Made by a program: the position numbers and the translations under genes. From the NCBI GenBank assembly GCA_951640195.1, contig OX621165.1, forward strand, positions 1,736,001 through 1,800,000: a DNA stretch of 64,000 bases, given 5' to 3'. Positions 1 through 64,000 of this stretch are shown piece by piece. The notes beneath the pieces are model-generated. The model was not told the DNA's origin. It worked only from the letters and a program-made list of their open reading frames with translations, and made no database searches. Every line of letters begins with the position of its first letter. Position 1 is the first letter of the stretch. Source of the DNA: Porpolomopsis calyptriformis (Eukaryota > Basidiomycota > Agaricomycetes > Agaricales > Hygrophoraceae).

Positions 1-420
1 GGCAACTGCGAATATGTGGCTGCCTACAAATCAGACAATGAATAAAGAAACACCATCGTATTTGAAGCCAGTGTAAAATAAGTATGCTAACAAACAAGGT
101 CCATACAGACTGTATAGACTGACTGACAACCATCAGCCTTACAGACCACTGCCAAATTGACCAAGTGGTTCTGGAAGTAAACCAATGCTGCAGGCGCCGG
201 CACATAATTGAAACCAGACAGGATCATCTGGTGTGAAATGCTACGTGTGTGGCAAGTTTGGCCACTGTGCAACTGATCCAAAATGTCCCAACTTTGGGAA
301 GCCCCAAATGGCAGCTATCCAAGAGGGGGAGGATGCATTCAAAATGGTAGCAGAAGACACTATCGACGAGAATGACCAAGAGGCAGACAAGCCTCAAAAC
401 AACTACAGAATCATAGTTGA
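1..420 (+). pseudogene. gag: A1 gag 3' part with nucleocapsid zinc knuckle
   Basis: The start of the window continues a Gag reading frame equivalent to A2 positions 27208-27610. A CCHC zinc knuckle is visible at 239-289: C-Y-V-C, then G-K-F-G-H, then A-T-D-P-K-C, spacing CX2CX4HX4C, with all four ligands kept. This motif binds the genomic RNA during packaging. Downstream is an acidic linker (AIQEGEDAFKMVAED) leading to the protease. Stops upstream (for example the TGA just before the knuckle in another frame) make the whole region a pseudogene. It is split from the protease by solo LTR E at 421. Confidence 0.82.
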
Positions 421-779
421 TGTCAGAGATATATTTTTTCTTTTTCCTTTGCTTGTCTATTCCCATTTACATCAGACAGTTTACATCAATAGCCGCTTAG
501 CCACCCAAGCTCCGCTTAGTAATAGAAGGTGACCAAGCCATATCTATATTTAGTCTACCATCACTCTCCTTATCTACATGACTCATCCATAGTCGTTACG
601 ACTCACACGTAGTCAGTATGACTCATACTTAGCTAGTATATAAAGCTAGCAGTAGATAGACTTAGGATAAGTCTGTTTCTTTCGTTAACACCCCAATCAG
701 TAGTCTTCCAACCCTTTAAAACCCTACACCCAGAGCCTGAAGTAAAACCTTGCGATCAACCCTAGACTGCCATCTAACA
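421..779. mobile_element. Solo LTR of family E (359 bp) in A1
   Basis: The sequence TGTCAGAG...CTAACA interrupts the A1 linker and is absent from A2 and A3. It is flanked by a perfect 5-bp duplication GTTGA (416-420 and 780-784). No internal region or second LTR is present, so it is a solo LTR left by LTR-LTR recombination. It contains three 20-bp tandem units at 579-638, each beginning TGACTCA or CGACTCA, and a TATATAAAG box immediately downstream at about 637-645. Superfamily is not determinable from the LTR alone. Confidence 0.85.
579..645 (+). promoter_or_regulatory. LTR E promoter: 3 x 20-bp repeat and TATA box
   Basis: Three head-to-tail 20-bp units start at 579, 599 and 619 with TGACTCA, CGACTCA and TGACTCA. 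TGACTCA is the consensus site of the Gcn4/CpcA/AP-1 class of bZIP activators. A TATATAAAG box follows directly at about 637. The spacing of two helical turns puts the sites on one face of the DNA. Seen: repeats and TATA. Inferred: activator binding. Confidence 0.5.
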
Positions 780-1414
780 GTTGAGGAAGAGGAGAACAAT
801 CCTTTACAAGGATCACAGTATACATCACAAGGTGAAGAGTATCACCTCCAAGAATATGATGAGTATGAAGAGTACTCACAAGAGGAAGATGACAATACCA
901 TCGTTAACAAACAGATATGTTCAATCAGAGAAATGAGTAACCCTGCTTGTGAATTTATGGTGTCTATAAATAATAAACAAGTGTTCAAAGAAGACACTCA
1001 ACCCAAATCATGGGTTTATAAGTCCAGCAGACAGCAGGACCACCCAGCAAAGCTGAGCATGAAAGTAAGGCCTTTAGTGGCTTGCATGGAATTAAATAGC
1101 CTCATAGCCATTGTAATGTTCAATACAGGCAGCACCTCTGATGCTATTAGCCCAGAATTTGCGAGAGTTGCAAATTTGAAAATATATGAGTTGAAGGACC
1201 CTGTTCCGATCCAACTAGGATGCCACAGTAGCAGATCACAGATTAACTATGGTACTTACTATCCTGTGTGGTACAAAAGTATCACAAAGAAATACTACTT
1301 CGATATTGTAAATATCAACAGATTTGATGCTATAATTGGTATCGGTTTCATGCGTGAATTTGAAATTATGCTAGAGCCTAGCATGAACCAGATAATGGTC
1401 TGCAGGGTGGCCGC
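780..1414 (+). pseudogene. A1 aspartic protease region
   Basis: Continues Gag-Pro after the solo LTR; the open stretch runs through an acidic Y/E-rich linker to a retroviral-type aspartic protease at about 1100-1400. The catalytic triplet reads N-T-G-S where A2 and A3 have D-T-G-S, so the catalytic Asp is lost by one G-to-A change at a CpG (ttCGat to ttCAat). The later family landmark I-I-G-I-G-F-M is still visible. The gene is cut at 1414 by element B1 and resumes at 10364. Confidence 0.82.
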
Positions 1415-2023
1415 TGATATGACCCCTCCGTCCCCTGAGCACCGTATATTCAACCATACGAATACTAGACGCCTACCAAGTCCTTCGAACATGAACTCGA
1501 ACCCTCCGAACGCTCCCGATAGCTCCCAAACGTCCCGAACGACTTCGAGAATCATCGAACGCTCCGAACGCGATCGAAGCTTTCCGAACGCGAATGAAAG
1601 TTTGTATATCAAAGGGAAGACACTATTCAAAGGCATCAGTTCTCTTCTATTTCTCCCTTTTTCATTCGATTCCTTCATTCCTATTCACTACTTTCCCCTT
1701 AGATCATTAGAGAGGCTCCCCTTTTATCATATACACTCAAAGGGATCCTTGTACTAGAAGATATATATACTGTATGTTGTAGCTAGTGATCCAACAAGTT
1801 AAATATTCGCTTCTCTCTCGCTCTCAAGTCTAGATCCTCTTTAGATCTTCTAAGACTTCCTCTTTCGACTTTCCGATCCTTCTGATTCCCCGATCGATCT
1901 CGTTCGCGAACAGTCGAAGACTCCCTTTCCATGATTATCGATCATAGGCTGAGTCGAGACTCTTTATAGTCGTCCTCGCACCTTGTTCTGTGTTCGGTTC
2001 TCATACATGAAGCAGACGTATCA
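1415..2023 (+). repeat. B1 5' LTR
   Basis: 609 bp, begins TGATATGACCCC and ends GCAGACGTATCA. It pairs with 9755-10363 and with both B3 LTRs. A TATATATA run lies at about 1762-1769 and is the best core-promoter candidate. The LTR contains many TCGA/CCGAAC motifs and is CpG-rich, which explains why nearly all LTR-LTR differences are CpG transitions. Confidence 0.93.
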
Positions 2024-2050
2024 TTTTGGAGCCCACCGCGAGGGCCCACT
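2024..2050 (+). other. Candidate primer-binding site of B1
   Basis: Three bases after the 5' LTR the sequence reads TGGAGCCCACCGCGAGG, beginning with the TGG expected of a site complementary to a tRNA CCA end. The same sequence abuts the 5' LTR of B3 (about 61680-61699, reverse strand). I could not match it to a specific tRNA, so the primer identity is open. Confidence 0.4.
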
Positions 2051-2102
2051 ATTAAAATCTTAAAAGATTCCTTCGACTCAGTCCTTCAAACCGCCGTTCC
2101 CG

Positions 2103-3023
2103 ATGCACAATCGAGTCACTCGAAGCACAACCTTACGAGATAGATTCACTCGGAACATCGATCCGACCCAACCAACACTTCCTAGCTCTCAAATAAAACA
2201 GAATTCAACTTCGATCAACAATCCCGACTCCCCCAACGAACCCTCCTCTACCTTATCACTTTCCTCATTATCATTGATTTCTACAACGACTATGACGACC
2301 CCACCAAACCTAGTAATGCCCACTCGCAGTCACTCGACCGCCCCGAAGTTCAACCCCAAACAACCACGAGAACTTCAAAGATACTTCCAAGACCTCAGAG
2401 GTCTTTTCGCTAATTGTAGCATCACCGACGACGATGCTAAGAAGACCTACGCCTGCAAGTACGTCGACATCGATACCTCCGAACTCTGGGAATACCAAAC
2501 GGAGTTCCAAGCCGGACATACGTTCGACGAATTCGTCGCCGCCATCTATAAGCTATACCCAGGATCGGAAGACGATCGAAAGTGGTCCATCGCCGACATG
2601 GACAAGATAGTCGGAGAACAGCTTCGACTAGGGATTATGAACACAAACGAACTCGGAGCGTATTTCCGATCGTTCCTTGCGATTACTAAATTCCTGCAAT
2701 CGAAGAACAGAATCTCCGAAGCAGAACAAAGTCGCGCCTTCGTCCGAGGATTCCAACCCGAACTCTGGACTAGAATCGTCCGACGACTGGAAATCAAGTT
2801 CCCCGACCACTTCCCCGATGATCCTTACGGGGTAAATGATATCAACGAGGCGGCTCATTTCATTCTATATGGAACGTCTCCGAACACCTTTCTACCACGC
2901 GAAACGATGACTTCGACGACGACTACTACCCCTGCCACGAAACAAGAAGACCTCAGCGTCTTCATGGAAAAACTAATGACTACGTTGGTCAAAACCCTGG
3001 ACAATAGAGGTCCCCTGAAATGA
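2103..3023 (+). CDS. gag: B1 Gag, capsid part
   Basis: An open frame encodes a Gag capsid-type protein of the fungal Gypsy kind, forming the particle that packages the element RNA. Landmarks include a Ser/Thr-rich N-terminus, PRELQRYFQDL, ELWEYQTEF, AADMDK-like and FVRGFQPELW. The start is uncertain. ATG at 2103 exists only in B1 (B3 has ACG there), whereas ATG 2292 (MTTPPNLV) is present in both copies and is the better family start. The frame ends at a TGA (3021-3023) that B3 also has, and the same frame continues into the zinc knuckle beyond it. Confidence 0.72.
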   Translation: MHNRVTRSTTLRDRFTRNIDPTQPTLPSSQIKQNSTSINNPDSPNEPSSTLSLSSLSLISTTTMTTPPNLVMPTRSHSTAPKFNPKQPRELQRYFQDLRGLFANCSITDDDAKKTYACKYVDIDTSELWEYQTEFQAGHTFDEFVAAIYKLYPGSEDDRKWSIADMDKIVGEQLRLGIMNTNELGAYFRSFLAITKFLQSKNRISEAEQSRAFVRGFQPELWTRIVRRLEIKFPDHFPDDPYGVNDINEAAHFILYGTSPNTFLPRETMTSTTTTTPATKQEDLSVFMEKLMTTLVKTLDNRGPLK

Positions 3024-4409
3024 AACCCGCCCCCTCAAACACCACAAACTTCGGAACGACGACCCAACGCTCCTGACCCATTCGAGCCGAAAACCTGCGT
3101 TTTCTGTGGAAGTCCTGATCACTTCATCGGAAGCTGCCCGACCTGCTGCGAATATATCCAGAACGGTCGATGCAAGAAAAACTTCGAAGGAAGGATCATA
3201 CTCCCGAATGACAGGTTCGTCCCCCAGCAAATGCCGGGAAAAACCTTGAAAGAACGAATGGACGAATGGTACAAGCAAAACCCGACCCCGACTGCTGGAA
3301 TGATGTACGGAATTTCAGCAGGTATCCAACGCGATCCAGCGACCGAGACTTACCAACTATCAGCCGACGAACGGATCGCTGCTCTTGAAAAAGAGATTTT
3401 CGCGTTAAGGAGCAAGAAGACATTCGATGGAGTAGAGATAGTTCGGCCTCGACGACAAGAACCGGACAAAGAGAAAGCAACCGACAAACCATCGAGTGCT
3501 CCGATCGCGACCATCCCGACTCAACCCACTACGACGGAACATCCATTTGCGAAAGCAAAAGAGTCCAACTACGTACTGCCCCACATCTGGAACTTTGGCT
3601 CTCCGATGGCAAAAAGAGACAGAGACCCCTCGTACCACACTCAAGCGCCGATCCAAGACGCCAAAATCGCCTCCGACGTCTATAATTGTTCGATGAAAAC
3701 CCCTTGCGTCACGCTTTCCCCTGAAGAGTTGTTATCCCTCTCACCCGAAGTTCGATCGAAGGTTCGAGAGGCAGTAACCCCTAAATGAACTCAGCCGCCT
3801 AGTCGACCGATCGCGGTCAAAACCGTCGAAGTGGAAGCGATTCCAAACAACGCCCTGCCTTATTGCGATGACGACAATTGTTCCATTACCGTGCCTGACC
3901 CCTACGAATCGTATCTAAACACTCTCTCGTCCGACGAAACCCCTCACACCGTTACTGTTGCAAAGGAATCGCATGCCCTCCGATCGATCGTCATGTTGAT
4001 CGATCATAAAGAAACAATCGAATGCATCGTCAATCCTGGATCTCAGATAATCGCTATGTCCGAAGCCGTTTGTCACGACCTAGGACTGATCTACGACCCA
4101 ACTATCCAACTCAACATGCAATCGGCCAATGGCGAAATAGACCAATTGTTAGGTCTCGCAAGGAATGTCCCATGTCAGATCGGCAACATAACCCTCTACC
4201 TCCAGATCCACGTCATTCGCGCTCCCGCCTACGATATCCTACTCGGAAGACTGTTCGACGTTTTAGCTCAAAGCCTCATCAAGAACTTCGCCAACGAAAA
4301 CCAGACGATCACCATTTGCGATCCGAATAGCGGAAGAACAGTCACAATTCTGACGGTTCCACGAGGACTACCGAAGCACCATTCGGATTTTCGCTCATCG
4401 AGGATTTGA
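3024..4409 (+). pseudogene. B1 nucleocapsid zinc knuckle, linker and protease
   Basis: In frame with gag after its TGA. A CCHC knuckle (C-V-F-C-G-S-P-D-H-F-I-G-S-C) lies at about 3098-3140, followed by a basic linker and an aspartic protease at about 3980-4300. The catalytic motif is N-P-G-S in B1 and D-P-G-S in B3, so B1 protease has lost its Asp. A TGA at 3786-3788 is CGA in B3, where the region reads open from about 60492 to 59314. The frame ends at TGA 4407-4409, overlapping the pol frame in -1. Confidence 0.82.
4385..4391 (+). promoter_or_regulatory. Candidate -1 ribosomal frameshift heptamer GGATTTT (B1)
   Basis: The Gag-Pro frame reads S-D-F-R-S-S-R-I-stop, with G_GAT_TTT in the X_XXY_YYZ phase, 16 nt before its stop. 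Pol is open in the -1 frame from 4331 and has no ATG near its start. The heptamer, phase and stop are identical in B3. GGAUUUU is a slippery site known from plant dianthovirus polymerase expression. A downstream structure was not established. Confidence 0.6.
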
Positions 4410-6331
4410 TTCCTGATCAAGGAGAGATCGCGATAATTCTAGATTATGACCACGCTACGTCTATGCTATCTGTCAATTCCTGTGCGCCTCTATGCGCAAC
4501 AAATAAAGTTTCAACAGTTTCCCACGCTTATTTATCTGCTTGTGACCTCCCCGACCTTATCTCTAAATCTCGATCGACTAGCGATCGACATTCCGCTTCT
4601 GACCGTCTCGATCGATCGATGGAAATTGCAACCTTCCTCGCATCGAAAAAGAAATATAAACCTGTCTCGAAGAAAGTTCGCTCCGTAGTAGCTGAACTCC
4701 CCGACAAATTCCGAATCATTCGGAAAATCCTTGGCGATCCACTCGCGAATATGCCAACACTCAACCCGAACCCCCCCACGTTTACCCCGACCGAACGATA
4801 TACGATCGAACAGATGGAGCTTTTCGATAAAGCTCACCCCGGAGATTTCCTTTGGCCTCAAGAAAGGGCCCTCCTTCACGATTTCATGAGAAGACAAGAT
4901 CTCGCCTTCACCTGGAACGACTCCGAACGAGGACGTTTCAGATCCGACTTTTTCCCTCCCGTCGATCTCCCAGTCATACCACATACGCCCTGGGTACAAA
5001 AGAATATTCCGATTCCCCCAGGGATCTACCACGAAGTATGTAAAGTTATCCAGCGAAAAATCGACGCTGGTGTCTACAAACCCTCGAACTCCTCCTACCA
5101 ATCGCGATGGTTCACCGTTCTAAAGAAAGGAGGGAAGGAACTTAGAATCATTCACAGTCTCGAACCACTCAATCAAGTCACGATTCAACATTCGGGAGTA
5201 ACACCAATCCCCGAACACTTGGCCGAACAGTTCGGCGGTCGATCCTGCGGCGCTATGTTTGACCTTTATATCGGATATGACGAACGAGTGATCGCGCCTT
5301 CATCTCATGATTTAACCACGTTCCAGACACCCTATGGGGCTCATCGACTAGTTACCCTACCCATGGGATGGACCAACTCTGTGCCCGTTTTTCACGACGA
5401 CGTCACCTATATCCTCCAACCGGAGATTCCTGAGTTTACGATCCCCTATATCGACGATATCCCTGTGAAGGGTCCCGCAACTCGATACGTACTCCCCGAT
5501 GGATCCTATGAAACGATTCCCGAAAACGACGGAATTCGACGATTCGTATGGGAACACTTTGGGAATCTGAATCGGATAGTCCAGCGAATGAAATATTGCG
5601 GTGGAACGATGTCAGGCTATAAATCGTTCTTGTGCGCAGAAGAAACCACTGTTCTTGGACATCGATGTACTCACTTAGGACAACTACCCGACGAATCACG
5701 CGTATCTGCGATCCGAAATTGGGGCCCCTGTAAAGACCTCTCCGAAGTTCGAGCCTTCCTTGGCACTATTGGCGTCGTTCAGATATTCATTCGCAACTTC
5801 GCGCATCGAGTGAACCACCTAGTCAAGCTCACTAGGAAGGATATGCCCTTCGAATTCAGTCCCAACCAACTCGCCGCTCAAGAGGACTTGAAACAAGCTC
5901 TTCTAGAATCGCCCGCTCTACGAGTTCTCGATTATACTTCTGACGCTCCCGTCATACTCGCCGTCGACACATCACATATTGCGGTTGGCTTTCATCTCTG
6001 CCAATGCGATCCCGACGACCCGAAGAAACGGTACTATAATCGATTCGGTTTGATCACGTTGAACGATCGAGAAAGACGGTTCTCTCAGCCGAAACTCGAA
6101 ATCTACGGTCTGTATCAAGCCTTGCGATCGCTCCGACTCTACCTCATCGGCGTGCGGAACCTCATTATAGAAGTCGACGCCCACTATATCAAGGGAATGC
6201 TAGCGAACCCAGACATCGCGCCGCAAGCTAGTATTAACAGATGGATCGTAGCGATCCTAACGTTCCATTTTACCTTGGTACACGTCGCCGGTTTGAACCA
6301 CGGTCCCGACGGTCTCTCTCGACGCCCCTGA
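4406..6331 (+). CDS. pol: B1 reverse transcriptase-RNase H
   Basis: 641-codon open stretch copying element RNA to DNA. RT motifs are visible in order: F-D-L-Y-I-G-Y-D, the L-P-M-G-W-T-N segment, and the active site Y-I-D-D-I-P with both Asp intact. RNase H follows, with the A-V-D-T-S start, the L-E-I-Y-G-L-Y helix, E-V-D-A-H and D-G-L-S-R-R. It is entered by -1 frameshifting rather than from its own ATG. It ends at a TGA (6329-6331) that is CGA in B3, so the integrase was originally in the same polyprotein. RT itself looks undamaged. Confidence 0.88.
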   Translation: MIPDQGEIAIILDYDHATSMLSVNSCAPLCATNKVSTVSHAYLSACDLPDLISKSRSTSDRHSASDRLDRSMEIATFLASKKKYKPVSKKVRSVVAELPDKFRIIRKILGDPLANMPTLNPNPPTFTPTERYTIEQMELFDKAHPGDFLWPQERALLHDFMRRQDLAFTWNDSERGRFRSDFFPPVDLPVIPHTPWVQKNIPIPPGIYHEVCKVIQRKIDAGVYKPSNSSYQSRWFTVLKKGGKELRIIHSLEPLNQVTIQHSGVTPIPEHLAEQFGGRSCGAMFDLYIGYDERVIAPSSHDLTTFQTPYGAHRLVTLPMGWTNSVPVFHDDVTYILQPEIPEFTIPYIDDIPVKGPATRYVLPDGSYETIPENDGIRRFVWEHFGNLNRIVQRMKYCGGTMSGYKSFLCAEETTVLGHRCTHLGQLPDESRVSAIRNWGPCKDLSEVRAFLGTIGVVQIFIRNFAHRVNHLVKLTRKDMPFEFSPNQLAAQEDLKQALLESPALRVLDYTSDAPVILAVDTSHIAVGFHLCQCDPDDPKKRYYNRFGLITLNDRERRFSQPKLEIYGLYQALRSLRLYLIGVRNLIIEVDAHYIKGMLANPDIAPQASINRWIVAILTFHFTLVHVAGLNHGPDGLSRRP

Positions 6332-7930
6332 CAGCCCGATGACCAAGACGACGAAGAACTGATCAATAAAGACTTCGACGATTGGATCGATCGCATCCAC
6401 GGACTAATGCACCATATCAACGATTCGCCCGCGCCCCGAACGAAAACCCTCCGAATGCCCACCTCAGTTTACTCGCAGAGTAAACATTTCAGTGAGGAGG
6501 AGGAGGACCCTATCCACCAACGTACCGATTCTTACAACATCGTTCCGCGATCGGAAGCAGCTCAGCAAGACGATCGACGACTTCTCCTCATTCGAAAATG
6601 GCTTTCAGATCTCGAACGACCAAGCAACATGTCCGACAGCGACTACGCGAGTTTTATATGATACTGCGAAGAGTTCTTTATCGACAACCACCGACTATGG
6701 CAAAAGGATAGACAAGGAGCTCATAAATTAGTCATCGATCCGGATCGCCGATTAGCGATCATAATGGAACTTCACGATCGAACAGGCCACAAGGCTATCT
6801 TCGCTACCCGATCGATCGTTTCCGAACGCTTCTGGTGGCCCCATATGGCCCCCGATATAGTCTGGTTCGTTCGGACATGTCATACCTGTCAGGTTCGCCA
6901 AACCACGCAAGCCCTCATCCCTCCGACCGTCGCCACGCCAGCTCCCCTATTCGCCAAAATCTACGTCAACACTATGCATATGCCCCGATCCGGCCCATTT
7001 CGATATATCGTTCAAGGGTGATGCTCCCTCACCCACTATCCCGAATTTCGAATGCTTCATTCGGAAACAGCGAAATTGATTGGCGAATGGATCTTCGAGG
7101 ATATAATCTGTCGATGGGGCTCTCTTCGAGAAATCGTCACGGACAACGGAACAGCTTTCTTAGGAGCCGTAGATCATCTCGCCAAGCACTATCGAATCAA
7201 CCATATTCGCATTAGCAGATACAACTCTCGCGCGAACGGAATAGTCGAACGATCTCACTTCGACGTACGACAATCGCTATTCAAAGCTGTCGATGGCGAT
7301 CAGAAACAATGGTCGATCGGAGCCTACTCCGTATTCTGGGCTGAGCGCGTCACTACCCGAAAGCGACTGGGATGCTCACCCTACTTCGCCGTTACAGGGT
7401 CTCAGCCATTGCTTCCGTTAGATATTTCCGAAGCAACATATCTCCTTCCCGCTCCAGATTTGGTTCTCTCGACGACTGATCTAATATCGCAACGCGCAAT
7501 CGCCCTACAGAAACGAGACGCTGATTTAGACCAACTCCGATCGAAGGTTCTCGCCGCTTGTCTACGATCCGCCGTTCGATTCGAGAAGAAACACGAGAAG
7601 ACCATTCGCGACTACGATTTCAAGACTGGCGATCTTGTACTCATTCGGAACACAAAAATCGAGAAGTCTCTCAATCGGAAGATGCGTCCTCGATACCTAG
7701 GACCCCTAGTCGTGGTATCTTGAAACCTAGGGAAAGCTTATATCGTCGCGGAACTCGACGGATCCATCTTACATCGCCCAATCGCCGCGTTTAGAGTCAT
7801 CCCGTACTTCGCTCGAAGGTCGATCGCAATTCCCGAACGATTCCTCGACATATCGACTTCACAACTTAGAGAGATGGAACGTTCGCTAGCTAGCGAACCA
7901 CTTGATAGTGTTGTGATCGAGGACTTGTAA
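6332..7930 (+). pseudogene. pol: B1 integrase
   Basis: Same frame as RT, broken by TGA at about 6659, 7019 and 7722, each CGA in B3. An HHCC zinc domain is seen at 6772-6900 (H-D-R-T-G-H and C-H-T-C). The core has V-T-D-N-G-T and a Glu in N-G-I-V-E-R-S. The expected first catalytic Asp reads Asn (V-N-T-M-H-M-P), in B3 too. The C-terminal part has a GPL-type region (R-P-R-Y-L-G-P-L) and no chromodomain. The frame ends at TAA 7928-7930. Confidence 0.82.
6483..6502 (+). repeat. Internal copy of the polypurine-tract block (candidate central PPT)
   Basis: The 20-mer AACATTTCAGTGAGGAGGAG is repeated exactly at 9734-9753, where it forms the 3' polypurine tract just before the 3' LTR. The internal copy sits in the RNase H-integrase linker and encodes H-F-S-E-E-E. 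The same pair occurs in B3 (57221-57240 and 53349-53368). Confidence 0.6.
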
Positions 7931-8052
7931 CCTGCCGTAACACATCGCTACACACTTTTTTCATTCCAAAGTCTTTCTTTCATTTTTTTTAGACACAGAA
8001 ATACAAAATTTATAAGAAAAAGACTAAAGGCTACAAATTATTCAAGACAAGT

Positions 8053-9587
8053 CTACAGATTCTCTAAGACCATCTCCTCTTCCCTCTCTTCTAAACCCCT
8101 CAAAACCTCTTCGAGAACGACGATTCGCGCCTTTACGCGCGCTTTCTCCTCCGCGATCGCCGCCAAAACCTCTCGCGATTTCTCTTCATCAACCGCCTTC
8201 GCCTTCCCCTTCCCTTTCCGACCCGCGACCGGCCGCGTCGCTTCCTTCGAGCCTTCGCCCACCATCTCCTCCTCGAAAGGCGGCGTCTCGTCGATATAGA
8301 CTACTGGACCTATAGAAAGAAAAGATTAGAATAAAGAAAACAAAAAGAAAAAGGAAAAACTTACGAGAAACGGCCCTCGCTGACTTCCGAACCCCCTTCT
8401 TCGATTCCTCTGCCGTCGCCGACTTGTTCGCGCCCTTCGACTCCCCCTTGGGCCGCGGCTTGAACTTCTTGCCCAAGCGGGTTTCCCCCTTCTAATAGCA
8501 ACCGCGCTTATCCGTTACGCACTTGGCGCATAACGGATCCGCGGGGCCGATCTCACACTCCGCGCCCACCTTCTTGCAAAAATCACACTGCGAAATAAAG
8601 AAGTCCGTTAGTAAAAAAAAAAAAAAAACAAAAAAAGGGAGACTTACTTTGCCCTCGACCGGGCGCAAAGCCTCTTCTACCGCCTTTCGCTTGTGGTACT
8701 CCCGCATCGTGATCGCAGGGAGTGACCATCCCTTCACCGCCATCCTCTCCCAATGCGCCACCTTCGACCGCTTGACCAGTTCTTCTGCAGTCAGCGATTG
8801 CGCTGCTGCCGCCGATTCGTCTTCGTCAACCGAGGGCTAGTGCCCGTCCTCCGTCGTTTCCGTCGTCCCCCCCGTCGTGTCTGGCGTGTCTGCCGACACC
8901 TCCGCTGCCTTCGTCCCACTCTCGCCCGCCGCCTTTTCCGTTTCTCAACGGAATTCCTCCTCGTTGATCTTCCCGTCCATAAGCGACTGGAGGAGCCTCT
9001 CGTAGGCTTCCTCCATCCGCTTCCGATCCTCCGCGTCCCGTTCCTCCCATTCTCGTTCTTCTCACTCCTCTCGCTCCCGCTTCTCTCGTACCTCTCGTTC
9101 CTCATGCTCCGCTCGCTCTCGCTCTTCTTGCTCCTCTCGCTCCCGCTTCTCTCGTACCTCTCGCTCCGCCCTCTCCCTCGCCTCGCGTTCCTCTTCCGCC
9201 CTTCGCTCTCGCTCGACCCTCTCCGCCTCTGCTTTCTCCTCGGCCTCGCGACATACCACCTCTGCCAACCTTGGCATCAGCAGCTCCCCCGCCTATTCCA
9301 ACCACTCTCGCTCTTCGAAAGCGTCGAAGGTCTCGCGGGCCTCTTTTTGCCACGCGACGACCTCGTCGTCCGTTGATGTTTGCTTCAGGGCCTTTATGAC
9401 CCGATTATATGCAATCTAAAAGATGGATTAGCGGAAGAAAACGATTAGAAAAACAAAAACTCACCAGTAACTTGCAAAACTGTTGCCCCCAGATTTTGTA
9501 ATCTTCGGGTTCGGCAACCCCATCCGGAAGCGACCTCATTTGGTCGCAAATCTTCTGTTTTGCGATATTGATAATGTTCTGCGTCAT
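8053..9587 (-). pseudogene. Antisense spliced gene in B1: coiled-coil Zn2Cys6 protein
   Basis: Lies between pol and the 3' LTR, opposite to gag-pol. Four exons match B3: exon 1 is 9587-9465, intron 1 9464-9416 (GT...AG), and further introns lie at about 8650-8590 and 8364-8313. The protein has a short N-terminal domain (MTQNIIN), a long Glu/Arg-rich coiled coil, a six-cysteine cluster C-X2-C-X6-C-X8-C-X2-C-X6-C, and a C-terminal coiled coil ending M-V-L-E-N-L. Stops in B1 are at former CGA, TGG and CAG codons; for instance the Trp after the last cluster Cys is now TAG. The intron splice signals are intact. Confidence 0.8.
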
Positions 9588-9659
9588 TTTTAAACGGCTT
9601 GTCACGGTTTTCTTGGCATTGTGGTACGCGGTTTGAAGACGGTCGTGTCTAAAGATGAA

Positions 9660-9677
9660 TGTGACACAGATGTCACA
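9660..9677. promoter_or_regulatory. Conserved palindrome upstream of the antisense gene (B1)
   Basis: TGTGACA-CAGA-TGTCACA, perfect 7-bp arms around 4 bp. It lies about 70 bp upstream of the antisense ATG, next to a TTATAAAC/TTTATAAG TATA-like sequence. B3 has the same arms with a different spacer at 53425-53442, despite decay elsewhere. Probable binding site of a dimeric regulator; the regulator is unknown. Confidence 0.5.
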
Positions 9678-9754
9678 CTTATAAACGCGCCTCAGCAACT
9701 ACCGGCAAATCACGTGATTGACTGAGGACAGTCAACATTTCAGTGAGGAGGAGA

Positions 9755-10363
9755 TGATACGACCCCTCCGTCCCCTGAGCACCGTATATTCAACTATACG
9801 AATACTAGACGCCTACCAAGTCCTTCGAACACGAACTCGAACCCTCCGAATGCTCCCGATAGCTCCTGAACATCCCGAACGACTTCGAGAATCATCGAAC
9901 GCTCTGAACGCGATCGAAGCTTTCCGAACGCGAACGAAAGTTTGTATATCAAAGGGAAGACACTATTCAAAGGCATCAGTTCTCTTCTATTTCTCCCTTT
10001 TTCATTCGATTCCTTCATTCCTATTCACTACTTTCCCCTTAGATCATTAGAGAGGCTCCCCTTTTATCATATACACTCAAAGGGATCCTTGTACTAGAAG
10101 ATATATATACTGTATGTTGTAGCTAGTGATCCAACAAGTTAAATATTCGCTTCTCTCTCGCTCTCAAGTCTAGATCCTCTTTAGATCTTCTAAGACTTCC
10201 TCTTTCGACTTTCCGATCCTTCCGATTCCCCGATTGATCTCGTTCGCGAACGGTCGAAGACTCCCTTTCCACGATTATCGATCATAGGCTGAGTCGAGAC
10301 TCTTTATAGTCATCCTCGCACCTTGTTCTGTGTTCGGTTCTCATACACGAAGCAGACGTATCA
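9755..10363 (+). repeat. B1 3' LTR with preceding polypurine tract
   Basis: 609 bp, TGATACGACC...CGTATCA, preceded by the purine run GTGAGGAGGAGA (9743-9754) that primes plus-strand DNA. Flanked on the right by the target duplication CCGC, after which A1 protease sequence resumes. Confidence 0.93.
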
Positions 10364-10689
10364 CCGCTCCCACTCTAACTGAAGGGGAGGAAAAAAATGA
10401 AATCATGCACAGACAATCACTGCGACGAACTGAACAAAGGTCTGCTGAATGACTAGCAGATACAGAACCGAAAGGTTCTGCAGGGAAGACGTCTGGACAG
10501 GACGTCATAGAAACCAACAAACCAAAAGAGTTTGTTGAGGAGTTCTCAAGAAAAAGGTGTTCAGATGCGAATACAAAGAAAATAAAAGAGAATACCCCTA
10601 CTGGGTCCAATGAAAAGATACTACTGAGTGTAGCTCAAATTGTTCAACCAAATGAAAGGACTGAAACATCCCTAACAAACAAGAACAGA
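10364..10689 (+). pseudogene. A1 protease end, readthrough stop and RT N-terminal region
   Basis: Resumes A1 after B1. The frame passes R-Q-S-L-R-R-T-E-Q, reaches TGA at 10450-10452 followed by CTAG, and continues open in the same frame into the Pol N-terminal region (E-F-V-E-E-F-S-R-K-R-C). Arg codons CGA CGA just upstream are still intact in this copy. Cut at 10689 by C1, with the duplicated target ACAGA (10685-10689). Confidence 0.8.
10450..10456 (+). promoter_or_regulatory. Candidate UGA readthrough site TGACTAG (A1)
   Basis: In-frame TGA CTAG between protease and RT, also present in A2 (28338-28344) and A3 (52509-52503, - strand). UGA CUA(G) is the best known leaky-stop context in eukaryotes, including fungi. 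Both flanking regions are in one frame. Confidence 0.6.
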
Positions 10690-11057
10690 TGTTATGTCGG
10701 TAGTCAGAGTCTCAGGTCGCTTAGATGAGGGATAACGAAGAGGCTAGCGTATAAGCTAGCAGTGACAACGTTGAAGGATGAAAACTAGGGAGATACAAGC
10801 GTTCTGTGCTCTACTTATATCTACCTGGGTCTGGGCTGTGATTGTGACAACCACGGCGATGATCCATGGAACGGCTGACTAATGCGCAGCTACTGCAGAG
10901 CATGTCTTCATCAACCAATGGCGTTATCACCTCCAATCTATGAGGAGATAAGATAAAAGATTAGATAAGAAGGATAAGATAAGATAAGATCGAAGATAAG
11001 ATTAGATAAGACAAAAAAGGAAAGTTGGTGAGACGACAAAATGAAGTGACCGTAACA
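10690..11057 (-). repeat. C1 3' LTR
   Basis: 368 bp, TGTTATGTC...CCGTAACA on the + strand. It pairs with 17562-17929. Contains the R-region motif GAAGGATGAAAACT (10773-10786) and a dense GATAA array at about 10944-11011. A purine-rich sense sequence GAAGAGAGGGTGA (11070-11058) abuts it internally and serves as the polypurine tract. Confidence 0.93.
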
Positions 11058-11266
11058 TCACCCTCTCTTCAAATTCGTGTCTGCGCGACGTTAGAACAGG
11101 TGTTGGAGATGTCTTGAGTAGTCTCGCAACATCCACCAAGGCGCGTAACAGGAGGTGGTTGGGAGATGGTATTGGTATCATCGATGAATCTCTAGTGCAG
11201 ACAAGGGAGAGACCAGTTGGTACATTCAGAGCATTTGACCTTGACCATCCAGTCGCAGAACAGTAG

Positions 11267-14200
11267 TCACGGCATTGATGGGACTGGATTCGTAGATCCA
11301 TGCTTAATGAGCGGATGAAGGTAAGCGGGGAGGAAGATGGAGCTGTCGAAATCGCACTCCAGTAGTCGGTCGACTTCTGTTGGGTGGAGTGGGATGAGAA
11401 CGTCGATATTGTCGCTAATCTTAGGTGGCTTGTAGTCCTTGCTAGTGGAGTCTGTGATTGGGTCATACAGGCATTCATTGATTCTGAAGAAGTCATCCAT
11501 TCGGATTACATGAAGTTGGAGCCGAGGGGCTGGTCGATCGGGATGGAGAGCATGGAACTCATCAACCGATTCTTGGGTGTTCTTGATGTTTGACTCAGGT
11601 TCCCAGGTGTTTTCTTCGTTGGTATAGCCTTTCCAGTGTACCAAGTATTGGAGTTTTCCTCGTCACAGACGAGAGTCTAGAATTTCCTCGATGACATATT
11701 CGGAGTCGCCTTCTAGTTGGATAGGAGGGGGAGGAGCAGGTTTTTTCTGATTGGGAAATGACGGAGATTGATAGGGGGAGAGGTATGACTCATTGAAGAC
11801 CGGATAGAGTCCTAACCATTCATGGGGGAGATCAAGTTTGTAGGCAGAACAACTAACCTTCTCAAGGACCTTGAAGGGACCGAAGCGTTTGTTGTCGAGC
11901 TTCTTCATTGGTCGTTTGGTCTTGATGTTGGTGGCAGCCAGCCAGACTTTGTCTCCTGGTGAATACTCTTGAACAGTTCGAACATGGTTGTCATAGACAG
12001 TCTTCATCGTTTCGTTTGCTCTCTTGAGGGCAGCTTCGGCTTCCTGATGAACATCTTTCATGCGATCAGCGAATTGAGTCGCGGATTCGTTTTGGACTTC
12101 TCTTGTGGTATCGTTTCCTCTCCAGGGGTTTTGGCCGTAATTGACATAGAAGGGAGTTTGTCGTGTGGCTGTGTGAACTGAGTTATTATACAAAAACTCT
12201 GCCAGTGCAAGCTATTCCTTCCAATTATCCTGACGATGGTTGATAAAGACACGAAGGTACTGTTCGAGCATTTGATTCATTCGTTCGGATTGGCCATCAG
12301 TCTGGGGATAATAGGCTGTGGAAACGTTCTGGGAGGTGCCCAGAAGGTGGAAGAGATTAGTCATGAATTTGGAGACAAATCGCAGATCACGATCGTGGAT
12401 GATGCGTCGGGGGATGCCGTGATCTCGGATGACGCAATCCCGAATGATCTTCGCAAACCCTTCGGAATTCAACTCAATGTGGGTGGCCTCAAACTTGACG
12501 GCTTTTGAGAAATGGTCAATGATCATGAGGATTGCATTGTAGCCTTGACATTCGGGTATGGGACCAACGAGATCGACTGTGATCATGTCCCAGGGTCGAG
12601 GAGGAGGATCGAAGGGATGAAGCAGGGTTTTCGCGGGGAGTTGGGATGCCTTGGTGCGTTGGCACATTTCACAACTACGAATATAGGTCTCGATGTCTCT
12701 CCTGATGGTGGGCCACCAGTAGTCGTGACACATGGCTTCAGAGGTCTTGAAGGAGCCATAGTGCCCGGAGAGGGGGTTATCATGGTATTGAGCAATGATT
12801 TCACCACAGAGTGGGGTGTCCTTTGAGACATAAGTCCGATCTAAGAAGGTCTTGATGCCATCGTCTCGGGTTTTCCAATCAGTTTTGCATTTTTCTTGAA
12901 GGAGTGTGACTTGTTTTTCAGGGTTTCGGTATGAGTTTCTGATTCGGGAGTGGAAATTAGTGGGTTCAATCTCATGTTGAACCTGTCGAAGGTCTATGAT
13001 AGGATGATCTGAGGTGGGAAAAAGATTAGATGGGAGTAAAATAACATCGTCGTTGTCATTCACCCCCCTCTCAAAACCTAGTCATCTCGACAGGATATTG
13101 GCCTTGGAATTGGCCCTGCCCGCGACATGGTGGAGAGTGAAGTGATAATCCTGAAGCTCCGTGAGCCACCTAGCCTGGCGCCTGTTCAGCTTCTGGGGCA
13201 GCTTGAAGTACTGGAGGTTGGCGTGATCTGTCCAAACCTCAAAGACCTGCCTAGCAGACAGCAGCCACTTGCAGAACTCCTGGAGTGCAGTCATTATCGC
13301 AAGTAACTCGCAGTCATAAATCTGGTAATTTCGTTCCATGGGGGTAAATGCCTTGGAGACGTAGGCAATGGGCTTCCAAATGTTGTCTTGTTTTTGCGAT
13401 AGTATAGCGCCCAAAGCGTAGTCTGAGGCATCAGTTTCCACATGGAGTAAGTCATTATCGTTAGCAATCGAGAGAACAGGAGAAGTAGTAATGATCATCT
13501 TCAGGATGTTGAAGGCATCCTGGCATTCAGTGGTCCAATCGAAAGGAGTGTTTCTGGTTAGCATATTAAGGGGTCGAGCAATGCCAGCAAAATAGTGGAT
13601 GAATCAATGATAAAAGTTACAGAATCCAAGGAAAGCTTGGACGTCTCACTTGCACTCGGGGGTTGGCCAGTTGGTGATTCCCTGAACCTTGACGGGGTCC
13701 ATCTTGACATGGCCTTCTGACACAATGACACTGAGGTATTCCACTTGGCATTGGTCGAAATCACACTTCTCAGGCTTGAGGTAAAGCTTATGTTCACGAA
13801 GTGTGGTCATTACTTTGTAAATGTGCTGATGATGTGTTTTGAGATCCTTGTCGAAGATGAGGATGTTATCTATGTAGACCAAGACGTGTCCTTCGACAAT
13901 TTGGACGTGGAAGATGTTGTTCATCATGTTTTGGAATGTCGCAGGCGAGTTGGTGAGCCTGAAGAACATGACAAGGGGTTTGAACAGATGGTGGTTAGTT
14001 CGGAATGTGGCCTTGTGTTCATCTCCTTCCTTGATCTGGACATTGTTGTATCCCCAACGAACATCCAGCTTGGTGAAATAGTGAGCGTTCTGCAGAGTGT
14101 CAATCAATTCGTTGATCAGGGGGAGAGGGTATCGATTCTTGACAGTCATGTCATTGAGCTTTCGATAGTCTTGGATAGGGCGTAGTTGACCATCTTTCTT

Positions 14201-15490
14201 CTTAATGAAGAAGAATGGGGAGGTGATGGGGGAAATGGATTTTCGAATCTGTCCAGTGCGGAGGTTCTCTTCCAAGAACTTGTCCAATTGAGCACGTTCA
14301 TCCATGGAGAGTGGGTAGACCTTACAGTCAAGCTTCTCTTCGGTTCCGGGGAGAAGTTCAATTGTGTGATCCCAGGGACGACTTGGGGGGAGTTTGTTGA
14401 AGTCTTCCTTAGTGAAGACATCTTGGAATTCATGGAGGTATTCGGGCACAATTTCCTTCCAGGTGCGGTCCTTTTTCTGGGCTTCCCAGGCCTTGATCGC
14501 GAGATCCTGAGACTTCGTTCCCATTAAGCGAATCTGGATGGCAGGGTTGAAATCAACCATGAGTAGTTGATCACTATCCTCGAGAGTGAGTTCGTTAATG
14601 TCGACAGAGTCAGGGAGGGGAGAGGGATGACAATCCAGGGGGCATCAATTGAGAATCAGGGAATTAGCTTTCCAGTCAATGGAGGAGTTGTGATTCCTTA
14701 ACCAGTCATGTCCAAGGAAAATCTGGGATTTACCGAGGTTCGTGATACCGAAGTTAATCCGTTTGACATGAGTTCCAACCTTGAGCTTGAGTGTGACCAT
14801 TTCAGAGATAGGTCCCTCAGAATTGGGTTGTCCATCAGCGTTATATACCAGAATGGGTTGAGCAAGCTTGGTTGTATGAAGATCATTTTCACGGACGTAC
14901 TTGATATCGATACACGAGCCTTCGCAGCCACTGTCGATGAGAGCGGTTGCGAGGTGTTCGGCGCGATTATCCAGGGTGGTAATGACGGTTTTGAGGACCA
15001 GTTGATTTCTTGAGCCCGAGCTATGAATAAATACGTAGGGTTCTTTGAGTTCGTTGAGGGCTCGAATGGCATTCTCCGTTGAGAGGGCGTTGATTTGGTT
15101 GATCGTAGTTTGTGTCATCTCCAGTGATCGGGCAGGGTGAGACCATTTGGAGAGAATTGGGATTGCGTAATTAGCTTGTTCCTTAATGGTGTTAACGATT
15201 TCTAAAGGGGAAGAAAGAGAGTCGATGTTGATCGAATCGACAGAAAGGAGAGACAATGATTCGGGAATGGGAGAGTCAGGGAATTCGGGGCACTCAATGC
15301 TCACATCCGGCATAGACAGGGTCAGACAAATATCATTGACAGGCTTATTGGTATCAAGTATTGTACATGCCATCATAGTGGTACAAAGAATGGAAAGGGG
15401 GGAAGGGGTAACTAAAGGGGTGTCTGATACTGTCTGTTCACAATGCCAGAGTAGGCATGATTCCGTCGTATGAAGTGAGCACATCTTCAT
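11267..15490 (-). pseudogene. pol: C1 Pol: protease, RT, RNase H, integrase, chromodomain
   Basis: One reading register of about 1400 codons. Protease (A-L-I-D-S-G-C-E-G-S) lies at about 14935-14900. RT is at 14560-13600, with active site Y-I-D-N where C2 has Y-I-D-D. RNase H is at 13500-13082 (E-T-D-A-S, C-E-L-L-A, W-T-D-H). Integrase is at 13060-11900, with an HHCC domain (C-E-M-C-Q) and intact D (T-V-D-L-V-G), D (H-D-R-D-L-R-F) and E (Q-S-E-R-M-N). The chromodomain is at about 11700-11560 (V-H-W-K-G-Y, N-T-W-E-P). Stops at about 14647, 13646, 13606, 13082, 12212 and 11663 mostly correspond to CGA or TGG in C2. The ATG (15490) overlaps the gag stop. Confidence 0.9.
15487..15490 (-). promoter_or_regulatory. 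AUGA stop/start overlap between C1 gag and pol
   Basis: On the - strand the last gag codons are GGT CGA TGA, and the pol ATG is formed by the A of CGA plus the TG of TGA. C2 has the same ATGA (39330-39327). Such overlaps allow reinitiation after termination, as in the fungal totivirus HvV190S. Function here is inferred. Confidence 0.55.
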
Positions 15491-16629
15491 CGACCATCGC
15501 CAAAATCCTGTTCGTCGTTGTTGGGGGTAGGCTCGGATGAGTTGTGTTCCTCTGCGGAAAGGAAGTTCATCAGCTTGGTGATCTCATCGACGGTCAGTTC
15601 ATGCTGGAGTGCACGAACGTTGACCTTCTTGAGTTCTTGTGGGCATTCCTAACGGAAATGTCCAGTTTGACCACAGTTGTAGCACCAGTTGGTCTGGCGG
15701 GTCTTGCTCAAATCCATCGGCAGTCCTTGGCCTCCGTGGATAGTACCCGATGGCACTTGCTTGTCCTGGGGGAGGGGAGGATGGAATCGTGGAGTGGAGG
15801 GATGGAAGGCCAGATGAGAAGGAGGGGCTGAAGGGTGTTGACGACATTCCTGATCGCGGAAACATTCCATCAGTTGGCCGATAGCCATGACCTTCTCATG
15901 GTACTTAGGGTATGTGGTGGGGAGCGGGGGCAACATGTATATTTGATGAATGATGCCTTGATTGGCATTCTTTTCAAGGATCCGGATGCATTCTTTATCC
16001 TGGCCAATGAGGCCAGCTTGGCAGAACAAGAGTTCCAACTTGATGAAATAGTCTACAATTCCCAATCGTCCTTGCGAGAAGTGTTCAACCTCCTCACGAG
16101 TGTGCTGCTCCATGGCATGGTCAGTGAAGACGGCGTCCAGAATATCCATAAAGTCTTTCCAGGGGCTGAGGGGTATGAGGTTGCCGGTGATGGGGTCTGT
16201 CTGGCCGAAATAGTTATCTACGTACTGTTGGGCCCACTCGGCAGTGATGCCTTCCTTCATGTAAGAAAGGGTGACCAGTATCATCTTTTCAGGATTGGTA
16301 ACTTCGCTACCGCAAAGGAAGATGATGACTTGGTGGAACCAGTTCTTGTAAAGTTTTTTATCACTATTGAAGACGTCAGGTTGGGCAAGCTTAATCATTT
16401 TCGAGACTGAGGCCATTGGAACTATTGGTTGCGTGGGGGGAAGGGGGTTTGGGTTTGAGGGTGGTGGGGGAGACGAAGAAGGGGAAGGAGCTGGAGAGAA
16501 ATGAGGGGGAGGATTCGGTTCAGGGGAGGGAGACCTTCTCAGTGGAGGAGAGTCTTTCGGTTTCCGGGGGGTCTCTGGAAGTGGTCGTTGCGGGGTGATA
16601 GAGGTAGTCGCCTTTGTGGGAGAGGACAA
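15487..16629 (-). pseudogene. gag: C1 Gag
   Basis: Retrotransposon Gag with a Pro/Ser-rich N-terminus, a capsid domain (Y-K-N-W-F-H-Q-V, E-W-A-Q-Q-Y, F-S-Q-G-R-L-G-I) and one CCHC knuckle, C-Y-N-C-G-Q-T-G-H-F-R, ending in E-C. A stop (TAG at 15649) directly before the last knuckle Cys region replaces a TGG present in C2, so this copy would make Gag lacking the end of its RNA-binding knuckle. The frame then continues to TGA 15489-15487. Confidence 0.85.
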
Positions 16630-16832
16630 CGAGTGGGAAAGAGGTCAAGGTGGTGTTTGGAGGAAACAGGGACATCCGAACGCAAAGGGTGAAGGTGTTT
16701 CTATTGGTCGCGGTGTGGGGGCAGGGAGAACAGTGGGTCCGAGAATGGCGAAGACGGAGGGAGTCAAGGGGTCGAGGATCTGAGACAAAAGTGGTGAATG
16801 TATATCAGATGTGTCGACGGCATCCTGGAACT

Positions 16833-17399
16833 CTAGTTCCTTGTCTGTGAGGCTGAAGCTTGATCAATGGGAACCTGTATAGGGAGGTGTGGTGACAGGT
16901 TGTCTCGGACGTGGATCTCTCTGATATAACCAGAGGATCCGCGACAGTAGAAAATGCAGATGGAAGAGGCGAGAAAGTTAGCAACGAGCACGGGGGTGCA
17001 ATAAACCCTGACGCGAACGCGATTGAACATGCGCGGCTCAATTTCGAGGAAGGAGTCAAGACCGTCCGATGAATCTGAAGGAGACGGGGCAGTATAATAC
17101 GAGTCCAAAGAAAGAGAAGAATGGGACGAGGCGGGGGAAAGGTTGGCGGAGACAGGAGGAGTGATGTTGAAAGCAAGGTGGGAGAACTCGAGCACAAGAG
17201 CTTCGAGTTGTTCTTGTTCGATGTCTAACGCATCGATAGCCTGTTGTTCCGAGTAGCTAATAAGCATACTGGAAGAGGCCTGAGGGGATTGATGAGGTGG
17301 GGAATAGGACGGGGGCGGAGTGGAGGGAGAACGATCCAGGGTGGTGGTCACTCTTGATACCGTGTGAGGATGTGCCAAGGCGTCTCTTGTGGTTCTCAA
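16833..17399 (-). CDS. C1 ORF0, small leader protein of unknown function
   Basis: 189-codon ORF between the 5' LTR and gag, in a different frame from gag. The N-terminal half is Ser/Pro-rich (S-T-P-P-P-S-Y-S-P-P-H). The C-terminal half is more ordered, with a hydrophobic stretch (V-L-V-A-N-F-L-A-S-S-I-C-I-F) and R-G-S-S-G-Y-I-R-E-I. C2 has a recognisable homologue at 40684-41235 with one 1-bp deletion, which suggests it is a real gene. No family recognised; it could be an extended Gag leader. Confidence 0.5.
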   Translation of the reverse strand: MRTTRDALAHPHTVSRVTTTLDRSPSTPPPSYSPPHQSPQASSSMLISYSEQQAIDALDIEQEQLEALVLEFSHLAFNITPPVSANLSPASSHSSLSLDSYYTAPSPSDSSDGLDSFLEIEPRMFNRVRVRVYCTPVLVANFLASSICIFYCRGSSGYIREIHVRDNLSPHLPIQVPIDQASASQTRN

Positions 17400-17547
17400 A
17401 GCGAAAAAGGTTGGGTCGAACGGGGGAGCCTGGTTGGGATTCCGGGGGGCAACAGCAATGGCGTTGTCTGGTAACCCAAAACAATGCGGTCGGTGTCAGA
17501 CGAATCTTGACCAGAGGCTCTTGCAGAGAGAAGTGAGGTGAGTGGAG

Positions 17548-17561
17548 AGTTTTCGTCCTTC
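17548..17561 (-). other. C1 self-priming site
   Basis: The 14 nt abutting the 5' LTR read GAAGGACGAAAACT in sense. The sense LTR contains the reverse complement with one mismatch (AGTTTTCATCCTTC; + strand 10773-10786 and 17645-17658), beginning 33 nt after TATAAGTAGA. The mRNA 5' end could therefore fold back and prime minus-strand synthesis, as in Tf1. Confidence 0.72.
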
Positions 17562-17929
17562 TGTTATGTTAGCAGTCGGAGTCTCAGGTTGCTTAGATGA
17601 GGGATAACGAAGAGGCTAGCGCATAAGCTAGCAGTGACAACATTGAAGGATGAAAACTAGGGTGATACAAGCATTCTGTGCTCTACTTATATCTACCTGG
17701 GTCTGGGCTGTGATTGTGATAACCACAGCGATGATCCATGGAACGGCTGACTAATGTGCAGCTACTGCGGAGTATGTCTTCATCAACCAATGGCATTATC
17801 ACCTCCAATCTATGAGGAGATAAGATAAAAGATTAGATAAGAAGGATAAGATAAGATAAGATCGAAGATAAGATTAGATAAGACAAAAAAGGAAAGTTGG
17901 TGAGATGACAAAATGAAGTGACCGTAACA
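17562..17929 (-). repeat. C1 5' LTR
   Basis: 368 bp. In sense, U3 begins TGTTACGGTCACTTC, carries a GATAA-rich array (about 17811-17885, eight GATAA on the + strand), then TATAAGTAGA, then the inferred transcription start AGTTTTCATCC. R plus U5 would be only about 100 bp. It is flanked on the right by target duplicate ACAGA. Confidence 0.9.
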
Positions 17930-18894
17930 ACAGACCTTGCCTTTGAGCCAAATGGATCGAAGCATGCCAGGATATTATGCATGGAGTACCCAAGGAATTG
18001 CCCCCAGTATGTGGTGTCAATCACCACATACCTCTTATTGATGAGGATAAGAAGTACAACTACTATCTGCTGAGATGTCTGGACTCACTAAAGCCTCAGC
18101 TTATGGTGAAGATTGCATGGTATGTGTGCTAGATGGTGGGAATCGGTGCAAACCGATCAAGCAGCTCTGATGCTGTGCATTCCAAAAAAGAATGGCACTC
18201 TACGGATGCTAATTGATTGTCATAAATGCAATAACAATACTTTGAAGGATGTTATGCCCTTTCCAGACCAAGACCAGATCAGATATGATGTAGCCGGCAG
18301 AATGATAAGGTCAAAAATTGACTTATTGGATGCTTATGAGCAGGTACAGACAGTACCTGAAGACATGTATAAGAGCACATTTGCAACTATATATGGCACC
18401 TATGTGAGCCATACAATGCAGATAGGAGACTACAATGCACCCACTACATTCCAGCGGGTAATGACAATGATCTTTCGAGATTTCATCTGCATATTCATGC
18501 ATGTGTATCTCGACAATCTATTTGTCTATAGTGCTTCCGTCTCGGAGTATGAAAACCACTTGGGTCTCATGTTTGGTAAACTACGAGAATACAAGTTCTA
18601 CCTCCAAGAGGAGAAGTGCGAACTGTACACCAATGTTATTGACTGTCTAGGTCATAAGATAGATAACAAAGGGCTACATGCAGATGCCAATAAAATGGTG
18701 AGAATATGTGATTGGTGACAACCGTGCAATTACAATAATGTCTAGAAATTTATAGGACTCATACAATATCTGGCGCATTTCCTGCCAGATATCTCAAGTT
18801 ATACAGGGCCTTTAGCAGCCATAACAGTGAACAGGCAACTGTTCATGTGGAGACCGATCCACAATAAATGCTTTGAAATGATAAAGTGGATATG
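17930..18894 (+). pseudogene. pol: A1 reverse transcriptase
   Basis: Continues A1 Pol. RT fingers and palm are visible: L-C-I-P-K-K-N-G-T-L-R, K-I-D-L-L-D-A-Y-E-Q, and the active site Y-L-D-N-L-F (A3 keeps Y-L-D-D). The G-to-A change sits at a CpG straddling the two Asp codons. The open frame 18113-18718 ends at a TGA where A2 has CGA (W-R-Q). The 3' end is interrupted at 18894 by solo LTR F, inside the RT-RNase H connection. Confidence 0.83.
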
Positions 18895-19515
18895 TGTCAG
18901 AAATCTCGAACCTGATACCTTGCACTATCTGAACACACTCATTTCGCGCACCTTTGGATGATGTCATATCACCTTGCGCAATCCGAGTGTTCTCGTTCTG
19001 CGCACCTTTGGATGATGTCATATCATCTTGCGCGATCCGAGCGTACTTGTCCTGCGCACTAAACTAAAGATAACTCAAGATCTACTGATCGGATTCATTC
19101 CAAAATTGGTTTGTTGGAATCCCTAAAAGCTGTGCGCCATCCGAGTGCACTCGACTGGCGCACTCTGAGCCACTCCACCATTCGGACCATCCATAATAGT
19201 CCCTTTCTTCCCTTTCTACTTTTTATCCCATACATTCTGTTAGAGTCCCCTTTGAAGGCTATATTGTAGATGACTTCCCCTTACATACAAGGTCCTTACG
19301 ACCCTTAGATGTTCGTTCCTCTTAGTCCTTCATAAAATCCCTTTATTTGCTACGCATATATAACATATGCATTTTATAGTAGACTACTCTAGTTTTGACT
19401 TACTTGTCTACATACTGTGGTTCTGCCTCGAATCCAACTGTCCTTTGGAACATTTGTCAACCCTGATTGTGTCGTGTTAGGCCCAGAGAACCCCCTTGGA
19501 ACCTCGGTCCTGACA
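18895..19515. mobile_element. Solo LTR of family F (621 bp) in A1
   Basis: TGTCAGAA...CTGACA with 6-bp inverted ends, flanked by a perfect duplicate ATATG (18890-18894 and 19516-19520). Absent from A2 and A3 at this position. Internally it has a 54-bp unit repeated twice (about 18952-19059), each with GATGATGTCATATCA and TTGCGC, and a TATATAAC at about 19356. No coding capacity. Confidence 0.83.
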
Positions 19516-20216
19516 ATATGCTGCTCAACACCTATACTAGTGCCAATATGTTACAAGAAAGATGAACCTATATGGGTCATCTAGGACACCTCAATACATG
19601 GCATTGGTGCAATGTATGGACAAGGTCCTACCTGGCAAGCCTGCAGACCAGCAGGATTTATGTCGTGAAAGCTTATGGATACTCAATGGAATTATCATAC
19701 GTTTGAGCATGAAATGATCACAATACTTGAAGCCCTCCTTAAATGGGAGGACAAACTGATAGGATATCAGGTTCACGTTGTAACCAACCATCAAGCTCTT
19801 GAGTTTTTCAAGATGCAAAGATGCCTATCTAGCTGACAAGCTCATTGGATGGAATACCTATCAAGATTTGACTTTGATATAGCATACATCAAAGGGCAAC
19901 TGAATAAAGTTGCCAATGCACTATCATGTTATTATGAAAGTGATACATGGTATGACGCTCATCCTATGAGCGACTACGTAGATGTAGATATACATCTAGA
20001 CCCTGAAAAAGATGATCTCCCTTGGGATCGTCTAAATGAAATTAATACTGGAGCCATCTAAATGAAGGCTATCCAGGTTATCGAAGACATTTAACGATGC
20101 CGAAGCAATCGTCTCCTCAAATGAGAAGAAGATAGAGATGCACAAGTGGCAGTGCTTGCGCTAGTTCTGATTCCAGAAATGGAACTGATGAAAAATTTAG
20201 GATTGTCCCTGGATGA
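19516..20216 (+). pseudogene. pol: A1 RNase H and linker to integrase
   Basis: Degraded RNase H. Landmarks shared with A2 and A3 include H-T-A/I-H-G-I-G-A-M-Y, E-A-L-L-K-W-E-D-K, V-V-T-N-H-Q-A-L-E-F-F and F-D-I-A-Y-I-K-G-Q-L-N-K-V-A-N-A-L-S, the last being the terminal Asp region with Asp now Asn. Multiple stops are present. The linker D-T-W-Y-D-A-H-P-M-S is open at 19849-20060. Cut at 20216 by a B'-type solo LTR. Confidence 0.78.
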
Positions 20217-20789
20217 TGATGTGATGTGGAGCTGTCTGAGCTCTGGGATCTGCCCCGAGAGATGATGGGAGGGACAATAGAAAGGAGCTATCAAAGAAAT
20301 CATGAAAATCGAAGAAATAGAAGAAATTGGAAAATCAGAGCACTCTCTAGAGTGCTAGAGGCGGTTGAAGAGGCTCAAACATGAAGGAATAGACATGGGA
20401 CGATGGAATCTATCTTCCTTCTCTATGATACAAACATATCTACAAGTAAATATATCTGTGAAAACAAAGATCCCATTGTATGCTATATAGTAAAGGGATG
20501 AGACTTCTGAACAAAGCCACTAGTGAAAGGGTTGATGGAAACGATGAAGATCTACACAATGGACATCTGGCTATCAGATGCATCCTTTGATATGAGCTGC
20601 GATCGTGAATCAAAGGATCGAAGAATTCGAAGAAATTCGAAGAAATTTGGAGAATTTGGAGATGAATCGCTAGATAGGAAGCTAAATCACGTAGTCGGGG
20701 ACATTGCAGCAGTATAGTAGACGTCTGGGGGATCACGTAGATATATAGAACATGTTCTCTGGAGCTCAGGGGACCAAGGGGTCATATTA
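20217..20789. mobile_element. Solo LTR of family B' (573 bp) in A1
   Basis: TGATGTGATGTGGAGC...CATATTA, flanked by 4-bp ATGA (20213-20216 and 20790-20793). It is the same length and clearly homologous to 53475-54047. Ends and 4-bp duplication relate it to family B, but the body differs from the 609-bp B LTR. The terminal TATCA has become TATTA by C-to-T. Confidence 0.83.
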
Positions 20790-22354
20790 ATGATCTAATA
20801 ATATTCCAATCCTATAAATGGGGAGAGAACTTGCGCACTTGTATAGAGCATGATGAATTGCTAACTGTAGCAATTCACAGAGGATACAAATCCCATGCAT
20901 TATTCAGCAAGGTTCTCGAAAACCCTGATCACCATAAGGCATTCACTGTCAATGAAGGCCTGATTTGGTCCAAGAATTTGGGGGGAGAGGAAGTGCTATG
21001 TATCCCATCCACAAAGATGGGACAAGAATCAATTTTTGGCCTGATCATTGATCAAGCACACTCAATAGTGGGCCATTTTGGTCCACAACGTACTGCCAAC
21101 TACGTAAGACGATGGTACTAGTGGCCTAAGATATTTAGCCACGTTAAACAATTCTGCAAGTCATGTCAGACTTGTCAAATATCGAAAGACAATATGCAGC
21201 ACCCAACAGGACTGTTGCATTCATTACCCATACCCATGAAACCATGGCAATCAATCGGAATGGACTTTATTAGTCCATTTCCTGAAATTGACAGGTACAA
21301 TTACCTATAGGTAGTCATTTGTCAAATAACATCAATGATCCACCTGATACTGGTGAATACCAAAATGAAAGCGTCAGAGCTTTTGTGGATCTACTTAAAA
21401 GAAGTAGTAAGGCTTCACAGCCTTCCTGAAAGTATAGTCTTGGACAGAGACTCAAAATTTACCTCTAAATGGTGGAGCGAACTTCATAGGCTCTTAGGAG
21501 CTAAACTATTGATGTCTACATCTTTCCATCCTCAGATGGATGGTGCAACTAAATGAGCTAATTGTTCAATAGGTCAAATCCTCCAAGCAACTGTAAGCTC
21601 AGATCAACAAGACTGGATTGCAAAGATCCCTATGACTGAATTCATAATTAATGTGAGTATCAGTGAAGCTACAGGCTTTGCTCCATTTGAACTGAACTGA
21701 GCTTATATGCCTGCTATGATTAAGCAGGTAGAAAATACTACTGAGACACCACTAGGTGTCCAAGCATTTGCTTAACAAGTGCTGTAGAATCTGGCAGCTG
21801 CTCATGATGCGATCATTGCGCATCACGTATTTCAAAGACACTATGCTAATCAGCATAGAAGGGAAGAACCATCAATAAAAGTAAATGACTTTGTGTATCT
21901 ATTAACCAAGAACCTTAAACTACCACAAGGTAGAGCAGGGAACCTACTGCTAAGGTTCGTTGGGCCGTACAAAGTCATATGGGCCTTTCCTAACAAATCC
22001 AACTATGAGTTGGAACTCCCCAAAGAGCTGGCAAAGTAACAAATTCATCCATGCTTTCACATGAACTTGCTACATCTGCACCATCCAAATGATGATGTGT
22101 TATTTCCTAACTGAGCATTAGTAAACGCTTATGACTTCAGTGAACCACATCAAACCGAATGGTTAGTCAACAAAATAGTTGGCTATAGGTGGGACGACTG
22201 AAAACTCAAGCTGGAGGTTTGTTGGAACCTTGGAGACATAACATTGGAGCCTATCTCATCATGTAAAGAGCTGAGTGCTCTAGATAAGTATCTAACCCTA
22301 ATGGGTGTAGATACCGCTCATCAACTGCCAAGATGGCCAGTTAAGAGGCACTGA
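20790..22354 (+). pseudogene. pol: A1 integrase and chromodomain
   Basis: Zinc domain (H-S-I-V-G-H and C-Q-T-C), catalytic core with G-M-D-F-I-S-P-F and V-L-D-R-D-S-K-F. The third acidic position is damaged (A-T-K-stop where A2 has A-T-E-Q). The C-terminal chromodomain-like segment at about 22150-22310 retains W-L-V-N-K-I-V-G-Y and L-E-P-I-S. Many stops. Ends at TGA 22352-22354, then about 250 bp of non-coding spacer with TATAAAAG at 22544-22551. Confidence 0.8.
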
Positions 22355-22599
22355 ATGCCAACTGCACTCAGAGCCTTGAGGCATGCTGACAAGCACACCT
22401 TATATGCGCACTAAACCAAGTGCAACTGATAATTGCCTTAATCAGCAATCAATAGACTGGACATACCCAGTCTGGTGGTGGACTCACCCCAATTGGGGTA
22501 ATTAGAGGCACCAGAATGATGCCACAAGTCTAAGCATAACTTGTATAAAAGCACAACAAACAAAAAACAACAGTAGAAAATTTTCTACCATGTACAACG

Positions 22600-24753
22600 A
22601 TGTTGAATGAAAACAACACACCCACAAGCATAAGAACAAGCCCCCACCCTGAAAAACTGAGACCACTGGCAATGGTAGAAGATGATGGGGATCAGCTAAT
22701 GGCTGGTCCCAATGATGTTATCAGATCCCCATGCCAGACATGGCATGGGCCCTCTTCTGAAGGGGAGAGAGAGCACTGCTCTTGACAAAACATAAGTAAC
22801 TCATCAGAGTTACCCCTGAAAATATGGGTGTGTAATAGCACTATCAATGTCGTGATACACTCCAGTCACTAGAAGTGTAAAGTCTGCAAAGACTACATAA
22901 TGCATGTCATCAAAGACAGTGTAAATGAAGACACCTTGTTGAAAGAGGCATTCAATAGCTGCTGAAAGGCACACCAAGAGGAACTTGTTACTAAGATCCG
23001 AAACCTCACTGTCTCACTCAAGAAGGCTCAAGATGATAGTGACTACTATCACGCTCGTTATGAAAGAACTCAGGATGAGCTTAATAAAGCCAATCAGCTT
23101 ATAGCTGAGCTGAATAAATCTAACGATGCTAGTGAAGCCGAATCGCTAGGCAAGCGCAAGCACTCCCATACCAAGGGATTGCATTGGCGATTCTCAGAAT
23201 ACACAAGGGCAGCCAGCCCTGTGACCAAGACTTCCTCTGCTCAAGAGAAGGGCAAGGAAAGGGAAACCAATGAGGAGGCTTGACGAAGAGCTGATAGGGA
23301 ACACTTTGATCCATACTTGGATGACAAGTTAGCAGGCTGTGGCCTGATGTACAAAAATCTTAACAAGGAGGATAATGCGTACATCAAGAGATACTTCCCC
23401 CAACTTGTTTGAGAGAATGAGGAACTGAAGGCTCGCCTTCAACCTAACTCATATGTCAAGTTCCCTAACCTCCCAGATCCAGGAGAGAATAATCAATCTG
23501 GCCCTAGTGGCGAGATGATCAAATAGTGCAAGAAGTGCTCAACCATCACTGCTTGGCCCAGCATCCCTGCTGGGGCCCACTACTCACCCATTGACTAGAC
23601 TGTCTGGGTTGGTGCAAGCGCTGAAGCAGTGCGACAAAATGAAGCATTGGGATTACCCCCTCTGCATGGAACTTGATCTCCAGATGACTATGGATACCTA
23701 GTCAACGCATGCCAATGGCACACTCTGTTCATGCAAGCCCAAGAATTGGGCAATAATGAGGCTCTCGACCTTGTGCGATTGTTTGTTACAACAGTGCAGG
23801 CAGCTCCTTGAGAGAGCAGAACGGACACTCAACATGTCATGTTAATTAATTGGAGAGTTCCCACCTGGGCTTCAGGTGACTCCACTGATGCACCTGTACA
23901 GGTGCCGACTTCTTCTATGCCTAGACAGATTAACCCATCTCAGCCAACCGCCATGAGCTCCCTGGAAGAGTGGGCTTGTTGATTTTACATAAACCGCCGT
24001 GCCGTGTACCCTGGAGTGTGCATGGAATGAGATGGCAGCATTTCACTGCGAAGCCTCCATGGGATGCTTCTGGTTAGTTGACACAAACCAAAGTTGCCTA
24101 AGACCAATGCTCCTGCCCAATCATCGACAGATGCCAACTAGATACAGTTGCAATACATCAGAGCAGCAGCCCTCCTGTTTGGAATGCCCAGCCACTATTA
24201 ATCACTTGTGATGGGATCAAACCTTTCCATTGCGGAACCCCCCAGAGAACCAGTCCAGTACTCTGGATCATCTAATGTCACAGAACAATCCCTCATTCTG
24301 TTCTTCACTGGACAAGGTGTTATGTTTGAACAGGCAGACGATGCCTTTGTATATGCCTTTCAATGGCTCAAGGACACCCTCCAGGGTAATCTCTGGTTCC
24401 CTAATAGACATCCCTGCCAATGTCCCCTGTCTCATATCTTGTCCACTGATGAGTCTGTCACCCCATCCACAGGCCTAATCACCCAAGATGCATTTGACAT
24501 ATCCAACTGGTTCACTTGGTGTGGACAAACCATGTACACACTTGGCGAGCATGGACCACCCCATGGCTGGGACTCATCCCGCACTTCGCGATGCCATTCA
24601 TGGTGCGATTCACAAGATAGCACTGCACTGCCAGGCAGTGATAGCAAGCAAGTATCACTTTGCTTGCCGATCCCTGAACCTGAGCCAGCTTCACTTCAGG
24701 AACATATTGATAGCACATCAGAGATACCTGATGTCCCAATGGACTACAGATAA
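22600..24753 (+). pseudogene. A1 accessory ORF (unknown function)
   Basis: Third copy of the ORF that all A elements carry after Pol. It begins MLNENNTPTS at 22600, has the conserved TGA after E-R-E-H-C-S, a predicted coiled-coil stretch (about 22960-23130), a Ser/Asp-rich acidic part, and a C-terminal globular part (N-L-S-I-A-E-P-P-R-E-P, E-Q-A-D-D-A-F-V-Y-A-F-Q-W-L-K-D-T). Decayed by many stops. No transmembrane or enzyme motif seen. Confidence 0.7.
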
Positions 24754-24825
24754 ATGTAGTCTTCACTGCAGTTGTATTACTATGCCATTAGTTTTCTGTT
24801 TTCCTTAGTTCTTTCTATGTATTAT

Positions 24826-24908
24826 TGTTATGTTGGCAGTTGGTACTCAGGTTGCTTAGGTGTAAGTCATGAAGAAGTCAGTGTATAAACTGACAGTGAC
24901 AACATTGA
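24826..24908 (-). repeat. C2 3' LTR, first fragment
   Basis: First 83 bp (+ strand) of the C2 left LTR, TGTTATGTTGGCAGTTGG..., ending at the 5-bp target duplicate ATTGA of A2. The rest of the LTR resumes after A2 at 34620. Confidence 0.9.
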
Positions 24909-25103
24909 TGTAACAGATATGTTACATACAGCCACCATGCTGTATTTGTACGTATTTGTACTGGATACCTTAAGTACCGGTTATGCTTAGGTAAACAATA
25001 AGTTTACATCCCACTCCCGCTTATACCAGATTGCCCCAATACATTGGTTCTGTGCATATCCTGGTATTGAGCAAAGTGTGATAACTTATCCCCAACCATT
25101 ACA
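24909..25103 (+). repeat. A2 5' LTR
   Basis: 195 bp, TGTAACAGATATGTTACATAC...ACCATTACA. The first bases form a near-palindrome (GTAACAGATATGTTAC). No TGG-type primer site follows; the adjacent internal sequence is CTTTTTTGCACATCC. Confidence 0.93.
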
Positions 25104-25194
25104 CTTTTTTGCACATCCACAAGAAATTGTGGAATATCTGTGTAAATCAACTTTGATTGAAAAAGCTTCCCTGTCAACGACACGGCCTCCGTCA

Positions 25195-26559
25195 ATGACG
25201 AAGACCCACACGAAGACTCGAATCATGCGGGCCTCAATGGCACGCAACTCGCAAGGCAAACCGCCTGACAACAACGACCCAGGAATGGCGCAGACGAGTG
25301 CCATTGCTGATTCCGGCGTGCCACGTCACGACCTCAGCAACACCCAAAGATGGCCAGTGTCAGCCGTAAATTCACCCCAGAGTGAATGAAGACACTGTGC
25401 CAACTTAGACAATGGCAGTTCCCAATGTACGGAAAGAGAGGAGTCGTCGCCAACAACAAGTCAGCATGTAAGCATGACAATCGATCCTACACTCAATACT
25501 TTGATGCACACCCTCACTGAGGGTCAAATGAGGACAGGAAACCCTCCCTCATCACGAAACCTGAATGAATGAGTATACGTTCATCAAATGTTAAATCTAT
25601 TACAGCGTAATAAAATAGACGATCAATATGAGTGACAAGACCTGTCGCCCACACCCAGTCAGATGTCGACTGTCACCTGTAATAAGAGACGACAAGAAAA
25701 GCACCCACAGAATCGCGAGGCATCGAGCGAGACACTCTCCAATGTAGTTGACAGGGTCAATGTACTCGTTCAGACAAGAACAGGTGGAATTAGTTGTGAG
25801 GAATTCATGAAGCTAGCTAATGACCTTAATAAGGTTATAGTGCGTAAGAATAGCGACAACACCCGTCAAGATAAGACGGATACAACCATTCATCCAGATA
25901 GGGATGAAGAAGACAAACTTCTACAACAAGCCAAAGCTGAGCTTTGCTGTCCTCGACAAGAAGACGAGACGAGCTCCATCTATCAGAGACAGCAAGCCGC
26001 GGCTGATCGAGTCGATAAACATCAACATGGAAGTAAGAGAAGGAACGACCGGAACAGGTTGTTCGAACAAGAAAACAAAGCGGCCTCGAGACCGGGCACA
26101 TTCACACTCAAAGACAGAGTGGCCATCCAAAGGTTGAGAAATGGCGACATCCATGAAACCAGAAGATCCGGCCTGGATGATCAAGGTATCGCCTTCAATG
26201 CTTCTGGACAAACCATAGATTTATGGGCAGAAGGACAAAATGAGCAGTCCAAAAGAGACCGCAGGCCGCCCTCAGATAGAAGGCGGTATCACCAGTCAGA
26301 CAATAGTGATTCAGACGACCCAGATCAAGGATCGTCTTCTGATGATGAGTCTGATCGTAGCGAAAGACGGACACTGGAAGTGACCAGTCAAGGAATCAAC
26401 CATCCGACGCTACCAGACATAGTAGTAAGAGAATGTCTAAACAGATGTCAAAGACAACAATACGACACAGAAGTTGTAGCCATAAACCTCATAAATATGA
26501 GGGGAAAGATCGACGCTCTGATTACCTCAGAGACATTCATCATAAATATCATAAATTAA
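25195..26559 (+). pseudogene. gag: A2 gag N-terminal ORF
   Basis: Begins ATG 25195 (MTKTHTKTR) and runs to 26559 in one frame except for TGA stops near 25387, 25567 and 25632. Strongly charged: E/K/R/Q-rich central region, then Asp/Ser-acidic S-D-N-S-D-S-D-D-P. It likely forms the N-terminal part of Gag. It overlaps the capsid frame by about 126 nt in -1; A3 shows the same overlap. A GGGAAAG heptamer lies in slippery phase at 26502-26508. Confidence 0.6.
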
Positions 26560-28340
26560 TTGATGAACAAGTGGGCAAACCACTGAAAGGAAACCTATCC
26601 GGTCTCCGAACCTCATCACCTAAACTACCTACTCCAAAAGAGTATAGCGGTGAGGAGGACATTGAGAAATTCGATGGGTGGCTTCAATCATTCTTGAGAT
26701 GGTTGAAATTGTCCAACTACGCTGGACCTAATGCTGAGCCAGAGTGTATCGCCTTAACAGCTATTTATCTTGCGGACAAAGCAAGACAGTAGTTCAACGA
26801 CAATGTCAACAGCGTGTCTAGGCAGAAACGCCAATGGACATTTAAAGAGGTCATAACCGGACTGTATGACTGGTTCATTCATGAAGCATCTATACAGGAT
26901 GCTACGACAAAATTCTATTTGAGAAAGTACACCATGGAAGGTAGTGTCTCAGGATTTTTCTATGACCTTGAGAGGTATGCAGGACGTATGATACACGAGC
27001 CTGACTCATATACGTTTAAAACCCAATTATTATTGGGTCTACCTGTAAGGATAACCGACGCAGTTGTCCAGAAAGGCGTTACCACAGAAACCTTGTCACT
27101 TGAGACAATCCTCAAAGTTGCTTGATGTGTTGAAGAGAGCATTTGAATAAAGCATCACTACGATGAGTGATGCAAGGCGACATCTGGAGTAACCAGTCAG
27201 CTGAAAGCAACTGCGAATATGCGGCCGCCAACAAATCAGATGACGAATAAAGAGATGCCGTCGTATTCGAAGCCAGCATACAATAAGTATGCTAACAAAC
27301 GAGGTCCATACTGACCGTATAGACCGACTGACAACCGTCAGCCTTACAGACCACCGCCAAATAGACTGAGTGGTTCTGGAAGTAACCTGATGCCGCAGGC
27401 GCTGGCACATAATAGGAACCAGAGGGGATCATCTGGTGTAAAATGCTACGCATGTGGCAAATTTGGCCATTATGCGACTGATCTAAAATGTCCCAATTTT
27501 GGGAAGCCCTGAATGGCAGCAATCCAAGAAGGGGAGGATGCATTCAAAATGGTAGCAGAAGATGCTATCGATGAGAACGACCAAGAGGCAGACGAGCTTC
27601 ACAACAACTACAGAATTGTAGTTGAGGAAGAAGAGGACGATCCTTTACAAGGATTGCAGTATACATCACAAGGTGAAGAGTATCACCTCCAAGAATATGA
27701 TGAGTATGAGGAGTACTCACAAGAGGAAGACGACAATAACATCGTCAATGAACAGATACGTTCAATCCGAGAAACAAGTAACCATACTCGTGAATTGATA
27801 GCGTCTATAAATGACAAACAAGTGTTCAAAGAGAACACTCAACCCAAACCATGGATTCATAAGTCCAGCAGACAGCAGGACTGCCCAGCGAAACTGAGCA
27901 TGAAAGTAAGGCCTTTAGTGGCTCGCATGGAATTAAACGGCCTCATAGCTATTGTAATGTTCGATACAGGCAGCACTTCTGATGCCATTAGCCCAGAATT
28001 TGCGAGAGTTGCAAATTTGAAAATATATCAGTTGAAGGACCCTGTTCCGATCCAACTAGGATGCCACGGTAGCAGATCGCGGATTAACTACAGTACTTAC
28101 TGTCCCGTGCGATATGAAAGTATCGCAAAGAAATACTACTTCGATATCATAAATATCGACAGATTCGACGCCATAATTGGCATCAGGTTCATGCATGAAT
28201 TCGAAATTACGCTAGAACCTAGTGTGAACCAGATAATGGTCCACAGGGTAGCCGCTCCCGCTCTAACTGAAGGGGAGGAAAATGACGAACTTGTGTGCAG
28301 ACAATCACTGTGATGAACTGAACAAAGGTCTGCTGAATGA
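26433..28340 (+). pseudogene. A2 Gag capsid, zinc knuckle and protease
   Basis: Single register ending at the TGA of TGA-CTAG (28338-28340). The capsid part holds F-D-G-W-L-Q-S-F-L-R-W-L-K and T-F-K-E-V-I-T-G-L-Y-D-W-F-I-H. The CCHC knuckle is C-Y-A-C-G-K-F-G-H-Y (about 27443-27490), all ligands kept. The protease F-D-T-G-S-T-S-D (about 27960) has its Asp intact. Stops at about 26791, 27124, 27510 and 28311 occur at former TGG, CGA or CAA-type codons. The best preserved part is 27513-28313. Confidence 0.85.
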
Positions 28341-28344
28341 CTAG
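28338..28344 (+). promoter_or_regulatory. Candidate UGA readthrough site TGACTAG (A2)
   Basis: In-frame TGA CTAG. The protease frame (27513 onward) and the Pol frame (28377 onward) are in the same register around it. Identical heptamer in A1 and A3. Confidence 0.6.
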
Positions 28345-30100
28345 CGGACACAGAACTGAAAGGTTCTGCAGGGAAGATGTCCGGACAGGATGTCATAGAA
28401 ACTGACAAACCAAAAGAGTTTGTTGAGGAGTTCTCAAGAAAAAGGTGTTCAGATGTGAACACAAAGAAAATAAATGAGAGTACCCCTACTGGGTCTAATG
28501 AAAAGATGCTACTGAGTGTAGCTCAAATTGTTCAACAGAAAAAAAGGACTGAAATGTCACTAACACACAAGGACAGACCTCACCTTCGAGCCAAATGGAT
28601 CAAAGTGTGCCAAGATATTATGCATGGAGTACCCGAGGAATTACCTCCAGTACGTGGTGTCAATCACCACATACCTCTTATCGACGAAGATAAGAAGTAC
28701 AACTACTACCTTCCAAGATGTCCGGACTCACTAAAGCCTCAGCTTATGGCAAAGATTGCGCGGTACACACGCGCCGGATGGTGGGAATCGGTGCAAACTG
28801 ATTAAGCAGCTCCGATGCTGTGCATTCCAAAGAAGATTGGCACTCTACAGATGCCAATTGATTGTCGTAAACGCAACAACAATACTCTGAAGGATGTTAC
28901 GCCCTTTCCTGACCAAGACCAGATCAGATATGATGTGGCCGGTGGAACAATAAGGTCAAAAATCGACCTATCAGATGCTTATGAGCAGGTATGGACAGTA
29001 CCTGAAGACATGCATAAAAGCGCATTTGCAATGATATATGGCACCTACGTGAGCCATACAATGCAGATAGGAGACTGCAATGTACCCACTACATTCCAGT
29101 GGGTAATGACAATGATTTTTCAAGATTTTATCAGCATATTCATGCATGCCTATCTCGACAATCTATTTGTCTATAGTGCTTCCATCTCAGAGCACGAAAA
29201 ACACTTGGGTCTTGTGTTTGGTAAACTACGAGAATACAAGTTCTACCTCCAAGAGGAGAAGTGCGAACTGTATGCCAATGTAATCAACTGTCTAGGTCAT
29301 AAGATAGATGACAAAGGGCTACATGCAGACGCCAATAAAATGGCGAGAATACGTGATTGGCGACAACTGCGCAATTACAACGATGTCCAGAAATTTATAG
29401 GACTTGTACAATATCTGGCGCATTTCCTGCCGGATATCTCAAGTTATACAGGGCTGTTAGCAGCCATAACTGCGAACGGGCAACCATTCGTGTGGAGACC
29501 AATCCACGATAAAGCAGATATGCTGCTCGACACCTGTACTAGTGCTGATACATCACAAGAAAGATGAACCCATATGGGTCATCTGCGATGCCTCAATACA
29601 TGGCGTTGGTGCAATGTATGGACAAGGTCCTACCTGGCAAACCTGCAGACCAGCAGGATTTATGTCGCGAAAGTTTACAGATGCTCAATGAAATTATTGT
29701 ACGTTCAAGCACGAAACAATCGCAATACTCGAAGCTCTCCTTAAATGGGAGGACAAATTGATAGGATATCGGGTTCACGTTATGACCAACCATCAAGCTC
29801 TTGAGTTCTTCAAGACACAAAGACGCCTGTCTAGCTGACAAGCTCGTTGGATAGAATACCTGTCAAGATTTGACTTTGACTTAACATATGTCAAAGGGCA
29901 ACTGAATAAAGTTGCTGATGCATTATCACGTTATTATGAAAGTGATACATGGTATGATGCTTATCCTATGAGTGAATACGTAGACGTAGATATACGTCTA
30001 GACCCAGAAAAGGATGATCTCCCTTGGGATCGTCTAAATGAAATTAATACTGGAGCCATCAAAATGAAGGCTATCCAGGTCATCAAAGACATTCAACGAT
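28341..30100 (+). pseudogene. pol: A2 reverse transcriptase-RNase H
   Basis: RT from about 28560 to 29500: L-C-I-P-K-K-I-G-T, K-I-D-L-S-D-A-Y-E-Q, active site Y-L-D-N (A3 has Y-L-D-D). One TAA at about 28803 replaces CAA. A 17-bp deletion at about 29511, between two short GATAAA/CAATAAA-like repeats present in A3, shifts the frame before RNase H. RNase H landmarks follow in the shifted register (C-D-A-S-I-H-G-V-G-A-M-Y; A-D-A-L-S-R-Y-Y). Confidence 0.87.
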
Positions 30101-31779
30101 GCTGAAGCAATTGTCTTCTTGAAAGAGAAGAAGATAGAGATGCGCAAGTGGCAGCGCTTGCACTAGTTCCGATTCCAGAAATGGAACTGATGAAAAAATT
30201 GAGATTGTCCCTGGACGATCCAACAATATTCCAATCCCGTAAACGGGGAGAGAACTTGCGAGCTCGTATAGAGCGTAATGAATCTCTGACAGTAGCGATT
30301 CGCAGAGGATACATATCCGACGCATTATTCAGCAAGGTTCTCAAGAACCCTGATCACCATAAGGCGTTCACTGTCTGTGAAGGCCTGATTTGGTCCAAGA
30401 ATTTGGGGGGAGAGGAAGTACTATGTATCCCATCTGCAAAGATGGGACAAGAATCAATCTTCGGCCTGATCATTGATCAAGCACACTCAATAGTGGGCCA
30501 TTTTGGTCCACAATGTACCGCCGACTACGTAAGACGATGGTACTGGTGGCCTAAGATATTTAGCCACGTTAAACAATTCTGCAAGTTGTGTCAGACTTGT
30601 CAAACGTCAAAAGATGATATGCAGCACCCAACAGGACTGTTGTATTCATTACCCATACCCACGAAACCGTGGCAATCAATAGGAATGGACTTTATTGGTC
30701 CATTTCCCGAAATTGATGGGTACAATTACCTATGGGTAGTCATTTGTCGAATGACATCAATGATCCACCTAATTCCAGTGAATACCAAAATGAAAGCATC
30801 AGAGCTTTTGTGGATCTACTTAAAAGAAGTAGTAAGGCTTCACGGCCTTCCCAAAAGTATAGTCTTAGACAGAGACTCGAAATTTACCTCCAAATGGTGG
30901 AGTGAACTTCATAGGCTCTTAGAAGCTAAACTATTGATGTCTACATCTTTCCATCCTCAGACGGATGGCGCAACTGAACAAGCAAATCATTCAATAGGTC
31001 AAATCCTCTGAGCAACCGTAAGCTCGGATCAACGAGACTGGATCGCAAAGATCCCGATGACTGAATTTGCGATTAACGTGAGTATCAGTGAAGCTACAGG
31101 CTTCACCCCGTTCGAGCTGAACGGAGCATATATGCCCGCTATGATTAAGCAGGTAGAAAACACTGCTGAGACACTGCCAGGTGTCCAAGCATTTGCTCAA
31201 CAAGCACTGCAGAATCTGGCAGCTGCTCATGACGCAATCATTGCGCATCACGTATTTCAAAGACACTATGCTAATCAGCATAGAAGGGAAGAACCGTTGA
31301 TAAAAGTAAATGACTTCGTGTACCTATCGACTAAGAACCTTAAACTACTGCAAGGTAGAGCAGGGAAACTACTGCCAAGGTTCGTTGGGCCGTACAAAGT
31401 CATATAGGCCTTTCCTAATGAATTCAACTATGAGTTGGAACTCCCCGACGAGCTCGTGAAGTGACGGATTCATCCGCGCTTTCACATAAATTTGCTGCAT
31501 CCGCACCATCCAAACAATGATGCGTTATTCCCTAACCGAGCGTCAGTAGACGCTTATGATTTCAGTGAACCATTTCAAACCGAATGGTTAGTTGACAAAA
31601 TAGTCGGCTATAAGTGGGACAACCGAAAACTCGAGCTGGAGGTTCATTGGAACCTCAGAGACACAACATGGGAGCCCATCTCATCATGTAAAGAGCTTAG
31701 TGCTCTAGATAAATATCTAACCCTAATGGGTGTAGATACCCCTCATCAACTGCTGAGACGGCCAGTTAAGAGGCACTGA
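30101..31779 (+). pseudogene. pol: A2 integrase and chromodomain
   Basis: Near-complete integrase. HHCC domain (H-S-I-V-G-H, C-Q-T-C), catalytic D in G-M-D-F-I-G-P-F, D in V-L-D-R-D-S-K-F and E in A-T-E-Q-A-N all present. The C-terminal GPY-like segment is L-P-R-F-V-G-P-Y-K-V. A chromodomain lies at about 31575-31740: W-L-V-D-K-I-V-G-Y-K, L-E-V-H-W-N, T-T-W-E-P-I. Three to four stops (about 31009, 31405, 31462). A chromodomain would direct integration to histone-marked chromatin, consistent with nesting. Confidence 0.88.
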
Positions 31780-32025
31780 ATGCCGACCGCACTCAGAGCC
31801 TTGAGGCGTGCTGACAAGCACACCTCATATGCGCACTAAACTGAGCGTGACTGATAACTGCCTTAATCGGCTATCAAGGGACTGGACATACCCGGTCCGG
31901 TGGCAGACTCACCCCAATTGGGGTAATTAGAGGCACCAAAAATGATGCCACAAGTCTAAGCGTGACTTGTATAAAAGCACGACAAACAAAAAACAATGGT
32001 AGAAAAATTTCTACCCCGTACGACG
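31780..32025 (+). promoter_or_regulatory. A2 spacer with TATA box before the accessory ORF
   Basis: About 250 bp without an open frame. TATAAAAG at 31970-31977, also in A1 (22544-22551) and A3 (48856-48849), lies 49 bp before ATG 32026. Probably a separate promoter for the accessory ORF. Confidence 0.5.
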
Positions 32026-34279
32026 ATGTTGAACGAAGACAACACGCCCACAAGCGTAAGTGCAAGCCCCCACCCCATAGACCCAAGACCACTGGAAACG
32101 GTGGAAGACGATGGGGATCAGCTAATAGCTGGTCCCGACGAAGTCATCAGACCCCCACGCCAGACACGGCGTGGGCCCTCTTCTGAAGGGGAGAGAGAGC
32201 ACCGCTCTTGACAAAACACAAGTAACTCGTCAGAGTTACCCCCGAAAACATGGGTGTGTAACAGCACCATCAACGTCGTGATACACTCCAGTCACTGGAG
32301 GTGTAAAGTCTGCAAAGACTATGTAATGCATGTCATTGAAGACAGCGTATACCAAGATGCCTTGTTGAAAGAGGCATTCGATGACTGCCGCAAGGCACAC
32401 CAAGAGGAACTTGTCACAGAGATCCGAAACCTAACTGTCTCACTTGAGAAGGCTCAAGACGATGGTGATTACTATCGCACTCATTATGAACAAACTCAAG
32501 ATGAGCTTTATCAAGCCAATTAGCTTATAGCCAAGCTGAACAAGTCTAATGACACTAGCGAAGCTGAATCGCTAGGAAAGCGCAAGCGCTCCTGTACTGA
32601 GGGATCGCATTCACAATCGTTAGAATACACAAGGGCAGCCAGCCCTGTGACCAAGAACCCCTCTGCCCAAGACAAGGGCAAGGAAAAAGAAACAGACAAG
32701 GAGGCTCGATGAAGAGCCAATATGGAACATTTTGATCCATACTCGGATGACGAGTTAGTGGGCTGTAGCCCGATGTTCGAAGACCTCGACAAGGAGGATA
32801 ACGCGTACATCAAGAGACGCTTCCCTCAAATCATTCGAGAGAATGAGGAACTGAAGGCTCGCCTTCAACCCACCTCATATGTCGAGTTCTCAAACCTCCC
32901 AGATCCGGGAGTGAATAATCAATCTGGCCCTAGTGGCGAGATGATCAAGAAGTGCAAGAAGCGCTCGACCATTACTGCTTGGCCCAGCATCCCTGCTGGG
33001 GCCCATTACTCACCCGTTGACCAGACCATCCAGGTTAGCACAAGTGCTGAAGCAGCGCAATGAAACGAAGCGATGGGATTACCCCCTCCGCGTGGAACTC
33101 GATCTGTGGATGACCACAGATACCTAGTCAACGCACGCCAATGGCACTCTGTTCATTCAAGCCCAAGAATCAGGCAATAACGAGGCTCTCGAACTCGCGT
33201 GATCGTTCGTCACAACAGCGCAGGTGACTCCTCGAGAGAGCAGAACGGATGCTCAACGCGTCGCGTTAATCAATTGGAGAGTTCCCGCCTGGGCTTCAGG
33301 TGATTCCACCGACACACCTGTACAGGTGCTGACTTCTTCTGTACCTAGATGGATTAACCCATCTCAGCCAACCACCACAAGTTCCCTGGAAGAGTGGGCT
33401 CATTGGTTCTACATAAACCGCCATGCTGCGCACCCTGGAGTGCGCTTAGAATGAGATGGCAGCATTTTGCTGCAAAGCCTCTGCGGGATGCTTTTGGTTA
33501 GTCGACACAAACCAAAGTCACCTAAGACCCGTGCTCCCACCGGATCATCGACAGACACCAACCAGATACGGTCGCAATACATCAGAGCAGTGGCCCTCCT
33601 GTTTGGAATGCCTGGCTGCTATCACTCACTTGTAACAGGATCGAACCTGTCCATTGCGGAACCCACCAGAGAGCTAGCCAGGTACTCTGGATCATCCAAT
33701 GTCACGGAACAATCCCTCATTCTGTTCTTCGCCAGACAAGGCATTACGTTTGAACAGGCGGACGATGCCTTTGTCTATGCCTTCCAATGGCTCAAGGACA
33801 CCCTCCAGGGTAATGTCTCAGACTTATCCTCCCTCGAGATGTACAGAGAGTCTGTACGTACTACACTGGCAAGGAATGGCATTCCTTCGTCACTTCGTGA
33901 CGGAAATGACACATGGTTCCCGGACGGACATCCTTGCTGATGTCCCTAGTCTCGTATCTCGTCTAATGATGAGTCTGTTGCCCCATCTGTGGGCCTGATC
34001 ACCCAAGATGCGTTTGATACATCTAACTCATTCACTCGGCATGGACAAATCACATACACGCTCACCGAGTGTGGACCACCCCATGGCTGGGACTCGTCCT
34101 GCACTTCATGATGCCATTCACAGCGTGATTCACAAGACAGCGCTGCGCTGCCAGGCAGCGATAGCAAGCAAGTTTCACTTGGCTCACTGTTACCCAAACC
34201 TGAGCCAGCCTCACTTCAGGAACGTATTGATAGTATGTTAGAGATACCTGACGTCCTGATGGACTACGGACGAATGTAG
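32026..34279 (+). pseudogene. A2 accessory ORF (unknown function)
   Basis: About 750 codons. It starts MLNEDNTPTS, has a TGA after E-R-E-H-R-S shared by all three copies and a C-rich piece (C-K-V-C-K-D-Y), then a coiled coil (E-I-R-N-L-T-V-S-L-E-K-A-Q), an acidic Asp/Ser segment, N-Q-S-G-P-S-G-E-M-I-K, and a C-terminal globular part (N-L-S-I-A-E-P, F-E-Q-A-D-D-A-F-V-Y). A 2-bp deletion near 33147 relative to A1 and A3 shifts the frame. No membrane segment, signal peptide, or nuclease or envelope motif is visible. Conserved position argues it is a component of the family. Confidence 0.7.
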
Positions 34280-34408
34280 TTACCACTGCAGTTGTATTAC
34301 TTCAGCGTTTATTTTCTATTTCTCTTAGTTCTTTCTATGTAGCTTATAGATTGTTTTATGTGTATTCTGCCTGGCTATCAGGCTTAACTTACCCCAGCAG
34401 TTAAGCCG

Positions 34409-34419
34409 AAGGGGGAGGA
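34409..34419 (+). other. A2 polypurine tract
   Basis: AAGGGGGAGGA immediately before the 3' LTR. The same tract precedes A1 (41824-41834) and A3 3' LTRs. Primes plus-strand synthesis. Confidence 0.8.
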
Positions 34420-34614
34420 TGTAACAGATATGTTACATACAGCCACCATGCTGTATTTGTACGTATTTGTACTGGATACCTTAAGTACCGGTTACGCTTA
34501 GGTAAACAATAAGTTTACATCCCACTCCCGCTTATACCAGATTGCCCCAATACATTGGTTCTGTGCATATCCTGGTATTGAGCAAAGTGTGATAACTTAT
34601 CCCCAACCATTACA
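34420..34614 (+). repeat. A2 3' LTR
   Basis: 195 bp, one base different from the 5' LTR. Followed by target duplicate GTTAA (34615-34619), then the remainder of the C2 LTR. Confidence 0.93.
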
Positions 34615-34619
34615 GTTAA

Positions 34620-34895
34620 AGAATAGAACTGGGTATGTACAAGTGTTCTGTACTCTACTTATACTCTACCCAGGTCTGGGCTGTAATTGCAATAACCATG
34701 GCGATGATCCATGGAATGGCTGACTAATGCACAGTATTGCACAGCCATTGTGGAGCTGCTGTGGAGCAGGTCTTCATCGGCCAATGCCATTATCACCTCT
34801 AATCTAGGAGAAGATATGATAAAAGATTAGATAGGGAGAGATAAGATTGAAGATAAGGAAAGTGGTTGAGACAACAAAATGAAGTGGCTGTAACA
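34620..34895 (-). repeat. C2 3' LTR, second fragment
   Basis: Continues the LTR interrupted at 24908; together 359 bp, as in the right LTR. The A2 insertion falls exactly at the start of the self-priming motif (GAAGAACAGAACT in the intact LTR). Polypurine tract GAAGAGAGGGTGA (sense) follows at 34908-34896. Confidence 0.9.
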
Positions 34896-35142
34896 TCACC
34901 CTCTCTTCAAATTCGCGTCCACGTGACATTTAGAACAGGCATTGGAAATGTCTTGAGCAATCTCGCAACAACCACTGAGGCGCATAACAGGGAGAGACAG
35001 GGAGATGATATTAGTATCATCAATGAATTTCCAGAGCTGTCAGAGGAGAATTGAGTTGATACATTCAGAGCATTTGACCTTGATTGTCTAGTTGTAGAAC
35101 AGCAGTGATCGCATTGACAGGACTAGTCTCATAGATCCATGC

Positions 35143-38100
35143 TCAACAAGCAGTTGAAGGCAAATGAGGGAGGAAGATGGAACCATCGAAGTTGCATTCG
35201 AGCAGCTGGTCAACTTCTGTGGGATGAAGTGGAATGAGAACATCAATATTGTCACTGACTTTCGGCAGTTTGTAGTCCTCGCCAGTGGAGTCTGTGATTG
35301 GGTCGTAGAGACATTCATCAATTCCAAAGAAGTCATCCATTCAGATAATGCAGAGTTAGAGTTGAGGAGCTGGCCATTCAGGGTGGAGAGTATGAAACTC
35401 ATCAACCAACTCTTGGGTGTTCTTAATGTTTGACTCAGGTTCCCAAGTGTTTTCTTCACTGGTGTAACCTTCCCAGTGTACCAAGTATTGTAATTTTCCT
35501 TGTCGTAGATGAGAGTCTAGGATTTCATCGATGACATATTTGGAGTTACCTTCTAGTTGGATAGGAGGAGGAGGAGCAGGCTTTTTCTAATTGGGAAATG
35601 AGGGAGATCGATAAGGAGAGAGGTAGGATTTGTTGAAAACTGGATAGAGTCCTAGCTATTCATGGGGGAGTTTGAGCTTGTAGGCAGAATGACCAACCTT
35701 CTCAATAACCTTGAAGGGACTGAAGCATTTGTTGTCAAGCTTCTTCATTGGTCATTTGATCTTAATGTTGGTGGCAGCCAGCCATACCTTGTCTCCTAGC
35801 AAGTATTCTTGAGTAGTTTGGACATGTTTATCATAAGCAGTCTTCATGGTTTCATTAGCTCTCTTGAGGGTGGCTTCAGCTTCTTGACAAACATTTTTCA
35901 TACGATCAGCAAATTGGGTCGCAGATTCATTTCAGACTTCTCTCTGGGTATCATTTCCTTTCCAGGGGTTTTGACCATAGTTGACATAGAAGGGGGTTTG
36001 TTGTGTGGCTGCGTGGACTGAGTTGTTGTATGAGAACTCTGCTAATGCAAGCCATTCCTTCCAATTATCCTGACAATGATTGGTAAAGATGTAAAGGTAT
36101 TGTTTGAGCATCTGATTCATCTATTCGGATTGGCTGTCAGTCTGGGGATGATAAGCTGTGGAAACATTCTGGGAGATGCCCAGAAGGCAGAAGAGATCAG
36201 TCATGAACTTGGAAATGAATTGCAGATTGCAATCATAAATGATGCATCAGGGGACACCATGATCTTGGATGACACAATCCCGAATAATCTTCATGAATCC
36301 CTTGGAGTTCAGCTCAATATGGGTGGCTTTGAACTTGACAGCCTTTGAGAAGTGATCAACAATTGTGAGGATTGCATTATAGCCCTGACATTCAGGTATA
36401 GGGCTAATGAGATTGACTGTGATCATGTCCCATGGTCAAGGAGGGGGATCGAAGGGGTGCAATGGGGTCTTAGTGGGTAGTCAGGATGCCTTGGTTCGCT
36501 GGTATGTTTCACAACCATGGACATAGGTTTTGACATCTCTCCTGATGGTGGGCCACCAGTAGTCGCGACACATGGCTTTGGAGGTCTTGAAGGAGCCATA
36601 GTGTCCAGAGAGAGGATTGTCATAGTATTGAGCAATGATTTCGCCGTGGAGTGGGGTGTCCTTTGAGATGTAGGTTTGGTCCAAGAAGGTCTTGATACCA
36701 TCATCTCAGATTTTCCAATCAGTTTTACATTTCTCTTGAAGGAGTGTGGCTTGTTTTTCTTTGTTTCAGTATGAATTTCAGATTCGTGAATGGAAATTAG
36801 TGGGTTCAATCTCATGTTGAACCTGATGGAGATCTACAATAGGGTGATTTGAGGTGGGAAAAAGATTATCTGGGAGTAAAATAACATCATCATTGTCATT
36901 CACCCCCCTCTCAAAACCTGGTTGTCTCGACAGGATATTGGCCTTGGAATTAGCCCTGCCAGTGATATGGTGAAGAGTGAAGTGATAGTCCTGGAGCTCC
37001 ATAAGCCATCTAGCCTGGCACCTATTCAGCTTTTGGGGTAGCTTGAAGTACTAGAGGTTGGCGTGATCTGTCCAGACCTCAAAAACCCGTTTAGCAGACA
37101 ACAGCCATTTGCGGAATTCCTAGAGCACAGTCATAATTGTGAGCAACTTGCAGTTGTAAATCTGATAGTTTCATTCTGTGGGGGTAAAAGCTTTAGAGAC
37201 ATAAGCGATGGGCTTCCAAACATTGTCTTGTTTTTGCGATAGTATAGCACCCAGTGCGTAGTCAGAGGCATTAGTTTCTACATGGAGTAAGTTGTTATCA
37301 TTAGCAATAGAAAGAACAGGAGATGTTGTAATGATCATTTTCAGGGCATTGAAGGTGTCCTGGCATTCAGTGGTCCAGTTAAAGGGAGCATTTCCAGTTA
37401 ACATGTTGAGGGGTCAAGCAGTTCTAGCAAAATGATGGATGAACCAACAGTAGAAGTTGCAGAATCTAAGGAAAGCTTGGATATCTCGCTTGCATTTGGG
37501 GGTTGGCCAGTCAGTAATCCCTTGAGCCTTGACAGGGTCCATCTTGACATGGCCTTCTGACATGATGACACTGAGGTATTCCACTTGGCATTGGTCAAAG
37601 TCACACTTCTCTGGCTTGAGATAGAGTTTATGTTTATGAAGTGTGGTCATAACTTCGTAAACATGTTGGTGGTGCATCTTGAGGACCTTGTCGAAGATAA
37701 GGATATCGTCTATGTAGACTAAGATGTGTCCTTCAACGATTTGGATGTGGAAGATGTCGTTCATCATGTTTTGGAATGTCATGGGTGAGTTGGTGAGACC
37801 GAAGAACATGACAAGGGGTTCAATCAGGCCATGATTGGTTCGGAATGCAGCCTTGTGTTCATCTCCTTCTTTGATCTAGACATTGTTGTATCCCCAGCGA
37901 ATGTCTAGCTTGGTGAAGTAGCGAGTGTTCTGTAGGGTGTCAATCAGTTTGTTGATCAGAGGGAGGGGGTATCAATTTTTGACTGTCATATCATTGAGTT
38001 TCCTGTAGTCCTAGATGGGGCGTAGTTGACCATCCTTCTTCTTGATGAAGAAGAAAGGGGATGCAATGGGAGAAATGGATTTCTGAATCCATCCAGTGTG

Positions 38101-39330
38101 GAGGTTCTCTTCTAAGAACTCATCCAGTTGGGCTCATTCATCCACTGAAAGGGGGTAGACCTTACAGTCGAGCTTCTCCTCAGTTCTGGGAAGGAGTTTG
38201 ATTGCATGCTCCCAGGGATGACTTGGGGGGAGTTCATCGAAGTCTTCCTTGGTGAAGATGTCTTGGAATTCATGGAGGTACTCAGGGACAATTTCTTTCC
38301 ATGTGTGATCCTTCTTCTAGGCTTCCCAAGTCTTAATCGCAAGATTCTGAGATTTTGTTTCCATCAAATGAATTTGGATGGCAGGGTTGAAGTCGACCAT
38401 GAGCAGTTGGTTGCCATCCTCAAGGGTTAGTTCATTGATGTTGATGGAGTCTGGGAAAGGAATGGGATGACAGTCCGGGGGGCATCAATCGAGAACTAGG
38501 GAGTTTACTTTGCAGTCAATGGAGGGGTTATGAATCTTTAACCAGTTGTGTCTGAGGAAAATTTGGGATTTGCTGAGGTTTGTGACACCAAAATTGATCT
38601 GTTCAACATGATCATTAACCCTAAGCTCAAGTGCAACCATTTTGGAGATAGGCCCCTCAGAGTTGAGTTGTCCATTAGCATTATGTACTAGGATAGGTCA
38701 AGCGAGTTTAGTTGTGTGAAGGTCGTTTTCATAGATGTACTTGACATTGATACATGAACCTTCGCAGCTACTGTCTATGAGAGCAGTTGCAAGGTGTTCA
38801 GCATAATTATCCAAGGTAGTGATGATGGTCTTGAGGGTTAATTGATTCCTTGAGCCCAAGCCATGAACAAACACATGAGGTTCCTTGAGTTCATTGAGGG
38901 CTTGAATAGCATTCTCCATTGAGAGGGCATTGATCTAATCAATCGTGGTTTGAATCATTTCCAGAGATTGGGCAGGATGGGACCATTTCTGAAGAATTAG
39001 GATTGCTTGATTAGCCTGTTCCTTAATAGTGTTAATGATATCTAAGGGGGAAGAAAGAGAGTCAATGTTGATTGAATTGGCAGAAGGGGGAGATAATGAT
39101 TCAGGAATGGGGGACTGAGGGGATTCAGGGCACTTAGTGTTCATGTCTGGTATAGACACGGTTGGACAAATTTCATCAACAGACTTGTTGGTATCAATTA
39201 ATGTACATGCTGTCATAGTAGTACAAAGGAGGGAAAGGGGAGAAGGGGTAACAAAAGGGGTGTCCAATACTGTCTATTCGCAATACCAGAGCAAACATAA
39301 TTCCATCAAATGAAGCAAGTGCATCTTCAT
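35143..39330 (-). pseudogene. pol: C2 Pol: protease, RT, RNase H, integrase, chromodomain
   Basis: Same register from ATG 39330 to about 35143, broken by stops only. Protease A-L-I-D-S-S-C-E-G lies at about 38775 (Gly to Ser in the triad). RT active site Y-I-D-D-I-L at about 37710 is intact. RNase H at 37400-36930 has E-T-N-A-S (Asp to Asn). Integrase is at 36880-35900, with the chromodomain at about 35540-35400. More stops than C1, so C2 looks older or more heavily mutated, consistent with the later A2 insertion in it. Confidence 0.87.
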
Positions 39331-40458
39331 CAACCGTCACCAAAATCCTAATCTGTCAAGTTGGGGGTGGGTTTGTCTGAACTGTGTTCCTCTGCAGAAA
39401 GGAAGTTCATCAGCTCAGAGATTTTGTCAATGGTCAGCTTGTGCTGAAGAGCACAAACATTAACCTTCTTAAGCTCCTGGGGACAATCCCAGTGGAAGTG
39501 TCTGATTTGACTGCAATTGTAACAATGATTGGTCTGTTGTATCTTACTCAGGTCCATGGGCAGGCCCTGACCACCATGAATGATGCCTGATGGCATCTGT
39601 TTGTCTTGTTGGGGCGGGGGTTGAAAGTGTGGGCTGGGGGGATGGAAAGACGGGCGAGAAGGAGGAGCAGATGGGTGCTGGCGTCATTCCTGTTCATGGA
39701 AACATTCCAACAGTTGCCCCATAGCCATGACCTTTTCATGGTACTTGGGGTATGTGGTGGGGAGTGGGGGCAACATATACATTTGACGAATGATGTCCTG
39801 ACGGACATTCTTCTCAAGGATCCAGATGCATTCTTTATCCTGGCTGATGAGGCCAGCTTGGTGGAACAAGAGTTCCAACTTGACAAAGTAATCTACAATT
39901 CCTAAACATCCTTGCGAGAAATGTTCAACCTCCTCATGAGTGCCCTGCTCCATGGCATGGTCAGTGAAAATGGCATCCAAAATATCTATGAAATCTCTCC
40001 ATGGGCTAAGAGGGACGAGATTGCCGGTGACGGGGTCTGTCTGGCTGAAGTAATTGTCCATGTATTGTTGGGCCCACTCAGTGGTGATGCCCTCTTTCAT
40101 GTACGACAAGGTAACCAGTATCATCTTCTCTGGATTGGTGACTTCACTGCTGCAAAGGAAGATGATGACCTAGTAAAACCAGTTCTTATACAGTTTCTTG
40201 TTGCCATTGAAGACATTGGGTTGGGTGAGTTTGATCGTCTTGGAGATGGAGGCCATGGGTGTTGTTTGCTGGGGAGGAGGTGGATTTGGGTTCGAAGGTG
40301 GAGGAGGAGATGAAGAAGGGGAAGGAGCCAGAGAGAAATGAGGAGAGGGATTCAGTTCAGAGGGGGGGGGAGACCTTTTCGGTGGAGGAGAGTCTTTCAG
40401 TTTCTTAGGGGGATCTGGGAGCAGTCATTGCGGGGAAGTTAATGTACTCGCTTTCACT
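39327..40458 (-). pseudogene. gag: C2 Gag
   Basis: Homologue of C1 Gag: Pro/Ser-rich start (M-T-A-P-R-S-P), capsid (M-I-L-V-T-L-S-Y-M-K-E-G), knuckle C-Y-N-C-S-Q-I-R-H-F-H-W-D-C, where the middle Gly has become Ser/Arg while the ligands remain. The final stop overlaps the pol ATG as ATGA (39330-39327). Internal stops occur, for example in W-F-Y-stop at about 40170 where C1 reads W-F-H-Q. Confidence 0.82.
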
Positions 40459-40683
40459 GGAGTGGAAGATGAATGCAAGAGAGGCAGTGGTGTTCAGAGA
40501 AAGTGGGGACATCCAAATATGAAAGGTGAAGGTGTGTCTGTTGGTTGCGGAGAAGGAGCAGGGAGAGTGGTGGGTCCGAGAATGGAGAAGATAGAGGGGG
40601 TTGAGGGGTTGAGGATCTGAGATGATAAGGGTGAGTGTATCTCGGATGTGTTGATGGCATCCTGGAACTCTAGTTCGTTGTCT

Positions 40684-41235
40684 GTGAGCCCGTAGCTGGG
40701 TCAACAGGATCCTGCATGGGGAGGTGTGGTGAAAGATTGTCTCAGATGTGGATCTCTCTGATATGTCCAGAGGATCCACGACGATAGAAAACATGAATGG
40801 AAGAGGCAAGAAAATTCGCGATGAGGGTCAGAGAACAAAAGATTCTGACATAAATGTGATTGAACATATGTGGTTTGATTTCAAGGAAAGGGTCGAGACC
40901 GTCTGAAGAATCCATGGGTGAGGGGGCAGTATAAAATGAGTCCAAAGAGTGTGAGGAATGAGACGAGGCAGGGGAAGAGTTGGTGGAGATGGGAGGGGTG
41001 ATGTCAAATGCAAGATGGAAGAACTTGAGCGCAAAGCTTTGAGTTGGTCTCGTTCGATGTCTAAAGTATTGACGGCTTCTTGTTCTGAGTAGCTGATAAG
41101 CTGACTCATCGAAGCCTGAGGGGACTGGTGAGGTGGGGAGTAGGACAGGGGCAGAGTGGAAGAGGATCGATCCAGGTTGGTAGTCACGCTTGATACCATG
41201 CGAGGATGTTCTGAGGGGTCTCTCATAGTTCTCAA
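40684..41235 (-). pseudogene. C2 ORF0
   Basis: Homologue of C1 ORF0, from MRTMRDPSEHPRM. A 1-bp deletion near 41030 relative to C1 breaks the frame; the second half is readable at 40742-40945 (Y-T-A-P-S-P-M-D-S-S-D-G and R-G-S-S-G-H-I-R-E-I). Similarity extends over the whole length. Function unknown. Confidence 0.5.
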
Positions 41236-41383
41236 AGCAAAAGAGGATAGGTCAGTCAGTGGGAGCCTGGTTGGATTCCAGAGAGCAACAACAATGGCTT
41301 TGTCTGATAACTCAAGGCAAAGCAGTCATTGTCAGATGAATCTTGACCAGCGACTCTTGCAAAGACAAGCGAGGTGAGGGAGG

Positions 41384-41396
41384 AGTTCTGTTCTTC
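41384..41396 (-). other. C2 self-priming site
   Basis: 13 nt GAAGAACAGAACT (sense) abut the 5' LTR. The LTR carries the exact reverse complement in sense (+ strand motif at 41478-41490), again starting 33 nt after TATAAGTAGA. Sequence differs from C1 but pairing is kept. Confidence 0.75.
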
Positions 41397-41755
41397 TGTT
41401 ATGTCAGCAGTCAGTACTTAGGTCACTTAGGCATAAGTCACAAAGAAGTCAGCGTATAAACTGATGGTGACAATGTTGAAGAACAGAACTGGGTATGTAC
41501 AAGTGTTCTGTACTCTACTCATACTCTACCTGGGTCTGGGCTGTGATTGTGATAACCACAGCAATGATCCATGGAATGGCTGACTAATGCGCAGTATTGC
41601 ACAGCCATTGTGGAGCTGCTGCGGAGCACATCTTCATTGGCTAATGGCATTATCACCTCTAATCTAGGAGAAGATATGATAAAAGATTAGATAGGGAGAG
41701 ATAAGATTGAAGATAAGGAAAGTGGTTGAGACAACAAAATGAAGTGGCTGTAACA
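41397..41755 (-). repeat. C2 5' LTR
   Basis: 359 bp, TGTTATGTCAGC...GCTGTAACA, followed by target duplicate ATTAT. The GATAA array is shorter than in C1. Confidence 0.92.
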
Positions 41756-42029
41756 ATTATATAGATTGTTTTATATGTACTCTGCCTGGCTCTCAGGCTT
41801 AACTTACCCTAGCAGTTAAGCCAAAGGGGGAGGATGTAACAGATATATTACATACAGCCACTGTGCTGTGTTTGTATGTATTTGTACTAGATACCTCAAG
41901 TACTGGTTACACTTAGGTAAACAATAAGTTTACATCCCACTCCCACTTATACCAGATTGCCCCAATACATTGGTTCTGTGCATATTCTGGTATTGAGCAA
42001 AGTGTGATAACTTATCCCCAACCCTTACA
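41756..42029 (+). repeat. A1 3' end: PPT and 3' LTR
   Basis: 41756-41834 matches the end of A2 internal DNA (including AAGGGGGAGGA), and 41835-42029 is the 195-bp A LTR. The flanking ATTAT duplicate of C2 shows this is the displaced 3' end of A1, not an independent solo LTR. Confidence 0.92.
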
Positions 42030-42778
42030 AAAACTCAATATTATAGCCCCTTAGGCAGAATACATTAGTGTCAAAATAATTTCCTTTTTAAATAAAATTA
42101 GCAGTTCAGATGGCTAAACTATTGGACCAGACCAGACTAAACTGAAAACAAGGGTTCAGTCCAGTCTGACCTTCCAAATATGGAAAGACTAATTAAGACT
42201 GGACTAGAACTGAACTGGACTGAGCCATAGCAACACTAATCAGAGCACACACTGGTGTGCCTCATCTGCACTGTTTCTACCCTTGCTAGTTAGCAGGGGA
42301 CTACCTAGTTACAGTGGGTTACCTCCACCATCTTTGCAGTGGTCTGGCATGTCATGCCCATACAAGGTGGTGTTGGCAGTGGTGGCTGTGCAGGAAGTTC
42401 CCACAGGTGACTGAGTACCTGAACTGGCTCAATTTAGCACCCCCAGTGGCAAAATATTCATATCATGGCAGCATCATCACATAAAAATATTGAAACCATG
42501 TCAGATGGGGGACAACTAATTAGCCTTGCTATCTGAAGTTCCTAACATACTGTGCAGACTGTATTTATTGTATACTACTCTGCTTTAGCTAGCCTGACTG
42601 AGTACTAGACCAGGTATGGTACTCCCTTCCAAAGTGCACCTAGTCAGGTATGTTACCATTACACTAACCAACCAGTGTTGCAAACTGGTTTCCAAATTAG
42701 TTTCGGTCCTTCAGCCTACGGTCACATGTTGTTCGTTTGTTTAGGTCACGTTATAGGTAGTAGTTTGTAAACCCGACA
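42030..42778. other. Non-LTR spacer, upstream region of the host gene
   Basis: No convincing gene. Contains a 17-bp inverted repeat (42130-42146 with 42155-42171) whose arms differ by four transitions, and a related GACTGGACT-rich stretch at about 42190-42225. The last 120 bp before the ATG at 42779 would hold the promoter; no clear TATA was found. Confidence 0.5.
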
Positions 42779-44245
42779 ATGATGGAGGGGTCAAGCACAT
42801 TACTCAATCGGAAATCCCATCGAAAGCCAGCCGATCTCTTACCTCTCGGCGGAACCAGTAATTCCAGGAAACATCCCCATGGGTCTTCCCAGGAAAGACC
42901 TTCTGTTCGTTCGCATCAGTCCTCACCGAAAAGCATCATCATTTGCGGCCAAAAACTCGTGCCGTCAGTTGTGTTTGATACCTTCTGGCGCTTTTCAGCA
43001 GAAAGGAAGGCAATGGATGATAGGCGGCGTGCGGGCATGAAAGAACCGTGAGTCCAGATGAAGTCTTTCAAGATGGCTCCAAGTGATTTTATCATCTCTC
43101 CCCAAGGTGGACTGATGACCCCATTCTCCATCGATACCGGTTCTGTAACACATTTCGCATATTGGACAGAGTTAGCCAATATATCGTCAGCGAAGTGATC
43201 GAGAAAGGCTCTCAAGAACCGATCGATGTGATTTTCCGCATTGTATTGTTCAATATGTTCTCGAAAATAGAAACCTACGAGTTGCTTCAAGACCAACTCG
43301 GCCCACTCACCTGGAGCAACTACGAATGCCGAGCCTACCAGGACGTTCTTGACGAGGCAAAGAATGATGGGATGACCCTCTATACCGGAGCGTTTCAGAA
43401 ACCCTTGCCCAAACTGGGTCACAAGGGTTATGTCAATCATTTAGAGCTCCTTGAACTCCTCATGCAAGATCTTCCAGGTCAACTTGCTCGGGCAGAGTAC
43501 CTGGCCGATATTTTCGAATACATTATCTCTTTCCCAGGCATGTTGAATTTTGTGGGTATGACAGTCCGCTAACGTATTGTCAGGGATGGGAGAATTTTCG
43601 GCTTACCAACTTTTGTTAAATCTCACTTACTCGAGTGTGATAAATTTCTCCGAGTCAGATTTTGTTGTTGCCGGCCTCGGTGCTCTCTCTGGACTCTCGA
43701 AATTGTTTGGTGAGAGTATGGCTCGCGCTGCTCAAGCGGTTCCGGGCATTCAGGCGGATGTCATACGCTGGCTCCAAAAAACACAAGACGAGCATTTCAA
43801 GCGACTGGGGCTTGAGTTCAGTGGCCTAGGTCCAGAGAGGCTTCCACTGCAACTCTGTGACATCGAGCACACCCTTTGCGAAGTTGATAAATATGCCCGT
43901 CTAGCACATCCAAACATCCATGATTTGCATGGACGGACACATCTCCGGGGATCGGCTTTCCGACCCTCGCCCGCGTTTTCTGGAAAAGTTCATTTCCCCA
44001 AGGCATGGTCTCATCCCGATCGCTGCAAGGTCCGAATTAGGCCGGGAGTGCTCAAGATCAGGAAGCGTTACGTGATTAGCAATATCGTTGGTCACAGGGA
44101 AGATGAGATGGGCTGTGTAGAATATAAAGTGCATTGGTGGGGTTACTCTGATGAAGACGATACATGGGAACCCGAGAACGAACTTAGGGAAGATGCCCCC
44201 GCTGTAGTGGAAACATATTTGACGAGTATCGGAAAGAGATGTTGA
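42779..44245 (+). CDS. HMUDK-type helical domain protein with C-terminal chromodomain
   Basis: Three exons: 42779-43047, 43107-43537 and 43584-44245. Introns are 43048-43106 (59 bp, GTGAGT...AAG) and 43538-43583 (46 bp, GC...CAG with GCTAAC branch). Total 453 codons, no internal stop. Residues about 66-340 match the fungal family Pfam calls HMUDK_hel by recall: T-F-W-R-F-S-A-E-R, P-W-T-D-D-P-I-L, R-V-S-Q-Y-I, F-R-I-V-L-F, K-I-E-T-Y-E, M-G-E-F-S-A-Y-Q. There is a helix-hairpin-helix-like V-A-G-L-G-A-L-S-G and C-E-V-D-K-Y-A-R near Asp335. Relatives are DNA-glycosylase-fold proteins linked to modified thymine. The chromodomain at 396-445 keeps its aromatic cage (Y396, W418, Y421). Intact while every neighbour is broken. 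Confidence 0.8.
43048..43106 (+). other. Intron 1 of the HMUDK-chromodomain gene
   Basis: 59 bp, GTGAGT donor and CAAG acceptor. Splicing joins K-E-P to W-T-D-D-P-I-L, restoring the conserved family motif. Without splicing the frame stops at once. Confidence 0.85.
43538..43583 (+). other. Intron 2 of the HMUDK-chromodomain gene, GC-AG type
   Basis: The only junction that gives F-P-G-M-G-E-F-S-A-Y-Q in frame uses donor CCAG|GCATGT and acceptor GTCAG, 46 bp, with branch GCTAAC. A GT donor four codons later would leave a 28-bp intron, too short. The donor is one T-to-C change from GTATGT. Confidence 0.6.
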
Positions 44246-45394
44246 CTATCCTTTCCCAGTCATGTTTCTGTATACTGGGAATATCTGGTACAGTTGAACC
44301 TGTCTTAACCCATACTTGAGATAACCCATAACCCCTCATATACTTGTTGGAATATTTCGGAAGCCTTTACTGGCTATCTCGGTAATTGTATGGAACAGAC
44401 TATTTTCATGTACGAGTAGCATATTTAGCTCTTGTAGTCAGCACTGTAGTAAGCCGCAGTAGCACTGCCATGGTGTGATGTATATAATGTAGGTAGCAAT
44501 GGGGTGAACTCCCCATTGGATTATACAGTTTATACCTTGAACATTCCTGTCACTGAGCTTACTTCAATTTCGTCTCGACTTTGACCGCTCGCTCAGCCCT
44601 CATTACTTACGAGCTCTATACCTATAATCCAACAAGAAGATCGCGTCGAATCGATTTTCAACAATACTATAGCTCCACTGGTCTACCAACTTGGTGGGTG
44701 GGGAATTGCTGTGCAAATCCCATAGGTCAGTGATAACCCATAACCCATACCCCTCCTGGGCCAAAACCTATAGCTTTAGTTACTGTATTAGACTTAGTCC
44801 CTGTCAAATATTGAATTTCTGGTTGTGGATCCACCACTGTGGTTGCTAAGAAGCTTGAAAATGACAAATTTAATAGTTTTATGGTGAAAAATCTCCTTGC
44901 ATGGCTCTGAAACCTCTCAATAATCTTAAGCAAGGTCTTGCAAAATTTTCTGAAAAGACTCAGGATCACAAAGAAGAGTTGAATGCAAAGCTGTTACAAT
45001 GAGTCTCTTTTTTGGTTATTATTTCCTTTCTGTGTGCCAATTCTCTTCACTATCATTTTCAATGCTGCGATTGTCACGCTGTCAGAACGTGACCGTTACC
45101 GGTCGAGTCACGGTCACAAGTGTGACATTTGTCACTCCTTCTTATCTTTCTTATCTTATCTTTTACACTTAATCATTGCTTACACAATTGTTCCATGGAT
45201 TGATTACATAATCACATATTCGGACTCAGCTAGGGTAAATATAGGCAGCTCAGAATTGCTTGTACTTCTCTAGGTTGAACCACAACTTGGACTTGCCAAC
45301 TTCCTTGTTTGCATCAGCTAAGACCCACATTGGACCTCCCAGAGTGAAGACCTGAGTCCTGCTTCGCACCTAACAAAAGCTATCTTAGAGGGAG
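44246..45394. other. Spacer after the host gene, with palindromes
   Basis: 3' untranslated and intergenic DNA, AT-rich. No convincing gene; small ORFs show no recognisable pattern. A palindromic cluster lies at 45089-45135: GTGACCGT...ACGGTCAC (45089-45096 and 45110-45117) followed by TGTGACATTTGTCAC (45121-45135). It may be subterminal sequence of the neighbouring DNA transposon. Confidence 0.45.
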
Positions 45395-45643
45395 GCCATT
45401 TCATCTGGTAATAAGCAGTGGTTGGACTACAAGGCAAACACTATTGATGAGCAATGTGTTCTGGACAATTTGGAGGCAGGATCAGACTATGAAAGAGGAC
45501 TTACACAGTTGGATGAAAATAGAAAGGCAATTGTGAAGGAGCTGAGGGGGTGGGGGGGAGATTTAGCCAAGGTGATAGAAAATAAACAGAAATGTACAGA
45601 CTTTCACATGCTCTGGAAAGGCATATTACTGACATTTTTTTGG
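45395..45643 (+). pseudogene. Degenerate ORF of unknown origin
   Basis: A readable peptide frame R-E-A-I-S-S-G-N-K-Q-W-L-D-Y-K-A-N-T leads into a helical, charged stretch (N-L-E-A-G-S-D-Y-E-R-G-L) and W-K-G-I-L-L-T-F-F, ending TGA at 45641-45643. There is an upstream stop and no good ATG. I do not recognise it; it may be a host exon fragment or part of a transposon. Confidence 0.3.
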
Positions 45644-45683
45644 TGAAGGCTCAGAGCATGAGAAGCAAACTAAAGAACCAAAA

Positions 45684-46223
45684 AAAAAGTTGACTCAGCC
45701 ATCTGCTCCAGTTTTCATGAAGAAAGAGAATGCCACATTAGCTTAATGAATCCAAGTCCTCAATTAGTACCACAAGAATAGTAAAAACCAATCAACTACA
45801 GTATGGCATTTTACAACCATCTACCCAAACCTTCAGATCAAGCAGCCATTGATTTCATCCTAGGTCAGAGATGAAGCTAAATGGTATGAGCAGTGGGACC
45901 AGATGAGTTATCAAAGTAACTGGAAAGCTAAATGAGTCTGATAGTCTAAGCACCCTGAGGTTTCTGAGATAATGTACCTCTGGGTTTCAAAAGTGATGGA
46001 TGATGGGATTCTGCTTACTAGAGAGGTTCTTCACCAGAAATGGAATATATTTACAAACTTGGCTGGGGTTCTACAAGATAAAAGGTTGAAGTTGAGCAAT
46101 AGCTAGTTGGGGAGCTTTAAGGAAAGGAATGGCTTGAAGCAGATGAAGTAATATAGGGAAGCAGCATTAGTAAATACACAGACTGTGGAGATAGAGAGAA
46201 AGCGGATGCAAGATCTGATTAGG
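45684..46223 (+). pseudogene. Tc5/pogo-type transposase, N-terminal part, cut by A3
   Basis: With stops read through, one frame shows the two DNA-binding helix-turn-helix units of CENP-B-like transposases: first A-T-L-A...I-Q-V-L-N-Y-H-K-N-S, then P-L-I-S-S, then the CENPB/Tc5 unit E-I-M-Y-L-W-V, L-L-T-R-E-V-L-H-Q-K, L-G-S-F-K-E-R-N-G-L-K and R-K-R-M-Q-D-L-I. About nine stops, mostly where CGA, CAA, CAG or TGG would be expected. The catalytic DDE part is missing because A3 begins at 46224; it should lie beyond A3, outside the window. Confidence 0.65.
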
Positions 46224-46418
46224 TGTAAGGGTTGGGGATAAGTTATCACACTTTGCTTAATACTAGGATATGCACAGAACCAATGTATTGGGGTAATCTG
46301 GTATAAGTAGGAGTGGGATGTAAACTTATTGTTTACCTAAGCACAACTAGTACTTAAGGTATCTGGTACAAATACATACAAACACAGCATGGTGGCTGTA
46401 TGTAACATATCTGTTACA
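46224..46418 (-). repeat. A3 3' LTR
   Basis: 195 bp, reverse complement of the A LTR (TGTAAGGGTTGGGG...CTGTTACA on the + strand), preceded in sense by the purine tract (CTCCCCCTTT on the + strand). Confidence 0.93.
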
Positions 46419-46564
46419 TCCTCCCCCTTTGGCTTAACTGCTGGGGTAAGTTAAGCCTGAGAGCCAGGCAGAGTACATATAAAACAATCTATATAATATA
46501 TAGAAAGAACTAAGAGAAACAGAAAACTAACACCATAGTAATACAACTGCAGTGAAGACTACAT

Positions 46565-48804
46565 TCATCCATAGTCTATTGGGATGTCAGGTATCTCTGA
46601 CATGCTATCAATATGTTCCTGAAGTGAAGCTGGCTCAGGTTAGGGGATCAGTGAGCCAAGTGATACTTGCTTGCTATCGCTACCTGGTGGTGCAGCGCTG
46701 TCTTGCGAATCACGCTGAGAACAGCATTGCAAAGTGTGGGACAAGTCCCAGCCATGGGGTGGTCCACGCTCAGTGAGCGTGTATGTGGTTTGTCCACACT
46801 GGGTGAATGAGTTAGATGCGTTAAATGCATCTTGGGTGATAAGGCCTGCAGATGGGGCGACAGACTCATTAGTGGATGAGATACAAGATGGGGGATGTCG
46901 GTGGGGACATCTGTCAGGGAACCATGTATCATTTCCATCATGAAGTGATGGCAGGATGCCATTCCTTTCAAGGGTATTACGCACAGACTCTCTGTACATC
47001 TCGAGGGTGGATAAGTCCAAGAGATTACCCTGGAGGGTGTCCTTGAGCTATTGAAAGGCATATACAAAGGCATCATCTGCTTGTTCAAATGTAATGCCTT
47101 GTCTGGCGAAGAATGGAATGAGGGATTGTTCCATGACATTAGATGATCCAGAGTACCAGGCTGGTTCTCTGGGGAGTTCTGCAATGGACAGGTTCGATCC
47201 CATCACAAGTGATCGATAGTGGCCAGGCATTCCAAACAGGAGGGCTGCTGCTCTGATGTATTGTGACCATATCTGGTTGGCGTCTGTTGATGATCAGGTG
47301 GGAGCATGGGTCTTAGGTGACTTGGGTTTGTGTCAACTAACCAGGATTATCCTGTGGAGGCTTCACAGTGAAATGCTGCCATCTTGTTCTATGCACACTC
47401 CAGGGTGCACAGCATGGTGGTTTATGTAAAACCAATAAGCCCACTCTTCTGGGGAGCTCGTGGCAGTTGGCTGAGATGGGTTAATCCATCCAGGCACAGA
47501 AGAAGTCGGCACCTGTACAGGTGCATTGGTGGAGTTACCTGAAGCCTGGGTGGGAACTCTCCAATTGATTAATGTGATGCGTTGAGCATCTGTTCTACTC
47601 TCTCGAGGAGTCACCTGCGCTGTTGTGACAAATGATCGCACAAGGTTGAGAGCCTCATTATTGCCCGATTCTTGGGCTTGCATGAACAGAGCGCACCATT
47701 GGCATGCATTGACTGGGTATCCACAGTCATCCATAGATCGAGTTCCACATGGAGGGGTAATCCTGAAACTTCGTTTCGTTATGCTGCTTCAGTGCTTTCG
47801 CCAACCCAGATAGTCTGGTCAATGGGTGAGTAGTGGGCCCCAGCAGAGATGCTGGGCCAAGCAGTGATGGTTGAGTGCTTCTTATGCTGTTTGATCATCT
47901 TGCCACTAGGGCCAGATTGATTATTCTCTCCCAGATCTGGGAGGTTAGGGAACTTGACATATGAGTTAGGTTGAAGGTGAGCCTTCAGTTCCTCGTTCTC
48001 TTGAATGAGTTGGGGGAAGTGTCTCTTGATGTATGTGTTATCCTCCTTGTTGAGATTTTCAAACATCAGGCCACAGCCCGCTAACTCATCATCTGAGTAT
48101 GGATTGTAGTGTTCCATATTTGGCTCTTCATTGGTTTCCCTTTCCTTGCCCTTGTCTTGAGCAGAGGAAGTCTTGGTCACAGGGCTGGCTGCCCTTGTGT
48201 ATTCTGAGGATTGCAAATGCGATCCCTCAGTATGGGAGCGCTTGTGCTTACCTAGTGATTCAGCTTCACTAGTGTTGTTAGATTTATTCAGCTTGGCTAT
48301 GAGCTGATTAGCTTTATTAAGCTCATTCTGAGTTCTTTTATAATGAGTGTGATAGTAGTCACCATCGTCTTGAGCCTTCTCAAGTGAGATGGTGAGGTTT
48401 CGGATCTCGGTGATGAGTTCCTCTTGGTGTGCCTTTTGGCAGCTATCAAATACCTCTTTCAATGAGGCATCTTCATTTATGCTGTCTTTGATGACATGCA
48501 TTATGTAGTCTTTGCAGACTTTACACTTCTAGTGACTGGAGTGTATTGTGACATTGATGGTGCTATTACACACCCATATTTTCAGGGGTAACTCTGATGA
48601 GTTACTTGTGTTTTGTCAAGAGCGGTGCTCTCTCTCCCCTTCAGAAGAGGGCCCACAATGTGTCTGGTGTAGGGATCTGATGATATTATCAGGACCAGCC
48701 ATCAGCTGATCCCTGTTGTCTTCCACCATTGCCAGTGGTCTTAGTTTTTCAGGGTGGGGGCTTGTTCTTACACTTGTGGGTGTGTTGTTTTTGTTCAACA
48801 TCAT
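46565..48804 (-). pseudogene. A3 accessory ORF (unknown function)
   Basis: Homologue of the A2 accessory ORF: M-M-L-N-K-N-N start, shared TGA after E-R-E-H-R-S, a long clean stretch 48501-47779 that includes the coiled coil and acidic segment, then a frame change near 47757 from loss of one C, and a clean C-terminal part (47734-47363, 47184-46648). TATAAAAG lies upstream at 48856-48849. It is the best preserved of the three N-terminal halves. Confidence 0.72.
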
Positions 48805-49045
48805 TGTATGTGGTAAAAAATTTCTACTGTTGTTTTTTGTTTGTCATACTTTTATACAAGTCACACTTAGACTTGTGGCATCATTCTAGTGCCTCTAATT
48901 ACCCCAATTAGGGTGAGTCCGCCACCAGACCAGGTATGTCCAGTCCATTGATTGCCAATTAAGGCAATTATTGGTTGCACTTGGTTTAGCATGCATATAA
49001 GGTGTGCTTGTTGGCACGCCTCAAGGCTCTGAGTGCGGTCAGCAT

Positions 49046-50730
49046 TCAGTGCCTCTTAACTGGCTGTCTTGGCAGTTGATGAGGGGTATCTACACCTATT
49101 AGGGTTAGATACTTATCTAGAGCACTAAGCTCTTTACACGACGAGATGGGCTCCTATTTTGTGTCTCTGAGGTTCCAACGAACCTCCAGCTCAAGTTTTC
49201 AGTTGTCCCACCTATAGCCGACTATTTCATCAACTAACCATTCAGTTTGAAGTGGTTTACCAAAGTCATAAGCATTTACTAATGCTCAGTTAGGAAATAA
49301 TACATCATTGTTTGGATGGTGTGGATGTAGCAAGTTCATGTGAAAGCACGGATAAATTCATTGCTTTGCGAGCTCATCAGGGAGTTCCAACTCATAGTTG
49401 GATTTGTTAGGAAAGGCCTATACAACTTTGTACGGCCCAATGAACCTTGGCAGTAGTTTCCCTGCTCTACCTTGTGGTAGTTTAAGGTTCTTGGTTGATA
49501 GATACACAAAGTCATTTACTTTTATCGACAGTTCTTCCCTTCTACACTGATTAGTGTAGTGTCTTTGAAATATGTGATGTGCAATGATTGCATTGTGAGC
49601 AGCTGCCAGATTCTGCAGTGCTTGTTGAGCAAATGCTTGGACACCTGGCAGTGTCTCAGTGGTATTTTCTACCTGCTTAATCATAGCAGGCATATAAGCT
49701 CCATTCAGTTCAAATGGAGCAAAGCCTGTAGCTTCACTGATACTCGCGTTAATCACAAATTCAGTTATAGGGATCTTTGCGATCCAGTCTCGTTGATCTG
49801 AGCTTATGGTCACTCAGAGGATTTGACCTATTGAACGATTAGCTTGTTCAGTTGCGCTATCCATCTGAGGATGGAAAGATGTAGACATCAATAGTTGAGC
49901 TCCTAAGAGCCTATAAAGTTTGCTCCACCATTTGGAGGTAAATTTTGAGTCTCTGTCTGAGACTATACTTTCAGGAAGGCTGTGAAGCCTTACTACTTCT
50001 TTTAAGTAGATCCATGAAAGCTCTGATACTTTCATTTTGGTATTCACCAGTATCAGGTGGATCATTGATGTCATTCGACAAATAACTACCCATAGGTAAT
50101 TGTACCTGTCAATTTCAGGACACAGACCAATAAAGTCTATTCTGATTGATTGCCATGGTTTCATGGGTATGGGTCATAAATGCAACAGTCCTGTCAGGCA
50201 CTGCATATTGTCTTTTGACATTTGACAAGTCTAACACGACTTGCAGAATTGTTTAATGTGGCTAAATATCTTAGGCCACTAGTACCATTGTCTTACATAG
50301 TCAGTGGTACATTGTGGACCAAAATGGCCCACTATTGAGTGTGCTTGATCAATGATCAGGCCAAAAATTGATTCTTGTCCCATCTTTGTGGATGGGATAC
50401 ATAGCACTTCCTCTCCCCCCAAATTCTTGGACCAAATCAGGCCTTCATGGATAGTGAAGTAAATGCCTTATGGTGATCAGGGTTTTTGAGAACCTTGCTG
50501 AATAATGCATCAGATTTGTATCCTCCGTGAATCACTACAGTTAGTGATTCATCATGCTCTATACAAGCGCGCAAGTTCTCTCCCCATTTATGGGATTGGA
50601 ATCTCATTGGATTGTCTGGGGATGATCTTAATTTTTTTATCAGTTCTATTTCTGGAATTGGAACTAGCGCAAGCACTGCTGCTTGCACATCTCTATCTTC
50701 TTCTCTTTCAAGGAGACGATTGCTTTAGTG
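49046..50730 (-). pseudogene. pol: A3 integrase and chromodomain
   Basis: Catalytic D in R-I-D-F-I-G, D in V-S-D-R-D-S-K-F and E in A-T-E-Q-A-N are all present. The C-terminal chromodomain-like region is at about 49100-49250. Stops are fewer than in A1. Ends at TGA 49048-49046, matching A1 and A2. Confidence 0.83.
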
Positions 50731-52508
50731 TCATTGAATGTCTTCGACAACCTGGATAGCCTTCATTTTGATGGCTCCAGTATTAATTTCATTTAGACGA
50801 TCCCAAGGGAAATCATCTTTTTCAGGGGCTAGATGTATATCTACATCTACGTAGTTGCTCATAGGATAAGCATCATACCATGTATCACTTTTATAATAAT
50901 GTGATAGCACATTAGCAACTTTATTCAGTTGCCCTTTGATGTATGTTATGTCAAAGTCAAATCTTGATAGGTATTCCATCCAATGAGCTTGTCAGCTAGA
51001 CAGGTGTCTTTGCATCTTGAAAAACTCAAGAGCTTGATGGTCAGTCACAATGTGAACCCAATATCCTATCAGTTTGTCCTCCCATTTAAGGAGGGCTTCG
51101 AGTATCGCAATTGTTTCATACTCGAATGTATAATAATTTCATTGAGCATCCATAAACTTTCATGACATAAATCCTGCTGGTCTGCAGGCTTGCCAGGTAG
51201 GACCTTGTCTGTACATTGCACCAATGCTATGTATTGAGGTGTTGCAGATGACCCATATAGGTTTATCTTTCTTGTGACATATTGGCACTAGTATAGGTGT
51301 CAAGCAGCATATCTGCTTTATTGTTTCAAAGCATTTATCATGGATTGGTCTCCACATGAATGGTTGCCTGTTCACTGTCATGGCTGCTAAAGGCCCTGTA
51401 TAACTTGAGATATCTCACAGGAAATGCGCCAGATATTGTATGAGTCCTATAAATTTCTAGACATCATTGTAATTGCGTGGTTGTCGCTAATTGCATATTC
51501 TCACCATTTTATTGGTGTCTGTGTGTAGCCCTTTGTTGTCTATCTTATAACCTAGACAGTCAATAACATTGGCATACAGTTCGCACTTCTCCTCTTGGAG
51601 GTAGAACTTGTATTCTAGTAGTTTACCAAACATGAGACCCAAGTGTTTTTCATGCTCCGAGATGGAAGCACTATAGATGAATAGATCGTCGAGATACGCA
51701 TGCATGAATATGCCAATGAAATCTCAAAAGATCATTGTCATTACCCACTGGAATGTAGTAGGTACATTGCAGTCTCCTATCTGCATTGTATGGCTCACGT
51801 AGGTGCCATATATAGTTGCAAATGCGCTCTTATGCACATCTTCAGGTACTATCTGTACCTGCTTATAAGCATCCAATAAGTCGATTTTGGACCTTATTGT
51901 TCTGCTAGCCACATCATATCTGATCTGGTCTTGGTCTGGAAAGGGCGTAACATCCTTCAAAGTATTGTCATTGCATTTACAACAATCAATTGGCATCGGT
52001 AGAGTGCCATTCTTTTTTGGAATGCACAGTATTGGAGCTGCTTGATCAGTTTGCACCAATTCCCACCATCCGGCGCACATATACTGTGTGATCTTTGCCA
52101 TAAGCTGAGGCTTTAGTGAGTCCGGACATCTCAGCAGATAGTAGTTGTACTTCTTATCTTCATTGATAAGAGGTATGTGGTGATTGACACCACATACTGG
52201 GGGCAATTCCTCAGGTACTCTATGCATAATATCCTAGCATGCTTCAATCCATTTGGCTTGAAGGCGAGGTCTGTCCTCATTTATTAAGGGTGTTTCAGTC
52301 CTTTCATTTGGTTGAACAATTTGAGCTACACTCAGTAGCATCTTTTCCTTGGACCCAGTAGGGGTATTCTCTTTTATTTTCTTTGTGTTCATGTCTAAAC
52401 ACCTTTTTCTTGAGAACTCCTCAACAAACTCTCTGGGTTTGTTGGTTTCTTGGATGTCCTGTCCAGACATCTTCCCAGCAGAACCTTTCGGTTCTGCATC
52501 TGCTAGTC
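50731..52508 (-). pseudogene. pol: A3 reverse transcriptase-RNase H
   Basis: RT palm Y-L-D-D-L-F-I-Y intact at about 51690; K-I-D-L-L-D-A-Y-K-Q upstream. The RNase H connection retains the 17 bp deleted in A2 (C-F-E-T-I-K-Q). RNase H C-terminal part F-D-I-T-Y-I-K-G-Q-L-N-K at about 50930. Several stops. Confidence 0.85.
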
Positions 52509-52509
52509 A
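52503..52509 (-). promoter_or_regulatory. Candidate UGA readthrough site TGACTAG (A3)
   Basis: Third occurrence of TGA CTAG at the protease-RT boundary, in frame with both sides. Confidence 0.6.
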
Positions 52510-52738
52510 TTCAGCAGACCTTTGTTCAGTTCATTGCAGTGATTGTCTGCACACAATTTTGTCATTTTCCTCCCCTTCAGTTAGAGCAGGAGCAGCTACC
52601 CTGTAGACCATTATCTGGTTCGTACTAGGCTCTAGCGTAATTTCAAATTCACACATAAAACCCATGCCAATTATAGCATCGAATCTGTCAATATTTACAA
52701 TATCGAAGTAGTATTTCTTTGCGATACTTTCATACCAC
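52510..52738 (-). pseudogene. A3 protease C-terminal part
   Basis: Carries D-R-F-D-A-I-I-G-M-G-F and the linker to Pol; the N-terminal part of the protease continues at 62309 beyond B3. Target duplicate CCAC at 52735-52738. Confidence 0.8.
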
Positions 52739-53347
52739 TGATACGTCTGCTTCGTGTATGAGAACCAAACACAGAACAAGGTGCGAGGATGACTATAAAG
52801 AGTCTCGACTCAGCCTATGATCGATAATCGTGGAAAGGGAGTCTTCGACCATTCGCGAATGAGATCGATCGGGGAATCGGAAGGATCGGAAAGTCGAAAG
52901 AGGAAGTCTTAGAAGATCTAAAGAGGATCTAGACTCGAGAGTGAGAGAGAAGCGAATATCTGACTTGTTGGATCACTAGCTACAACATACAGTATATATA
53001 TCTTCTAGTACAAGGATCCCTTTGAGTGTATATGATAAAAGGGGAGCCTCTCTAATGATCTAAGGGGAAAGTAGTGAATAGGAATGAAGGAATTGAATGA
53101 AAAAGGGAGAAATAGAAGAGAACTGATGCCTTTGAATAGTGTCTTCCCTTTGATATACAAACTTTCATTCGCGTTTGGAAAGCTTCAATCGCGTTCGGAG
53201 CGTTTGATGATTCTCGAAGTCGTTCGGGACATTCGGGAGCTATCAGGAGCGTTCGGAGGGTTCGAGTTTGTGTTCGAAGGACTTGGTAGGCGTCTAGTAT
53301 TCGTATAGTTGAATATACGGTGCTCAGGGGATGGAGGGGTCGTATCA
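52739..53347 (-). repeat. B3 3' LTR
   Basis: 609 bp, TGATACGTCTGC...GGTCGTATCA on the + strand; polypurine tract adjoining at 53348-53359 (+ strand TCTCCTCCTCAC). Confidence 0.93.
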
Positions 53348-53424
53348 TCTCCTCCTCACTGAAATGTTGACTGTCCTCAGTCAATCACGTGATTTGCCGG
53401 TAGTTGCCGAGGCGCGTTTATAAG

Positions 53425-53442
53425 TGTGACAACTGTGTCACA
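53425..53442. promoter_or_regulatory. Conserved palindrome upstream of the antisense gene (B3)
   Basis: TGTGACA-ACTG-TGTCACA next to a TTTATAAG box (about 53417-53424). Same arms as in B1. A B' solo LTR now separates it from the antisense gene. Confidence 0.5.
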
Positions 53443-53474
53443 TTCATCTTTAGACACGACCGTCTTTGAACCGC

Positions 53475-54047
53475 TGATGCGATGTGGAGCTGTCTGAGCT
53501 CTGGGATCTGCCCCAAGAGATGGTGGGAGGCACAATAGAAAGGAGCTATCAAAGAAATCGTGCAAATTGAAGAAATAGAAGAAATCAGAAATTCGGAGCA
53601 CTCTCTAGAGTGCTAGAGGCGGTCGAAGAGGCTCAAACATGAAGGACTAGACGTGGGACGATAGGATCTATCTTCCTTCTCTATGATACAAACATATCTA
53701 CAAGTAAATATATCTGTGAAAACAAAGATCCCTTTATATGCTATATAGTAAAGGGATGAGACTTCTGAACGAAGCCACCAGTGAAAGGGTCAATGGGAAC
53801 GATGAGGATCTACACAATGGATGTCTGGCTATCAGATGCATCCTTTGATATGAGCTGCAATCACGAATAGAAGGATCAGAGAATTCGAAGAAATTCGCAG
53901 AAATCCGAAGCGTTCGGAGATAAATCACTGGACAGGAAGCCGAATCACGTAGTCGGGGATATCGTAGTAGTGTAGTAGACGTCTGGAGGATCACATAGAT
54001 ATGTGGAACATGTCCTCCGGACCTCAGGGGACCAAGGGGTCGTATCA
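53475..54047. mobile_element. Solo LTR of family B' (573 bp) in B3
   Basis: TGATGCGATG...GTCGTATCA, flanked by CCGC (53471-53474) and CTGC (54048-54051), a 4-bp duplicate with one C-to-T. B1 has the uninterrupted site. Inserted 44 bp upstream of the antisense gene ATG, between it and its presumed TATA. Confidence 0.85.
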
Positions 54048-54091
54048 CTGCGTACCACAACGCCAAGAAAACCGCGACAAGCCGTTTAAAA

Positions 54092-55670
54092 ATGACACAG
54101 AACATTATCAATATCACGAAACAGAAGATTTGCGACCAAATGAGGTCGCTTCCAGATGGGGTTGCCAAACCTGAAGATTACAAAATCTGGGGGCAACAGT
54201 TTTGCAAGTTACTGGTGAGTTTTTTGTTTTTCTAATCGTTTTCTTCCGCTAATCCATCTTTTAGATCGCATATAATCGGGTCGTAAAGGCCCTGAAGCAA
54301 ACATCAACGGACGACGAGGTCGTCGCGTGGCAAAAAGAGGCCCGTGAGACCTTCGACGCTTTCGAAGAGCGAGAGTGGTTGGAATGGGCGGGGGAGCTGC
54401 TGATGCCAAGGTTGGCAGAGGTGGTACATCGCGAGGCCAAGGAGAAAGCGGAGGCGGAGAGGGTCGAGCGAGAGCGAAGGGCGGAAGAGGAACGTGAGGC
54501 GAGGGAGAGGGCGGAGACGTCTGCGCGGGAGGAACGAGAGAGGGTCGAGCGTGAGGAGCGAGAGGAGCGAGAGCGAGCGGAGCGTGAGGAACGAGAGGAG
54601 CGCGAGCGGGTCGAGAGGGCGGAGCGAGAGGTATGAGAGAAGCGGGAGCGAGAGGAGCGAGAAGAACGAGAATGGGAGGAACGGGACGCGGAGGATCGGA
54701 AGTGGATGGAGGAAGCCTACGAGAGGCTCCTCCAGTCGCTTATGGACGGGAAGATCAACGAGGAGGAATTCCATCGAGAAACGGAAAAGGCGGTGGGCGA
54801 GAGTGGGACGAAGGCAGCGGAGGTGTCGGCAGACACGCCAGACACGACAGGGGGGATGACGGAAACGACGGAGGATGGGCACCAGCCCTCGGTTGACGAA
54901 GACAAATCGGCGGCAGCAGCGCAATCGCTGACTGCAGAAGAACTGGTCGAGCGGTCGAAGGCGGCGCATCGGGAGAGGATGGCGGCGAAGGGACGGTCGC
55001 TCCCTGCGATCACGACGTGGGAGTACCGCAAGTGAAAGGCGGTAGAAGAGGCTTTGCGCCCGGTCGAGGGCAAAGTAAGTCTCTTTCTTTTTCTTATTTT
55101 TTTTGTTTTTACTAACGGACTTCTTTATTTCGCAGTGTGATTTTTGCGAGAAGGTGGGCGCGGAGTGTGAGATTGGCCCCGCGGATCCGTTATGCGCCAA
55201 GTGCGTAACGGATAAGCACGGTTGCTATTGGAAGGGGGAAACCCGCTTGGGCAAGAAGTTCAAGCCGCGGCCCAAGGGGGAGTCGAAGGGCGCGAACAAG
55301 TCGGCGACGGCAGAGGAATCGAAGAAGGGGGTTCGGAAGTCGGCGAGGGCCGTTTCTCGTAAGTTTTTCCTTTTTCTTTTTGTTTTCTTTATTCTAATCT
55401 TTTCTTTCTATAGGTCCAGTAGTCTATATCGACAAGACGCCGCCTTTCGAGGAGGAGACGGTGGGCGAAGGCTCGAAGGAAACGACGCGGCCGGTCGCGG
55501 GTCAGAAAGGGAAGGGGAAGGGGAAGGCGGTCGATGAAGAGAAATCGCGAGAGGTTTTGGCGGCGATCGCGGAGGAGAAAGCACGCGTAAAGGTGCGAAT
55601 CGTCGTTCTCGAAGAGATTTTGAGGGGTTTAGAAGAGAGGGAAGAGGAGATGGTCTTAGAGAATCTGTAG
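54092..55670 (+). pseudogene. Antisense spliced gene in B3: coiled-coil Zn2Cys6 protein
   Basis: Four exons: 54092-54214, 54265-55074, 55136-55358, 55414-55670, with introns of 50, 61 and 55 bp, all GT-AG with CTAAT/CTAAC branches. They encode about 470 codons. Residues 1-41: short domain (W-G-Q-Q-F-C-K-L-L). About 60-250: long Glu/Arg coiled coil. From 312, at the start of exon 3: cysteines at 312, 315, 322, 331, 334 and 341, exactly the Zn2Cys6 spacing C-X2-C-X6-C-X8-C-X2-C-X6-C, followed by a basic tail (G-K-K-F-K-P-R-P-K). A second coiled coil ends the protein. Two TGA (about 54637 and 55033) are CGA in B1. Otherwise open. Likely DNA-binding, role unknown. Confidence 0.82.
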
Positions 55671-55792
55671 ACTTGTCTTGAATAATTTGTAGCCTTTAGT
55701 CTTTTTCTTATAAATTTTGTATTTCTGTGTCTAAAAAAAATGAAAGAAAGACTTTGGAATGAAAAAAGTGCGTAGCGATGTGTTACGGCAGG
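55671..55792. other. Convergent 3' region between antisense gene and B3 pol
   Basis: About 120 bp, AT-rich, between the stop of the antisense gene and the stop of pol on the other strand. The two transcripts converge here; T-rich stretches could serve as poly(A) signals. No ORF. Confidence 0.5.
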
Positions 55793-57240
55793 TTACAAGT
55801 CCTCGATCACAACGCTATCGAGTGGTTCGCTAGCTAGCGAACGTTCCATCTCTCTAAGTCGTGAAGTCGATATGTCGAGGAATCGTTCGGGAATTGCGAT
55901 CGACCTTCGAGCGAAGTATGGGATGACTCTAAACGCGGCGATTGGGCGATGTAAGACGGATCCGTCGAGTTCCGCGACGATATAAGCTTTCCCTAGGTTT
56001 CGAGATACCACGACTAGGGGTCCTAGGTATCGAGGACGCATCTTCCGATTGAGAGACTTCTTGATTTTTGTGTTCCGAATGAGTACAAGATCGCCAGTCT
56101 TGAAATCGTAGTCGCGAATGGTCTTCTCGTGTTTCTTCTCGAATCGAATGGCGGATCGTAGACGAGCGGCGAGAACCTTCGATCGGAGTTGGTCTAAATC
56201 AGCGTCTCGTTTCTGTAGGGCGATCGCGCGTTGTGATATTAGATTAGTCATCGAGAGAACCGAATCTGGAGCGGGAAGGAGATATGTTGTTTCAGAAATA
56301 TCTAACGGAAGCAATGGCTGAGACCCTGTAATGGCGAAGTAGGGTGAGCATCCCAGTCGCTTTCGGGTAGTGACGCGCTCAGCCCAGAATACGGAGTAGG
56401 CTCTGATCGACCATTGTTTCTGATCACCATCGACAGCTTTGAATAGCGATTGTCGTACGTCGAAGTGAGATCATTCGACTATTCCATTCGCGCGAGAGTT
56501 GTATCCGCTAATGTGAATATGGTTGATTCGATAGTGCTTGGCGAGGTGATCTACGGCTTCTAAGAAAGCTGTTCCATTGTCTGTGACGATTTCTCGAAGA
56601 GAGCCCCATCAACAGATTATATCCTCGAAGATCCATTCGCCAATCGATTTCGCTGTTTCCGAACGAAGCATTCGAAATTCGGGATAGTGGGTGAGGGAGC
56701 ATCGCCCTTGAACGATATATCGAAATGGGCTGGATCGGGGCATATGCATAGTGTTGATGTAGATTTTGGCGAATAGGGGAGCTGGCGTGGCGACGGTCGG
56801 AGGGACGAGGGCTTGCGTGGTTTGACGGACCTAACAGGTATGACACGTCCGAACGAACCAGACTATGTCGGGGGCCATATGAGGCCACCAGAAACGTTCG
56901 GAAACGATTGATCAGGTAGCGAAGATAGCCTTGTGACCTGTTCGATCGTGAAGTTCCGTCATGATCGCTAATCGGCGATCCAGATCGATGACTAATTTAT
57001 GAGCTCCTTGTCTATCCTTTCGCCATAGTCAGTGGTTGTCGATAAAGAACTCTTCACAGTATCGTATAAAACTCGCGTAGTTGCTGTTGGACATGTTGCT
57101 TGGTCATTCGAGATCTGAAAGCCATTTTCGAACAAGGAGAAGTCGTCGATCATCTTGCTGAGCCGCTTCCGATCGCGGAACGATTTTGTAGGAGTCGGTA
57201 CGGGGGTGGTTAGGATCCTCCTCCTCCTCACTGAAATGTT
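55793..57240 (-). pseudogene. pol: B3 integrase
   Basis: C-terminal part is fully open (56314-55793: R-P-R-Y-L-G-P-L, ending E-D-L). The core is broken by stops at about 56464, 56603, 56832, 56910 and 57105, four CGA-to-TGA and one CAG-to-TAG relative to B1. First catalytic Asp reads Asn (I-N-T-M-H-M-P). The RNase H junction contains the internal polypurine block 57221-57240. Confidence 0.82.
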
Positions 57241-59317
57241 TACTCTGCAAGTAAACTGAGGTGGGCATTCGGAGGGTTTTGGTTCGGGGCGCGGGCGAAT
57301 CGTTGATATGGTGCATCAGTCCGTGGACGCGATCGATCCAATCGTCGAAGTCTTTATCAGTCGGCTCTTCGTCGTCTTGGTCCTCGGGCTGTCGGGGGCA
57401 TCGAGAGAGACCATCGGGACCGTGGTTCGAACCGGCGACGTGTACCAAAGTAAAATGGAATGTGAGAATTGCTACGATCCATCTGTTAATACTAGCTTGA
57501 GGCGCGATGTCTGGGTTGGCTAGCATTCCTTTGATATATCGAGCGTCGACTTCTATTATGAGGTTCCGAATGCCGATGAGATAGAGTCGGAGCGATCGCA
57601 AGGCTCGATAGAGACCGTAGATTTCGAGTTTCGGCTGAGAGAACCTTCTTTCTCGATCGTTCAACGTGATCAAACCGAATCGATTATAGTACCATTTCTT
57701 CGGGTCGTCGGGATCGCATTGGCAGAGATGAAAGCCAACCGCGATATAGGAGGTGTCGACGGTGAGTATGACAGGGGCGTCAGAAGTATAATCGAGAACT
57801 CACAGAGCAGGCGATTCTAGAAGAGCTTGTTTCAAGTCCTCTTGAGCGGCGAGTTGATCGGGACCGAATTCGAAGGGCATATCCTTCCTAGTGAGCTTGA
57901 CTAGGTGGTTCACTCGATGCGCGAAGTTGCGAATGAATATCCGAACAACGCCAATAGTGCCAAGGAAGGCTCGAACTTCAGAGAGGTCTTTACAGGGACC
58001 CCAATTTCGGATCGCAGATACGCGTGATTCATTGGGTAGTCGTCCTAAGTGAGTACATCAATATCCAAGAACGGTGGTTTCTTCTGCGCACAAGAACGAT
58101 TTATAGCCTGACATCGTTCCACCGCAATATTTCATTCGCTGGACTATCCGATTCAGATTCCCGAAGTGTTCCCATACGAATCGTCGAATTCCGTCGTTTT
58201 CGGGAATCGTTTCATAGGATCCATCGGGGAGTATGTATCGAGTCACAGGACCCTTCACAGGGATATTGTCGATATAGGGGATCGTAAACTCAGGAATCTC
58301 CAGTTGGAGGATATAGGTGACGTCATCATGAAAAACAGGCACAGAGTTAGTCCATCCCATGGGTAGGGTAACTAGTCGATGAGCCCCATAGGGTGTTTGG
58401 AACGTGGTTAAATCGCGAGATGAAGGCGCGATCACTCATTTGTCATATCCGACGTACAGATCGAACATAGCGCCACAGGATCGACCGCCGAACTGTTCGG
58501 CCAAGTGTTCAGGGATTGGCGTCACTCCCGAATGTCAAATCGTTACTTGATTAAGTGGTTCGAGACTGTGAATGATTCTAAGTTCTTTTCCTCCTTTCTT
58601 TAGAACGGTGAACCATCGCGATCGGTAGGAGGAGTTCGAGGGTTCGTAGACACCAGCGTCGATTTTTCGCTGGATAACTTTACATACTTCGTGGTAGATC
58701 CCTGGGGGAATCAGAATATTCTTTTGTACCCAGGGCGTATGTGGTATGACTGGGAGATCGACGGGAGGGAAAAAGTCGGATCTGAAACGTCCTCATTCGG
58801 AGTCGTTCCAGGCGAAGGCGAGATCTTGCTTTCTCATGAAATCGTGAAGGAGAGCCCTTTCCTGAGGCCAAAGAAAATCTCCGGGGTGAGCTTTATCGAA
58901 AAGCTCCATCCGTTCGATCGTATATCGTTCGGTCGGGGTAAACGTGGGGGGGTTCGGGTCAAGTGTTGGCATATCCGTGAGTGGATCACCAAGGATTTTC
59001 CGAATGATTCGGAATTTGTCGGGGAGTTCAGCTACTACGGAGCGAACTTTCTTCAAGACAGGTTTATATTTCTTTTTTGATGCGAGGAAGGTTGCAATTT
59101 CCATCGATCGATTGAGACGGTCGGAAGCGGAATGTCGATCGCTAGTCGATCGAGATTTAGAGATAAGGTCGGGGAGGTCACAAGCGGATAAATAAGCGTG
59201 GGAAACTGTTGAAACTTTATTTGTTGCGCATAGAGGCGCACAGGAATTGACAGATAGCATAGACGTAGCGTGGTCGTAATCTAGAATTATCGCGATCTCT
59301 CCTTGATCAGGAATCAA
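57241..59317 (-). pseudogene. pol: B3 reverse transcriptase-RNase H
   Basis: RT active site reads Y-I-D-N-I-P (second Asp lost; B1 keeps Y-I-D-D). Stops at about 57795, 58045, 58434, 58533 and 58796 replace CGA (four) and CAA. RNase H E-V-D-A-R and D-G-L-S-R are visible. Enters by the same -1 overlap as B1. Confidence 0.85.
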
Positions 59318-60708
59318 ATCCTCGATGAGCGAAAATCCGAACGGTGCTTCAGTAGTCCTCGTGGAACCGTCGGAATTGTGACGGTTCTTCCGCTATTTGG
59401 ATCGCAAATAGTAATCGTCTGGTTTTCGTCGGCGAAGTTCTTGACGAGGCTTTGAGCTAAAACGTCGAACGGTCTTCCAAGCAGGATATCGTAGGCGGGA
59501 GCGCAAATGACGTGGATCTGGAGGTAGAGGGTTATGTCGCCGATCTGACATGGGACATTCCTCGCGAGACCTAACGATTGGTCTATTTCACCGTTGGCCG
59601 ATTGCATGTTGAGTTGGATAGTTGGGTCGTAGATCAGTCCTAGGTCGTGACAAACGGCTTCGGACATAGCGATTATCTGAGATCCGGGATCGACGATGCA
59701 TTCGATCGTTTCTTTATGATCAATCAACATGACGATCGATCGGAGGGCATGCGATTCCTTTGCGACAGTAACAGTGTGAGGGGTTTCGTCGGATGAGAGA
59801 GTGTTTAGATACGATTCGTAGGGGTCGGGCACGGTAATGGAACAATCGTCGTCATCGCAATAAGGCAGGGCGTCGTTCGGAATTGCTTCCACTTCGACGG
59901 TTTTGACCGCAATCGGTCGACTAGGCAGCTGAGTTCGTTTAGGGGTTACTGCCTCTCGAACCTTCGATCGAACTTTGGGTGAGAGGGATAACAACTCTTC
60001 GGGGGAAAGCGTGACACAAGGGGTTTTCATCAAACGATTATAGACGTCGGAGGCGATCTTGGCATCTTGGATCAGCGCTTGAGTGTGGTACGAGGGGTCT
60101 CTGTCTCTTTTCACCATCGGAGAGCCAAAGTTCTGGACGTGGGGCGGTACGTAGTTGGACTCTTTTGCTTTCGCGAACGGATGTTCCGTTGTAGCGGGTT
60201 GAGTCGGGATGGTCGCGATCGGAGCACTCGATGGTTTGTCAGTTGCTTTCTCTTTGTCCGGTTCTTGTCGTCGAGGCCGAACTATCTCTACTCCATCGAA
60301 CGTCTTCTTGCTCCTTAACGCGAAAATCTCTTTTTTGAGAGCAGCGATCCGTTCGTCGGCCGATAGTTGGTAAGTCTCAGTCGCTGGATCGCGTTGGATA
60401 CCTGCTGAAATTCTGTACATCATTCCAGCGGTCGGGGTTGGGTTTTGCTTGTACCATTCATCCATTCGTTCTTTCAAGGTTTTTCCCGGCATTTGCTGGG
60501 GGACGAACCTGTCATTCGGGAGTACGATCCTTCCTTCGAAGTTCTTCTTGCATCGACCGTTCTGGATATATTCGCGGTAGGTTGGGTAGCTTCCAATGAA
60601 GTGATCGGGACTTCCACAGAAAACGCAGGTTTTCGGCTCAAATGGGTCAGGAGCATTGGGTCGTCGTTCCGAAGTTTGTGGTGTTCGAGGGGGCGGGTTT
60701 CATTTCGG
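59314..60708 (-). pseudogene. B3 nucleocapsid zinc knuckle, linker and protease
   Basis: Open from 60492 to 59314, including an intact D-P-G-S protease triad. Upstream, the CCHC knuckle C-V-F-C-G-S-P-D-H-F-I-G-S-Y has lost its last Cys (TGC to TAC). The GGATTTT frameshift heptamer is at 59338-59332 in the same phase as B1. The TGA between capsid and knuckle (about 60700) is shared with B1. Confidence 0.83.
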
Positions 60709-61431
60709 GGGACCTCTATTGTCCAGGGTTTTGACCAACGTAGTCATTAGTTTTTCCATAAAGACGCTGAGGTCTTCTTGTTTCGTGGCAGGGGTAGTAG
60801 TCGTCGTCGAAGTCATCATTTCGCGTGGTAGAAAGGTGTTCGGAGATGTTCCATATAGAACGAAATGAGCTGCCTTGTTGATATCGTTTACCCCGTAAGG
60901 ATCGTCGGGGAAGTGGTCGGGGAACTTGATTTCCAGTCGTCGGACGATTCTAGTCCAGAGTTCGGGTTGGAATCCTCGGACGAAGGCGCGACTTTGTTCT
61001 GCTTCGGAGATTCTGTTCTTGGATCGCAGGAATTTAGTAATCGCAAGGAACGATCGGAAATACGCTCCAAGTTCGTTTGTGTTCATAATCCCTAGTCGAA
61101 GCTGTTCTCCAACTATCTTGTCCATGTCGGCGATGGACCACTTTCGATCGTCTTCCGATCCTGGGTATAGCTTATAGATGGCGGCGACGAATTCGTCGAA
61201 CGTATGTCCGGCTTGGAACTCCGTTTGGTATTCCCAGAGTTCAGAGGTATCAATGTCGACGTACTTGCAGGCATAGGTCTTCTTAGCATCGTTGTTGGTG
61301 ATGCTACAATTAGCGAAAAGACCTCTGAGGTCTTGGAAGTATCTTCGAAGTTCTCGTGGTTGTTCGGGGTTGAACTTCGGGGCAGTCGAGTGACCGCGAG
61401 CAGGCATTACTAGGTTTGGTGGGGTCGTCAT
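60700..61431 (-). CDS. gag: B3 Gag, capsid part
   Basis: 243-codon open frame from MTTPPNLVMP, lacking damage. Homologous to B1 2292-3023 at near identity. The upstream extension in B1 (MHNRVTRS) has ACG instead of ATG here, supporting the MTTPPN start. Ends at TGA as in B1. Confidence 0.78.
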   Translation of the reverse strand: MTTPPNLVMPARGHSTAPKFNPEQPRELRRYFQDLRGLFANCSITNNDAKKTYACKYVDIDTSELWEYQTEFQAGHTFDEFVAAIYKLYPGSEDDRKWSIADMDKIVGEQLRLGIMNTNELGAYFRSFLAITKFLRSKNRISEAEQSRAFVRGFQPELWTRIVRRLEIKFPDHFPDDPYGVNDINKAAHFVLYGTSPNTFLPREMMTSTTTTTPATKQEDLSVFMEKLMTTLVKTLDNRGPPK

Positions 61432-61699
61432 AGTCGTTGTAGAAATCGATGATAATGAGGAAAGTGATAAGGTAGAGGAGGGTTCGTCGGGGGAGTTGGG
61501 ATTGTTGATCGAAGTTGAATTCCGTTTTATTTGAGAGCTGGGAAGTGTTGGTTGGGTTGGATCGATGTTCCGAGTGAATCTATCTCGTAAGGTTGTGCTT
61601 CGAGTGACTCGATTGTGCGTCGGGAACGGCGGTTCGAAGGACTGAGTCGAAGGAATCTTTTAAGATTTTAATAGTGGGCCCTCGCGGTGGGCTCCAAAA

Positions 61700-62308
61700 T
61701 GATACGTCTGCTTCGTGTATGAGAACCGAACACAGAACAAGGTGCGAGGACGACTATAAAGAGTCTCGACTCAGCCTATGATCGATAATCGTGGAAAGGG
61801 AGTCTTCGACCGTTCGCGAACGAGATCGATCGGGGAATCGGAAGGATCGGAAAGTCGAAAGAGGAAGTCTTAGAAGATCTAAAGAGGATCTAGACTCGAG
61901 AGCGAGAGAGAAGCGAATATCTGACTTGTTGGATCACTAGCTACAACATACAGTATATATATCTTCTAGTACAAGGATCCCTTTGAGTGTATATGATAAA
62001 AGGGGAGCCTCTCTAATGATCTAAGGGGAAAGTAGTGAATAGGAATGAAGGAATCGAATGAAAAAGGGAGAAATAGAAGAGAACTGATGCCTTTGAATAG
62101 TGTCTTCCCTTTGATATACAAACTTTCATTCGCGTTCGGAAAGCTTCGATCGCGTTCGGAGCGTTCGATGATTCTCGAAGTCGTTTGGGATGTTCGGGAG
62201 CTATCGGGAGCGTTCGGAGGGTTCGAGTTCGTGTTCGAAGGACTTGGTAGGCGTCTAGTATTCGTATAGTTGAATATACGGTGCTCAGGGGACGGAGGGG
62301 TCGTATCA
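61700..62308 (-). repeat. B3 5' LTR
   Basis: 609 bp, pairs with 52739-53347. In sense followed by TTTTGGAGCCCACCG as in B1. Confidence 0.93.
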
Positions 62309-64000
62309 CCACACAGGATAGTAAGTACTGTAGTTAATCTGTGATCTGCTACTATGGCATCCTAGTTGGATCAGAACAGGGTCCTTCAACTGATATATTT
62401 TCAAATTTGCAACTCTCGCAAATTCTGGGTTAATGGCATCAGAGGTGCTGCCTGTATCGAACATTACAACAGCTATGAGGCCGTTTAATTCTATGCAAGC
62501 CACTAAAGGCCTTACTTTCATACTCAGCTTTGCTGGGTGGTCCTGCTGTCTGCTGGACTTATAAACCCATGATTTGGGTTGAGTGTCTTCTTTGAACACT
62601 TGTTCATCATTTATAGATGCTATAAATTCATGAGCAGGGTTACTCGTTTCTCTGATTGAATGTATCTGTTCATTGACAATGTTATTGTCATCTTCCTCTT
62701 GTGAGTACTCTTCATACTCATCATATTCTTGGGGGTGATACTCTTCACCTTGTGATGTATACTGCAATCCTTGTAAAGGATTGTCCTCCTCTTCCTCAAC
62801 TATGATTCTGTAGTTGTTTTGAGGCTCATCTGCCTCTTGGTTGTTCTTGTCGATAGTGTCTTCTGCTACCATTTTGAATGCATCCTCCCCCTCTTGGATA
62901 GCTGCCATTCAGGGCTTCCCAAAATTGGGACATTTTGGATCAGTCACATAGTAGCCAAACTTGCCACATGCATAGCATTTCACACCAGATGATCCTGTCT
63001 GGTTTTGATTATATGCTGGTTCCTGCAGTGTTGGTTTACTTCCAGAACCACTTGGTCAATTTGGCAGTGGTCTGTAAGGCTGATAGTTGTCAGTCAGTCT
63101 ATACAGTCTGTATGGACCTTGTTTGTTAGGGTACTTATTGTACGCTGGCTTCGAATATGACAGTGTTTCTTTATTCCTCATCTGATTTGTAGGCAGCTGC
63201 ATATTCGCGGTTGCCTTTGGCTGACTGGTTACTCCAGATGTCACCTTGCATCACTCATCATAGTGATGCTTTATTTGAATGCTCTCTTTGACATGTTGAG
63301 CCACTTTGAGAATTGTATCAAGTGATGAGGTTTCAGCAGTAACGCCTTTCTGGACAACTGCATTGGTTATCCGTGCAGGTAGACCCAATAATAATTGGGT
63401 TTTGAACATATACAAGTCAGGCTCATGTATCATATGTCCTACATACCTCTCGAGGTTGTAGAAAAATCCTGAGACACCACCTTCTGTGGTGTACTTTCTC
63501 AAATAGAATTCTGTCATAGCATCCTGTATGGATGCTTCATGAATAAACCAGTCATACAGTCTGGTTATGACCTCTTTGAATGTCCATTGGCATTTCTACC
63601 TAGACATGCTGTTGACATTGTCATTAAACCACTGTCTTGCTTTGTCCGCAAGATAAATAGCCATTAAGGCAATATGCTCTAGCTCCGCATTAGGTCCAGT
63701 GTAGTTGGACAATTTCAACCATCTCAGGAATGATTGAAGCCACCCATTGAATTTCTCGATGTCCTCTTCACCGCTATACTCTTTTAGAGTAGGCAGTTTA
63801 GGTGATGAGGTTCAGAAACCAGATAGGTTTCCCTTTAGTGGTTTGCCCACTTGTTCATCAATTAATTTATGATATTTACAATGAATGTCTCTGAGGTAAT
63901 CAGAGTGTTGATCTTTCTCCTCATATTTATGAGGTTTACAGCTACGACTTCTGTGTTGTGTTGTTGTTTTTGACATCTGTTTAGATGTTCTTTTACTACC
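62309..64000 (-). pseudogene. gag: A3 protease N-terminal part, zinc knuckle and gag
   Basis: Protease F-D-T-G-S at about 62455 intact. The zinc knuckle at about 62985-62940 reads C-Y-A-C-G-K-F-G-Y-Y, so the His ligand is lost by C-to-T. TGA at 62908 region matches A2 (A1 has CAA), both derivable from CGA. Capsid at 63150-63850; the overlap of two gag frames recurs at about 63850-64000. The element continues outside the window. Confidence 0.82.

What the first reader, a model, noticed from the sequence alone, without database searches (positions are those of the whole stretch)
54092..55670. A spliced antisense gene for a Zn2Cys6 coiled-coil protein inside an LTR retrotransposon
Both family B copies carry, opposite to gag-pol and between pol and the 3' LTR, a four-exon gene (B1: 9587-8053; B3: 54092-55670). 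The introns have clean GT-AG signals and survive in both copies. That is expected only if the gene is antisense, because sense introns would be spliced out of genomic RNA before reverse transcription. The six cysteines match the Zn2Cys6 binuclear cluster spacing used by fungal transcription factors. A retroelement-borne antisense DNA-binding protein could regulate its own LTR, silence the sense strand by antisense transcription, or mark sites. Antisense ORFs are known in some plant Gypsy elements; an intron-containing fungal Zn2Cys6 one is, to my knowledge, not a standard element component.
Basis: partly seen in the sequence, partly recalled or inferred. Interest (0 to 1): 0.9.

Follow-up and report, generated by a model that had tools for sequence, protein, structure and literature searches.

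The report
Antisense zinc-cluster gene in fungal retrotransposon
A family of jumping genes in a fungus carries, on its opposite strand, an intron-containing gene for a zinc-cluster coiled-coil protein that selection has preserved, an arrangement that recalls antisense genes of some retroviruses and plant retrotransposons; what it does is not yet known.

Summary
At 54092-55670 (second copy 9587-8053) a four-exon gene lies antisense to gag-pol, between pol and the 3' LTR of a Gypsy element. The genome has 81 places matching the zinc exon. In 32 aligned copies the ATG, splice sites, exon lengths and frame are largely preserved while introns vary in length; two are fully open. Outside CpG sites synonymous changes far exceed nonsynonymous ones, while CpG decay ignores the frame: a protein gene selected between transpositions and decaying after insertion. 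Of 87 pol matches in this clade 83 have the gene tail-to-tail; 0 of 40 in other Gypsy clades do. A sister clade has, in the same place and strand, a different gene of the same layout and cysteine spacing. One host-type gene shares the zinc exon, both flanking intron phases and the C-terminal coiled coil. A palindrome lies beside the gene's TATA-like box. DNA binding is unproven: the Pfam match is sub-threshold and GAL4-type basic residues are absent. An antisense gene in a fungal Gypsy element is already known (Boty brtn); my searches showed no intron-bearing zinc-cluster one.

The parts
52739..62308 (-). Ty3/Gypsy element B3 (gag-pol on the minus strand), 609-bp LTRs 52739-53347 and 61700-62308, termini TGATACG...CGTATCA, 4-bp target duplication CCAC
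1415..10363 (+). Ty3/Gypsy element B1, LTRs 1415-2023 and 9755-10363, 4-bp target duplication CCGC
54092..54214 (+). antisense gene exon 1 (41 codons)
54215..54264 (+). intron 1 (GT-AG, 50 nt)
54265..55074 (+). exon 2, Glu/Arg-rich stretch read as coiled coil; varies by in-frame indels between copies; contains both in-frame stops of this copy
55075..55135 (+). intron 2 (GT-AG, 61 nt), phase 0, directly before the first cysteine
55136..55358 (+). exon 3, zinc exon
55136..55225 (+). cysteine cluster C-x2-C-x6-C-x8-C-x2-C-x6-C
55359..55413 (+). intron 3 (GT-AG, 55 nt), phase 1
55414..55670 (+). exon 4, C-terminal stretch homologous to the coiled coil of a host-type gene, stop TAG
53417..53442 (+). 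TATA-like TTTATAA (53417-53423) and palindrome TGTGAC-N6-GTCACA (53425-53442) in the antisense gene's leader
53475..54047 (.). solo-LTR-like insertion separating the palindrome from the ATG in this copy
9465..9587 (-). B1 copy, exon 1
8648..9415 (-). B1 copy, exon 2
8365..8587 (-). B1 copy, exon 3 (zinc exon)
8053..8309 (-). B1 copy, exon 4
9660..9677 (-). B1 copy, palindrome TGTGAC-N6-GTCACA in the leader
7022..7930 (+). B1 integrase core and C-terminal part of pol, interrupted in this copy; 122 bp separate its end from the end of the antisense gene (tail to tail)

Best explanation
The element carries an antisense accessory gene. Shown from sequence: an intron-bearing protein gene lies antisense between pol and the 3' LTR in one Gypsy clade, was under purifying selection at protein level while the clade spread, and decays after insertion. 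Supported by sequence: it has its own promoter-like leader outside the LTR, with a TATA-like box followed one base later by a palindrome whose arms did not vary in the 20 leaders aligned. Inferred: the spliced antisense mRNA is made, and the protein enters the nucleus, dimerises through its coiled coils and uses its zinc cluster and adjoining basic stretches to bind nucleic acid. Most likely function (inferred): a trans-acting regulator of the element family, like HBZ of HTLV-1 in arrangement, that controls its own promoter through the palindrome and shifts the balance of antisense against sense transcription, or the chromatin state, of element copies. Antisense orientation explains why the introns survive reverse transcription of the sense genomic RNA.
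For: Frame, splice sites and exon lengths conserved in 32 copies. Non-CpG transitions: synonymous rate .116 against nonsynonymous .033, ratio .28, Fisher p=1e-31, while CpG transitions are frame-blind (.169 against .149); zinc cluster ratio .19. On the same 17 copies (reference plus 16) its ratio is .31 and that of reverse transcriptase .39. Distances track reverse transcriptase (Spearman .85, 0 of 2000 permutations). Tail-to-tail zinc exon at 83 of 87 pol matches of this clade, 0 of 40 in other clades. Palindrome arms invariant in 20 of 20 leaders while the spacer varies; 70 genome sites against 2 for the reversed control; 42 of the 50 listed sites lie 0.8-3.5 kb upstream of a zinc exon. Sister clade: same place, strand, layout and cysteine spacing, a related palindrome, ratio .44, p=3e-4.
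Against: No RNA data. The zinc cluster is below the Pfam cut-off and lacks GAL4-type basic contact residues. The structure model was too poor to use (mean pLDDT 51.7). No palindrome half-site in the B1 3' LTR, so control of sense transcription through that site has no support; a host factor could equally bind it. Much of the upstream leader is as invariant as the arms, and 11 of 50 zinc exons on contigs C1-C7 have no exact palindrome upstream. A mirror frame on the other strand also shows constraint (.36 in B.52 in the sister clade, p=.0095), with 181 stops in 32 copies against 179 in the gene frame, final stops included; free intron lengths and the host homologue argue against it. With the decayed copy B1 as reference the ratio is .59 (reverse transcriptase .44). 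Homology between the genes of the two clades is weak (profile probability 15.6, E 1.7e-3; exon 1: 193 of 2000 shuffles).
Confidence: 0.5

Rival explanations
1. Captured host antagonist: the gene (at least its 3' half) came from a host zinc-cluster gene and acts as a competitor or dominant-negative partner of the host protein, for instance one that silences the element. The reverse direction, a host gene domesticated from the element, is also possible.
For: A single host-type gene at C3:1.063 Mb shares 80 aligned columns at 41% identity (profile probability 98.6, E 1e-15), the phase-0 intron before and the phase-1 intron after the zinc exon, and the C-terminal coiled coil (0 of 2000 shuffles). 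No LTR, leader, gag or pol match better than E 0.085 in its 7.5 kb. It is closer to the B gene than the sister-clade gene is. CpG-biased decay suggests methylation as an opponent.
Against: Direction of transfer cannot be settled without other species; function of the host gene unknown; the N-terminal half does not match.
Confidence: 0.2
2. Structural or integration accessory protein (RNA chaperone, particle component, nuclear import or target-site tether) and no transcription regulator.
For: Constraint comparable to reverse transcriptase; basic stretches beside the zinc cluster (sequence); small zinc-binding modules often bind RNA (recalled).
Against: Expression from a separate antisense mRNA would unlink it from gag-pol packaging; operator-like palindrome at its promoter.
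Confidence: 0.15
3. The antisense RNA itself is the functional product (dsRNA or interference with sense transcription); the protein is secondary.
For: An antisense transcript would overlap the sense transcript; the same double role is proposed for plant elements (passage of PMC7264820).
Against: Protein-level selection in one frame with splicing preserved needs a protein.
Confidence: 0.1
4. Passenger: a host gene fragment or nested insertion without function for the element.
For: Both window copies are pseudogenes.
Against: Near-fixed spacing and presence over the clade, purifying selection, parallel gene in a sister clade.
Confidence: 0.03

Closest known systems
Antisense additional ORFs between pol and 3' LTR of plant Gypsy elements (Retand with TRP28, Grande gene23, RIRE2, PvRetro13)
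   Same: Place and orientation, presence in most copies, nuclear location (Grande) or predicted DNA binding (TRP28) (passages of PMC7264820 and PMC11963269)
   Different: No introns are mentioned in those two papers ('intron' 0 hits); TRP28 or SMC-like domains and no zinc cluster; plants
Boty brtn of Botrytis cinerea
   Same: Antisense gene in a fungal Gypsy element (PMC7264820 section 5; named in passages of PMC8365987 and PMC4227169)
   Different: Ascomycete; its sequence, domains and introns could not be seen (original paper not held), so homology is untested
HBZ of HTLV-1 and related antisense retroviral proteins
   Same: Antisense, spliced, at the 3' end, nuclear regulator of the bZIP kind (passages of PMC10186651)
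   Different: HBZ is bZIP and expressed from the 3' LTR; here a zinc cluster and a leader outside the LTR; no homology claimed
Fungal Zn2Cys6 (GAL4 class) proteins
   Same: Cysteine spacing; nearest solved chains by sequence are GAL4 and PUT3
   Different: Sub-threshold scores, no basic recognition residues, no fungal_trans domain among the Pfam matches, Glu/Arg stretch before the cluster
VANC anti-silencing proteins of VANDAL transposons
   Same: Element-coded proteins that bind the element's own noncoding DNA, as a possible working model (abstract of PMC10398659)
   Different: Plant elements; no sequence link tested

Membership tests
LTR-retrotransposon antisense additional ORF | antisense between pol and 3' LTR | tested here: met
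LTR-retrotransposon antisense additional ORF | present in most copies of the family | tested here: met
   83 of 87 pol matches of the clade; matches are pieces, some elements give two
LTR-retrotransposon antisense additional ORF | conservation like that of gag-pol proteins | tested here: met
   ratio .31 against .39 for reverse transcriptase, same 17 copies.59 against .44 with B1 as reference
LTR-retrotransposon antisense additional ORF | antisense transcript | not testable with these tools
   no RNA data
Zn2Cys6 (GAL4 class, PF00172) | six-cysteine spacing C-x2-C-x6-C-x5-12-C-x2-C-x6-9-C (recalled) | tested here: met
Zn2Cys6 (GAL4 class, PF00172) | Pfam score above the curated cut-off | tested here: not met
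   at best 13.2 bits against 21
Zn2Cys6 (GAL4 class, PF00172) | basic residues between cysteines 2 and 3 (recalled) | tested here: not met
   CDFCEKVGAEC and sister CDHCAKPLVLC
Zn2Cys6 (GAL4 class, PF00172) | zinc-cluster fold | tested here: inconclusive
   mean pLDDT 51.7
Zn2Cys6 (GAL4 class, PF00172) | binding to CGG-type sites | not testable with these tools
   no CGG...CCG pair (spacer 0-12) in the B1 3' LTR, one strand pattern scanned
Ty3/Gypsy element | LTRs, short target duplication, RT-RNaseH-integrase order | tested here: met
   RNase H and integrase by Pfam, RT by relatives some of which carry PF00078, since Pfam gave no RT match in B1
HBZ-like antisense retroviral gene | promoter in the 3' LTR and bZIP domain | tested here: not met
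   TATA-like box and palindrome lie outside the LTR; no bZIP among the Pfam matches
Boty brtn | sequence homology | not tested
   paper not held

The most novel reading that the evidence does not exclude
Gypsy elements of this fungus have more than once equipped themselves, in the same antisense slot, with an intron-containing zinc-cluster coiled-coil gene, in one case exchanged with a host gene, and use it as an anti-silencing or latency-type regulator that autoregulates through its own palindrome and competes with the host paralogue: a fungal counterpart of the antisense switches of deltaretroviruses.
Probability: 0.15. Interest if true: 0.88.

Novelty: new variant of a known kind. Interest (0 to 1): 0.63.

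Why it matters
Accessory antisense genes of LTR retrotransposons are known but functionally unexplained. This one comes with strong selection evidence, a defined motif at its promoter, a recognisable host homologue with matching intron phases, and a parallel gene in a sister clade with the same cysteine spacing. That makes function testable: one protein, one candidate site, one host partner. It also shows how an intron-bearing gene can live in a retroelement, by lying antisense to the genomic RNA, and gives a natural contrast with a third clade whose accessory frames appear to run in sense.

Tried and rejected
Homologues outside this genome: two protein searches found none at E<=0.1, although the same database holds 926 pol relatives at E<=1e-5, up to 77% identical among the 120 listed, with Mycena chlorophos and Grifola frondosa among the names given. 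The negative is weak: the length filter excludes single-exon fragments, and unspliced gene calls would break the gene. Scans of viral contigs (with the antisense protein; with pol) and genome contigs (pol) gave no relative. Structure prediction of the zinc exon was too poor to search with. Rfam found nothing in the B3 element at gathering threshold. A nested DNA transposon as source of the gene: rejected, because spacing to pol is nearly fixed and the gene tracks pol phylogeny. A sense-strand gene in the mirror frame: rejected because intron-length indels would break it and the start, stop, splice sites and host homologue lie on the antisense strand, although its constraint (.36) and stop counts alone do not exclude it. 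Codon-position counts alone (132/140/267) were not relied on, since most changes are transitions, many at CpG; the within-context tests were used. With the decayed copy B1 as reference the ratio is weaker (.59 against .44 for reverse transcriptase). Rows dropped: 5 of 86 zinc-exon matches as second pieces of one place, and 1 of 128 pol matches (a 30-residue piece at 53% identity, between the bands). Seven of the 81 zinc-exon places have no pol partner, one of them the host-type gene. Eight of the 40 DNA-level copies were not fetched.

Full report
WHAT IS THERE. The window holds two copies of a Ty3/Gypsy element in opposite orientation: B1 at 1415-10363 and B3 at 52739-62308. LTRs are 609 bp with inverted ends TGATACG...CGTATCA, and 4-bp target duplications can be read at both (CCGC, CCAC; flanks). 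Pol pieces of B1 match RNase H and integrase zinc-binding families, and (below cut-off) the integrase core; the gag side has a sub-threshold DUF4100 match. Pfam gave no reverse-transcriptase match, but database relatives of that stretch do carry PF00078. Both window copies are dead: B3 has 2 in-frame stops and B1 5, and B3's leader is split by a 573-bp solo-LTR-like insertion.

IS IT MORE THAN CHANCE. The genome (33.5 Mb, 17 contigs, unnamed) gives 43 DNA matches, 40 copies after joining split matches, and 86 matches to the zinc exon at protein level, down to 41% identity, at 81 places. I aligned 32 of the 40 copies, 30 fetched and the two in the window. ATG 31/32; donors 29/32, 32/32, 27/32; acceptors 32/32 three times; final TAG 31/32. 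Exons 1, 3 and 4 keep their length in 31/32 each. Exon 2 varies from 720 to 903 nt and stays a multiple of three in 30/32. Introns vary freely, and none of the 32 lacks one. Two of 32 have a fully open frame with all splice sites; no claim is made that their elements are otherwise intact, and the reverse-transcriptase piece of the one used as reference has a stop.

SELECTION. Most differences are transitions, and many are CpG decay after insertion: in 17 LTR pairs 198 of 260 differences are in CpG context, more than half in 16 of 17 pairs (one pair has 11 of 25). I therefore compared changes within mutation context, with an open copy as reference. CpG transitions do not see the frame: synonymous .169, nonsynonymous .146, stop-making .195. 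Outside CpG, synonymous changes run at .116 and nonsynonymous at .033 (138 of 365 against 60 of 737 sites changed in at least three copies, Fisher p=1e-31). Other frames give ratios of 1.66-2.17, except the mirror frame of the other strand (.36), where third positions coincide. The most constrained parts are the N-terminus (.15) and the zinc cluster (.19). On the same 17 copies the gene's ratio is .31 and that of reverse transcriptase .39; with the decayed B1 as reference these are .59 and .44. The gene's distances follow those of reverse transcriptase (Spearman .85, 0 of 2000 permutations). The picture is a gene selected between transpositions and decaying afterwards, as expected of an element gene.

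DISTRIBUTION. I intersected pol C-terminal matches (128 rows) with zinc-exon matches (81 places). With an antisense zinc exon tail-to-tail within 2.5 kb: 34 of 35 pol rows at 86% identity or more, 42 of 44 at 75-85%, 7 of 8 at 60-74%, and 0 of 40 below 50% (one row at 53% was in no band, and rows are pieces, so some elements count twice). Seen from the other side, 74 of 81 zinc-exon places have a pol partner. Most distances are 430-480 bp. So the gene is a near-fixed component of one Gypsy clade.

SISTER CLADES. The nearest other clade (pol 43-45% identical; two loci read first) has at the same place and strand a gene that ordinary searches did not link to B, but with the same layout: short exon 1, Glu/Arg-rich exon 2, a phase-0 intron directly before a Cys-starting zinc exon, the cluster CDHCAKPLVLCIKYPGGGACGLCARDHALC with spacing identical to B, and a charged C-terminal part. 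Among 11 copies aligned (of 49 match rows), exon 1 is 132 nt in 10 and exon 2 a multiple of three in 9. The constraint ratio is .44, p=3e-4 (mirror frame .52, p=.0095). Profile comparison of the two clusters is weak (probability 15.6, E 1.7e-3) and exon 1 is not significant (193 of 2000 shuffles), so common descent of the two genes is unproven. A third, young clade (pol about 36%) shows sense-strand frames in that space and no such cysteine pattern in the one stretch scanned.

HOST HOMOLOGUE. One gene at C3:1.063 Mb, with no LTR, leader, gag or pol match better than E 0.085 in 7.5 kb, matches the B gene over the basic stretch and zinc exon (41% identity, 80 columns, profile probability 98.6, E 1e-15). 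It has the same phase-0 intron before and phase-1 intron after the zinc exon, and a homologous C-terminal coiled coil (0 of 2000 shuffles). All 71 other matches to it in the genome at E<=0.1 fall on the element's zinc-exon places. Gene and introns have therefore passed between host and element, in a direction I cannot determine. Retention of the introns fits transfer on the strand that is not spliced in the genomic RNA.

PROMOTER. Between the 3' LTR and the ATG lie a TATA-like box and, one base on, TGTGAC-N6-GTCACA. In 20 aligned leaders of full-length copies the arms are invariant while the spacer takes several forms; much of the upstream leader is equally invariant. In the wider set, 39 of 50 zinc exons on contigs C1-C7 have an exact palindrome upstream. 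The genome has 70 such sites against 2 for the reversed control; of the 50 listed, 42 lie 0.8-3.5 kb upstream of a zinc exon. The sister clade has TGTGAC-AT-GTCAC at the matching place in 10 of 11 copies, 20 sites genome-wide against 0 for the control. The leaders of the two clades align better than most shuffles (12 of 2000 reach the score). The B1 3' LTR has no half-site. An operator for the gene's own product is the simplest reading; a host factor is not excluded.

ZINC CLUSTER. Spacing fits Zn2Cys6. PF00172 reaches 13.2 bits at best (cut-off 21) and was not listed for the B3 piece. The nearest solved chains are GAL4 for B (E .2) and PUT3 for the sister gene (E .15). The basic residues between cysteines 2 and 3 that read DNA in GAL4-type proteins (recalled) are absent. 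AlphaFold2 on the zinc exon was uninformative. I call it a Zn2Cys6-like cluster and do not file it in PF00172.

MECHANISM AND COMPARISON. The best-supported reading is an antisense accessory regulator with its own promoter, like HBZ in arrangement (passages of PMC10186651). Steps shown: gene, selection, clade-wide presence, palindrome in most copies. Steps inferred: transcription, splicing, dimerisation, nucleic-acid binding, regulation. [quoted passage not shown] passages of PMC11963269), and one is reported in a fungus (Boty brtn, cited in PMC7264820 section 5 and in passages of PMC8365987 and PMC4227169; original paper not held). My searches for a zinc-cluster or intron-bearing antisense retrotransposon gene in fungi covered an open-licence library, and I saw listings that were partly capped (20 of 44, 20 of 22, 15 of 88); none showed one. 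That makes this, as far as seen, a new variant of a known kind.

Noticed in passing
window 6483-6502 and 9734-9753 (B1); 57221-57240 and 53349-53368 (B3): The 20-nt stretch AACATTTCAGTGAGGAGGAG before the 3' LTR (polypurine tract) is repeated exactly inside pol in both copies, as a central polypurine tract would be.
   Followed up: partly
window 53475-54047: Solo-LTR-like insertion (ends TGATGCG...CGTATCA) in the antisense leader of B3, related to 20217-20516.
   Followed up: no
L081 (C7:403000-406800) and L092-L094: A third Gypsy clade with several near-identical copies has one or two sense-strand frames between pol and its 3' LTR; codon-phase counts in 4 copies lean towards coding (77/67/100 and 47/29/61), though the three older copies have stops.
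   Followed up: partly
L079, C3:1057600-1065099: Host-type zinc-cluster gene homologous to the element gene; its own function is unknown.
   Followed up: partly
B copies aligned here: Decay is strongly CpG-biased and frame-blind, which suggests cytosine methylation of these elements; the lost intron-3 donors lie in a CpG context as well.
   Followed up: partly
C1:1015950, C1:1978714, C2:209458, C2:224708, C3:1883148, C4:242709, C5:1676442, C7:747724: Eight of the 50 listed palindromes are not 0.8-3.5 kb upstream of a detected zinc exon; some may be host sites or remnants.
   Followed up: no
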